Assembly (NCBI GenBank): GCA_030141605.1
Contig: JAQGDQ010000001.1
Span: forward strand, 2,638,501-2,702,500
Origin: Tubiluchus corallicola
Taxonomy: Eukaryota; Priapulida; Priapulimorpha; Priapulimorphida; Tubiluchidae
Direction: 5' to 3'
Length of the DNA stretch: 64,000 nt
The notes under the pieces are model-generated. The model saw only the letters and a list, made by a program, of their open reading frames with translations. It was not told the origin of the DNA and made no database searches. Below, piece by piece: positions 1-64,000 of the stretch; positions within the stretch are counted from its first letter, which is position 1, and each line of letters opens with the position of its first letter. The translations under genes were made by a program, and so were the position numbers.

Positions 1-784
1 CGCTTCGTGCAAAATTGATGTGCAAGACACGAAAAGAAATATTTAAACTTCTTGCCATCTCTAGTTTCAAAGGGCACGAATGTGTCCCGTATTTTGATGA
101 ACTAATAGTATTTTCTCGGCGAGAGATTTATAATCATCTTTGCCAGTCGGAATTTTGCGGCACGGAGCGATAATTTGCTGCTCTTGAAACGAGTTTTTAC
201 TGCAGCGATCGACAACATTTGTAATAATCGTGCAATGATTCGTTCTGTGTTTATTTTAAACTAAACCTTAAAAAATCGATAATTAGTACCTTTATTTTAA
301 ATGCAAAATCTTCCAATATTTTTGTTCTAGCACGTTTATTCCAGATTCTGTATAAATCCTAGCGTTTCATTTTACTTGAGTCATAATTTTTGATGATTCT
401 TTACAGTATGTGGGCGTGACATTGTGGAGTTTCAAAATATCTGACTATGTTTAATTAAATTTCTGAGTTTCATATACACCAGAAATAACTGAATTATTTA
501 TTCAGTTATGAAAAAAGCACCTAAAACAGCTCAGCTGAATGCATGGAATCTCAGACATAGCGAGTATGACTCTTCAGCTTTTTTATCCAAGATCTATAGC
601 CGGTAGAAGAGTTTTTGGTTGTGGCTGTCGGTGTTTCTTTATGTGCTTGTTCGCATAATAAAATTAAAATAGATGAAAGTATAATCATCAAGCGTTTGAA
701 TGATCAAAGATATAGCTAATGAGGTAAAAAATTTCCAAACACAGCAGATGAAGCTATAATCATCAACCACATGATACAGTGATA
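1..784. other. no gene seen
   Basis: AT-rich sequence without a long ORF, recognisable domain or repeat. I see nothing annotatable here. Confidence 0.5.
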
Positions 785-1175
785 GGTTAAGCCGATGATA
801 CACCAAAGCGTCCAGCTTCCAGCGTGCGACATCTGGCGGCAATGTCCAGCGTATACCGTTCACTGAGTGTTAGAACAAAGTGCCTGACGTTTAATCTCTA
901 TGTTTTCTGCAAGAAAAAAGGGACAATAATCAAATTTATTTTTGTGATGCTTTCATTTATTCGTTGCTTGTTGTCGTCATTGGCTGGTGAGGAAAAGACG
1001 TTGGACGCCGGACGCCAAACGCTCAAAATACGAATGGCTTCTATTTTTCAGCATCCGCTGCCAAAATCTTTGGTTTCATTACTTATTGATAACATACACG
1101 TTTCATTTGTCCCTTCGAACGCCAGACGTTAGACATCGGGCGTTTTGGTTCATCGTAGGCATTAAGGAGCCTATT
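785..1175. repeat. short inverted-repeat (MITE-like) element
   Basis: The left end (about 785-815, reading ACCAAAGCGTCCAGC) matches in inverted orientation the right end (about 1125-1175, GGGCGTTTTGGTTCATCG...GGCATTAAGG). The internal part at 973-1030 (TCATTGGCTGGT-GAGGAA, then several GACGCC-like words and AAACGCTCAAA) recurs in direct orientation at 26344-26405. Short ORFs in this stretch are by-products of the repeat. It resembles a non-autonomous DNA transposon, but I could not define a target duplication, and the superfamily is unknown. Confidence 0.5.
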
Positions 1176-1189
1176 GTTTTAGGGGGTTG

Positions 1190-3660
1190 AAGACTTAAAC
1201 ACCTAGGTCAAAAAAGCTCAAAAATTTAAATAGCTGTCTGACGATTACATTACTTGACGCAATGACTTGTCTGTATGAACAAGACCTAGAAACGTATCGC
1301 TTTTTGGCTTGAAAAGGCAAACGTCCTTCTTGAAAAAAAGCTGTCAAAATAAATATAAAAATAAATAGTGACTTCATGTAAAGGTGTGAAATTGCAACTC
1401 TACTGAGGACTCTCTTTACTTGTGTCTTCACATTTTTAAAATAATTCAGTCTATGAATAACTTCTCCTTATTTCTAAACAACTTGAAAAATGTTAAACCG
1501 AATTTCGTGTTGACAGATAATCTTAACGGAATGTGTTCCACAATAGCAAGCACTAGCTTTCTGAGAATATCCATTAACTTGGCCCATTAATCTCATCGAT
1601 ATGTTTCCTGCGCGTCTCCTTCTCAATCTAAGAAATGAATGTTTTTTTTCTGCAAACTTGCGTTTACTTCCAGTAAAATTTATTTGTTTTTGGTTGGTAT
1701 TTTTACTAACAACATGGTAAAAATTTCATGGCTTAGATGGAAATCAAGGAAATCGATTCAAACGAACTGAAGTTTCGAGAGCTAGTGCAGGCCACAACAA
1801 ATCTCTTTATCTATCTAAATTAAAAGCGTTTTAATGGACATGTGATTACCCAAGTAATCACTCGTTCGCTCGTCAATACATAGAGCTTCCTGTTAACTTT
1901 CTTCAAAATGAAACAAAATTTGGCTGGCATGGCTATTCCTAGCAGGGAGCAAGACTGCTGAATAATGGAAATCAAGGTCAAAAGACATGGTCCTCGGCAA
2001 ATTTGTCTGTATGTATGTCCGCAACTACTTGGCCCTTCAAAGTTCTTGGCCTCTTCAAACCACTCGGTCTGTGAGACCGAAAGGCGAAAAATGGAGGTTA
2101 TCTATGGTCTGACTTGGTGCAGATATACATGAAAAGTGAACAATCAAAATAAAATAATGAAATCCTGTTGCCTGTGGTGTAAACTATAACTATATATTTG
2201 CGATTAAGTGGCAAGGTTTAGAGAGCGACTTGGCGAATTTTACTTTTACAAATAATGCTCACAGATTTATTGTCACAAAGAAAACCATTTAGTGACTAAA
2301 CTCTAAGCCCATCTCTACAACCATATCCGTTGCACCAGCGACGAGAATCCAGGCATTTGTCTTTATCTCATTTTCATCCAACCAACCTTGCGCGAAATCT
2401 TCGTCTTCGCGAAGCATTCATAAACATAACTGTACAACAGAAAATAACGTGAAACCTTTTTTCAAAATTCCAGGGATGTATCACAATTAGAAATATTAGT
2501 TTGAGATAGGTCAAACAACCTTATGTAAATTTTGGTTTTTCGCGTCAAAGTACATAAATTTATTTGAGCCCGTACATAAATTAGCTCACTGACTCTGCAC
2601 AGGAGATGTTTTACCGATGAAAATCTAAATGACCCATTCTGAGGTAATGACATTCGGCTATAATTTCTAAATGTCAGCGACTTATCGGCTTGTCCGAAAA
2701 GGAGATGGTGATTTCGTAATAGTTTGACAACATAGACTTTGCACTTTGTGCAACAAGAAGTTTGAGACAGTTTTTGAGCAGATGAAAATTGAAGAAACGT
2801 CGGAATGTAATAAACTAAAACTAAGATATCAGAGTACATCCACAAAGTTTGACAGAGACACTGACTCTATTATCACAAAAATAGAAACAGGTTTGCAGTG
2901 GCCAACAAAAATCTATAATTTGCGTAATAATGTTCAACTTTTTCACCCAACGTACTCAATCACTCCCTGAAGAAAATATGTACTTTCTGAACCTAGCCAC
3001 TCACCAAAGTCCAACTAGAGCTGATTACTTAAACCATTTCAATGACATGACGAAATATCTGCTTCGTCAGTTAAAAAAGGCTTTTAGGATATTTAACATT
3101 GCAAGTTACATTTTTATTTGGGTTTTTATTGTTTTTAAGTAATGCATGTCGATTTCGTGCATGGTAAGCCACGAGGAAGATTGAAAATTGTTAATGCTGT
3201 CTGATTCTGCCTCGAATAAAACGCAGCAAGTTAGAAAGTGCAAAAAATGTGAAGATCTTTTAAACAAAAAATAAGATTAATATATACCTGTGTCTCGTTG
3301 CTCATCAAAATAATGAAATTACGCCACATCTCTTATATTCTGACTAGATAAAACTAAAATGGGCAGAACTGTGCGAAATCTTTTGTTAGCTTACTCAACG
3401 AAGTCGTCTGGTCCTTCTAATTTTTGGAAAAACAGCATTTTATGAAGTTGACCCAACGGAGTTATGCAACATGCCTTTTTCATTTATTTTAAAGAGAACA
3501 TAAGAATATGAAATAACAAAGCAAAACACGATAAGTGTTCTTTCCTTTTTAAATGTCTTCTTGACCCAGCAAATCTATAATAACAAAAAAACTTGTCAAT
3601 GATCTCTTGGGGCCTTCAACATATGCATACATAAATTGAAATATTGATATTAGACACACT
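1190..3660. other. no gene seen
   Basis: AT-rich sequence. Two overlapping short ORFs on opposite strands near 2462-2970 show no recognisable domain and no coding signature. I see no RNA gene or mobile element. Confidence 0.4.
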
Positions 3661-3689
3661 CAGCGTGCGTACACTTGAGTGTATGTCAT

Positions 3690-3883
3690 TTCGCCAGCGC
3701 ACAATTCGCCAGTTTATCTTTTCGCCAGTCTGTGTCTTCGTCAGTCTCTCTTTTCGCCAGTCTATCTTTTCGCCTGTGTATATTTTCGCCAGTCTGTGTT
3801 TTCGTCAGTCTGTCTTTTCGCCAGTCTATCTTTTCGCCTGTGTATCTTTTCGCCAGTGTATATTTTCGCCAGTGTATCGTTAC
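3690..3883 (+). repeat. 16-bp tandem array, left arm of copy 1
   Basis: About 12 units of TTTTCGCCAGTCTATC with substitutions (GTGTAT, GTCTGT). Because 16 is not divisible by three, the three overlapping ORFs read the same array in three frames with a 16-residue protein period, so none is a gene. The inner edge runs into sequence shared with the right arm and with copy 2. Confidence 0.85.
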
Positions 3884-4639
3884 TAATACTGAAGACTTAA
3901 CTGACCTAGAACTAACTATTGACCTATGTCGGTACCATACTTATAATATTATAGCAGGGTTTCATTTAAATGCTCTCTGAACCAAGGCTATAAGTTTTAC
4001 AGAGGCATGCCATATATCATTGGATTCGCAATGAAACGTAGAATCTGCACTAAAGTTGCTAGTCGCGTTTCGTTTGACCAGAAAACGGCAATAAATAGGA
4101 TGTCCGGTCGAAAATTCAACATTCAGGATCTGCTGTCATTTTCAGTCTGCGATGTTTAGTTCCCAAAATACGCGTATTTTTAGACTAACTCAAAAACTAG
4201 ACAGTGCTACTTGACCGGCCAAATTTTCTGTGCTTATAACTAGTGTAGAGTGCCATTCTAGCTTGAAATTTCGATACGTGAAACTCTGACCCAATTGAGT
4301 TATAACCCGATAACCCGGATAGGATTAGATGTTTTCCCCCAGTTTTAACAGCGGGAAAATGAGTCTGGGAAATTGATTGTGGAAGAGGTACTGAACGTTG
4401 GGGGAGGCCATAGTTTACGAAGTGGGTAAAGAATCGATTGGACTATCAGTAGGACAAAGATAGTTAAGGACCGCATCGTTTGGCATTAATGACTCCTCAA
4501 AGTCATCCCGTTTTCCTATACCTTAAATATGGGGAACAGTATTTTTCTTCCCCTATACCTTAACTGTGAGAGGAAAGGGTTTGGAAAAAAGGTCTTCACA
4601 CAATAACTCTAAGTAGTTTTTGCGACACACTGTAGGATG

Positions 4640-5160
4640 GATATCCGATGGGATTATTGCCAGTGGTCGCCATCTTGGTAACTGGCGCTTCAGTCTTGAG
4701 TAACGTAAGGGTAAAGTTTTGGTGAGTTACCGCAAAAACTAAGGCCGCGAAGTCCTTCTGGCATCTCAGCCTAGTAGAACAAGAACCGTCTTATTCAAAA
4801 TGGCTTCCTTCAAGAGTTATGGTTTCCCAAAGTTAAAAATATTGATTTTTTTCTCTCATACGCCTTAGGTATGGTACCAACATGGGTCTAGAAGAAAGGC
4901 CGCAACGCGGAAACCGTTTACAGGTGGCAGCTGTGTAGCGCATGGTTGATAGAGAATTGATTGAACTATCGTCACATGGCACCATGCTGCCCAAGTGGTG
5001 CTTTTGTCCCGAGTAACATAAAATTTAGAAAAATTAGGACCTCTAGATCCTTATAGCTTCTCGGCCTGATTAGCCAAGGATGTCTCTATCTCGAGTATCA
5101 ATCACGTGATTCCGGTAGGCCTTCTTCAAGAAAAATGGCTTCCAAAATTAGGCATTTTGA
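4640..5160 (+). repeat. imperfect direct repeat in loop of copy 1
   Basis: About 4670-4820 resembles about 4985-5150: GCGCTTCAGTCTTGAGTAAC against GTGCTTTTGTCCCGAGTAAC, then a CTTCTGGCATCTCAGCCT-like stretch, then TTCAAAATGGCTTCC against AAGAAAAATGGCTTCC. This suggests an internal duplication inside the foldback loop. There is no coding potential. Confidence 0.45.
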
Positions 5161-5947
5161 CACCTTCGTCTCATATATTAAAGGAAACATCTCGTTTATG
5201 CAATTAGCCAAATATCGGTTCATTTCGGATAAACAAAAAAGAGGAAAAAATATTAGTACAGCGCGTATTATTCTGTGTTTCATTGGGAATCCAATAACAT
5301 ATTCCACGCCTCTGTAGGAGATATCTTCCGTTCACAGAGCTTTTAAAGGAAACCACGTCAGTTTTTCCCTATTGTTAAAATACGTTGTACAGACAATTGC
5401 AAGTTTGGACGCTTTGTAAAATGGTAGCAGTTCAGGGTTCAACAAAAACTAAGCCAAGGCACAGCACTTTATTTGTTTTTTTCCTTTGCTAAGCTGATAC
5501 TTCTTGTAGAAGTAATCAAAATGAACGTATTTTGACGATTTTCGGATCATACTACAGGCGGGTCAAAGGGTCATCGGAAATTACAAGCTAGGATGTTCCT
5601 CTACCTAGCTACAAGCACACCAAATTTGGTCAAGTAGCATTGTCTAGTTTTACAGTTATTCCAAAAAGATACGTATCTCCAAAACTAAACATCGCAGAAC
5701 GAAAATAACAGCAGATCCTGATTGCCAAAATTTCGACTGGATCTGCTTTTTATTGCAATTTTGTGGCTAAACAAAATACGACTCGCGACTTTGACGCAGT
5801 GCATCAGATTCTACGTTTCATTTTAAATCCAGTGATATATGGCATGCGTCTGTAGGACTTGCATCTTCCGTTCACAAAGGTCGATACCTAATGGTCAAAG
5901 GTGACTTCTAGTGAGTTAAGTCTTCATTGTTAGTCACGATAACATTG

Positions 5948-6549
5948 GCGAAAAGATAGACTGGCAAAAAGGTAGACTGACGAAAAAGTACACTGGCTAA
6001 AAGGTATACTGGCGAAAAAGTAGACTAGCGAAAAGCTGGACTGGGGAAAAAGTAGACTGGCAAAAAGGTAGACTAGCGAAAAAGTAGACTGGCGAAAAGT
6101 AGACTGGCAAAAAAGTAGTCTAGCGGAAAGATAGACTGGCGAAAAAGTAGACTGGCGAAAATAGACTGGCGAAAAGATAGACTGGCGAAAAGATACATTG
6201 GCAAAAAGATACACTGGCGAAAAGATAGACTGGCGAAAGGAGATTGGCGAAAAAGTAGACTAGCGAAAAGCTAGACTGGCGAAAAAGTAGACTGGTAAAA
6301 AGGTAGACTGTCGAAAAAGAGACTGGCAAAAAGGTAGACTGTCGAAAAAGAGATTGGCGAAAAGGTAGACTGTCGAAAAAGAGATTGGCGAAAAGGTAGA
6401 CTGGCGAAAAAGTAGACTGGCAAAAAAGTAGTCTAGCGGAAAAATAAACTGGCGAAAATAGACTGGCGAAAAAATAGACTGGCGAAAAGATACATTGGCA
6501 AAAAGATACACTGGCGAAAAGATAGACTGGCGAAAAGATAATTGGCGAA
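5948..6549 (-). repeat. 16-bp tandem array, right arm of copy 1
   Basis: About 38 units of the 16-bp word, here reading GATAGACTGGCGAAAA, with one-base length variants. The outer end is ATTGGCGAAGTGGG. Three minus-strand ORFs (SPVYFFASL/FRQS repeats) are frame shadows of the array. Confidence 0.85.
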
Positions 6550-8280
6550 GTGGGTTAATACCCATGCACTTTACTCTTCAAAATTAATGTCTTGAAAAAC
6601 ATCTGATCCGCCTAGCACATTTGGATATGAGTTATTCATAAAAGTTCTATAAAAAAGCACTTTGTAGTCTACACTTCCAAAATTGTTGATGTAGTTCCTC
6701 TTTAATTGGCATCTATATAGGGTTCTCCATTGCTTTCATTTTTACAATGATTCAAATTTACTCCAATTTAACAGCCTTTGGATGACTATTTGAAACGTAG
6801 TACCAGTGATTTATGGCAATATTAAATCAATAGAGCCATTCTTTTGTTGTCGAGATTGCTTTTTATGTTGTTATCCCAACAGTTGACTGACTGAATAATG
6901 GACCAGTTGGATGACTAACCCATCGACTTAGTAACTCATTGACCGCCTATCTGACCAACTGGTTGTTCGACTAACAGGCTCGCCTGAGATTGATTGACTC
7001 ACTGAGATCCGGCCAGCTATTAGTTGACCGTCTGACTAACTGACTGACTGACAGATCACCAACCTATCCGACCTACCGATTGGGCAACTGCCTGGCCCAG
7101 ATTAGCAAGGCATTTACTTCCGAGTCAGACTGTGAATTTTTATACCAACAATTATACATCCAAGGTGAATATAAATAAATTTATTTTGTCTGGACATTTG
7201 ATTCACAGCAACACATTTGCTAAAATCGCCCTTAACCATTTATTATAATTATGACTATTGAGAATCCTTCAGCTGCTTATGGACAAAATAATTTATAATA
7301 TTATGATACACCATTATCATAATTAATGTTATAATGGTGTCCGAGTGCCGTTAAAGATGTAGCATTATGATATATAAATTTATACAAACCATTAGGTTGA
7401 TTTGCATATGCTTGATAACTTTTCAAATTTTTCGCGAAGAAAACGTAAACAGTACGTTTTGAATGACTATCAGCTGACGTTCATTTTCTCTCATCAGTAC
7501 ACTGCAGCATGCAGAGTGTTGGTTATTGAGTATGCGTACAATATTTAAGCACTCTTAATAAAAAAACATATTGATTTTTTTCACTTCTTGGCTTACAGGC
7601 TAACAGGAAATGTAAGCCATGCAGTTCAAATCTGTATAGCATGATGAGAACTCGCTGTTTATATATATCACGAACCAAACTAACAATAATACAGGTGAAA
7701 AACTATGTCTGCATATGCTGTCTAGTGGTCAAAAAGTTGGCACTACGCTGAGGATTAGAATCCGCTATAATATCCTAAAAAGTGCATTGCCACGATACCC
7801 GATTTCCCTTTCCTGTCTTTTTTTGTCTTACAACACTTTGCAATAAACTAATGTATTGACTATCAGTAACTCGTAAAGAATTAATATCTTTAAAAGGGTG
7901 AACAATATTGTTCGGTAAATAGTAGATTTATTAATAAAAATCGGCGCTAATTAGTATTTTCTAGTGTTATTACTTTCAGTAAGCTGGGATTGTATATAGG
8001 CCAGAAATGGCACATAGACCACACTGAATCAATCATACTGAAGTGATAATTAGTCACGAGCACCGTGGACACTGGTCACACGTGAGCGTAATAAACATAA
8101 TCTACAGATTTTAACATGAGTAAACTATATTGGACCAAGAATAATCAATTGGTAAACACAGCCATGTTGTCATCAGAAATCATTCAGTTTTGTTATTACA
8201 AAATTTAGATTTGCTTCTTCCATAACCATTTCGGATATTAAGTATTCATTTGTAAAGTTGTAATTTATTGTAAAGATGTT
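6550..8280. other. intergenic; degenerate GACT repeat
   Basis: About 6885-7095 is a heavily mutated tetranucleotide tract dominated by GACT/GACC words (CTGACTAACTGACTGACTGA is the purest part). The remainder is AT-rich without a gene. A 10-bp inverted repeat (ACACCATTAT/ATAATGGTGT) lies near 7309-7342. Confidence 0.5.
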
Positions 8281-11200
8281 TTGTTTGATGTTTCAGTTCC
8301 TTTTGACATGCCCAACTGTAAACAATACCATATCGAATTAAGAGTTTGCGTCACTGTGGCGTGTGGCTACGTAATTGGCTTCCCTAATAGCATTTTGTCT
8401 TCGCTAGTTAATCAGGGTCGGGGAACCGCTAACCAAACGCAATTTATTGCTTACTGGTGCTTGGCTGATTCCATCATTAATATCAGGCATGCAAGCTTTG
8501 ACTTTTGCTTCATTACGTCAACCACCACCTGTCTTAATGTATAACATGAAAAATGGGGCCTTGACCTTTTGCATCTGTGAAAAGATGAAATGGCTAGCTG
8601 ATGATGGGATTTTTGTGACTTCCGCCTAAAAGCTACAATGCTATTTGATCAACTGTAGAGACAAATTATGCTAAACATAATTCACAAACTATTTCAATAG
8701 CAACTGGCGAGATTGAAAAAACTTTAATTTATGTTATTTATACCTTCATTTGCGGCATTTATTCAGTTTATTGAGATGAATGTTTATTAAGCCATAAATA
8801 ATTTGCTCTTGTCAAAGGTGTTTTACACTAGAAGAATACAATAAAGTTATAAAAACACCTATGCTGGAGCTGAGTGGGCTTGGCCTTTCTGACTATCTGG
8901 CGAAAATAGCTAGAATAGAGTAAATGAATACCAATAGTAACAACATCAACGATAATAAAACTCTGAAAACATGTAATTCAGCTACTCAGTTAGCTTTATT
9001 TAACACAAATTAAAATTATAATATTTGTGAAAGTTAAGGTGATGGGGTTATAAATGATTGTATCACACAGTGGCTGACCCTTTCCCTTATCTGAATAGAT
9101 TATCCTGTACAATAATTAGCTTCCAAGAAAATTAGAAAGGCTGCCTTTTTAAGTGCTGGAAGTCTCCTTGCAATATGGTTAAGCACAAACAGTCATTCGC
9201 GATATTCTACACTGTGAGTATCGCTAAAATTAGGATAAACCTGCATATTTCATTAAGAACTCGTCCTTGGCTACAAAAACAAAAATAAGTTAAAATTCTA
9301 ATACGTGGCGTTGACGCTAATTGAATTAGAAACTAACCGACCAGAACGAGTGCATGATTCTTCCTTCTGTTCTTTCGATGAGTGTTCATTCTGGAGGTAT
9401 AAACAAAAAAGGGTACTGGGGCGGTTTAAATATAAAATTCACCTTCGCGAACTAAACTATTGGCAAATAATACTTAATGTCACAAATGGCGTAAAAACTA
9501 AAACATCTATTAAATCATCTACGTTTATCCTTAAGGGCTTTCTATGTGATACTTAAACCTGGGAGTCTTCTCTCTGCAAACCAATCTCATCTTCGGAAAA
9601 TCGTTTATAATCTCCTACAAAATGAAAGGAAAACGCCAATGGAAAGTTTATCTTCACAAATTTTTGCTTTTAGTCAATACACTTTTTTTCTTCTTGCGCT
9701 CAGTTTCGCGCAACGTTTATATCTGTCTGCCTTAGGCAGTCAGTTCAGCAAAGTTGCTTTTGTCAAGGATATGGTTTCCAACAACAAGGTACTAGCAGAA
9801 AATTTATATCATAATAGCGCAACCGGATTTGGAAGAACTCGTAGAAATTACTGCATTGTGTGACTAAATGAACAACCACGACTATTTGCCATAATAACAA
9901 CCATTATTTTCAATGGTTGTTACTAAGCAGAAACAGTATAGAGAGAAACTTTATTTTGCAAGTCTTTGCAATCTAAAAGTGTTTTCATCAAGTAGAGGTG
10001 TTGAATAATTGAACGTTGTTTCTCATTAAGTGCGTTTCTTTGAAGCTTGGCATTTCGCATTTCACCTGGAACCTATTTTGTGGACGCGTTTGTGGCTATA
10101 GCGTTTGTGGCAATATAGCTTAATGAGAACTTGATTTAAGTGTGGCTTCTTTTCACGTTAATGAGGACTTAAGAAGTGGGGGACATACCTGCTAAAAACT
10201 AGGTGATGCTGAGCTGTTTTTATCACATAAGTGTGCCAATTTGTGCATGGTTCATGTATCCAGGCAGAACTATCTTTAACTATGAAAAGGCGACCATTTA
10301 AAATTGACTACATTATTTTGACCAGTTCACGAACAATCTTCACCTTGAAATTTCATTCCACACTTCTCGAAGTTGTGCCTTCGCCTGCTTTGAATGTTAC
10401 GTATTGTGGACTTTTACTGATAATGTCTTCATCCTCATTGTCGACATGTCGTCATCGTTATGGCCGACAGCATCAATTACAAATACAGTACCAGGAATAA
10501 CAGCAAACGCAACAACAGCAACAACCCCAGCAGTAACAGCAGTATCAGCAGCATCTTTATTGGTACCATCTGTTGCACTGGCATATTACTGGCATCATCA
10601 TCATCATTATAAGAAAGAACTACTGCAGCCCCAACGATGACAACAACACCGATAGGAACAGTGACAACATAACAACAACAATAAAAGCATTATCACCGCC
10701 ATCATCATCATTATTGCAATTAAGCTGACTAGTATTGAAACAATGAACTTGGTCATTGGCGTTCGAGGTCCTTGTGTTGTCTTTCACTTGGAGTGGATTG
10801 TGGCAATATTGTTCAACTTTTCAGGAGCGCTTCCAACATGTTGGCAATGCACTACCAAATTGAAACAGCTTAAACAAATTCCGCGATAAAGCAGCTTTTA
10901 TGACAATTTGCTAGATATGAGAATTTAGTTATCTTCTACATGTTCACTGATGATCTGTAGCTGATTCACGTACGTTTCCTAGCAATGTAAAGTCGCGTGT
11001 ATTTTTCCTGATCCCATGAATTTGTTCTTTTACGTTTTGCTGTTTTATTATCTCCTGCTGTGAATACCAAATTGTCCCGCTCGAAGTTTTTCAATGAAGA
11101 TAAGCTTCAGGTAAACAATAAAAATACCAACAGTGTCTGCGGAAATTCATTTTAGATCAAAAAATGAACTATGATCACGGGCAACCAAGCATGTATCAAG

Positions 11201-12630
11201 GCTGCATGCAATGCCAAAAGAGGCAGCAAAATAAAGAATATGAAAATGGACTCAGAATGGATTCGCCAAATACAAATTCTGTTAATACCTGGAAGGATTA
11301 CGAAGGGGAAAATGTTAATCCTCAAGTCTGAAAAGTACTACAGAAATCTGTTCAATTAAATCTGTTGACAATCGAAAGCACATTGTAATGCTTGTTGACT
11401 TAACTTTGACTGTCCTTTCCACGATTAGGTTAACAAGACCAACAGGAAAGACTGTCAAAAAGCGAGACTTCAAATGTTTATTAACCTAAATTGATGAAAA
11501 ATAATCTCACGACCAAATCGTACTTCCTAGCTGTTTTGCGTAAGTATATACATAAATCTAAGTTTCTTTTCAAATTTTTCTCCAGTGTCGGCAAGATCGG
11601 GCATGAATCAAAAGCAATTTTTGAGAATTTGTTGTAAAATTTTAACTGGGTCGATATAATGACTAGTTACCTATGATTTTTTCAGTATTTTCCCGCCTGT
11701 TTAATAGGTCGTCGAAACCTTAGCTCTAAACTGGAACATTGCTTATCAACAGATTTTATTATATTTAGCTCTCTGCTATTTTTATGAGGATAAAAACGCT
11801 TTTGCAGCCAGACTAATTTAATATTTCAACACATTAAAATGCTATATAAATTTCAGTGTACAGCTAAGGAACTAAAGAACTAGGACTAGGAAAGCTAACG
11901 GTGTGCACTATTAAAAGATACAGGCAATAAAAAATGAAAAAACTTTAAAGCAATATGACATTCACTAAAAACCAAAAATAAGTCATTTTAATAAGTCAGT
12001 CTTAAAAAGTCTGTTATATATTTCATATCTGTTTGGATTATTCCACAAAGACCCTTCATGAACATTACATAATAATTAGAGATAGTTGTGCATATAGTTT
12101 AACTTGAAATGTTGATGTAGAATTTCATGTAATTTGATTCAAAGGATTCTCAGCAGTTTAAATTCACCTGTTTTCAAACATTTCGGGTTCGTTGTTTTCC
12201 AAAGAAATAAAAACTTTAAAGTGCATCCGACACATCTGAGTTTACTATGACATTGAGAAATAGGCTTATCACATACTCTTTTGTGTATATTCATTCGTCA
12301 TAACTCTTTAAACCACTGGAACTTAATTTCTTATTTTTAATGAAAATTGTGGTGGAGTATCCAATAAACCTCTTTAGCATGTTATGTTAATTGTGTATTA
12401 TATGTCTGCTATCATTATTACTAAACAATAATTATTAACATTTGATAAATATTACGTCACACATGCATAGCATTTTTACTGCTTTCAATGAAAGAATTAA
12501 ACGTTAAAATTGATCAAACATTTAAACAAGCACGCCAAATACATAAAGTCGTTTCACATCATACGTAGCAATGATAAGCTCGATTTGTCACTTTGTGGTG
12601 GTGTTCTTCTGTGCCGATTGTATATCAATT
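8281..12630. other. no gene seen; short ORFs only
   Basis: ORFs of 60-105 aa at 8281-8629, 9305-9863 and 10231-10640 show no recognisable domain, and the last lies in an imperfect CAG/AAC-rich triplet tract (about 10495-10700). A perfect 11-bp stem TAACAACCATT/AATGGTTGTTA with a 6-nt loop lies at 9895-9922. Nothing else is supportable. Confidence 0.4.
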
Positions 12631-12850
12631 CACCAGTTATCTTTTCGCAAGTGTACTTTTTCGCCAGTCTATTTTTTCGCCAGTCTACCTTTTCGCCAGT
12701 GTACTTTTCCGCTAGTCTACCGTTTTGCCAGTCTGCTTTTTACTAGTCTACTTTTTCGCTAGTCTACTTTTTCGTCTGTCTACTTTTTCGCCAGTCTACT
12801 TTTTGCCAGTCTACCTTTTCGCTTCGCCAGTCTATCTTTTCGTCAATGTA
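12630..12850 (+). repeat. 16-bp tandem array, left arm of copy 2
   Basis: About 13 units of TTTTCGCCAGTCTACT. Predicted ORFs at 12510-12955 are repeat shadows. The inner edge continues into GTAATCACCACTAACAATGA, the inverse of the right-arm inner edge near 13700. Confidence 0.85.
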
Positions 12851-13714
12851 ATCACCACTAACAATGAAGACTCAACTTACCTATATATGTATATATATTT
12901 GAAACAAATCACTCGTGTGCTTATAGCTAGAGTAGGGAGCCACTTTTGCTTATAATTTCTTATCGTAACCCTTTGACCCACCTGAGTTATGACCCGAAAA
13001 TCGTCAAAATACGTCTATTTTTGAGAAGCAATTACTCCTACATCAAGCGCCATCTATACAAACTGAAAAAAACATGTAAACTATTATGCCTTGGCTGTCG
13101 GAACCGGCTCAGTTTTATCGAACGCTGAACCGCTGCCATTTTACTGGACCTCAAACATGCCATTGTCAGTAATATGCTTAATACACTTAACGTATACGAC
13201 AATTGCAAAAATTGCATGGTTTCCTTTAAACGCTCTACGAACAGAACCCATAAGTCGTACAGGAGCGTGCGATGCACCATTGGATTCGCAAAGAAATGCG
13301 AAATGAGACATACTATGTCGCAATTGCAAGTCAAATTTCTTTTAACCACAAAATGGCAATAAGAAAGAAGTTAGATACCGAGAATGTGAAGAGAAAACTT
13401 TTGAGTTATTCCGACAAGTTGCGTATCTCCGAAACTATACATCCAGAACGAAAACAACAGCAGATTCTGAGTGTCAAATTTTCGACCGAACATCCTATTT
13501 ATTGCCATGTTCTGGCTACACGTAACTCGACGCGCGACTGTGATATACTACATCAGATTTAACGTTTTATTTCGAATCCAATGATATATGGTGCGCCTCT
13601 GTAGGACTTATATCTTCCATCACAAAGCGTTTAAATAAAACCATGTCGATACCTGATATGTCAATGGTGACTTCTATATACAGGTAAGTTAAGTCTTCAT
13701 TGTTAGTCACGATT

Positions 13715-15350
13715 ACACTGGCGAAAAGATAGACTGGCGAAAAAGTAGACTGACGAAATGTTGATTGACGAAAAGGTAGACTGGCGAAGAAGAAGACTGA
13801 CGAAAAAGTAGACTGGCGAAAAGGTAGACTGGCGAAGAAGTAGACTGGCAAAACAGTAGACTGGCGAAAAGGTAGACTGGCAAAAAATAGACTGGCGAAA
13901 AGGTAGACTGCCGAAAAGGTAGACTGCCGAAAAAGTAGACTGGTGAAACAGTAGACTAGCGAAAAGGTGGACTGGCGAAAAAGTGGAAACAGTAGACTGG
14001 CAAAAAATAGACTGGCAAAAAGGTAGACTGGTGAAACAGTAGACTGGGGAAAAGGTAGACTGGCGAAAAAGTGGACTGGCGAAACAGTAGACTGGGGAAA
14101 AGGTAGACTGGCGAAAAAGTGGACTGGCGAAACAGTAGACTGGGGAAAAGGTAGACTGGCGAAGAAGTAGACTGGCGAAAAGGAAGACTGGCAAAAAATA
14201 GACTGGCGAAAAGGTAGACTGCCGAAAAGGTAGACTGCCGAAAAAGTAGACTGGTGAAACAGTAGACTAGCGAAAAGGTGGACTGGTGAAACAGTAGACT
14301 GGCAAAAAATAGACTGGCAAAAAGGTAGACTGGTGAAACAGTAGACTGGGGAAAAGGTAGACTGGCGAAAAAGTGGACTGGCGAAACAGTAGACTGGGGA
14401 AAAGGTAGACTGGCGAAAACGTGGACTGGCGAAACAGTAGACTGGGGAAAAGGTAGACTGGCGAAGAAGTAGACTGGCGAAAAGGTAGACAGGCGAAAAG
14501 GTAGACTGGCGAAGAAGTAGACTAGCAAAACAGTAGACTGGCGAAAAGGTAGACTGGCAAAAAATAGACTGGCGAAAAGGTAGACTGGCAAAAAATAGAC
14601 TGGCAAAAAGGTAGACTGCCGAAAAAGTAGACTGGTGAAACAGTAGACTGGGGAAAAGGTAGACTGGCGAAAAAGTGGACTGGCGAAACAGTAGACTGGG
14701 GAAAAGGTAGACTGGCGAAGAAGTAGACTGGCGAAAAGGAAGACTGCCAAAGAAGTAGACAGGCGAAAAGGTAGACTGGCGAAGAAGTAGACTAGCAAAA
14801 CAGTAGACTGGCGAAAAGGTAGACTGGCAAAAAATAGACTGGCAAAAAGGTAGACTGCCGAAAAAGTAGACTGGTGAAACAGTAGACTGAGGAAAGGGTA
14901 GACTGGCGAAAAAGTAGACCAGTGAAACTGTAGACTAGCGAAAAGATGGACTGGCGAAAAAGTGGACTGGCGAAAAGGTAGACTGTCTAAAATGTAGACT
15001 GGGAGAAAAGTAGACTGGCGAAAAGGTAGACAGTCGAAAAAGTAGACTGGCGAAAGGATAGACTGGCGAAAAGGTAGACTGGCAAAGAAGTAGACTGGCA
15101 AAACAATAGACTGGCAAAAAATAGACTGGCGAAAAGGTAGACTAACGAAAAAGTAGACTGGTGAAACAGTAGACAGGGGAAAAGGTAGATTGGCGAAACA
15201 GTAGACTGGGGAAAGGTAGACTGGCTAAAAAGTAGACTGGTGAAACAGTAGACTAGCGAAAAGGTGGACTGGCGAAAAAGTGGACTGGCGAAAAGGTAGA
15301 CAGTCGAAAAAATAGACAGGCGAAAAGATAGACTGGCGAAAAGGTAACTG
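13715..15350 (-). repeat. 16-bp tandem array with higher-order structure, right arm of copy 2
   Basis: About 100 units, mainly TAGACTGGCGAAAAAG with variants GGTAGACTGGGGAAAA, CAGTAGACTGGTGAAA and AAATAGACTGGCAAAA. The variants recur in the same order: about 13877-14125 is repeated at about 14189-14430, and about 14486-14590 at about 14757-14850. Multi-unit blocks have therefore been copied, as in satellite DNA. The 381-aa and other long minus-strand ORFs here are artefacts of a stop-poor array. Confidence 0.85.
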
Positions 15351-15359
15351 GCGAAGTGG

Positions 15360-17320
15360 GAGAAGCCCACTAGCTTCTCCCTCGCTGTAATAATTTTGAT
15401 TTCACTAATCATAATTACTCATTTTCTTTTCGCGTACGTTTGCAATTGATAGAAAACCATATTTTGACATAATTTAGTTTTTACATTTTCATTTCAACAC
15501 CTACTAAGCCTTCGGAGTAGATGTAGCTGATTCTCTAGCTTTATTCTCACTGATTCTCTAGCTTCTGATTACGTTTTTTTAAATTTATATAGGATATTGT
15601 TGTGGTAAATCTTGCTAGTAAATTAAATAGCTTGATCAATGCTGCATGGTGCTTTTTGAATATATACAGCAGTTAATCTGACTGATAATTATTTATTAAC
15701 AATAATGGGTACATTCTCAGAATACCGCGTTAATTACTGTTTTGTTAATTCCAGTTTTATAGGCGAAACTGCTTGGCAATCCTTTGAAGGTTAAAGTTAA
15801 AACAAATAGTTATAAAGAAGAATTCGTGGCTATGAAAACATGTGACAGAAATCTAAGGAGTTGCATGAAAAGTGAACTTTGCATTAAAAGTATAGGAAAA
15901 ACACACATTTTTCCTTGAATGTGGAAAACTTGTCAGTATGATAGCAAAGTACTACAGTATTTACAGACATGTATGCACTAATGTGTGACCATAAGTAACG
16001 TCGAGCAGCATACAAAGTGAAACCATTTGCAGTAGTATGGAAATGCAGCAACAATTATTTCGCACATTAGTCAAACGACCGATTGTATAAAATTTTTGTA
16101 TTTTGCTATTGGAAAATGACTGATATTCAAAATGCTTACTCATATTTACGCAGGATTAAAAACGACATAAATTTAGAACAACAAAATTAATATTGACTGC
16201 GGTATGCAATGAATCAAAGACATAATTTTGAACCAGCCACGTTAACCCTAACCTTAACCAGGTTACATTCACGACTGGCTCATAAGTAAAGGTAAAAAGG
16301 TTGGTTTGTGTTAAATTTTAATCAAGTTTGATTTTTTCTTGTCTGAATTTTGTTTGAAAAAGTTAATTATTTAAATCACTTCTATAACAATCTGCAGTCT
16401 CAAAAATCTCGAGATATTTAGCGTTAATAACCAATTAAGAAACAATTATATTACGCGGTTAGATTGATCAACTTCATAATATTGATATTATAAACGTTGA
16501 AATTAAAAAGCGAAAGGGTTAACCATCAAATCATTTTTATCAAAAGGCAGACCTCAATTTGTTGACACAACTCTTGACGATGTTACGATGTTCAATATTG
16601 CTTGGAACAAATTGAGCGCCGGTCTTCTCCGGAAATGAGTGAAGAACAAAACAGGAAGTTTTAAATCTTGTTACGCCACCGGCTTCCTGTTTGGGTAAAA
16701 TTACTCTACGGGCTTCTTTCAGAATTGAAGAAAATTCCGCCATGGTTCATGTGGAAATTCTACTTTGTGATATTTCATCCGTAAAGTTTTCGTGATCAAA
16801 TTGTTTTTTAAACACTCTCTGGACAACAATTGGATTATTTTTGCGTTTTTTGTCTGTGAGAAATTTCTGTGGCTGAGTTGAGTGGTTAATGGGGTAATCC
16901 TGGGGATGAAGTGCGTAAGGAATGAATAATAAAATGACGCCTCTTACCGCGCGTCTGTAAACGATACGTGTGAAAAATTGCCTGTGTAGAAAAATACGTT
17001 TATTGAATTTCAATCACAACGTTAAGGTATATGAGTCGTTGATAGAGTAACTGCTTGAGATAAGCGTCGACCATGGATTTTGTGTCAGCTCTCTAATTGT
17101 ACTTCTCGCTCTTGAACAATAGCAAGATGTATTGCAGTTGTCTGGAAAGAATGCGTTTGTGTAATTAATGTATATCTGTAAATAGCTGTGGAAAAAACCT
17201 TTATTATTTATGCCTTTTCACGACAGAATATAGTGCTATCTTCTAAAATAAGGAAATGCTTTAAATTAATTTTAGGTAAAGATTGGTAATATTCGCAATA
17301 ACTAATGAATAAATGGAATT
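15360..17320. other. no gene seen
   Basis: AT-rich sequence. Minus-strand ORFs at 16540-16743 (67 aa) and 16747-17013 (88 aa) start with Met but show no domain, and no splice structure links them. A real exon cannot be excluded. Confidence 0.35.
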
Positions 17321-17324
17321 CAAG

Positions 17325-17605
17325 GAAGGAAGGAAGGAAGAAACGAATGAACGAAAGAAAAAACGAATGAATAAATGAACGAATAGACGAATAAATGAAT
17401 GAATGAATAAGTGAACAAATGAACGAATAGACGAATAATGAATGAATGAATGAATGAATGAGTGAATAAACGAACGAACGAACGAACGAACAAATGAACA
17501 AATGAATGAACGAATTAATGAATGAGTGAACGAGTGAATGAATGAATGAATGAACGAACGAACGAACGAACGAACGAACGAACGAAGGGAACGAACGAAC
17601 GAATG
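17325..17605. repeat. tetranucleotide array (GAAC/GAAT)n
   Basis: Imperfect GAAC, GAAT and GAAG tetramers over about 280 bp. The minus-strand ORF rich in S-F-I-H-S and S-F-V-R-S is a shadow of the array. It lies just downstream, on the minus strand, of a probable LINE RT tail. Confidence 0.85.
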
Positions 17606-17739
17606 GATCAGATGGCCAAACGAACAAACAAATTTATCTCACGAATAAACAGACCTGAAAAAAATAAATTTGGAAGCGGCCATACGTGTCCACGGAGAGA
17701 TTTTTGGAAATAGAAACAAACAAAAATATAAGTGAATAG

Positions 17740-17985
17740 AAGTCATTTAGGAAGGAGCCAAGGATGAATGGCTCTGAGAGCATCTTCCAGTGATAAACGA
17801 GGATTAATGTAACTGCAGCCTTCTTCGGCGCACTACAGAGTTGAGACCAAATCAGGCCTGAGTAGATTTATAATACGATTCCCCATTCTACTAATTGTGT
17901 TAAAGTAACAAGTTGTGACACCAGCCCAAATGGTAAAAACAGAAAATAGTCTCAGAACAATACAAGCATCCGACTTTTTAAATAC
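17740..17985 (-). pseudogene. probable LINE reverse transcriptase C-terminal tail (relic)
   Basis: The minus-strand translation contains W-A-G-V-T-T, then N-T-I-S-R-M-G-N-R-I-I and, after an in-frame stop, S-L-E-D-A-L-R-A-I-H-P. This order resembles the end of ORF2 in L2/Rex/jockey-like LINEs (a W-x-G block, an I-I-G-like block, then L-x-D-x-x-H-P-L). At least one stop interrupts it. The tetranucleotide tail beyond it fits LINEs that end in short repeats. This is recognition by eye only. Confidence 0.35.
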
Positions 17986-18107
17986 GCTCTTAGCTAAAGA
18001 GTGCAGTGTAAAGATAAGCCGTGAGTGTAAGTATGCAATATGCTAAAAAGAATCTTTTTGATGAATGGCCATGGATATAAACTATTTAACATGCTTTATG
18101 TAAAAGA

Positions 18108-18235
18108 TTCTGTTCTGTTCTGTTCTGTTCTGTTCTGTTCTGTTCTATTCTATTCTATTCTATTCTATTCTATTCTATTCTATTCTATTCTATTCTATTC
18201 TATTCTATTCTATTCTATTCTATTCTATTCTATTC
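18108..18235 (+). repeat. pentanucleotide array (TTCTG)n(TTCTA)n
   Basis: Compound microsatellite: a block of TTCTG followed by a longer block of TTCTA, about 128 bp, near perfect. The ORF across it is a shadow. Confidence 0.95.
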
Positions 18236-18239
18236 AATA

Positions 18240-19610
18240 ATGAAATCACATTAGCTTTACTTATATAGTACCATTACTTATACAAACGTCACTGCACTGC
18301 AGTATAGTCCTTATGCATACATTGTAGTTTACAGCCATGCTAATTCAAACAGCCGGAAGCCATTCACCTGAAAATAGCAGTTTCTTTACTTAAAATGCTG
18401 GGTAAATGCACAAGTAATTACTTGATCGAGAAAGTAATTAACGTTACCTTAGAAAGTGTTAAAACTCGAAAAAACGAAAATAATTATTTCCATCCAAGTA
18501 ATAACGCTTCTCTTTCACCATATTGGTTTCCTTAAACATCAATAATTATTTCGGCTACAATTACGTGCTAATATAAAACGCTGTAACAAAACAGGTAGAC
18601 AACAGACTATTTCTATTAACACATAAAACGTTTTCTTCATTAGTCTCTAGGTTACAAAGAAGCTTTATAGATTTTTTTCTCTGAACTAACAGTGTACCTT
18701 CAGAATTTTCCCTTTTTACAAATATTTATACCCAAGCTAGAATATTTTGTCCACTGACGTTTTGTAACAAAACATGTATATATAATCCATTCTTTTGATA
18801 GCACATCCCAAACGGTTATATTTTTAAATATATCTCTTGTTTGTATACTCATGCTAAAACAATTGGTGACCGCCTTACCACCTTTGCTAAAGCTTTCTAT
18901 TTTCGGTGGTCTACCAATTCTATATAATTTGTGCTTTTGATGCTATTTTCTTATACATTTCATTTGGTTATTTAATTTTAGTACGTTAGTGATTCTGTTA
19001 GTTATCATGTAAAACTAAAGAAATGTTTTTTGCGATTTTTCGTGTGGTTTCTTTTCTTTGCTCCCGGTTTTTATATTACTTTTATTTTATATTTTTTACA
19101 TATGGTCTTATTAAACATTTTATCGAAAAAACTGTATGTTCTAGCCAATAACTTAAGCAGTTGCGCTATACATAGTGGAATATTTAGTTAATGCGAAAGG
19201 CGCTTTGCTGTTGCTGCATGTGTTACATGTTTATCAGAAAAATGTTTACGCAAAAATCAAGAGAGGTTATGAAAGGGGCAAAAAATTTATAGAATGTTCG
19301 CGAACTACTTAAAGAAGCATCATCACTCATCAGCACGTTGTACGTGTATAATCACTGCTTATAATTGGACGACCCAATAATCAATAAGTGTAATAAATGT
19401 AATACGATGAAATGCATAAACAACTTTGGTGGGTTCGCTCTATCACTGACTGTCACTTTTTAAACTTTTTAAAATTAAAATTATAAGTTAACCTTGAAAT
19501 TAATAACTTCATGTTGTTTCAGAGAGGCAAAACATTTAAGGATTATATGTAATGTTATACGCTGTTAACTCAAAAAGTTGTGAAAATATGAGAACACAGA
19601 TAGAACTGAG
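18240..19610. other. no gene seen
   Basis: AT-rich sequence with no recognisable ORF, RNA gene or repeat. Confidence 0.45.
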
Positions 19611-19619
19611 ATAATAGGT

Positions 19620-20120
19620 TACATACGTTAGTTGAACACAGGCAATTTTGAGCACAGAACATTTTGAAACATAGGTTATTTGGTCACAGACAATTTGAAC
19701 ACATGGGTCATCTCGACAAAGTAATTTGTATACGTAGGTTAGTCGAGCACAAGGGTTATTTGGACACATAAAATATTTGAACATAAGGGAATTTGGGCAC
19801 ATAGGACAATTGAACACCAGTATTCTGGACACTAGGTGTTTTGGACACATAGGTAAGTTGAACACAGGTTTCTTTTGACGCATGGGCACTCTGGACACAT
19901 ATTTGTAATTTGGACATCAGGTATTTTGAACACATGGGACATCTTGACACAAGTTATTTTGGACAACAAACATTTTGGACACAAGTTGGACATTAGTTTT
20001 TTGGGCACGTAAGTCACAAGGTACTTTGGACACAAGGACACATAGATTATTTGGACACGTAGGCTATTGAGATAGGTGTTTTGGATGCACATGGCATGTG
20101 AACATATAACTTGTTTGGGC
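19620..20120. repeat. degenerate minisatellite, core TTTGGACACATAGGT
   Basis: Roughly two dozen diverged units of about 17-21 bp with core (T)TTGGACACA(T)AGGT or TTGAACACAGG. Three minus-strand ORFs (64-120 aa, rich in V-Q-L-T-Y-V-S-K words) are different frames of the array. An isolated similar word (TTTGAACACATAAAT) occurs near 20619. Confidence 0.7.
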
Positions 20121-20178
20121 AGACGCAAGTCATTTTAAAAATCGAAGCACGTAATATGAGCTCGCAGTTAATTTGGCT

Positions 20179-20179
20179 T

Positions 20180-20256
<77 letters not shown>

Positions 20257-20259
20257 TAT
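20179..20259 (+). repeat. trinucleotide array (TTA)n
   Basis: About 27 copies of TTA in a row, essentially perfect. The poly-leucine ORF over it is a shadow. Confidence 0.95.
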
Positions 20260-21586
20260 TAGGCATAAGAATAAATATACGCATTTTATACATGAGTAAA
20301 TGTAAACAGTAAAATTATATAGCCATGATCGATACGAAGCTTGTGCCTACCACTGTGTGCCATGCATGACAGCAAGGAACTAAATGCTCAAACAGTCACT
20401 GCCTGTCATCCATCGATTGTAGGTCACCTTTAACCACGGATCCTAGCTCAAATTCAAGTTCAACCTGAACTTTTTCATATGTTCTTCATTTCGGTCATAT
20501 TTGATTCTAAAATTACATTATTAATTAGTAATTTTGAATTTAGGTTTATAAAAAAATAAACCGAATATACAAGATTGTGATTTTTAAGCAGTTGATTTTT
20601 AACCCATGTAGATAATTTGAACACATAAATTGTTTAGACAAGGTACCATTTCGATTTAAACTAGACATGGTGCCATTTAGCAACATCAGCTATTTAGTTA
20701 TATCATGTTCTTGAGGACATGATGAATTTAAACAGCTTTTTTCCAAATTTAAGGGATTTCTGGCGTCTAAAAACGTGAATCATTCGAAAGATCTATTATC
20801 TATTTTGCATAAGATTCTTTTTCTAACTATCTCGAACCCAGCTCCCCAACTGTAGTCTGCAAAACAGAGTTATATAAATATGTCGATTAGGGAGTTTTCA
20901 TAGAAAGTGGACATCCGCATGCTGCGACGGTAGCTGTGGCGATTACAATAATTGCGACTGGTACGATGCGACGATTGCTACAGCTACGACGTGATTTCTT
21001 GCCACATCTTTTCCCCGCTAATTAAATGTGAATATAGCACTTTAAGTATGATAATAATGCTTTACATGTTAACGTGTTTAGCTATTAGTTAAGATAAAAT
21101 GAATATTGAAGGAGAAGAATGGTAATAAAGTTGGTAATAAAAACTTTTTAGTACGAACAGTTTGTCATGTGATGAGAATTTTGCCTGACTAACCGCAGGC
21201 GCCGCACATATGAATGAGTTTCGGCGTTCTCGCTGGCAATTGCTGCAAGCACAACTTCCTGAAAACAATGTATATGGTTAGCCTTTTGAAAATTGATCAA
21301 TTCGCGATCATTAATCGGGCATGGTAAGATAAACCGCTTATTTCAATATTTCTGGAAAGTCCACATACCAAAGTCTGCGAACGGATAAAAGTCATGCAGA
21401 GCTTTTCGTAACTCTTGGACTCTTTTACAGATTATGTTGTTCTTGCAGAGTAAATAGCTTCAGTGTTTTATTGTCCAAATTATCAAAAATAATCTGTCAT
21501 GTTGCCAAGCTTTGTTTCTGGCATGAAACGCGAATGCAGCAGAAATGTAAATTCGGCACAAACTGTATTGACTTGGTTGAGATTCC

Positions 21587-21638
<52 letters not shown>

Positions 21639-21990
21639 TTGAGATTCCTTTCAATAAAGATTCCCAAATTTCGACAGCAAAAATAAGCCTAAAAATGTCT
21701 CATTATATATATTTTTATATATATATATATATATGTATATTCGCGTTTCATGTCAGAAACAAAGCTTATATATAATATAGTATATAAATAAAATATGGTA
21801 TTTGACATAAACCAAGAAAATCTGTGTACGCAGTAGAGAGAAAACAAAACTTATATAATTTAATTTGAATATATTTAAGCATTTTCATAATAGCATGTAC
21901 GTACTTCAAATTCTTTTGAGACGTTGTTGAGCAAAATCTACATCATTTACTTGATCAACCAGTCATCGATTATTTTGTACTTTCAGAAAA
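20260..21990. other. intergenic upstream of the GPCR; AT microsatellites
   Basis: No gene is seen. AT dinucleotide tracts lie at 21591-21636 and about 21713-21734. A polypyrimidine tract ending in TTTCAG at 21981-21986 looks like a splice acceptor and suggests that upstream 5' UTR exon(s) of the GPCR lie somewhere in or before this stretch. Confidence 0.5.
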
Positions 21991-21995
21991 TTAGG

Positions 21996-23087
21996 ATGGA
22001 TGCCGGGGATTACGAAGATCACGTTGTAAAGCTGGTGGGCTTAATGATTGAAGACTGTAATTCTAGTTTTTCTTACAACAACAGTTCCCAAGTGATGGCA
22101 TTCCATACCATGTTACAACAGCAAGACACCATATTTCCAGTCACTTGTGCCATTATTATTATTGTCGGTTTGGTTGGAAACGGGCTGACTATTTTAAGCG
22201 TGTTATGCAACCCGGACATGAGGTGTGGCGCTAATATTTTGATAGCTAACATATCGGTCGCAGACATCTTGTTTTTGATATTCTGCTGCATGCCAGAAGC
22301 AGTACGATATCAAATGTGGTACTGGCCGTTTGGTAAGGGAATGTGTAAAGTTATGTACTTTTTTGCATCTGTGACATTGTACATGCGTATCTACACGCTG
22401 CTGTTGTTGAGTGTCGAACGGTTGCTGTCTCTGATGCATCCGGACATCAACCGTCGAGCGATGTACCTGATCATTGAGGGTGTCTTGTGGTTCGTTCTTT
22501 GCCTTAATAGCTTATTTGGCCCAATCGTGTCTGTTGTCACGCAGCTGTGCTACCCTTGGGAACGCGAACTGTATGAATGGTGTGTTCTAATGGGAGACAC
22601 TTTCAACGAATTTTGGTGGGGTATGTTCACCTTCTCGTTCCTTCTGCCATTGACTGGTGTAACTGTTATATTCGTCGTAATTATTTACCGTTATTGTTGT
22701 GGATATTCCCTGGGACGTACAATGGGAGAAGTACCCGATGCAAAATCAACAACGGTGACTGTCTTGCTAATGAGTGTTTTTTGTGTTGTTTGCTGGATGC
22801 CATTGTATTCCATTATGTTATCTCAGACTGGAGGAGCCGATGACATTCGCAATCACATAGAAATCTTCATTCACATGGGCCAAAGAGCTCCCATTGCTTA
22901 CATAATAGGCTATTGCAACATGTGCATATACCCGCTGTTGTACGTCACTTGTATGCCAGCATTCAGATGCGAATATACTCACTTGTTTTTGCTGAAGTGC
23001 CGCCACTCTGTGGCCAGGCGAACAAGAAGGGAGCAGTCCGATATGCTTGAAACAAGTAGTCTTAATCAGGCCACCATAGAATTGTGA
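21996..23087 (+). CDS. class A (rhodopsin-like) peptide-type GPCR
   Basis: 363-aa seven-transmembrane receptor with its coding region in one exon. The start at 21996 (M-D-A-G-D-Y) is preferred over an in-frame ATG at 21924 because a TTTCAG acceptor lies 9 bases before it and the extra residues look like translated intron. The N-terminus has N-x-S sites at N22, N28 and N29. Landmarks: G61-N62 in TM1, A89-D90 in TM2, W-P-F-G in the first extracellular loop, C117 (disulphide partner probably C185 or C196), E141-R142-L143 for DRY, W165 in TM4, P218 in TM5, C266-W267-x-P269 in TM6, and Y312-P313-x-x-Y316 for NPxxY. The tail ends in a basic R-R-T-R-R stretch. It is closest in style to allatostatin-A/galanin-type neuropeptide receptors. 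The ligand is unknown, and the unusual ERL and YPxxY motifs may alter G-protein coupling. Confidence 0.88.
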   Translation: MDAGDYEDHVVKLVGLMIEDCNSSFSYNNSSQVMAFHTMLQQQDTIFPVTCAIIIIVGLVGNGLTILSVLCNPDMRCGANILIANISVADILFLIFCCMPEAVRYQMWYWPFGKGMCKVMYFFASVTLYMRIYTLLLLSVERLLSLMHPDINRRAMYLIIEGVLWFVLCLNSLFGPIVSVVTQLCYPWERELYEWCVLMGDTFNEFWWGMFTFSFLLPLTGVTVIFVVIIYRYCCGYSLGRTMGEVPDAKSTTVTVLLMSVFCVVCWMPLYSIMLSQTGGADDIRNHIEIFIHMGQRAPIAYIIGYCNMCIYPLLYVTCMPAFRCEYTHLFLLKCRHSVARRTRREQSDMLETSSLNQATIEL

Positions 23088-24365
23088 TCTAGAGCTAGAT
23101 GAAGCTATACTGCAACTTTAACCAACTGCTGCACTTCTGTGTAGCTCCCATATAGTTGAGCACAGGCTGCTTCAGGAAATCTAGATTGCGCACAGGTTAT
23201 AGTTCTGGTCAACATTGGAAAATGAGTTGATATATTTTTGTAATTTGATTAGATTAGCCACTTCTCACTCGTTTTAATTGCCGATTTCCTTCATTTTATT
23301 TTCTTTGATATTTCTAATTATGTACATTTTTCTTTTAGTTTCTTAAAAACAAAAATAGAAACAGTCACCGCTGTTGCAAAGCACTTACAGTGCATAAAGT
23401 ATAATTAGGTTTACATGCAGTTGATAGGTAACTGAAGACAACCAAGCCACAGATTTTAAGTAACTCCTGTGTAATATCATGCCTTACAAACTTAACTTTT
23501 TTATTTATATACGTAATGTATATAAAGCTTAACGATGTATTTTTCTGTAAATTTTTAATTTTTAATTACACCTATTAATTATTAATGTTAAATGTATTTA
23601 ATTAACTTCTTCGTCGTCATAATCTCTCTCTATAATTTATAGTTGTTGTCAGTTTTATTAGTTAATTAATAACTATTATTAATTAATCACGATGGAGGGC
23701 TCTCCTCTAAATCAGTAAATACGGTCATTACGTTACCTTGATAATCGTGCATGGATCATAAATCAGACTGTAATAATTATAGCTCCAAAAGGACAAGACT
23801 AATACAAGGCCAGCTTCTCTCTACAATCAAGACTAAATAAGCCCAGTATTTAATTAGCCAAGACGTTACTCGTAGCTAATCGCCCAAATCCAAGTTGATT
23901 CGACAGTATATTATGCCATAAGTTTCATGAATAGTGCTATGAATAATGCTACTGTACATTAAATAAAAGTAATTATATCTTCATTGTACATAATGGTTTA
24001 ATTACAATTATCGCTGTCTCAAATTTGAATAATGTACTATAATTATTACTGACATGATACGAAATAGTGGGGCACAAAAGAGGGAGTTTCACTTCTCTAT
24101 TTTATTTTCAGAGAGAACAATTAAAGTTTTTAAGTAATTACTTAAATTAACTATGCTGTTTATGCTTGTCAAATAAAAAAATTACTAAAATATATATTTC
24201 ACTTCTTACTTTGTATTCAGTCAACTCATTCATTCAAAAGGTGTTTCAGACAAATCTGGGATGCGATTAGAAGTCGGACTTCTCGGTGAAAAACTGGACA
24301 AGTTGGACAAGATAGTGGAATAGCCCATGCACTACTATTGAGCTTTAAAATTAAACTTCTCCGAA
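23088..24365. other. GPCR 3' flank; possible polyadenylation signal
   Basis: AT-rich sequence with no other gene. The first AATAAA after the stop codon is at about 23962-23967, a candidate polyadenylation signal giving a 3' UTR of about 0.9 kb. The true 3' end is unknown. Confidence 0.35.
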
Positions 24366-24369
24366 ATGT

Positions 24370-24570
24370 AGAAAATGTGAAGAAATCGGAACTGCGCCTA
24401 GATTTAAACCACGAGCCTTTAGAATACTGGTCAAGCGTCCAGCTCAGTGACTACTAAAATTACTAGATTTCGCAGCCGCAGTAGTGTCACTAAACTACTC
24501 AGCCTCAACTAGTAGTCTTGTGGTCACTGTGCTGGACCCTGGTTCAAATCCATACTCAGTCTCGACATTT
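24370..24570. repeat. inverted pair of tRNA-like (SINE-like) fragments
   Basis: On the minus strand, an A-box-like word (TAGTCACTGAGCTGGA, complement of 24438-24453) is followed about 30 nt later by a B-box-like GGTTTAAATC (complement of 24401-24410). On the plus strand, TGGTCACTGTGCTGGAC (24521-24537) is followed almost at once by GGTTCAAATCC (24541-24551), as if the middle had been lost. The two are related and in opposite orientation. Neither folds as a complete tRNA, so SINE fragments are more likely than tRNA genes. Confidence 0.4.
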
Positions 24571-24574
24571 TCAC

Positions 24575-26340
24575 ATATCTTTTTTTCAGTTAAGTTTCAG
24601 TTCATAATTCAATTATTTGAGTTTATTCCATCTTTCAAAAAATAATATTGAAATTAAAGTTATAAATAATTAGGTAGACAACATAGAGATCTTTTTTCAA
24701 AATTAATTTTTTGGCATTAAATTCTGCTGTTACAAAACTTGAAACAGAGCTGAAATTTGTGACAGTTGCATCAAGCGGTAAAGCTAACCCTAGTGTGTAA
24801 TTTTCTAAAACACGTCAAAATTACGTTATTCTGCGATGATTCTCATTATAAAGCTCATATAGCCGTAATCAACAGAATACATTCCAGTCATTATGCTGTA
24901 TAATACTTTGTTTAAGTAAACTAATATGCACCTCGCCCGTACATTGCTATAATCAATGTTTCATTAATGCTTGGCTTCATGGATAAATATTAGTAAGCTA
25001 ATTTGCCACATTGCACAGAAAAAAGTGTATAGAGCTGCGTGATTTGTTTGATGTTTGTCTTTTAATCAAGAAAATTGCGCCTTTCTAACAATAAATAATA
25101 GAGTCCTTTATAAGCAAAAGAATTCAGTTTACGTTCAAAATAATTTGGCTAATGAATAAAATATTATTGTGTAACAACTGACAACACAGAAACGTGAAGC
25201 TGAACTGCAAATTACCTATTATGCACAATTAAGGGCTACGAAATGGCACTTTGTAATATACGTTAGTACGGTAAAAGTTATAGAAACTTGTGTATTAATC
25301 GTGTATTTCCCTAAATAATACTGTTCGTTGCGCAAATTTTCGTTTACCATTTGTAATGGTCGTGAATGTGTTAAATAATTATGAGAAATCGTGCAGTTAT
25401 GACGACTTTATTTGGAATTTTTCGTGTATGTGACATGTCGCCGTGCATCATACTAGGCTTTCGTGGTTGCCAAGCCGCGCGGCAAAATTCCTCGAGGAAA
25501 AATTCCTTGGGGCATTCTTCAAGCATATTGCTTTGATGAGGATTCCTCGTGGAATTCAGATTAAAATTTAATTAGTCAATTAATTCTGACTTATTTAATG
25601 AACAGCAATTAACATAATTCAAGATAAGATTGTAAATTATTACTCTCTCTTTTATCACACAGACGGTTTTTTATTTTATAAGTGCAACTATTACAATAGT
25701 AGCACATTCGTGAAAAAGAGAAATAACATACGCTTTTAATTTTATACGCGTATATTCTGAAATTTTTAAGCGGTCAGTAGTTTGTTCAAAGAAAAACAAA
25801 CAGATCTTGACTAACACTATTAATTGTATTTTGTGTATGACAACTGCGGCAACTGTAACTTAATTTAGACGCGGTTTTTTTTCGCGAAATGGAGTTCTTG
25901 CTGCTTGGGCATTTCGCGAAAAAAATCGGAGATTTTCTGACAGCAATTCCGTGCTTCATTTTTCTTGGGTCTTCACTGTGAAATGGTCTTTAGGCTAGGC
26001 TTTTTGTTCAAAAATGGCGTCATCACTAAATCAAGTAATAACAAAAATCTTAGTATTAATGTTCAAGTTCAAGTCACTATCAGGCAGTAGATAAGCTGGA
26101 ACAGAATATATTGGAGAACCATAAAACCTAGAAGGTGGATTAATACTATAATACATCTAAGTTTTCAGTGTCCGGCGTGTGAAAAACCTACGGCAAAAAT
26201 ATTATGCAATTTACAGGTTTGTGAAGAAAATAAAACCCAATCTGTTAGCATTTCAATTAAGCTTCTAATTTTTCTTTTGCAAGTTGGTCTTAAACTTTTT
26301 CCAATGATTGCAAACGGCGATATTGTCTCATAATCACAGG
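24575..26340. other. intergenic; one perfect hairpin
   Basis: No gene is seen. A perfect 16-bp stem (TTTTTTTCGCGAAATG at 25876-25891 with its complement at 25910-25925) encloses an 18-nt loop. A stretch at about 25485-25555 has repeated ATTCCT-rich words but no clear unit. Confidence 0.5.
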
Positions 26341-26343
26341 ACC

Positions 26344-26520
26344 AGTTGTCATTGGCTGGTTGAGGAACAAACGCTGCATGGACGCTGCACATCAAACGCT
26401 CAGTTTTCTGATGTCAAGCGTCTGGCTTTCGAAAAATCTTTCATTTCATGTGCTCAGCGACGTTTTGATTCTCGTTTTCAGATGCTGGACGCTTTGGTAT
26501 ATCTTAAGCATTAGTAATAT
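26344..26520 (+). repeat. second copy (partial) of the 0.8-1.2 kb MITE-like repeat
   Basis: Shares TCATTGGCTGGTTGAGGAA, the following GACGC/AAACGCTCA region, and the terminal GCTGGACGCTTTGGTATATC with the element at 785-1175. A left inverted end was not found, so the copy is probably truncated. Short ORFs here are repeat-derived. Confidence 0.5.
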
Positions 26521-26939
26521 TCTTGTTGCTTCAAAATTTCAGTTTTCATATTCAATAAACCATAGGTCTAACGCACTATTGCTAAAAAGTTTTAGACTAA
26601 TACCATCCTTACTCCTGACGCACACAGTATGACAGCGACGCAGGGGCTTTGTGCACAGACCGCCCCTCCCGTCTCCCCGTCAAATGATTCTGAACGTACT
26701 ACGCTAGTGCAGGTGAGGTAGTGTAATGATGGGTGACATAGTGTTTGGAAGCCATCATCTTAAGTGCTCTTGTGTGACACTTTTTTAATTATTACTATCA
26801 GGATTGAAAAGGAAAGTTACCAAAATTTTAAACACCCTAATTTTCTTAATTTTAATAATTAAAGCGACTGCTAATTTTTCCACTATTTGCTTATTTCTCT
26901 CCTGTTATTTTTTTCATTTACATGTTTTTCGCTTCTTGC

Positions 26940-27090
26940 CTGTTACCTTCATTTATTCGTTTCATTTATGCGTTCGTTCATTCATTTATTCACTACTCAT
27001 TCGCCCATTAATACATGTATTTATTAATCATTTCGTTTATTCTCTCATTCATTATTTCATTTATTAATTCATTATTGTTTAATTTACTGG
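26940..27090. repeat. degenerate tetranucleotide tract (ATTT/ATTC)n
   Basis: Strongly mutated TTCATTTATTCA-type tetramers over about 150 bp. The ORF at 26804-27067 ends in this tract and is not convincing as a gene. Confidence 0.6.
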
Positions 27091-27149
27091 ACTGAAGTAC
27101 ACATAATTGAACTTATTTAACAAGTTCGCCTCGAAGTTGGAACTACTGG

Positions 27150-27490
27150 TCAAGGAGATTCTGGACCAAAAATCTGGCTCTGGCAAACAGATGCTAAATA
27201 TTTTCTGTTATATTAATGTTTAGGTGTTTGCCGTCCTCAATGCCGTCATCTTGAATTCATGATGGTAAATCGAAAACTCAAAACTGTCAGTCGATGCAGA
27301 GTTTGTTTTAGTACATTCCTGCGAATTGGCAGAGACTTGAAAACTATGTTATCGCTGCCACCTTGATCTCAGAATGGTGGATCAAAAATCTGATTCAGTT
27401 AGTCAATACGAATTCGTTCTCGTAAATTCCTGTAAAGTTTCATGGCATTCAGTTGCAAATTTGCGGATCCTTGGGCTTTTTTCGAAAATG
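27150..27490 (+). repeat. imperfect tandem repeat of about 130 bp
   Basis: Segments near 27250-27330 and 27365-27450 share the order CTTGA, ATGGTRGATC/AATC, AAAA-TC, CAGT, and TTCCTG. A third weaker piece (GACCAAAAATCTG) is at about 27171. No coding potential was recognised. Confidence 0.35.
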
Positions 27491-28515
27491 CTGTTAGAAC
27501 TGCCATCCTTACAACAACGACAACAACAAGAACAACATCTAGAAGAGTAGTGGTTTGACTCGAATCTCTCGACCATCAACCAGTAAGAATCTCTTGGTCG
27601 TTTTCGTCAGTCGTACATTTCACGAATAAACATAGGTGGCTGCTTAAGAATCTTGTGTATATGCGAGCTTCACAATTCGTAAGCTTTTTTTGTTTTACAC
27701 CTCTCGCTGATAAAGTTATGTACCAACTAGGCCTGTAATTACGCCGTTTTCGTCACGCGCACATTCACTTATCAGAATTAAATTTTAGTGGCGATTGTTT
27801 TCCATACTTTGTTGCCATCCTCTAGTGGCCTAGCTGATTTTTAATCAGCATAAATAGGCTTTGGTGCTCCTATCGTTCGGGAAGTAACGTAAACTCATCA
27901 CACGAACCATAGTTGCTTGACATTTTGCGCAATATAGAACAGCGCTTCCTGAATAACAGGATGCGAGAGCCCATCAGGTTCCAGCCATCTAATAATGAGC
28001 CCGAACAATTAAGAGGTTTCAGGTAAATATTCGTGCTCGTGATTGCGTTTCGCCTGCTTGATGACTAAGCGTGCCGAAATGACCGCCTAGAGGAAATACG
28101 TAGGTTGTCCCTTTCAAGAAACCTTTTATGTTCTTTATCGTTGTCTTCAAGCATATTACCAAACAGCATCCTTTGAAAAGAAACTAATCTTGTTGATTGC
28201 TGTTTTCTTATGTGAAATATGATGGCATACTCTTGTAAGGCCCGGCGATTTATTTAAAAAACGAATACGGAAATTATTTTTCTTGAGACCGGAAATTAAT
28301 TCTTCCTTCTGCGGCTCACTGGCTAAAGTCACGTGATTGTTGTGTTGTCCCGATTAAATTTGGCTAGAAATGTTTAATCTGGTCAAAGAAAAGGAACAGG
28401 ACAAGGGCAATTATTCTAAGGATAAATAGAGAAGCAATATATTATGAAAAAATGTTATTCAAAACTTTAAAACATAAAAACATCATCATCGTTTCGACTG
28501 CAGTTTACAAACAGC
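27490..28515. other. no gene seen
   Basis: No supportable ORF, RNA gene or mobile element. Confidence 0.4.
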
Positions 28516-28519
28516 AACC

Positions 28520-29050
28520 ACTTTTTATAATCAGGCGCCACAGGGTCTGGGTCCATGACATACTCATGCAATGACATGAGATTGGAGCATACTGTCACCT
28601 GGTGACACAGCTGGAACTTGACAGCAAGAAATAACACGAATATGTCCACATATGTATATAGAACAGACGACGTTCTAATTTTGCGATTCCACACACATGG
28701 AAATATATTATCCCGCGTGCTGAACCTTGCCAGTGTAAATGCACACATCAAAAGCGCGACAAGATAATTTTATAGTCAGTTTAGTTTTTCTCTCTAGGCG
28801 CGCTCTCGACGTGCACGTTTACACTGGCGAGTTTCAGCACGCGCTTCGGCACTCGGGATAATATATTTCCATGTGTGTGGAATCGCAGAATTATAACATC
28901 ATAAGGTCCCACAAAACTGAGTACATACTCTAGCTTGTCTACTGACATACGACTGTCCAGTTCAGCTCTGTCAGCAGATGACAGTATGCTCCAAACTCAT
29001 GTCGTTGCAGGAGTATGTCATGGCAGAACCTGTGACTCCTGCATTCATCA
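28520..29050. repeat. long inverted repeat, arms about 230 bp
   Basis: The left arm (about 28520-28745) matches the reverse complement of the right arm (about 28812-29050). Shared blocks include ACTCATGCAATGACATGAGA against its complement near 29000, and the CACACACATGGAAATATATT block against its complement near 28870. The loop is about 65 bp. The arms carry decayed PIF/Harbinger-like coding sequence. Confidence 0.75.
28524..28640 (+). pseudogene. HARBI1-like (PIF/Harbinger) N-terminal fragment, left arm
   Basis: The plus-strand translation reads R-R-H-R-V-W-V-H-D-I-L, then after an in-frame stop H-E-I-G-A-Y-C-H-L-V-T-Q-L-E-L-D. This resembles the conserved N-terminal block of HARBI1-like proteins (R-R-x-W-V-x-P/D, G-x-Y/F-x-x-L, E-L). 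Two stops disrupt it and there is no nuclease domain, so it is a dead fragment. Confidence 0.5.
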
Positions 29051-29139
29051 CTGAGTGATAGTAATCTTAATTGCAACAAACGATTCCTCTGTCTTCGTCG
29101 GAGAAGTAACATCAAAATTTCCAACCTGTTGCTAGCCAT
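28939..29139 (-). pseudogene. HARBI1-like (PIF/Harbinger) N-terminal fragment, right arm
   Basis: A 66-codon minus-strand ORF with an N-terminal basic run (L-L-L-R-R-R-Q-R-N-R) and the block H-D-I-L-L-Q-R-H-E-F-G-A-Y-C-H-L-L-T-E-L also found in the left arm. It is open but only a fragment, with no DDE nuclease domain. The two fragments converge on the loop near 28780. Confidence 0.5.
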
Positions 29140-29159
29140 GATTATGATATTAACACAGT

Positions 29160-30590
29160 CTATGCATGCGCGAGTTTCTTTTTCCCCAACTCACTAGCAG
29201 AAAAGTTGCGATTCAAGCGGCGGAAACAAACATTGAAAATGTCGCAACACAATTGCAGTGAACTGACTTTTCCGCGCACTGCAAAGCATGCGAAATCGTG
29301 CACATAGAAAACGGGCCTAAGATTTTTAACTTTTACAGGCGAACACATGATTAGTCATTCTCATGTAGTGTAAGCTCTGCCAATAAAAACAGGTTATTGC
29401 TTATAAACTTTACCACACTGAAGATAAGTACTAGACTGTGCAGTTGAAACATCAGTAATACTTTTAATATTTAATGTTTTAAAGTTTTTTAATAAAGTTA
29501 CTTTTTCACAATAAATTAAAATTGCCTGTATAAATAGGATTAAAAACAATGTACAAAATATACGGGTAGTGTATACTCAGTTTTTTTTTGATGGTATATT
29601 AGGTGAAAATTATTCATTATGCAAAAAAGTGCATTAAGAAGAATACAAAACAGCTTGTTCAAAGAATATTGTTATGATTGTGATAATAGCATAACAGTTC
29701 ACTTAAACGAAGAATGTTCATATTGAGATCGTACGCGTAACCTGAGATACCCAACAATAATAAATGTCGATCTACTTTATTATAGCGCAGTATCAATTAT
29801 AAATAAAATTTAGTGTAAGTTATGAGAACCTAGACTCGAGCTATACATGAAGAAGGTAGTTTGTGAAGACTAGTGGTCTAAAAAGTAACCAAAGGAATAG
29901 CCGTTGAAACTTTCTTATGGTTATGCTACCCATAATATCCATCTGCAAAGTTTATATGAGCGCTGCATTTGGTTCAACAAATAAACTTATTAATAACTTG
30001 ATGATTCATATATATAGCAACTGAAAGTAGGACTTTGCTATTGCTGAAAACATAGTCATGATATATTTTTTATTAGATTGTAATGATCTTCAAGTACAAA
30101 ACTTGAAACATATTTCTGAGTGGATTTCTGAGTTTCATATGACACAGCCTCCAGAGGCAAGCTGTGCTTCACTTACTATAAATAACCAAACCTATAAAGA
30201 CCAAAAACCTAATAAGCCTTACTAATGCTACGTAAAAAGAGACGTAAATAATGTTCATTGTGTTCAGTGAGCAACAAGTTTTTTAGTTCGAATTCGATTT
30301 GTACCTGAAGATATAATTTCGGATGATTCAGCACTTCAACTACATACATTTTTTGTCATTAAAATGTGTGAAACAGCATCCAATCAGCACAGTTGAGCTG
30401 CACAGTTTTTAAACAAATCATTGGTATTTTTTGTTGCACAATAAAAGAATGTAATTTGCATAACCTTTTTATAAGACAGCTTTTTATTAATGATTTGACA
30501 ATTTATTCTAAAATCTTGACAAATGAATTTGAATTCGAATCGGAATGGAAATCTCGAATTTTGATTTTATTCGAGTTATAAATTTACAAA
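29160..30590. other. no gene seen
   Basis: AT-rich sequence without a supportable feature. 29160-29350 is less AT-rich, with a short minus-strand ORF of unknown meaning that may belong to the Harbinger relic. Confidence 0.4.
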
Positions 30591-31276
30591 TTCGATTCGT
30601 TTATTTTATCAGATGTGTAATAAATTAATCAAAGTGTACTGACCTTTTCAACTATTATTATTAAATTAACAAGGACGATGCTGCCACAACGGTTAATGAC
30701 TTAATTCGTGACCCGTCACTAGTGTCCTACTTGGGCATGTATAACGCGTTCTACTTGGGCTAGCCCACGTACGGCAGTTGTCTTACTTCGGCTAGCGTCC
30801 TACTCCTCTCCCAACAGTTTGATATTCAAGATTCGCCATACTAAAGAAAATCTTCCAAAATCTCAATTAACTTCAATTCTAGATTATTTACGCTGTGCCA
30901 TTCCAACCCTGGGATTTAAAAATAAATAGGAATTAAGATCAAAGCAATAGAAGACGATTAAAACAATTGCGTTTTGATGAAAATCTTATGCAGCCAATAA
31001 AAGTGCTTAACAGTCTCAGTTGTTGATTATTCGTTTATCTGTGTATTGTGGTTGCCTGTAGAAGTGCTGGTGTAACCACAGAGAAAAGTTTGCAGCACCT
31101 CAACGAGAATGTATATTCGTCACTAGCTCATTATCTTTCCAATCACATGGGTGCCTGCCTGTTGCAAACTTTCGTGTTCCCGTTGCCGGCACTTTTCCCG
31201 AATTTCATATTTGACACAAGTGTTCCATGTTAAAATATTTTGAAGTGTTGTGATGAGAGAAAAGTTTGTAACACCT

Positions 31277-31293
31277 TGTTTGTGACAACGAGA

Positions 31294-31373
<80 letters not shown>

Positions 31374-31409
31374 TCTCGTTGTCACAAACATATATATATA
31401 TATATATAT
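31277..31409. repeat. CA microsatellite enclosed by a perfect inverted repeat
   Basis: 31297-31370 is a pure (CA)37. It is flanked by TGTTTGTGACAACGAGAATA at 31277-31296 and its exact complement at 31371-31390, and then by a (TA) tract to 31409. A related word (GAGAAAAGTTTG...CAACGAGAATG) occurs at about 31079-31110. Confidence 0.95.
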
Positions 31410-31492
31410 TATATGCAATATAGAAGAACAAACGCTGTTGTCAACTTGACCTACTCCTCCACGTGAAAGGTATGTGGAATGCCAAAAAGTTA

Positions 31493-31789
31493 GGAATCGT
31501 GGGGCCGAGCTAGACGATTAGCTGCAAGAAGTGGCGTCCCTTTCTTTGCTCCGAAGAATGATGTCAGTGGCTTATGATCAGTCACCAGTATGAAATGACG
31601 CCCGTAGAGGTACTGGTAGAATTTCCGCAAGCCAAAGATGATGGCTAGGGCTTCCTTATGTATTTGGCTGTAGTTCCTTTCTGCAGCCGTGAGAGTCTTG
31701 GACACATTGGCAATTGGGCGCTTGCTTCTGTCTGGATAGCGATGAAACAGGACAATTCCAATTCTAACATTGGACAAGTCACAAGCCAA
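31493..31789 (-). pseudogene. Gypsy RNase H region, 3'-truncated
   Basis: Contains the motif order A-N-V-S-K-T-L-T-A-A-E-R-N-Y-S-Q and E-A-L-A-I-I, then V-T-D-H-K-P-L, typical of the Ty3/Gypsy RNase H domain. The reading frame differs from the adjacent RT segment, which implies a frameshift near 31790. It ends just after A-A-N-R-L-A-R, where element homology stops. Confidence 0.85.
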
Positions 31790-31794
31790 TCCCT

Positions 31795-32866
31795 TGGCTT
31801 GTCTGGGTCAAAATGCACCAGGACTTGATCTGGGGATAGCACATTTTTCAACAGTTCAAATGCTGTTTGCTCGTCATCTCCCCACTTCCAGGGGATTGTC
31901 TTCTTGGTCAAGTGGTAAAGAGGCTCTGCCATAGAAGCCACATTTGGGATGAACTTCCCATAAAACTGAACCGAGCCCAAGAAAGACTTCAAGCTTGAGA
32001 CGTCTGTAGGAGCTGGCATCTTCATGAGTGCCTCGACCTTGGATCCTTTTGAGACTCCTTCGTCCGATAGGGTGTGTCCAAGATATTCCACGCTTGGTTG
32101 TGCAAACACTGAGTCCTTTGTCATTCAGACGAGTGAGCAAGCATCTCAGGTTGCTCAGGTGGTCTTTGGTGTCTTGCCCACTGACTAGCATATCGTCTTG
32201 GAAGACAGCAACTCCAAACAGATCACTGGTCCGGTTCTCCATGATCTCCTGAAAGTAACCAGGCACTGACTTGATTCCGAAAGGGAGTCGTTGCTGCAGG
32301 AGTACCCTACAGTGGGCGCTGAGAGCTAGACTGCGTTGACTCTCGGGTGCCAGCTTAATCTGGTTGTAGGCATCAGCAAGGTTGATCTTCGTGTAGCCGT
32401 ATCCGCCTCCCATCTTCTGCATCAGTTCCTCTGAGAGTAGCATCGGATAGTTAATGCCGACTGAGTAGTCACCACAGATCTGCAACTTGGGCTTCTGTGT
32501 GCCCAGAGTGTAAGCTTTACGAATCGGTACCACAGGCGTTCCGTATTTGTTGAACTGGACTGGCTTTCAGACACCCGTGGCGATGCCTTCTTCATAACTT
32601 TTGGCCACGTCATCACCAAGAGCAAATGGAACCAGTCGTGCCTTGTGAAAAACCGGCTTCGCGTCAGACTTGAACTTCACTTCCAGCTCGAAATCCTTAA
32701 GACACCCCAATTCTTCTGTGAGGAGATCTGGGAACTCGTCACACAGGTTGTGGCAACCTCGTTGCAGGGAAGCATAAGACGTGTCAGAGGTCTTCGGACG
32801 TGACGTTTTTACACCCTCGCTCTTGTCTTGACTCTCTATGCTTCTTAGTCCTAGAGCATTGTCCAC
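31795..32866 (-). pseudogene. Gypsy reverse transcriptase, frameshifted
   Basis: Spread over at least three overlapping minus-strand reading frames (32567-32866, 31874-32533, 31645-32124). Recognisable RT blocks are I-R-K-A-Y.., C-G-D-Y, K-I-N-L-A-D-A-Y, L-P-F-G-I-K-S, F-Q-D-D-M-L-V-S-G and Y-L-G-H-T-L-S. The active-site box has F where Y is usual before x-D-D. The frame changes make it a pseudogene. Confidence 0.9.
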
Positions 32867-32869
32867 AGA

Positions 32870-33300
32870 AATTCCCAGAATCTGGATAGCATTTCAGGTT
32901 CAGGTCAGTGATCTTGGTGACGATGTAGGGAATTGAGCTTTGTTTACCAGTCTTTGGATCCTTGGCCTGGCCCATGAAAGTTCCCAGCACTGGCAGGTCG
33001 AGCTTGCTGGCAGACTCGTAGCGATGTCTGATGTCATCCAGCTTTGGCTTTCCTAGTAGTTGTTTCCAGACCGGCACTTAAACGAAATTTCCCCTGGTTG
33101 CAGTGTCAAGTTCCTTCTTGAACTGTTGGTCTTGGATGTTGACTTCACCATCCACACTAGGAGAGGCTTCAGGAACTTCACCGTGGATTGCCTTGACAGG
33201 CTCAGCCTTTGTGAGTCTCCTCGCGGACTTCCCAGATTTCTGGTCCCATTGCTATTGTTGGTTCTTCATGCAAACAGCCTCCAAATGTCCTTTCTTGTCA
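32870..33300 (-). pseudogene. Gypsy protease region with stops
   Basis: The frame continues from gag through in-frame TAG and TAA codons. D-T-A (complement of 33099-33107) sits where the aspartic protease D-T-G is expected, followed by V-P-V-W-K-Q-L-L-G-K-P-K. After about 32870 the reading moves to another frame to reach the RT. Confidence 0.6.
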
Positions 33301-34120
33301 AAGAAATGGCACTTGGCATCTTTGTAGGGACAGTCTGTCACTTTGTGGGCCCTTCCACAATGGTAGCACTTTGTATCCGTGTCTGTGGAATTTGACTGCT
33401 GATGGTTGCTTCATTGACCCTTGTTCTGGTTCAGCTTGACTTTGTTGACGGGTCTGGTCTTGGAACCGTAGACAGTTTCCTTAGCAACCTTTGCTGCATC
33501 TTCAGTCTCGATAACGACTTGGACAGCACGGGCAAAAGTCACATCTTCGTCCTTGATCTTGAAAATAGCCTTCAAGACACCTTCGTTGTTGACAGAGCAT
33601 ATGAATCTCTGCCTCAGAGCTTCATCTTGTGGGTCTTGGATTGAAGAAAAGTCACAGGTAGCAGTGTCTTGGTGTATGTGGGCTGCTAACTCCTGAAGAG
33701 TTTCGCCTGGCTTCCATTGCATGTCACTCCAGAACTTGAAATGTTCTCGCACAATGAAGTGTTTTGGGTCAAACTGTTCCTTCGTGAAGTCGACACACGT
33801 CGCCAGATTCTCCAGTTGTTTGTAGATGGCAGCAGTCTGATTAGTTAGGAAAACTTGAGCGTTGCGTTGGTCAGGCACTGTGTTGGCAGCCATGAAGGTA
33901 CAGAATCTTGACCAGTAGTCAGGCCACAGTTCAGAAGTTGGACCAAAAGCAGCAAATGGTGGAATAGCAGCTGCTGTAAGTGCAGATGCAGGTGGGCACT
34001 TGAATTGGCATCATCTTCAGGAGGGCAAGCCTGAAGCAGCCTCCCCATAGCGTCCATATCTTCTTTGTGTTGCTGTGCCTGCCGGGAGGTGTTTGATAAG
34101 TTTGCCCATCTGCTCTGCAT
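33300..34120 (-). pseudogene. Gypsy gag with zinc-knuckle region
   Basis: The capsid part (33411-33893) has W-x-D-M-Q-W-K-P-G-E-T-L-Q-E-L and L-R-Q-R-F-I-C-S-V-N-N-E, as in gag of Gypsy elements. An upstream N-terminal piece at 33845-34120 is in a different frame. Past a TGA stop the same frame continues into two zinc-knuckle motifs (33300-33375). The first is C-x2-C-x3-H-x4-C. The second has F in place of its second cysteine. Confidence 0.8.
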
Positions 34121-34184
34121 TAATTGCTAGGATAAACACACTGTCCACTGAGTCACCAAGGATCCTGTCGACTGCGCCAAAATT

Positions 34185-34521
34185 TGTTGTGTTTTGTTTC
34201 TCTCGGAAGGCTCGTATAGAAAACCAGTGAACCCATCATCAAATTAAATTAGTTTATTATGCGAAAATTCTACAACACAAAAGTATGAAGGAATGCGAAA
34301 TATTTACAGTCAATGTGATAATCTGGAAACGTGAAAGCGAGAATCTTAGATTAATCTGAGAATACTAGAATAAACTCGAGCGGCCAGCTCCACCTAATAT
34401 ATCAGTGCAAATGAACCATCTAGAAACTACTACGCACATCTCATATAGAACGTTCTCGAATTTTCTACAAGGCAAGAAGATTGTTCTGCTATACTATAGA
34501 ATATTCCAGATCTCCACAACA
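34185..34521 (-). repeat. Gypsy long terminal repeat (5' LTR)
   Basis: 337 bp bounded by TGTTGTG and CACAACA, a 7-bp perfect terminal inversion with the canonical TG...CA ends. The primer-binding-like word lies 5 bp inside. No second copy was found at the other end of the element. Confidence 0.85.
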
Positions 34522-34604
34522 TCAATCATTATTATTTACTTACTTTTTTTGTAAAACAAATTTAGTTTTACGTATTATTATGTCATCATAATTCTCGATT
34601 TTTT

Positions 34605-35328
34605 CGCTATTACACTTTCGCACCGCCTAGTTTTTTCTAGGTTATTACTCGTTTCTAGGCTCGTAGGTCATTATTCTCACTTCATCAGTGAATGTTTCCG
34701 CTAATCTCGTGGTAATTTAATCATATATTTAGGTATAATTACCAATAATTACGTTGTATTCACAGTTCTACACTATACAGTTCGTATCGCCATCTTGTTT
34801 GTGTGTGTAGTCACGTGACGAATTTCGTACTAGTTTATGCATTATCAGGGCCTAGCTTAAAAGGCATGTGACACACTTTCATCTTGACCGCATTTACGAA
34901 ATAAAGAAAAAACCTTTACTTTTTTATAATCTAATAGTAATAATACTACAGAAATAAATAAAATTAATGATAAATAACTGTAGTGGTCTAAAATAATTTC
35001 CTCGTATACGCCAGCTTGGGTCCCGTGGCTGCAACCCTAATAATCATAAATTATGCAAAGAAACTAAAAATACATGTTAAGGGCCACATCGTCACTGCGC
35101 GAGAGCGATTACGCATTAGTGGTGTAAACACAGTTATTCACGTGGACCTTTTTGCGTCATGGTGACGGTAAGTAATGTATGATTTTAATCTGGAATTGTA
35201 AGGTCTAAAAATCAATAATATTATGGGAATATGGTGTATATTACGCCTGTTGGTCTGTTTTCTGGCCTGCAGGCGTGAAAACAACCAATAGGCCAGAAAA
35301 AACTAGGCGGTGCGAAAGTGTAATAGCG
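34605..35328. mobile_element. MITE with perfect 34-bp terminal inverted repeats
   Basis: 34605-34638 (starting CGCTATTACACTTTCGCACC) is the exact reverse complement of 35295-35328. The 724-bp element has no ORF of note. The identical ends suggest recent activity. No clear target duplication is visible, and the superfamily is unassigned. Confidence 0.75.
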
Positions 35329-35329
35329 C

Positions 35330-36240
35330 CCTCAATTTTCGACAAAAATCGCCAGTGCCCTACTTGGACTGCCCATGTACGACACTGCTTTTCCGCAAAT
35401 TTAGCACATGCGTTTTAGTGGAAGTTTCCTACTCCGGCTAGTGGATTACTCGGCGCCCTACATCATCACTGTTTTTACGTTCAATATTGAATGTCGAATA
35501 TCGAACCAATTTGAGACGGGTGTTGGGAGCCGAGTGGAACACTGAGTCAAGTAGACCAATTGGTCTACTTGGGCTGCCCAAGTAGGACACTAGAGACAGG
35601 TCGCGAATTGAGTCGTTAAGTGTACTGACACCGTCCGTTGTGCTTGTTTATGTAATAATAATAATCAAAAACGTTAGTACACGTTGAATAATTTATTATA
35701 CATCTAATAAAATAAAAGAATTTTATTCTGAGCTGGTAGAACGGACAATATTAAACTTGGTTTCGATATTAATGTTGTTGAAGTGAAAAAAACACTTTTT
35801 TTGTGAATTCAACATTTGTTTAAGGTATATCATTTTTGATTTTGTCTCACTTCACAAACAGGTGATCCGTTTCACTACCTCTTGGGCAAATAATTGTTTT
35901 CTTATAAGTAAATGTTCTAGCGATCTATGTGTCCTACATGGGCTAGCGAGCCATGTAGGACAGTGCCCTACATGTTACAATACTACTGATAATATTAAAA
36001 CTAATTATCCTTGCTTTTCTTAAATGTTAAAAATTACTTTTTTACCAACGAGTTTTTTACCAACCAACAAGCACAATTTTTAATAAAATGAAGAAACTTT
36101 CACAGAATTTTCAAAAATTTGACAAAAATCGCTAGTGTCCTACTTGGGCTGCCCATGTAGGACACTACTTTTAGCGCATCGGTTTTACCGGAAGTGGTCT
36201 ACTTGGCTCAGTGGTCAACTCGGCTCCCTACACGGTTATG
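35330..36240. repeat. cluster of CTACTTGGGC palindromes
   Basis: Direct repeat pair: 35330-35470 resembles 36110-36240 (GACAAAAATCGCYAGTGYCC, then TTTTAGY-GGAAGT, then ACTCGGCNCCCTACA). Each contains a palindrome of the type GTGTCCTACTTGGGC-TG-CCCATGTAGGACAC (35355-35385, 36135-36165). Two further palindromes lie at 35562-35590 and 35931-35961. Confidence 0.75.
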
Positions 36241-36244
36241 TCTA

Positions 36245-38960
36245 AAGTGGTTTGTCAAGTTTTTATGTAATTTAAAAAACTTAGAAAAGATGAGATTTTT
36301 CTTGGGGAGATTAACATGTTGTGATAACCACATTCATGCAGTTAAGATATCTCGATACCAATTGTTTTTATTTACATCAGTTTTTTTGAAATGCAAGTGT
36401 TACAAACAATACCCGGGAATGAATCACTTTAACAATGTTTATGAAGTTTCGCAAAATTTATTTTTCTGGTTTTCGTACTACAAAAACTTGCAAAGTCTGT
36501 GTAAAACTTAGGATTTCTGCATTAAGTTATACTAGTATTAAGATAATAATTGGTTTGCACATCATGTAATTTATTGTGTATTTGTGTTGTCTCTAGAATT
36601 CTACATCTAGTTGGTTGCTAAGCCCACCGAACACTGATATGAAGTTACAAAACCTAAATGTGTTCTTACCTTAAGATTTAATCTTGAAAAAAGCTCTCTA
36701 TTTTGTCAAAACATTATTCAAGTAAATCGACACGAAAATATTATAAATTCATAAAATGGATTTGCAAAGTATCGCATATGTGACTAGGTTTATGAAGGGT
36801 TTTAGGCTGCGCTGGAGTTCTGTGCTGGAATCAAAAACCACCTAACAAGCATTAAGCAACAGCCTGTGACAGACATGCCAGATCTGCCCCTTTGAGAATA
36901 CCTGAAAAAGACTCCCCCATTTTGGATGCATCTCCCCTTTCTTGGCTTTTAGGCAATCACTTGTAAAATAATTAGAATCTTGCTATTGCCGTCATTTCAA
37001 ATTTCGCTTAAAATTGGGCCTGACTGCCATTCTGGGTTTAATTAGAGGTTGTAAGACTTCTTTGCATGTGATGATTAATCTGCTGCTTGATCCTACTTTG
37101 CGCTTTGCAACCTGGTTTATTTTGTGAGGTGCCCCCAAATGTTCTGAAATTCAAAAAATTACGTTAGCGGCGGAGCTCTTCCCAGACCACTAAGAGGCAG
37201 TCGTACCAAGCAAGAGAATTTCTCCCTTTCAGGTGGTCTCACCTTGGCATCTCTGCTACAACATTGTGCTCACATGCTATTTGCTAACTGCATGGTACTA
37301 TGAAAGGGGAAAGTAACACACATATTTTGTAATAGTGCTACAATGATACATTTTCCGGTTGCCGAAAATTATTTATAAATACCTCAATTTTCATGTGCTT
37401 AAAAAAATCTAAGAATTGTGAAAAGTGCTGCCTTTCTTACGATGACAGAAATTATATCTAATTTGTCTAATTATATATATATATCTAATTATATCTTACT
37501 ATGCTGCAGACTAATAGGCCTAGCAGCAGTCCAAATAATTGTATTTTTCCTTATATTATATGGTAATGATGGTATATTCCTCTCGCATTCCAAATAGTGA
37601 TATAGGTGGAATAACAGTGTCGTGTTTATGGATTAGTCATCCCAATGAATAATGCTATATTTCAAAAGAAAAGTATAGGATGTCAATTTGACAAAATGTT
37701 AATAAAAGTGCTGAATAGTATTATAAGGCTGCAGTTAATAGTAAAAAATACTTCTAGTGTCAAATTGTATCTTTACATTACACATTTTGTTACCGATCGC
37801 AGTTTCAGTCAAAGAGCAAACTTTTAAAAAAATGTTATGCGATATAATAGTTACTTATGATCATTATAATTACTGAATCCAACAATAAATCTAACATCGT
37901 TCTATGAGTATGCAAGTATGGTGAATGTTATCTGCTGCTGGATTCTACTTTGAACTTTGCAAATTAATTTATTTTCTGAGCTGTTCCCAAATGCTCTGAA
38001 ATTCAGGAAAATACTTTGGCGACCATAACTCTCCCTAGACACGCTAGCAGGAGGTTTAATTGAATTTTGTTGCTGTACTGTTGAGCATTTCTGCAAATAT
38101 TTTAGACGTATCAATTTTCTCGATCCAATTATTTAATAAGTAGGTGCGTGTTTAACACATTCTTGTTGTTACAACTCCTAACTCCACACATGTGCCGCTT
38201 AGTAGCTGTCAGACAGTGGAGGAGTCAAAGCTTGTTTGAAAGCTGTAAACAAAAATGTCCACACCTTGGGAAAATGGCAGTCTTGTTTACTTTTTATAGA
38301 GAGCTTCCACTACAATCAAACAGCAAAAAATTTTGATTCTGAAGTGATGTCACTACAGTCATAGTCAGAATTCCGCCAATAAGTTTTACTACAATCCCTG
38401 ACTTTATAGATGAATTTTTGAGGAATTTAAGTGATTTAAACTCTTCATACATCATGATCCGATTACAAACTGAAGTACACGTGTTGGTGCTACCTAGCTC
38501 AAAATCATGCAAAAACTGTTGATGATTGTAAAACACGCTTTAGAGTGCAAATGATTCAAGTCTACATCAGCGCGACTGTAGGTTTACGTCAGTTCCTGTT
38601 CCACAATCGCAAAAAAATTTTGTCTGATTTTAGTAGCAGAAACTCTCTTATATTAAAATAATGAACGTTGATATGACCGAAACTTAGCTATTTGGATTAA
38701 GTGCAAAACTGAAGAACCTGTACGATCTGATTAAGGTCATCATTAAACCCTTACAAACAGGTGTAAACATATAGTTTTTTTTTGTTAGATAACCTGACAA
38801 AATAAGTGTGTAGACCTAATTAAGGCCATGTATGCTTGCAATTTTTCCCTAAAAATACTCCTACATACAGTTATTCAGAATATGATAGCAAGCTGTATTT
38901 TTCTGGTAAATTAATGCTTTATTGCTTTATATTATTATTAATAATCCTTTATTTTTGTTT
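36245..38960. other. no gene seen; repeat pair 37065-37200 / 37925-38060
   Basis: The two segments named share TCTGCTGCTKGATYCTACTTT, TTTGCAA, TTTATTTT-TGAG and CCCAAATG-TCTGAAATTCA in the same order and orientation, so they are two copies of an interspersed repeat. No gene is recognised. The stretch lies upstream of GPCPD1, and its 5' UTR exon(s) or promoter could be here unrecognised. Confidence 0.45.
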
Positions 38961-38963
38961 TAG

Positions 38964-39264
38964 ACATTGACATTGTGCATTACGGGTCTTCCTGCAAGAA
39001 GCACATTGACTTTATAAAGTATATCAGTTCGGGTTAAAGCATAGAATATACAATGTGGTACCCTTTGAAAACTATAAACACTGTTAACAGTTAGAGAGAC
39101 TATCATAACTCGAAACTAATAATGTCAACCAACGGAGTTACAAAGTTTAAAGTTTCTGTAGCTGTCAGTGATGATGAAAGAGTCTGTGTGGTTGGCAACT
39201 TAAAAGAACTGGGACAGTGGTTGCCACACAAAGCAGTAAAGCTTCAAAGAGAGAGTAATGATAG
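38964..39264 (+). CDS. GPCPD1: GPCPD1 exon 1 (coding from 39122)
   Basis: Encodes the CBM20 N-terminal part (residues 1-47, then a split codon). The donor is AG|GTATTT. A TTTTTGTTTTAG tract ending at 38963 could be a splice acceptor, which would make 38964-39121 a 5' UTR portion preceded by a further non-coding exon. That part is inference. Confidence 0.8.
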
Positions 39265-42200
39265 GTATTTTTATTTTTAAAGTGTTTAAAAAATGGTAGC
39301 ATTTTGTATGTTATATGTAACATAAGAGGTTGTCTATGATTTTATTCAAATCTATACTATTTTTGTAGCTTGCTAAAAATACCTTTTGATTTATTTCGAA
39401 AATATTGTGCAAACTTATGGACCCAAAGTGATTCATGTCTAAAAGCTGAATTCAGTTATCTGTGTTTAAAAATTATTCTGGTTCCTGATCTTCAGTGTCT
39501 TGTTTTATTGACTAGGCTAGTAATGTGATTCATGATTTTATCGTCCATAGTTATTCAGTATTATTTGTTTAGACATTAAAATATTCCTTTAGTTGATCTG
39601 TATGCTACAGGCAACATGCAAAATTTACAATTTGCATATTTTATAAGATTCCTAGGCATTTCATATAACATTTATGCTTTTCGAGAAAAGTGTGAAATAA
39701 TATTTTTGTTACGTTATTTTCACACTTTATTTAGATGCTTTGCATAATAATTACGATAATTATAGAAAGTGTTACCTGACTTTGGAAAAGTGTAAAATGG
39801 ACATAATTTGTATTTCAGGTTAATTTTTCCTAGATATTTTATACATTCCATAGAATGATGAAGCGACTTAGTCAGTGTATTAAATTAAGCAAGGAGTTCA
39901 TGTAAGTCAATGAAATAATTGTTTATTGGCAGTGGATCCAACATCATCATATCTGGCAAGCCACTTAACTGGGTGGACCACTTTCGGTATCTAGGAAACC
40001 TGCTCTTCAACAAATTCACTGCTGAATAAGCTGTGGAGCATTGAATTAGGGAACTTGGAAAATGAGTTTTTAAGAGCAATGGTCTAAACACAAAAGTGAA
40101 ACTCGTGGTATATCAAGCTTTCGTCATCTTCATTTTGTTTCATCTTGTTTCATTTTGAAACTTGGACTCTCTGTTATCGTAACATCGAAAAGTTCAAGTT
40201 TTTCCATTAGCAGCAGCTTCATTCCATCCTGAACTTTAAATGGAACTAATCACATGTATTCCCATCATCAAAAGAGCAAACAGCCAGCTGGAGTATTGTG
40301 CCTACCACCATAAAATACTATCACTCACTGTCTTCCTCTGACAGGACATGTCTCCAAAACGCAGGAGAGCAGGTTCCTCGTTGCATTCTCTTCAGTGTTC
40401 GATTTTCAAATGGCAAAACAAGTAGTAATCATAGTCAAGCCATTCAAAAACCAGCGGGGCAATTCCACAATTAGAGAGACATGACCCTATAATTTCAGTT
40501 TGTTTTTTCTCCATAATTTTTGTGTTTGACTTAGTAAAAGACACATTGAAGTTTCAGTGAAAAGCGTTTGTCAGCGAGTGTATTTTTGAATAAGTGTACT
40601 TTCATGCTATGTTTCATTGCAAAATCTGTATTATGGTAAAGAAGCTATCTATTCAAAATAAATAATGCATTCCAGTCAGGAGTATCAAATTCATATAGGC
40701 ATTGTAGTGCCTTCGTGGATTTACATTAGCAAAATTGACAGATATGTCTTGAAAATGCCGACATAGTTGCATTTTCCCACCCTCTGCAAGCCATGTAACA
40801 TTACTAACTGAAAAGTGAATTTATTTACCTCTCGAGAATATAAAATGTCCACAAATCACATTTTTTCAAATTTTGCTGCTGTGTGCAATGATTAGTTAAC
40901 ATGAAGTTATGAAGACAAGTATCGCTAATCGTCATTGAAATTGAAAATATTAGCAATCAAAATGTGCAACGTTACTAACCATGTAACATTACTAACCAAG
41001 CTGTAACGTTACTAACCATGATATGAGTGAGTTTTTCTTATATACTGGTTGAAAAATACCAAATATCGAAAAATAACACACTGCTACTACATCCCTATCA
41101 AATAAATCTCTATCAAAGAGCAATGAGAAGCTGAACCTTGATGTCATCGTCAGTAATTCAGGCATTGGTGAATGATGAGGTTGTAGCCTATGTCCTGAGC
41201 ACAGACAATCAAGAAGAGACTAGCAAGGGAGATGAAGCAACCCAGAGCAGCAGTGAGACCATTGAAGTGGGAGACTGATACATTGTTGATTATGATGGAA
41301 AGCAATTTCCAGAAGTTCTTGATGTATGAGATGGAGAGTTCTAGGTCTCTGTAATGGTGCCAGTAGGGAAGTACTGGAAGTGGCCTTTAGTAAAGGATGC
41401 TATTTTCTACATGAGACATCAGATGATTGGCTCTTTGGATACCCCAGACGTAGTGAACAATCGCAGGCTTTTCAAATTTTCTTCTTTATGAAACTGTGGT
41501 TAAGAATCAATTTTGTTAATTAATAATAATTAACAAGCATTTCCCCCTTTTTTAAATATAACTGCATAAGTTCGTGTCTTTTCTAATGTTTCTTCTTATT
41601 TACATTGTCTCTTGACAAAACTTTTAATGATTTAACACAATTGTGTAAGTCCTGGTTATCACTGGACAAATTGTGACGTTATTAACCGTAACATTACTGA
41701 CCATTATTTTCGTCTCTAATTTTCAGACAAAGTTATAATGAGTAAAGATATTTGGCTTGAATATTGCTTAAAGCTAGAAGTGACTAAAGTATGTGTTAAT
41801 ATCTTTGAAACATACTACATTTTAGGAAAATTTTCATTCAAAGGTACTTATTAATTTCTTGTCCTTTTTTGTAATATTACTAACTAACATTAAAACATTA
41901 CTTTCTTCTTTATTATTACATGAAATGTTTTCCATCTTTTCTGTATTCTAGATCTAGACTAGATTGATGTACTGTAACATGCGTGAGACTTAATATCAAG
42001 CGATAAGGAAATGGCTCTTATTTAAAACATCAGAACATCCCTGAAATGTAATGTTACTAATCTTGGAATTGGCCAGCAGCATTGCAGCTTGTACTGAATC
42101 ATCCACAGTGGAATACAACATTATGAAACCAAAAGAATGAGAGAATAAGAACTGTGAAAAAAAGCACGATCAGGATTCGACAAGCTGCACCCCCACTACA

Positions 42201-45200
42201 TCTCGAATGCTATCTGTTTGAGTATCACTGCATGTTAATGCAAAATTTGATTTCCTGAGCCACTACCACAATAGAGGAATGGATGTGCAGATATTTGGAC
42301 ACATGATATTTCACTACTTAACTGTTCTGAACTTTAATTTTTGGACACAAAAAAGCCGATGAGCAAATTTATTTACCACATAAATTTCCAAGCACATTGA
42401 ATATGACTTATTTCACACACTCCCAAAAATATAATTGGCATTATATAAAAAGGCTAGGAAATTCATATCAAAACAATTGATCGTTTGCTTTATTTTTACA
42501 TTAACTAAAATCTGTTCAACATTTTATAAAACATATATAGTGTAGGAAAAGTATATCCGAAGTCTAAGAATTACACACTTTGCCTAAGTAAACAAACTTT
42601 TACAAATTATGTATAATGTGTAGAAGAAAATATTTTAGACACTTTACCTGATTTGTTTTGGCACTCCATAGCATTTTACATTTACATTTCACCCTTGCCT
42701 GTAACATACGTATTGCATTAAATTTCAACTGTTTTTTTAATTTTTTCGTCATATCTTATGTTTGCTAGTTAAACCTGGCTTTTGGAGTTTCTATTATTTT
42801 AATGAATTGTTGAAAAAAATCTGTGAGAAATGATTCAGAATTTTTAAAAGTTGTTTTCAAAATATTGTCAGTGACATTTGGAATGGAGAAATTCTATTAC
42901 CAGAGGATGTTCCTGTTGAGTATCGATACATGGTGGCTGTGTTTCTGACTGTGGGTGAAGAAGAAAAAGTCATTGTACGTCGATGGGAGACATTCATTAA
43001 ACCGCGTACTATAGCTTCTTCAACAAACTGCCCTAATGAAACCACATTCTTTGGAGTCCATGGTAAATCTTTACTTTCCTTATTATTATCTTTTCCTTAG
43101 ATTTTATTGTTATGAAAATAATTCTCGATACATATTTAAGAGTACAGCAGAGTCCGATTTTCTTTATTGTTAAGATTTATTAAACATTTTGGGTTACTAT
43201 TTTTTTATTGTTTTTACTGTTTTTGCAATTAGTTCTGAAGAAACATCTACCATAATTATGTAAAACATATTTCCATAGATTTATTAACTTTTAATTTGAT
43301 AGTTTTATGCTTTTTGAAAAATCTATGTAATGTGTCAAGTTGTCAGGAGTTTACATTTCAAGATTGTCGCATATATGCAGAGTACAATCAATTAACAGGT
43401 CACCTAGCTAACTGTTCCATAAATTTGTCGTGCTGTGATTCGCATTTCTTGTCACTCTATATTCAACCACATGTTGTGACTTTTACCTTTAGATGATCTC
43501 AATAAAGTTGATGGTGGCTGGCTGATTGGTATGAATGAAGTTCGTCTTAGCCTCCATGATAAACCAATACACATGTGGAAGCAACAGCACCAGAAACTGC
43601 AATACAGAATCAGAGTCACCATCATTGACCTGCGGTACGAAGATGTATGTATTAATTATGCCACCAGTTCTGTACATAACATTCAGCCGGCATTTTAAAT
43701 TTAGTTTATTTAGCAGTTAAAGTGAGCAGTGGGCTTTGTTTGTATACTATCGCTTGCCAGTCAGTGTATTACATCTGTCTGATTCTTGATGTTTGGGCTT
43801 ACTCTTTATCGGATCAGGACTGTAACTCAAAGAGAAATTCGCAATCAGTAGAAGTAATCGGTTAATAAAATCCTAGTCTAATTTTAACGTATTCTCAGAA
43901 CTTTTTGCAGTCTGTGATGTGATACTGTTTGTGTTCATTTAAATACTTTTGACTTATTTTGCAGTAAATGTGCTTCTGCACTACCTGTATTAATCTGAAT
44001 AATCTCATTACCAAATTTCATTTTCTCTATTGAAGAAAATCTTAAGTAAAACAAATGATTTTAAAATGTTTATTGTACACTAATTTACTGCTGTTTGCCA
44101 TCGGGACTATACTGTATAGAAAAAAGTTTTCATGTGACACGTGTATTACACGCCGTGTAATTAAATCTCAGATTTGGAAGTAAACATATATATATATATA
44201 TATATGGTAATGGTTTCTAAACTAATGATAGTATATGAATTTGTTTATCAGATTACTAAAGGTATTTGTTTGTCAAACTCTTAGTTGAATTTTTTCAGCC
44301 AGCAGACTCCTCAGTAAAACCTCACAATAGTGGCAGTGGCAATGATGATGACACTGCACCTCAAGCTTGGAAAGGACCGTGTGCATGTGTAAAATTATGT
44401 GTACGTTCTACTAATTAAAATTATTTTACCTACAGACTTTACAAAATGCTTAATACCAGTATTTAATGCAATATATTAAATTACTTATAGCCTATTTTTT
44501 ACATTATAATTACCTTTTAATAATTATGTGCTGTGTGGCACTCTAGTAAAACACATTTGAAATGCCCTCTATTAGCATTTGTTAGTTTTATTTTATGTAT
44601 TTTATTCAGGTTCTGAACGATGAGGAAGCTTGCAGTTTTCAAGTGCAACAACAATTTGGCTGTGTTTATTGTGAAAACGATATTTTTATTTTTAGGGCAA
44701 ATACATTTCTTCCTGAGAGCTTGGTAAGCAATAATTTTATTTTTCTTGCAGTGATACGAACATTTTTATATAGCCATACATGCTTCTAATGCTGCACTTA
44801 CAACTATCATCTCGCAGTTATGAATTTGCAATAAATTACTATTGTATTTGCAGGGATACATGTTCAATTTTTATGTGCACAACACTTTGAACCCAGAAAA
44901 TGTTCCTGAGCACATAGGGTTTGCTCATATCCTACCTTCTAACCTAAAAGATTTGAAAGGAGAAAAATTTGTGCCAATTACAGGTTTGCAGCACCTTCCA
45001 ATAGGACAGTTGAAAGGTAATGATATTAAGTCCTATATTTATAATCATGTTTTTATATGATTACATATTTATTTATACATTTACAATCATTATGAAAATG
45101 CATAATAATCTTCTTAATGTAACACTGTATTGCATTTAGTGAATTACCTGGTAATAAAACCTCTTTCTGGTTATGAGTGTACTATGCAGACATCATACAG

Positions 45201-47550
45201 ACACCACTGGAAGCGAACTAGACGGCCATTAGATGTTGGACATAGAGGGATGGGCGTCTATTATGGTGCAGGAAAGTAAGATGCTTTTAGTAAAATTAAA
45301 TACTAAATACTATAGCAATTTAGTTGGTACTTGCCAAATTTTCAATTAATTTAAGTCCATATCCCATGTTTTTAACTAAACCATAAGTGTTAATTCAGAA
45401 TTTCGAAGCTTATACTGTATCTTTATAATCTGCTAATTGCCGCTAAGCCATGTTTTTGTCTTAACAGTGTGGAACTCTGACATTTGTTATAACTGACAAA
45501 AACTAGATTTGTGCTTTTAACAGGTTTGGTTATTGTAAGTGTATTCAGTTTTGCAGTATGGCTTTAATGTTGTACTTTTCAGACCTTTTCAGGCTGTGGT
45601 ACTAAACCTGTATTATTTTGCATTTTTGAAGTTTTTATCCATTCTGCTTGTGATTTCAAGAAAAATCACCTTATTTATTGCTGTAGTGACTATTTATTGG
45701 CTATGTGGTTGCAATTCTGAACCTGCAGAATCAGAAAGTACTGATTTGACATGTAGTATAATAAATTAGGTTACTTCCACTTGTGTACACTAAGTTATGA
45801 TGAGAAGCAATCATTACTGGTTCACCTTTAGCTTACAATAACTTCTGTATGATGCTAGAGTAATTCCAAGAGGAGTGAGAAAATTTGTGGCTAAAATTTA
45901 GTCACAATTTGGTCTTATAAAATACTTTATACTCGTTAAATTTAGTCAGAGACTTGGCAAGGAAAAAAATTGCAGATAGATCAGTGCAAAGTGATTTAGT
46001 CATATTACTTACTAAACTTCTTATATCAAGAACTTGCACCAGTCTTACTTTAACTATACTGAAAGCTGAACTGTAGTAGCAAAGTACTGACTAGTTGACG
46101 TATACAAATTATCGAGGATTGAAATGCCACTTTAATGCTTGTACAAAGACAGTTTATTATTATCAGTTATTAGAAATGCGAATTTAGAGTTTTTTAGTTG
46201 AGGCTTGTTCAGAATCTGAATTCCTTGTCTTTTGTCTCAGTAATGACAAGCTAGGCACTAATCACCCGTAACTTTGGTGTGTTACGGGTAAAATGTTCTT
46301 CTTTTTCAAACTCATATTTGCTGTAGGTTTAATGCATTCCTATATACAAGTGACCTAGGGGCTAGGGGTGCACTTAAAAACTTTTAAAGCATAAAATCAG
46401 CAACAAAATTGTAACATGCACTTCCAAAAAAAGTGTTTTATTACAAAAACATTGAGTCAAATAGTATAGTAACTCATACTCATACAAGCAATATTAATAT
46501 TCCTGCTGAGGATGGCATACCATATAATGTCGAAATATTCAGGTTCTTTATCTACAATTGCTATGAATCTACAGTGTTTGTTGTTTTACAATGTTATCTA
46601 TTCTGTTTGTTCTAGCTAATGATTCAGTATTGTACAAGTAATTCACTATTTCAGTGTTGCAACATTAAAAGAAAATACCATAGCATCTTTGAATAGAGCA
46701 GGCAGTCATGTAAGTATGTAATATTCATTAGTTTACAATACAAACTATAAAATCTCTTTTTACTAAAATGTTAAGAGCTGCAAGTTATATCAGTAAAGTT
46801 ATAAAGATGCTTTGTAAACATGCATTTTTATGTTTTGAGAGATGTACACTAAATCTTTGAGATGTACACTTGTACTACTCTTTGGTGTAATTTTATTTGT
46901 TTTTTGCATATTCTGTTTATAATAGTTTTTGACAGTGCAAAGTTACAAAGAAGTTTTCATATAACAATGGAGTTTACCTTTAAATTTATTGTTTTGTCAC
47001 ATTTATTTTTTAAAACATTTCAGGGAGCTGACATGGTTGAACTGGATGTTCACCTCTCAAAAGATTTAGTGCCAGTTGTGTACCATGATTATACAGTTAA
47101 CATATCAATGAAGAAAAAGGTTTGCATTGTCATTAGAGTTGCTCAGAGCTGAAAAAAATCAGGGTATAAGAGCAATGTAATCTGCTGCTGTAGATTAAAT
47201 TAGCATTTTCAGTAAGTATACTTGACTGCAATTAATCTTGATTCAGTATTTCATTTAATAGTACAGGTATTATATTAACCCTTTCACTATGGAAAGTGGG
47301 CACATTGCCACGTACATTTTTTGTAAGGGATGGAAGGCGGTAGACTGCTGCCCAAACTTGCAAAAACATTGTGAAAAAACTTAGCAGCCATATGATTGAT
47401 GGAACAAGTATCTCAACCAGCCAATCAGCATCTGAAGCCACAGGTGCAATGATATGGGTTATGGGTTAGTATTATGAATTATGTGAAAATTGGTTTCTAA
47501 ATATAAATATCTGCTTGTGTGCATAGTGTGTGTATGTAGGAGGGTATATG

Positions 47551-47640
<90 letters not shown>

Positions 47641-50600
47641 CATGCGTGTGTGTGTGGTGTGTGTGAATAAATTAAAACTAATATTCAGTATTAGTGTTTA
47701 ATAACGAATGACTATTTGTTTTAGTTTGTCTCATTAACATTTCTGTTTTAGTAAAACCCCATCAGAGTTATAGTCAAATGCGTAAAAGTCAAAGTGGCCC
47801 AGCTAAAAAATATGTAGTGACAGGATTAAGTAGTAAAAGAAAAAAGTATTTGCATGAGCCATGAGTATAAGTGATGAATATAGATCTCTAAACTTTGAAT
47901 TTGAATTCTGAATTTGAAATGCCAGTTAGGGATTGCATTGTGCTTAGCTACTTTTTCAAAGCAACACCATTTGGGCTTTTCCACTAACTTTCATTTTGCT
48001 CTTTAAGTGCACATCAGTGCACAGAATTGTAAGTTTTCCATAGCATTATTAATTAACAAGAATATCTTTTTTGTTATTCAGAATATTGACAAGTACCCAT
48101 CACTAAGCAGTTCTGTCGCTAGTGTAGAAGAATCTTATGAACTGGAAGAACAGTATGAAATACCAGTGAAAGATTTGACTGTTAGCCAACTTCAGCAGTT
48201 AAAAGTATTGTAAATTTTAACATTTATTTAAAAAAAACTGTATGTGTTTAAAGGATTTTTAAAAATAGCATTTGTACCTTTATGTCTCACGAAGTAATTG
48301 CTAATCTGTACCTTTATGTCTCATGGAGTAATTTAGCAAATGTTAGTAATTTGCACAAATATTAGTTTCAAATGACTCCACATATTAAAAAAATGGCTTA
48401 TTTAATTACGATTTTCTAATGGACTAAATCATGTTTATTTTATATAGCTATGTCACAGCTATGACAAACGGGAGTTGCATACTGACTTGATGGATGGCAA
48501 GTATAACCTTATTGTTCGAAATGTCTTACAATGTTTTCACAACATTGTTTAACACTCAACTTTCTGTATACCAATGATTATTACCATCGTATAATATGAT
48601 ATATTATATAATGTATAATATCATGACACTGTAAGCACAGCTTTATTAATGGACAAATCTACTTATTGATTACATTTGGTATTTGGTAACTATAGAAGGT
48701 GTAAGAAAAAAGCAAGAATAGTTGACACATCCATTTTCAAATCTTAGGGTGCTTAAACAATAGTGTGCAATATGTATTATATTTATTTTAATTGAACAAT
48801 TTGTAGAATTGATTACTCTCTTTTTTTCATTAGAGCTATACAACCCTTTTAAATTCTGATGTATGTACTACATTTTTTAAAGCTTTAAAGAGTTAGTGAT
48901 ACATAATGGTCATTTGAACTACTATCTAATCTACCCTATGAATCATTTTGTGAAAGTGAGTGAGTGACCTGTGCGAATGACAGCTTAGCATAATATTGAT
49001 GAAATTCACCTTCCTTAATTTTTGAGAGATGTGCTTCCTCGTTAATTTTTTCCTTATGAGAGTTGCCCAATCAGAGGCCCTCACTTTTTACACTTGACCC
49101 TTCTCTACTCTTTTTATACTACTTTTCTTGGAGAACATCCATTGGGAAAGCCAGGTAGTCTAAACGCTCAAAACTCAGTGGAATGTGTGACATGCAAGAG
49201 TGACTTTGGATCCCTGAAAATCTAAACAGGGTTTTGGTGACTAATAACTAGTGACGTCTATGTTAATGTTTATAATGTTGCAGGTGGTTCACCCAATGGT
49301 AACTCTCTAGCAGTCTCTCCTTTTCCCAATTTTTCTTATGATGTATTGTTTGGTAAATTATATTTGTATTTCAAGTTTCTATTCAACAACCAAGTTAACT
49401 TTAGAATGTAACTTTCTGCCACACGATCCTTGTCTGTTTTTTATATCATTATAATCATCAAAAACCTATGAACAAGGTCTTTAAACCCAATCTTCAGATA
49501 TTTGATTCCAGCCATGATTTGTCTTCTTACATGGCCAAATATAGAAAAGGCAGAGCTTTCTAAGCTTGTCAAACTAAGTAAACCCTCATTAATTTAGTAA
49601 ATTCTAAATGAATTTGCCTTTTCACCCAGTAAAAATGTAGCAGCTGTCTTTGAGTATTTGATGGCTTGTTTAAAAATAAATGATAGTAAAAGTAGAGTTT
49701 TGAAGTATATGGGCAATTTTGTGCAAATTTTCATTGCAGTATTCATTATTTCTACTTTGACGATGCATAAACAAAATACTTCATTACATTATTGGTCATT
49801 TGTGTGTGAATTTAATCTACATCAGATAATGTAATATGCAAAATTCCGCATATTACGTTCTTTTTCTTTTTTCAGTGTTGTGTTATACTGACAAATTTCA
49901 AAATATTTCTGTTTTGTGAGAAAACACTTTTGAAGGGCCTTGTTACAGTATCGTTACTAATACTTTTCTTGACTTTACATCAGTGCAATTTGCATTTACC
50001 TATTTTTAGATTTAGACAGTGGTGTTTCCTTATCTTCTGGAACAGCTTCTGAAAGTGGTAGCTCTCTTAGCAGTGATAATTTAGATGATCATAGAGTTTT
50101 TTCTACATTAGAGGATGTATTGCATAGAGTTAATATACATGTTGGTTTTACCATAGAAGTGAAGTATCCGATGGAGTTAATAGTAAGTCAGATTTGCAAT
50201 GCTTTTACAAGTTAATTGTTGGTTCTTTGCATAATGACAAAGAACATTTTATGCTATACTTAGATCTCATTGAAGCTTTGACAAAACTTTGAATAAGGTG
50301 ATTTTTCTTACTGTTCTATATGTAATACATGTTTTAGTAACTCAAATACTTGTTTTTATATTTATGTACAATACAATTATTTTGCCAACACGAATACTGG
50401 TTAGTGATTTGGCAATAATCATTTCTAGAATAAGACCTCTTTTTTCTAGAATGGAGAGCATGAGCTAGATGTACCATATTTCGAAAAGAACTTATTTGTG
50501 GACAGAATACTGCAAACAGTGCTTGAACATGGAGGAAAGCGTCGTATTGTCTTCTTGACTTTTGAACCTGATATTTCCATTATGTAAGTCCCTTCCTGGC

Positions 50601-51901
50601 TGAAAATTGCTGTAGCATCATATAAGTGCTGTCAGCCAAATTTGATCCTGCCATCTCATTTGAGTGCCACACTCAGTAATTTAACATTGAGTAAAATTGC
50701 CCATTGAAATGCTACATAAAATTTGTCAATGACTAACAGCAGTAGAATTGGTTTTGACAGTACACTTTACTACTGTGTAAACTTGTAATGCATTGCAATA
50801 GCATTAAATATATTTATTGTTAGTAAATTTGCGTTACAACTGCTTTTTTCTGAAGGCATTCTTCTAACTTTTTTGTTTCCATTTTACAGGTTGCAAAACA
50901 AGCAGAACAAATATCCAGTACTGTTTTTAACAATGAGAAAGAATGATACTTACCTTTCGTATGCTGAACCTCGAGCTAGTGACTTTACATTAGCTGTCAA
51001 CTTTGCTGTTGCTGAAAAGCTTTTGGTAAGTGATGGTTGCACAGGGCTGCACATTTATTTCAAGGTTTAGCTTTTGCTTAATTTATTTCATAAGATAATA
51101 GTGCATAAAAAAATAACAGATAATGATATTGAAGCATCTAAGGACTTCTTCCTTTAAACAAATTTTTTTCAAAAAGTAGGTGTTACCGATAGTGCATAGT
51201 AGAAGTTAACAAATTATTGTTAAATGCTTGACAAGTCATTTCACTGGTTTTATTTTGCAAATACTTGACAACATGCGATTATCAAATGAGCATCCGTTTA
51301 TAATCTAGGGAGTGAGCTTTTATGCAGGATGCTACAAAGAAGACACAGAACTGATACAACATGCTCTTAGCAAAAATCTCATATTATTTGGTTGGGGCTT
51401 GAAAGATAACAAGGACATTTCATCCCTCAAGAAGCTTGGTTTGGATGGTGTCATTATAGACAGGTTTGTAGTTTCTTGTACTGCATTATCAGTATTTGCT
51501 AATACAATATTTCGTTTCTGACACTGCTACTTTCTACTATATGTACATGCTATTCAAAAACTGAATTTAGTTGGGTACTTGGTAGTCTTTGGTAGGGCAT
51601 ATAAAGTCAAATTAAATTTTTCTCTAAAGTTTTGTGCTTTATTTCTTCTCTGTATGCACATATTTGCAACTACAATCGAAGGAAACTATATAACTTTAGG
51701 ATTGAAGAACATAAAACTGGAGTAGATCATCAAGCTAACGTCTTCCTGACTGAATATTTTGAAAAGATGCGCAAACAACTACGTGAAGCAGGTCACCTAG
51801 TGAAAACGACATCGCGTCATCGAGAACGTTCTAGTGATGGACAGTGGTATGTGGAAGGCTATCGTAGCGACGATGATAGTGAAGTGGATGATTGTAATTA
51901 A
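39122..51901 (+). CDS. GPCPD1: glycerophosphocholine phosphodiesterase GPCPD1 (GDE5)
   Basis: Sixteen coding exons, all phase-consistent, join into 707 codons plus stop. Human GPCPD1 is 672 aa. The enzyme hydrolyses glycerophosphocholine to choline and glycerol-3-phosphate in the cytosol and is metal-dependent. Domains: CBM20 starch-binding fold at about residues 7-100 (V-C-V-V-G-N-L..L-G-Q-W and V-E-Y-R-Y); a central C2-like region at about 110-300; GDPD domain at about 318-640. Catalytic residues are H323-R324, E340-N341, E358, D360 and H373-D374, with E491/K493 later. The C-terminus is hydrophilic and acidic. An in-frame TAG at 39092 precedes the ATG, which has A at -3. Exons: 39122-39264, 42872-43062, 43493-43644, 44299-44400, 44610-44723, 44854-45016, 45140-45275, 46655-46709, 47024-47119, 48082-48204, 48448-48496, 50010-50182, 50450-50583, 50890-51025, 51309-51463, 51700-51901. 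Intron 11 needs a GC donor. No disabling change was seen. Confidence 0.93.
39930..40480 (+). pseudogene. LINE reverse transcriptase C-terminal relic in GPCPD1 intron 1
   Basis: The decayed translation reads [17 protein letters not shown], then [10 protein letters not shown] and, after frame breaks, [12 protein letters not shown]. This is the order seen in RTE/jockey-type ORF2 (F-x-Y-L-G, K-x-x-V-Y-x-A, G-H-V-x-R-M). Several stops and frameshifts interrupt it, so it is an old insertion. Confidence 0.6.
40790..42060 (+). repeat. dispersed TAACATTACTAACC words
   Basis: The word TAAC(A/G)TTACTAACC or a near variant occurs about eight times, for example near 40796, 40970, 40988, 41013, 41670, 41685, 41873 and 42048. 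They are not tandem. They surround the Y-W-K-W-P relic inside intron 1. Confidence 0.6.
41160..41480 (+). pseudogene. decayed ORF with Y-W-K-W-P motif in GPCPD1 intron 1
   Basis: Reads [10 protein letters not shown], an acidic stretch, then [11 protein letters not shown], and after stops V-G-K-Y-W-K-W-P with D-x-I-F-Y. This resembles a small domain found in many multicopy, probably transposon-associated proteins of aquatic animals. I cannot name the family with certainty. At least three stops are present. Confidence 0.4.
42872..43062 (+). CDS. GPCPD1: GPCPD1 exon 2
   Basis: Acceptor ATATTGTCAG, donor ATG|GTAAAT. Completes the CBM20 domain (W-N-G-E-I-L-L-P and V-E-Y-R-Y, then [10 protein letters not shown]), aligning with the human Y-R-Y-F and H-K-W-E-T-H segments. 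Confidence 0.9.
43063..43492 (+). other. GPCPD1 intron 2
   Basis: AT-rich GT-AG intron with nothing else recognised in it. Confidence 0.7.
43493..43644 (+). CDS. GPCPD1: GPCPD1 exon 3
   Basis: Acceptor TTTACCTTTAG, donor GAT|GTATGT. Encodes [15 protein letters not shown] and Q-Y-R-I-R-V-T-I, matching the human D-S-G-W-L..E-I-R-L-R-L-H region. Confidence 0.9.
44187..44206. repeat. AT microsatellite in GPCPD1 intron 3
   Basis: About ten AT repeats inside the third intron. Confidence 0.85.
44299..44400 (+). CDS. GPCPD1: GPCPD1 exon 4
   Basis: Acceptor TTTTTTCAG, donor TGT|GTACGT. Serves as a linker rich in S, N and D with little conservation. Phase 0 at both ends supports it. Confidence 0.75.
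44610..44723 (+). CDS. GPCPD1: GPCPD1 exon 5
   Basis: Acceptor TTTATTCAG, donor TTG|GTAAGC. Phase 0 at both ends. Encodes a cysteine-containing stretch corresponding to the moderately conserved middle of the family. Confidence 0.8.
44854..45016 (+). CDS. GPCPD1: GPCPD1 exon 6
   Basis: Acceptor GTATTTGCAG, donor AAAG|GTAATG. Contains [13 protein letters not shown] and L-P-I, matching human L-P-G-H-V-G-T-A..L-P-I. Confidence 0.9.
45140..45275 (+). CDS. GPCPD1: GPCPD1 exon 7
   Basis: Acceptor GCATTTAG, donor GGAAA|GTAAGA. Holds the start of the GDPD domain: [21 protein letters not shown], with catalytic H323-R324. Confidence 0.95.
45276..46654 (+). other. GPCPD1 intron 7
   Basis: A 1.4-kb intron. 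Short ORFs at 45539-45769 and 46433-46615 are not coding. No other feature is seen. Confidence 0.6.
46655..46709 (+). CDS. GPCPD1: GPCPD1 exon 8
   Basis: A 55-bp exon; acceptor CTATTTCAG, donor CAT|GTAAGT. Encodes [14 protein letters not shown] with the conserved E-N-T metal-site motif. Confidence 0.95.
47024..47119 (+). CDS. GPCPD1: GPCPD1 exon 9
   Basis: Acceptor AACATTTCAG, donor AAG|GTTTGC. Encodes [10 protein letters not shown] and V-V-Y-H-D, supplying E358, D360 and catalytic H373. Confidence 0.95.
47549..47666. repeat. (TG)n microsatellite in GPCPD1 intron 9
   Basis: About 118 bp of TG repeat, interrupted near both ends by GCG/CATG. Confidence 0.95.
48082..48204 (+). CDS. GPCPD1: GPCPD1 exon 10
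   Basis: Acceptor TTGTTATTCAG, donor AAA|GTATTG. Encodes an acidic serine-containing insert followed by [17 protein letters not shown], matching human F-E-I-P-V-K-E-L-T. Confidence 0.92.
48448..48496 (+). CDS. GPCPD1: GPCPD1 exon 11 (GC donor)
   Basis: Acceptor TTTTATATAG. The frame into exon 12 is kept only if the exon ends at 48496, giving donor ATG|GCAAGT. The nearby GT at 48501 would shift the frame. Encodes [11 protein letters not shown]. Skipping the exon would also shift the frame (49 bp). Confidence 0.75.
48497..50009 (+). other. GPCPD1 intron 11 (GC-AG)
   Basis: Starts GCAAGT and ends TTTTTAG. 1.5 kb of AT-rich sequence with no other feature recognised. Confidence 0.7.
50010..50182 (+). 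CDS. GPCPD1: GPCPD1 exon 12
   Basis: Acceptor CTATTTTTAG, donor ATA|GTAAGT. A serine-rich acidic loop (about residues 444-468) precedes T-L-E-D-V-L and I-E-V-K-Y-P, matching human N-I-E-I-K-W. Confidence 0.88.
50450..50583 (+). CDS. GPCPD1: GPCPD1 exon 13
   Basis: Acceptor TTTTTTCTAG, donor AT|GTAAGT. Encodes [15 protein letters not shown], close to human L-K-T-V-L-E-N-S-G-K-R-R-I-V-F. Confidence 0.95.
50890..51025 (+). CDS. GPCPD1: GPCPD1 exon 14
   Basis: Acceptor CCATTTTACAG, donor TTG|GTAAGT. Encodes [11 protein letters not shown], nearly identical to the human block. Confidence 0.95.
51309..51463 (+). CDS. GPCPD1: GPCPD1 exon 15
   Basis: Acceptor TATAATCTAG, donor AG|GTTTGT. Encodes L-I-L-F-G-W-G and [13 protein letters not shown], the C-terminal strands and helix of the GDPD barrel. 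Confidence 0.95.
51700..51901 (+). CDS. GPCPD1: GPCPD1 exon 16 (stop)
   Basis: Acceptor TAACTTTAG. Encodes a hydrophilic tail with basic then acidic runs ([13 protein letters not shown]) and ends in TAA. The tail is poorly conserved in the family. Confidence 0.9.
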
Positions 51902-52429
51902 TTTCTGTAAGTTCACTAGACAAGTGAAGGGTCAGACGCCAGCTGGCTAGAAAGAAGTATCTTCGTTACAGTAGTTGCCATAAAGATAAACAAAAATTGT
52001 AAAGTGTGATAAAAGGCCATTGTTTTTATTTACTCACTTTCCGTTTGTCTTTTCGTCCATGCTTCCATACGGTTTTGCTGATGCTTTAACATATGTAAGC
52101 TCACTTCACTAACTTACTTGGCAGAAGCACCTACATTGGGAGAATGACAGCAGTGGTCATTCAGCAAGTACCTTGGTGTGGAGAATGAAAACAGTTCAGT
52201 GACCGTAGACCTTGAATCAAAATTGAGCTTTCTCTGTTAGTCTTCAATTTTTTAAAGCCAGGATGAACCTTTTTGAAATCTGGTAAAGTGGGAGATGCAT
52301 TTAGTATGTTAGAACAAATAGGTATGGCTTGAAAAGATATGAGAAAACATAAACTACAATGACCTTGCACTTATAAGTTTGAACATATATCTGAACAACA
52401 TTTCAATTTATTGCTCATGTTTATGTTGT

Positions 52430-52752
52430 AATAAAGTCTAGTATAACTAAGCTATTATAATTATAGTATTACATAATAATACCATTATGTAGTAATATTA
52501 ATAAAACGTTTCAGAAGTTTTTAAACTACATTTTATACAAGAAGTAGAATTTAGTGTATATACTATAACTAACTTCATGTTGACCTGAGGATTGCTCAAG
52601 TATGCAGTTTGTGTGTGTGTGTGTGTGTGTGCATGCGTGTGCGTGTGGCATGTGTGCGTGTGACTTATTACCTGCACTAACTGCACGGCAAATTGTTATC
52701 ATGTTATTATTTTACATTAATGTATGTTATATATGTGACAAAAATGAATAAA
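52430..52752 (+). promoter_or_regulatory. GPCPD1: candidate GPCPD1 polyadenylation signals
   Basis: AATAAA occurs at 52430-52435 and 52747-52752, about 530 and 850 bp after the stop codon. Either could end the 3' UTR. A GT-rich microsatellite (about 52608-52665) lies between them. Confidence 0.45.
52608..52665. repeat. (GT)n microsatellite, interrupted
   Basis: GT repeat with GC/CATG interruptions over about 58 bp, in the GPCPD1 3' flank. Confidence 0.9.
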
Positions 52753-52759
52753 AACTAGC

Positions 52760-55700
52760 TAAATCAAATTGTACAAAAATTTTATTGAAAACACTAATAA
52801 GTTGAAGCTTTAATGCACTTAAAAGGTTCATTAGTTTATTTTTGCCAATTAGATCATGCTAAATTACACTAAATACTGAATCAGCATTTGTATTAAATCA
52901 TCCAGTAGATAGTTCAGGTTTCAAAAATTAATTTCGAGACACCTGGCCAATTGCATAAAGCCATTTTACAAACATTACGTGCGCTCTACATTATACATAT
53001 ATAATATATACTTTCGTCGTATGATTAAACGTTCTCGGCTCCTGGTCTAATGTGCTTTGATCATAGCTTTAGTCTTTGTTGTGTTACTGCAATACGATTT
53101 ACGTGTTATCATGCGTGATGCTCTATTACACCTGAGGCACTGAAAATGCACACAATATGAGTATTGTTGTAGTTTTCAATGTCAGACTGGATGTAGGTCA
53201 TAAAGAATTCAGCCAGAGCAAAAGAAAATTAATACTGTATGCAAGTTACGGAGAGATTTGGTTTATTCCTATGTAAATAAATTCAGGAAGAGTTTTATCA
53301 TTGACAGTAATCAAGTTCTTACTTTCTGCATGGTCCACGATAATTTATGTTAAATTATGTGTGCAGTCTTCGTAACTGGAATTTACGAGAAAGGCTCAGA
53401 ATCCAGAAGAAAACTGAAATTTTTGCATACCAAAACATGGATGTTTGAGTAAAACGTTGGCCTCAAACGTTTCAGTATGTTCAGTAGGCCCAGTATAGGC
53501 TTACAAATGCGATAGAAACTCTTTGAGGTGGTTTTTAATGAATGCGGTTCTATTAATCGAACAAATGACAAAATTTGTTTTCATTGTATGGTTTAATTAG
53601 CTAATTAATCCATTACTTAATTACATGGAGCAATGCCGTTACAATGCAATTATGCATAATCAGAATTTACAATAAATCAAAGTTTCAAATACACGCAGGC
53701 ATGATCTTATGAAAACAAATTTTATCGGTTTTGTAATTAGCATTGAACAGTCGAAACTGTACAATAACCAAGTAAGATCGTCAATTACTGCATGACCTCC
53801 CTCCATCAGTAGCGAAACATTCTCACTAAAGCTAGATTTTAACACCATTTCATCGCATCATTTCATGAATGTCACACACTTATCTTTTTGGCAGAAGATG
53901 TCATCTGTACTGTCGTTACATTTTCGCAGTTAACAGTCACAGCGTCCAAGACTAAATTTTCCGGGGTTGGGGGGGGGGGGGGGGGGCTGGTTTGTGAATG
54001 TCTAAACCGCGACCGAATTTGATTATCCAATTTGTGCTTAGCCCTATTTCATGACAGTGGATAGTTCGGGAATACTGCAGGAACAAATTCACCCCTCTGT
54101 TTAGATTTAGTTTCAATTCTTGTAGTTTCATATTGTTTAGTTTCTCACTAGCAGTTCGCGAAAGCGGTGAAAGTCGTATATCTGATGTGGTTCGAATGTA
54201 CTGATTGCTGATTTCCACAGACAACAGTTTCGTTGAATAAGTGATCTCAGTTGGAACCTGACGTCATTGCTATTTTTATTTGTTCATGACACGATTTCGC
54301 AGTATACAGAATTGAGGGACCTGGAAGTGATCCAACGGGCGAAAATCACAGTTGCTTTAACTACCATTCGTTAGTGTAACGATACATTTAGTAATACGTG
54401 AATATATTGCACCATGATCCATTCTTACCGTCACTTCTATCTTGCATACAAGCTTACGTTAAAGGCCCAACCATTTCATTGCCCCCAAGGTCTGTTAGAA
54501 GGATTTTTGAGAATTACACTGAATTTCACTCTGCTGTTTCATTTATAACCTGACTTGTAACTGACTTTTTTGTTACCACATTAATGCTAAAATAGAGATT
54601 TTCTTTTCGCACTCGTATGGTGCTAAAAGGACACATTGTTTACTAAAGCATAACATTGTATAGATAATCCATACCCGAAAGCAGGTAAATAATGCAAAGC
54701 AACTGTAAAATGAATTTAAAGTTTCATGAATAGAATTCTGTAGAAATCAATTTGCTGCAACATGTATAGCCTATGCATATTGTGGATTTAACATAGAGGT
54801 TGCTTAGATATCGTTTGTTTGCCCAGATGCCGTCAGTGCAAACTGACAAAAGGGCGTGGTTAGTTACATACATAACGTTTCGTCCAGTTGTGTGTGTCTT
54901 GTCGCACATCGTTGTGCCGACCGACCGGTTCTAAAGGCTTTTTCCGCAAAAAAATCTCGTAGAATATTTATAGTAAACAAATAAACCAGCTGTCAATAAT
55001 AACGCAGATTAATTCTTAACGACAAATATAGTAACTATGAACAAAGTAATCACACTATTTCAAGGAAACGTTGTGCCCTTTCTTTTCCATTGTGTTTTTT
55101 AAATGTGGGATCTTTATTCATTGTCTGTCAATAAATCATCTCGTGAAACCACTTACTATTTCACTATGTTTCGTTTCAAGACTTGACAATGTTAATTTGA
55201 GCAGACGTGAGGATCAAATAGCTATTCTTACATCGTGCTCTAATCTGAAAAATATCTGGAAAAAATTTTGTGATTTCCGTATAGGTGACCTCTGCATAAT
55301 CCCGACCAAATCGATAAAAGTTCGCATTGTCGAAAGTTTTATATCTGTGTATTTACTGAAACTGTTCAAATAAAAGCCAAATAAGAGAATTTCAATAGGT
55401 TTTCTTCGCTGACTTCAAAAGCGACACAAATTATATTTGCAGGAACTAGATATCTTGTTATATAGCTTACTGATAATTTGTTTTTACTATTAATTAAATA
55501 ATTGTTAACAATTATATTATATCTTTTAAACGGTTGTGATAATGTTTAATAGCAAGTTTTGATAATTATATGGGCTTATATTTAATTTCGTTAAAAATGC
55601 CTTATTTTTAATAAGGTATAATAGCTTTAATTTAGCCTGGCAACAGAATTTACTTGAAAACTGCCGTTGGATGGCGCTATCTCTCATCGCAAACATCGCT

Positions 55701-57560
55701 AGATTTCTATACTACGAACAAGTTTGGAAGCGGTGCTGACAAGCCATCGGCATAGCAATGTCTATTTTTCCCTGGATTAACTGTTGTGTTTGCCGGTCTT
55801 GCGGGCAGATTTTTTCTCTAATTTTAGAATTCTGCTTGCCCAATTTCAACAATAGACGTAATGGGCTTTTGGTGGTGATGATGCTTAATTATGCTTAATG
55901 CTTAAATGACCACTGACAGTGAATACTCGAAAAAAATTTTAGTGTTTGTGATTGAATGATTTTTACAAAGTCGCTTCATGTAATAATAATTAGTGAAGCT
56001 GGAGAAAATATAACATACGTACATACTTGTAAATATGATAATTCTGCCCGTTTACTCATAAAAGCCGCATACGTATCAATTGAATCAGCTATTTACGACC
56101 TCGATTTTTTGCATTAAAAACATTACATTCATTTTTGCATTTATTTGTTGGCTCGACCAGTATCCCACCGCGCAGCATTCAAACGTGATGGCCTTAAACT
56201 GAGGTATCAATGTCATGTAGCCTATTTATTATTTCAAGACACGTTCAATCAAGAAGGCGGTAATAACATTAAAATTTTGCTTACGTAAATGACCTCGGAT
56301 TATTACGTTTACTAATCTTCACCGCACGTATCTGCAATAATATAAATAATAGCTACTGCTTGTGAAGAATACAAAAGTAGGAATAAAAGTTCAAAGCATC
56401 AATTTTTCGGGTATAGGTTCCTTTGCATGCATATATATATATATTAAATAAACAAACTTAATAACTAATGAGGTTGTCTGTCCAGTAACTGTCAATCAGT
56501 ATTTATGGATACTTTTTCAAGCAAAATCATAGTTAGCAAACACTGGCTAAGATTTGGTACTCATGGTAATGGTCATGGTAATGCGAAATAAGTATAACAG
56601 TAATATAAAATTTTAAGTGTATTATATTAAGAGTATTATAACTCTGAGACTGAAAGTTTATTGAGACCTTCCTTTCAGGGAATTCCGTAGTTGCACTTAG
56701 GAGATAGCCCCAGAAGCAGCTCTAGGGAAAATATAAACTAGTCTATGCAGCAGTTTTAGACCTTTGAATTTTGAGAAAACTGCACGCAACAAAAGAAACC
56801 GAAAATAAATCTCACTTCTTGAACCAAGCAAAATAAAATCATGACTGTCTGCGAGTCTTGTAATCAAAACTGCTTTGACTTTCAACTATTAGCAAAAAAA
56901 CAATTAGCAAACGAATACATTTGAACGTTGCTAAAACCCACAGTCAATTGCCATCCTTATAATTTTTACTAGTATTTTAGGTCGGTTTTGACAGTGATAC
57001 TAATCTTTGCTTGCATATGTAAATATCATTATTTCATTACTATCATCTTTGTAACATCTTCTCAGTTAGAACCTGCTGCAAAATGGCGCTCTCATGTGAG
57101 ACTCTCCAGAAGACAACACTAGTTATACTACACTCGACTTGTCAGCTGAAGTTATTTCAATATTTTGACGTGTTTTCATGCTAATCACTTGGCTTAAATT
57201 TTAAAATAAAGACGTAAACGAAGGTTACGCGGAAATCCATGAAGGTCGGCTCCTATTATTTCCCTTGGATATGCGCTGTCACATGGCCATTTTCGTGTAC
57301 ACTTGTCATTAGGATGACCTTGGCGAGCAGTGCAACGACATTAGAAGCTAAAACGCCAACAAGTTGTACGATAAAGACAAATATTATGTCAAGATTTGCA
57401 TCAGAAGAGCTTGTTTCGTATGATCTTTTTGTGCTCCCCGTGTATTAAAGTTCGTTGTAATGCTTCACAATTTTGTACCTTTGTTTGCAAATTAATTGTT
57501 GCAGTGTAAAGGGATCTCTTAGCAGAGAATAAGTTATATAAGGCGTAAATGGAGAGCAAA
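52760..57560. other. no gene seen
   Basis: AT-rich sequence. Holds an 18-G homopolymer at 53969-53986 and a short AT tract near 56430-56444. 55640-55850 is locally richer in GC and has a 5'-exon-like ATG context, but no homology is recognised. Short ORFs are not convincing. Confidence 0.4.
53969..53986 (+). repeat. poly-G tract (18 G)
   Basis: Eighteen consecutive G, with another GGGG just upstream (53963-53966). It could form a G-quadruplex, or be of inexact length in the assembly. Confidence 0.9.
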
Positions 57561-57565
57561 TATTT

Positions 57566-57715
57566 TGGCAGTAATAATGATGACGATGGTGATGGTGCTG
57601 CTGCTGCTGCTGATGATGATGGTGGTGGTGCCGCTGCTGCTGATGATGATGATGACAAACGACGATGACGATAATTACAGTGATGATGATGACGATGACG
57701 ATGATAACAATGAGA
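57566..57715. repeat. imperfect triplet array (GAT/GGT/GCT)n
   Basis: Interleaved GATGAT, GGTGGT and GCTGCT triplets with later GATGAC variants. The minus-strand ORF rich in H, S, A and P runs is a shadow. Confidence 0.9.
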
Positions 57716-57719
57716 TTGG

Positions 57720-58510
57720 ATAGGTTCTACCATGTGAGGGGCTATTTTTAGAAAAGCATGGGTATGGTAATCCGTCAGTCTGAATAACCTAGCCGTCAAG
57801 TCGTATAGCCAATGTCAGAATTTAGAAAAATGAGTGAACTTTTATTAAAGACAAATGAGAACATAAAACAAATGACCTTTTGGAAAGCATATTAGTCTAG
57901 CCATATATACTTCCTACACGCAACAGTCTTCAGCTATATAAAACAATCAGTTGCCGGAGGAAAATCTTTCAATGTCAATGTTATAATAATATTCTCTCAT
58001 TATAATTCCACTTGCACAAGTTATGCCCTTAGAACCGTGACAGCTTTCACTTTCTGTGCACACAAATTATTGTCTTGGCTGCTTCACTGTTTTAGCGATT
58101 AGAGCTGACCTATTTTTGCAAGTGCTTAGCCTAAATAGGACACGTTAATTTCACTTTTCCATTCTCTCCGATTAGGCGAGTCGCAATAGAATTTCAAAAG
58201 CGAAGGCTAACCCTGTGTCAAGTTACGGGCAGATAATTAATATGTTGGTATGTTATATCCGAGTTCTGTCGTTAGACTAAGAAGAGCATGTGCACATTCA
58301 TCCGGTACGCGATGGCGGTGTCACTGCAAGATCATCTGAAAGGCTCCAATGCAATTCTGGCATGGACGCAGTTTAGTATACGTACAATAAAACAAACCAT
58401 TGTCGAGCATGCTCCGTTCTCCTTAATATGGAGTATCTTATTCGCAAATTTAAATAATTTGTTTCATCACATTCGCCATGGCCAATCTGCATACGTTATT
58501 GTGTATCTAG
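57720..58510. other. no gene seen
   Basis: No supportable gene or repeat. Confidence 0.4.
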
Positions 58511-58514
58511 CACG

Positions 58515-58732
58515 CGTACATACATACATACATATATACATGCATACATACATACATACATACATACATACATACATACATACATACATACATACATACA
58601 TACATACATACATACATACATACATACATACATACATACATACATACATACATACATACATACATACATACATACATACATACATACATACATACATACA
58701 TACATACATACATACATACATACATACATACA

Positions 58733-58794
<62 letters not shown>

Positions 58795-58848
58795 CATACA
58801 TACATACATACATACATACATACATACATACATACATACATACATACA
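58515..58848. repeat. tetranucleotide array (CATA)n
   Basis: About 330 bp of CATA. It is near perfect from about 58543 to 58763, interrupted once by TATTT, then continues to 58848, where an AT tract follows. The Y-I-H-T and M-Y-V-C repeat ORFs on both strands are shadows. Confidence 0.97.
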
Positions 58849-58859
58849 AATTAATATAT

Positions 58860-61800
58860 ATATATATATATTACGTATATATATGTTTTGTGCTTCTTCG
58901 CGATTATGCACCTCTTTATTTATCACACCTATGACAACTTTGGCATTTTCTATTCGTCCGCAATCCACAGCAAGATATCTGTATGTATCTGGAAACATAT
59001 ATTGTTTGGGTTTAATAGATGTAAAGAAAATAGGCAAAAACACAAAAAATACACTAATATTTCAAATGCAATAAACTTTAAAAAAGCAAACTTAGCCTCG
59101 TTAAAGAACACCTGGAAAATAAAATTACAAGCAAGTGCAAAAATAATATCATGTAATACCTAGCTTGTTTAGATCAAAAGCAAAATATAAAGGGTGAAAT
59201 AATCAATAGAGCTTTGCATTACAATGGAATTTCGTCTATCTTACACAAGAATAAGCAGTGACTGAATAGTCAAAGTTATTTGCCGAATTCGTGCTGCAGA
59301 TAATCTGTTCTCTTTTTCACAAAAAAGCTGTATAGAACGTGTGTCTGTTTACGCGCTCAATACTGTATAGTATGCTGTAAAAATGGCAGAACAATCTAAG
59401 GATCGCAATCTCGCCTCGGAATTGTATATGATATCAGAATTGTGGACAATTTTGGCGCTTTTTTATTAATGTTCCTGAGAGGACGGAAATTTTGACATCT
59501 GGTCACTGATCAACTTAACTCTCCAACGGTAACTGAAAATTGTTTACCTGTACCTAAGCAGTATTTTCGTTAATCAGAATCAATAACTGGTTCGGAAATA
59601 CTAGTGGATCGTTTCTCCACTCCTAGACATAGGAACTGTAGCTCTGAAAGTACTGAAAGACTAAAATTCAAAAGACAAAAGAAGAAATTGAAATTAAACG
59701 AATCGTGCCAGTAAAGCTTAAAGAAATGAACTTAATAGTAAATGAAAGCAAAACTAGGAATTTTACATCAAACATAAAGGCGACTTGAGGAAGAGGAGGT
59801 AAATTGCTCTCGTGGATGGATTTTGCACAAAAAAGACCTCAATAGAACATTTTTAGTTTTGAGAGGTGCTTCATCACGGAGAGTTGCAAAAGAACATACC
59901 GTTTGGCGGCAGAAGCTGGGCAGCGTAATGTCGTTGGACATTACATACACGTTAAATGATGATTATATGACAAGTGACTGTTTTCTGTCCGACGTTAACA
60001 CTTTGTCGCCATGTAGCCGTTTATGGAATTTTTCAAGTCTGATCAGAGGCAGCTAAGTTATTCAGGAATAAAATTTGAAAAGAATTTCGCAAACATTGCT
60101 TCATGATCCCAAAGAGATCCGATCCTGTGATTTTATCAAACTGCGTGACATAGATCCGAAATTCTTGCAGTTGTTTTTGCCAAAAACGTTTAAAACCACA
60201 ATTTTCAACAGTTGTTGAAGCGCAGAATGGAGCAAATGTGTAGAGGCAGCAGCGTGTGCCCAGGTGTGTTGTGGTAACATTAAACGTAATTAGCAGGTAA
60301 GTAATTCAATGTCAAAGAAAGTGGGTCACCTAATGCGCTTTACCATTAAGAACTTGCATGAAGTAGTATATAGGGCAAACTAATATTAATATCATGACTG
60401 AAAGGAACAGGCTGGAAAGAAAAATATATAGGCAGCAAGTGTACTCTGAAAAGAACATCGTGCTCCCACTTCATTAAGTTCAGCTATTTATTAATCTGTG
60501 GGTTAGACCCTCACACTTCCCACTGCTCGCTTCAACAAGTCCGAGTTCTTGCTTTCTTATCTTTAAAATTAATTTCTGTTTTTTTTAAATTGTAAACTAA
60601 TTCTGATGTGACTTGTGCCTGGCGATTAACATTTGCTATACGATTTTTCAAGCATTTTTCTATTTGAACATACCACGAACATTCGTACATTAAAAAAACA
60701 CTGTGAAATATTGACCGCATTTTAATACAGCACTGTTTCTAGCTTTAGGCGAAATAGAGTTAAAATGCATATTAAGAGATAAATAGCAACCGCAATAATG
60801 TTTTCCGATTCTAAAATCAAAACACAAACATCTTATCTTTTAAATAGATCTTAAGTGACTAAAAATCCATTGTTAGAAAATGGTGAGGCTCCACCGAACC
60901 ATTCTTGACCAGTACAGACAACATAAAGCCAAAATATAATTGAATTTAACGGACCTTATAGAAAATGTACGCAGGCAAACAGTGCATGGGGTGTAGTCAC
61001 AGAAAATATCTCGCATCCGAAAGGATATCATGCATGTATTTTATTAAAAAAAGCACTATATAACAAATTTTATTACATTTTTATACAGAAAATCGACGTT
61101 TTCACTGCACACTTGCAATCATCTTCGAGAAGTGAAATTTTCCTAAAAACGACTGTTAGGCATGCCGTGGAAACATTGATTTTTAGTGAGTTGTTTATGA
61201 AACAGATATTGTTCTTGCCATAAAGAAATAAAAAGAATTATCATTTATGTATATTTAGTCTTAAAATTATATTCAATGTAAAAGTAGTGCATATTTAGTT
61301 TTAAAACGAGACTTTAAAATATAAAACGCCTGAATATGGCCAGTAAAGGTGGTATGTTTTTTAACAGTGTGTTAGTAACTGTGACAGTGTGTTAGTAATT
61401 TATGTTTTGTTAACCGTTGCAGAATTTTAATGGCCTATAAAGTGCTACAATTATTAACGCTTGCATAAATAATGCAAAACAAAACACAAAAATATAAATA
61501 CAAGTATTTTATGTACATAACAACAGAAAAATATAAATACAAGTATTTTATGTACATGACAGTTTCATAGTATTACTAGGGCGACTCTGAAAGCTATAGT
61601 TTCGCATGTGTGTGCCAATCCGGTCAAAGATTACAAAAAGTTCACTACTTTCACTTTCCGTTTTGCAATCAAGCAAGTGCGCAAATTAGGCCAAACAGTG
61701 GATTACGGTTGTGTTGTATGTTTTCACTTTCGTCACGCTATTGTGCTTTGGTACATCGCGGGCCGTAACTTGACTTCCGTATTTTCAAGGTCCACATGCC

Positions 61801-64000
61801 TTCAAGCAGTTACGAGCGTAATTCTCTAAAAAAAGAAACCGAAGATCCAATTCTAAGCTGAAGTAACAGTGCCTCAATCTTTTTGCATATACTAAATAAT
61901 TTACATAGAACGTAAAACTATTTGATTGTTTTCGTTTTCTAATGAGACGCAGAATTTCTGTTTTCAAATCCAGAAATTCAGTTTTGGCCCATTAAAAACA
62001 AACTTGTCCGCGAGTGGTGACAGAAGACCCAAAAGTTCACGCCTTTCTCTTCAATTATCCAAATTTCACCATAGACACAACATGACTAAATTTTGAATGA
62101 CGTTAGCGAAAGTTGCAACCCCGTCTGACTGCTTGATTAATAATTCTTGAAATCTCATTAATGAATAACACTTTGGCGCAAGAATAGACATTGTTTGCAT
62201 ACTACAGTACATCTAGCTCTGCTTTTATGTCTTTATAGAATAGGAACGGATGCGTAATTTGCATATGAATGATTGAATGTACTAACTACTGCTGCGGGAT
62301 ACATGATCTACACTATATTTATAGAAAATAGGGACTTAGATGAAACCTGGGTTATCTTGCACGCTGTATATATGGTTCCAAGCTATGTTTCCATTTTCTG
62401 GGTTCATAGTTAGTTAAAAATCAAATAAGAACCGTGCCAACCTGTTTAAATATGCCTACGTTTCTGAACAACAATCAGTTTGGCGATGTTTTAATTAGTT
62501 TAACTTAGAAATCTGGTACCAAGCTTCTTACACTTTGCCTAGGTTAACTTGATCGTGTTGTGCATAGACGCGTGAAGCTGATCTAACACTAAAATGAATA
62601 TGAAAACAAAAAAGGAGCAGACAAACAGACAAGTAAACAAATAAACAAATCATGCAAAAAACTTTGAATTGTAGCGGAACTGACTTAGTCTATCTAGCAA
62701 TTTCTTTTGCTTTTATGGTTTTTATTTTTCAAGAAAAAACACCCTGGTTTTAGAAAATAGGTTGCACTGCGAAAACAGTCCAATAATTAACAGGACAGAC
62801 AGCGTACTACACTTGCTTTACTACGAAAGTAATGAATTGTTTAAAGAAAAATATAACTTGATTTTCAAGGTTTTTCTTATTTCATTTTTTCTTTTCTCTC
62901 CACCCTCTCTTCTTGAATTTCTTGTGGAGCATACTATAGATGTTTTAATAGTACCCTCTCTTTAATACACAATAAGTTTTCTTCACCCATTTCTTACTTA
63001 TTTGATACAGGTAGTCATTACAGGTGAGCGGTAACCAACCCTAGCAGCTGCAGAGTAAAATCTAGTTCTGCTCGGTTTGAGGGTCCTGCCAGCCTTGAGA
63101 TTCCTGGATCGCCGTGAGTGAAAGTTCGGCTATTATTGTTGAGTTTGCAAGTGCCCTACTTTCTCCCAACCAGCTGTATACTGTATCTTTTGTTGTCAAA
63201 TATTTTCACCCACTTCCGCTAAATACACGCACATGATATTTATATCCTATTCCCATACATTATTATAAATTTTCATTTAATTCAATAATCATTTTTTTAG
63301 ACTTTACGAGTAGATTCCTGGATATACCGGGTTTTCTCGCAATCTGTTTTCTCCTATACATTACATGAATGATTCAGCTGTACAGTCGGTTACACTTTGC
63401 CAATGGTAGCGTAAAGTAACCTTCACCCACTTTAGCAAATTTAGGCCAGTGGGTAGATATAACAATAGAATTGTAAGATACTTAAAACTAGTTGAGGCAA
63501 ATTACTGATTTCAGTTTCACTTTTGTGATACGTCTACGCAGATGGGACAATTCTTTCACTTTCATTTTTAATCGTTTATGTCACCTTACTGGAAAGTAAT
63601 GGACCGACGCCTTTTCCAGGAATTCAGCAGTGGCTAGGTGGATTGGTCAGTTTAACGTGCAGTTAAATTTGATTTTCTCGACTAGCCGAAACTATTTTTG
63701 TGATAATCAAAAACATTTGTGCTTTGTACATTGGCTTGGATGCGTCAGATGTCTAATTCTTCGCAAAAGTGAAACTGAATTCACACAGGAATAGTCTTTT
63801 GCACCAGAGTCACTCCTCAATAATGCATTTATGACGAAATCATTTCGAAATGGCTATGCAAATTCAAAACCTTCCTATGCATAATCAGATTACTGAAACT
63901 AATACTAATAACGTGCAAAACAATATCTCCAATGAGATATCTTACCAGTTTCAAAATGACTTGAATGATTACTATAGCAGCAACCGTCTGCCAACGGGAA
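58860..64000. other. no gene seen; small duplications
   Basis: No supportable gene. Two local tandem duplications occur: ACAGTGTGTTAGTAA at 61364-61378 and 61384-61398, and an approximately 34-bp unit (AAAAATATAAATACAAGTAT...) at about 61490-61525 and 61527-61560. A degenerate CAAA/CAGA tract is near 62610-62650. The end of the window cuts no recognised feature. Confidence 0.45.

Follow-up and report, generated by a model that had tools for sequence, protein, structure and literature searches.

In FB of Drosophila and TU of sea urchins, the outer part of each arm is an array of short units, and TU also has an inner, non-repetitive inverted domain and 8-bp target-site duplications. Elements of the P superfamily, including Galileo, leave 7- to 8-bp duplications, and that of Galileo is 7 bp. 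The two ends of Tm1, a Mutator/Foldback family of root-knot nematodes, have unlike terminal motifs that lie outside the inverted repeat, and its arms consist of ~14-bp tandem units in variable number (PMC3169594). Tm1 duplications are mostly 9 bp (45 of 53 have 8 to 10 bp), many copies are non-coding and MITE-like, one element codes for a Phantom-type MULE, and one aberrant copy has an identical motif at both ends (PMC3169594). In Aedes aegypti, 10 of 12 long-arm MULE families have sub-terminal tandem repeats of 9 to 15 bp (PMC5225508). MULEs of this species leave 8- to 9-bp duplications, their derivatives vary in unit number and interior, and one of its elements, Muta1, is termed a type 2 foldback (PMC5225508). 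MULE target-site duplications are given as 8 to 11 bp in PMC6446971.

Here we describe a foldback family found in the window, by which we mean the whole 64-kb stretch of DNA that was analysed (C1874:2638501-2702500, from an assembly of 343.5 Mb in 2,344 contigs). Element 1, at window positions 3677-6562, is a complete foldback transposon of 2,886 bp with no recognisable gene. It is flanked by imperfect 9-bp target-site duplications, the left one (CGTACACTT, 3668-3676) matching the right one (CATGCACTT, 6563-6571) at 7 of 9 bases. Terminal motif A opens the element on the plus strand (3677-3697, GAGTGTATGTCATTTCGCCAG, 2 differences from the family motif), and terminal motif B closes it on the minus strand (6542-6562, GGTATTAACCCACTTCGCCAA, 3 mismatches to the search pattern). 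Tandem Repeats Finder placed an A-side array of a 16-bp unit at 3705-3878 on the minus strand (unit TTCGCCAGTCTATCTT, 10.9 copies) and a B-side array at 5946-6549 on the plus strand (unit TGGCGAAAAGATAGAC, 38.4 copies). The two units are reverse complements of each other, and the preliminary description was right to see opposite-orientation arrays of one 16-bp word. Non-repetitive inner arms lie at 3882-4272 (plus strand) and 5577-5945 (minus strand, in inverted alignment to the left arm), on either side of a loop at 4273-5576 (plus strand) that likewise has no recognisable gene.

A blastn comparison of this stretch with the window recovered the inverted arms, with 3705-4272 aligning in inverted orientation to 6111-5577 (72% over 577 columns, E 3e-86). 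The best inverted block between the arrays pairs 3992-4272 with 5860-5577 at 77.5%. Inverted symmetry past the arrays is present, as had been claimed, but it runs for ~390 bp (to 4272 and back to 5577) and not 450 bp. Similarly, the proposed bounds of 3690-6549 take in both arrays but miss the outer terminal motifs. The central proposal, a foldback-like transposon whose arms are 16-bp arrays, holds: inverted arms with short-unit tandem repeats of variable length surround a loop, and other copies of this build lie at 12616-15368 and in other parts of the genome. To that proposal the analysis adds the unlike ends A and B, the length of the duplication, the second copy in the window, and Tm1 and Muta1 as close precedents.

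The copy at 12616-15368 (plus strand; element 2) is a second, diverged member of the family, 6 kb downstream of element 1. It consists of motif A (12616-12636, 4 differences), an A-side array (12641-12847), an interior (12848-13716), a B-side array of over 1.6 kb (13717-15358), and a degenerate motif B (about 15348-15368, 4 differences). The B end is altered, and no target-site duplication was visible (2 of 9 bases match). The right sides of elements 1 and 2, which are mostly array, are only 77% identical over 970 columns. Therefore, element 2 is not a recent local copy.

We searched the genome for the two terminal motifs, which are unlike each other and lie outside the arrays (A, GATTGTATGTCGTTTCGCCAG; B, GGTAATCMCCCACTTCGCCAGTTAT; the family ends start with GATTGTATG and GGTAATC). 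All counts from genome searches are lower bounds. Motif A, allowing up to 3 mismatches, had at least 98 matches (4 for the reversed control), and motif B had at least 62 (0 for the reversed control), so the boundaries are recurrent. Copies of the family have one A end and one B end. Among 28 inward-facing end pairs within 4 kb, 26 were A+B, two were A+A, and none were B+B. When redundancy was collapsed by counting an insertion found in 13 contigs once and a doubled B end at C1209 once, the figures became 13 of 15 A+B and 2 of 15 A+A. There were no outward-facing pairs within 4 kb and three within 12 kb. No inward partner was present within 4 kb for 37 of 50 forward A ends and 20 of 35 forward B ends, which means that many copies are truncated or have one diverged end. 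(Element 2, with 4 differences at its ends, is for that reason missing from the listed pairs.) One of the A+A pairs, at C1744, may be a misread array unit. The other (C347:9980-11030) has motif A at both ends and inverted copies of its own flank on both sides, as if an inverted duplication had begun within the element. Rearrangements of this kind are attributed to foldback arms.

Next to the constant ends are target-site duplications. We compared the outermost bases beside A and B in 18 complete copies at lengths 4 to 12. At length 9, 11 of the 18 copies matched at 7 or more of 9 bases, whereas none of 306 mispaired controls did, and mean identity was 0.70, compared with 0.28 in mispaired flanks. 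At the remaining lengths (4 to 8, 10 to 12), mean identity was 0.22 to 0.32, compared with 0.25 to 0.27 for mispaired flanks. None of 20,000 permutations reached the observed total. Perfect duplications flank the copies at C1060 (TGGTCGGAG), C2 (ATTATGTAT), C1986 (TTTTGAAAT), and C1209 (AACAAGCAC). The remaining 7 of 18 copies, element 2 included, matched at 6 or fewer of 9 bases. These 18 were scored out of 22 rows; the second C1209 B end, the A+A pairs at C347 and C1744, and the copy at C744, whose B end was guessed, were left out. The end positions were fixed after candidate 9-mers had already been seen at element 1, C475, and C1477; without these three, 8 of 15 copies still matched at 7 or more bases. 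The host sequence around the C475 copy is a 20-bp minisatellite. Taking out the element together with one 9-mer brings, by eye, the next minisatellite unit into register, with only 7 bases of it following, but the printed unit list is identical with and without the removal, and this case adds little. Insertions of the family create a 9-bp target-site duplication, and its constant ends and duplications at unrelated sites mark a discrete mobile unit.

The interior of the element also recurs. In a genome search with the loop of element 1, a check that the preliminary description had proposed, scoring 40 of 99 candidates gave at least 67 matching pieces, counting the loop itself. The loop core (4330-5560) is 68 to 86% identical to other places in the genome. 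A 321-bp sub-terminal stretch of element 2 had at least 41 matches (40 of 143 candidates scored), and at four of these places (C2019, C1836, C744, and C1883) there were inverted pairs with 1.0 to 1.8 kb between them. An exact 22-base stretch of array occurred at least 34 times, and its reversed control was absent. Copies range from 78 bp, an end-only remnant, to about 3.7 kb (the C1060 copy, for example, is 716 bp). Comparison of 16 complete copies showed interior sequence common to the longer ones; those at C195, C2, C541, and C710 have fewer than 60 non-array bases each. C1311 is the exception, with at most 167 of 1,089 unmasked bases matching any single other copy. The family comprises dozens of old, diverged copies, which are probably inactive. 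An exact 31-base double unit was absent from IMG/VR contigs, and searching the literature for array pieces as letter strings returned only papers that are unrelated by title.

The exceptional copy at C1311 (64242-65686) is complete and has a duplication matching at 8 of 9 bases around an interior mostly unlike the family. Part of that interior weakly resembles reverse transcriptase and is captured or nested sequence. Separately, contig C1696 has two 3,022-bp stretches (49955-52976 and 60852-63873) that are 99.97% identical, inverted, and ~11 kb apart, with a family array in each. They represent either a recent palindrome or an assembly artefact.

Aligning 578 units of exact 16-base spacing gave the consensus TTTTCGCCAGTCTACC. 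Positions 2 to 4 and 9 to 11 are best kept (91 to 96%), the CpG bases are at 86%, and positions 15 and 16 are most variable, although the units were chosen by positions 1 to 14 with up to 4 changes, which inflates the apparent variability of the last two. Arrays span 22 bp to over 1.6 kb per side, each side has between 1 and about 98 unit hits, and higher-order periods of 63 to 78 bp are present. In many copies, motifs A and B both run into the same first unit, TTCGCCAGTTATCTTTTCGCCAG. Therefore, the arrays look like an amplified sub-terminal end. Contig C2289 has a homogeneous 13-bp array (83924-84546, GCAAGATACACTG) without terminal motifs, and its unit resembles the 16-bp unit minus three bases.

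The preliminary description reported no transposase in element 1, and we agree. With array read-through frames excluded, the longest stop-to-stop frame between the arrays is 86 amino acids, and frames of 86, 80, and 76 amino acids matched no Pfam family at E 0.1. It had also proposed looking for full-length relatives with a transposase; in this assembly, no transposase was found to be enclosed by A and B ends when 3 mismatches or fewer were allowed in the motifs. No transposase was seen by eye in the ORF lists of the window loop and of 19 element stretches (the latter with array-like frames filtered out), and nine of ten frames taken from these lists were without a Pfam match at E 0.1. The C1311 frame gave its reverse-transcriptase match at E 5e-4, below the curated Pfam cut-off. 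A C1209 frame looked like reverse transcriptase by eye, yet had no Pfam match.

We also looked at candidate transposase genes elsewhere. At least seven MULE-domain, at least three ZSWIM-type, and at least seven Merlin matches were present, and none was enclosed by listed A and B ends. The MULE matches comprise one that is ZSWIM-like (C390), one that looks bacterial (C1597), four from one family, and one degenerate piece (C2289), and none of them qualified as a partner. The C2289 piece lies 5.5 kb outside a B end, with no second end over the 20 kb read. The family with four matches (C1741/C2151) has other terminal repeats at the three of its four MULE-domain places that were read (L093, L095, and L096). 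It is ~4.9 kb long with a 414-amino-acid MULE-domain ORF, and its copies are ~96% identical. Its left end has two 12-mers, CTTTTCTCCTGT and CTTTTCGCCTGT, that resemble the array unit, 17 bp apart and in the A-side orientation (L093, positions 1113-1141; also in L095). No such pair occurred in 300 first-order random sequences or at five other loci, but the pair was seen first and tested after. It might be a trace of kinship between this MULE family and the foldback family, and we regard it as a weak lead. At C1597 (144500-151000), long genes of bacterial appearance, RecJ-like and RsgA-like by eye, lie beside two near-identical transposase ORFs. In this eukaryotic assembly, that contig belongs to either a symbiont or a contaminant.

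The family resembles Tm1 in its unlike end motifs, variable short-unit arms, 9-bp duplications, non-coding copies, and occasional same-motif ends. However, the Tm1 motifs are CGGTTAA and CCTACCC (PMC3169594), compared with GATTGTATG and GGTAATC here. Therefore, this is a separate family and not a copy of Tm1. Further differences are a 16-bp unit of other sequence, an inner inverted arm of a few hundred base pairs in several copies, arrays of up to over 1.6 kb, and the lack of any coding copy among those found. In Muta1, a palindromic terminal motif is part of the inverted repeat, and coding copies exist (PMC5225508), whereas the two outer motifs here are unlike and coding copies were not found. 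Tetris and Galileo of Drosophila are similar in having long arms with internal tandem repeats (PMC4079207 and PMC3573991), but Tetris, which is apparently non-autonomous, has units of ~220 bp rather than 16 bp (PMC4079207). The layout of element 1, with an outer array and an inner non-repetitive arm, equals that of TU, and the unit sequence differs. The family is foldback by structure and, by analogy, would work like a MULE foldback.

Our main reading, to which we assign a probability of about 75%, is that this is a new non-autonomous foldback family that was probably moved by a MULE transposase. Membership among MULEs is likely because of the 9-bp duplication, which falls within the 8- to 11-bp range of that group, and the build. 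In this scheme, element 1 would be a foldback-type DNA transposon, non-autonomous and moved by cut and paste. The 9-bp duplication and a build matching that of Tm1 and Muta1 make it probable that a MULE transposase, acting in trans, made the cuts at ends A and B. Slippage or unequal exchange may have expanded the sub-terminal unit CTTTTCGCCAGTCTA into the arrays, as suggested by the range of 1 to about 98 units per side and the higher-order periods. The long arms of the P-type foldback Galileo are reported to have multiple transposase binding sites (PMC3688188), and by analogy the array units here are probably repeated binding sites for the transposase. A bolder and rather improbable idea is that the family is moved by an undescribed transposase, for which the two unlike ends serve as recognition sites and the 16-bp units as a docking ladder that can be extended. 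If so, a copy's success in competing for this trans-acting enzyme would depend on the length of its arrays.

The rival that deserves most attention keeps the foldback structure and changes the enzyme to a transposase of another superfamily that leaves 8- to 9-bp duplications (Merlin, P-type, or one without a name). Foldback arms did arise in unrelated superfamilies, Galileo being P-type (PMC3169594), the genome has at least seven matches to Merlin-type transposase genes, and no MULE linked to A or B ends was found. However, six of the seven Merlin matches are on contigs without an A or B match, and the seventh, at C1677, is ~137 kb from an array on the same contig. A P-type enzyme is contradicted by lengths 7 and 8, which gave no duplication signal here (mean identities of 0.31 and 0.28, compared with 0.26 in mispaired controls). 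Moreover, unlike terminal motifs, short arrays, and 9 bp together are what published MULE foldbacks have. We therefore consider another superfamily unlikely.

Two further explanations would do without such a transposon. Plain satellite or minisatellite DNA could be spread by recombination, with the inverted pair as chance neighbours, and it would fit both the very variable array length (22 bp to over 1,600 bp per side) and the similar-looking 13-bp array without ends at C2289. The preliminary description had specified beforehand that arrays with no consistent loop or boundary would point this way. Instead, loop, boundaries, and 9-bp duplications at unrelated sites all recur, and A pairs with B, which leaves the satellite explanation very improbable. 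A Helitron-type element with internal tandem arrays, such as those reported from oysters (PMC7492417), would account for unlike ends and internal arrays. But the family has both 9-bp duplications and inverted arms, and we find a Helitron scarcely credible and the least probable of these explanations. To our knowledge, Helitrons have neither target-site duplications nor inverted arms. The finding adds a MULE-like foldback family with dozens of copies, from a 78-bp remnant to 3.7 kb, in one genome that is animal-like, judging by its ZSWIM-like gene and a rhodopsin-type receptor ORF in the window. This size range allows us to ask if arm arrays grow and shrink with transposition, and if unit number affects mobility.

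During the motif searches, we noticed that some copies are shared between contigs. A B+A pair of fixed spacing, accompanied by another B end at a distance of 167,632 bp, is in 13 contigs (C2, C14, C457, C628, C1781, C1850, C2066, C2159, C2185, C2200, C2228, C2254, and C2271). Another copy is common to six other contigs (C2107, C2074, C2072, C1974, C1831, and C1752). Judging by a comparison of hit positions alone, this reflects either redundancy of the assembly or the multiplication of very large segments.

A search of the assembly for COX1 gave no match. In the 64-kb window, an Rfam search found no family at the gathering score. Fragments on the minus strand at 31645-34010 look by eye like a reverse transcriptase of the LTR type, and they have a weak RNase H match that does not reach the cut-off. 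An ORF of 397 amino acids at 21894-23084 has a rhodopsin-type seven-transmembrane receptor domain (E 1.8e-26).
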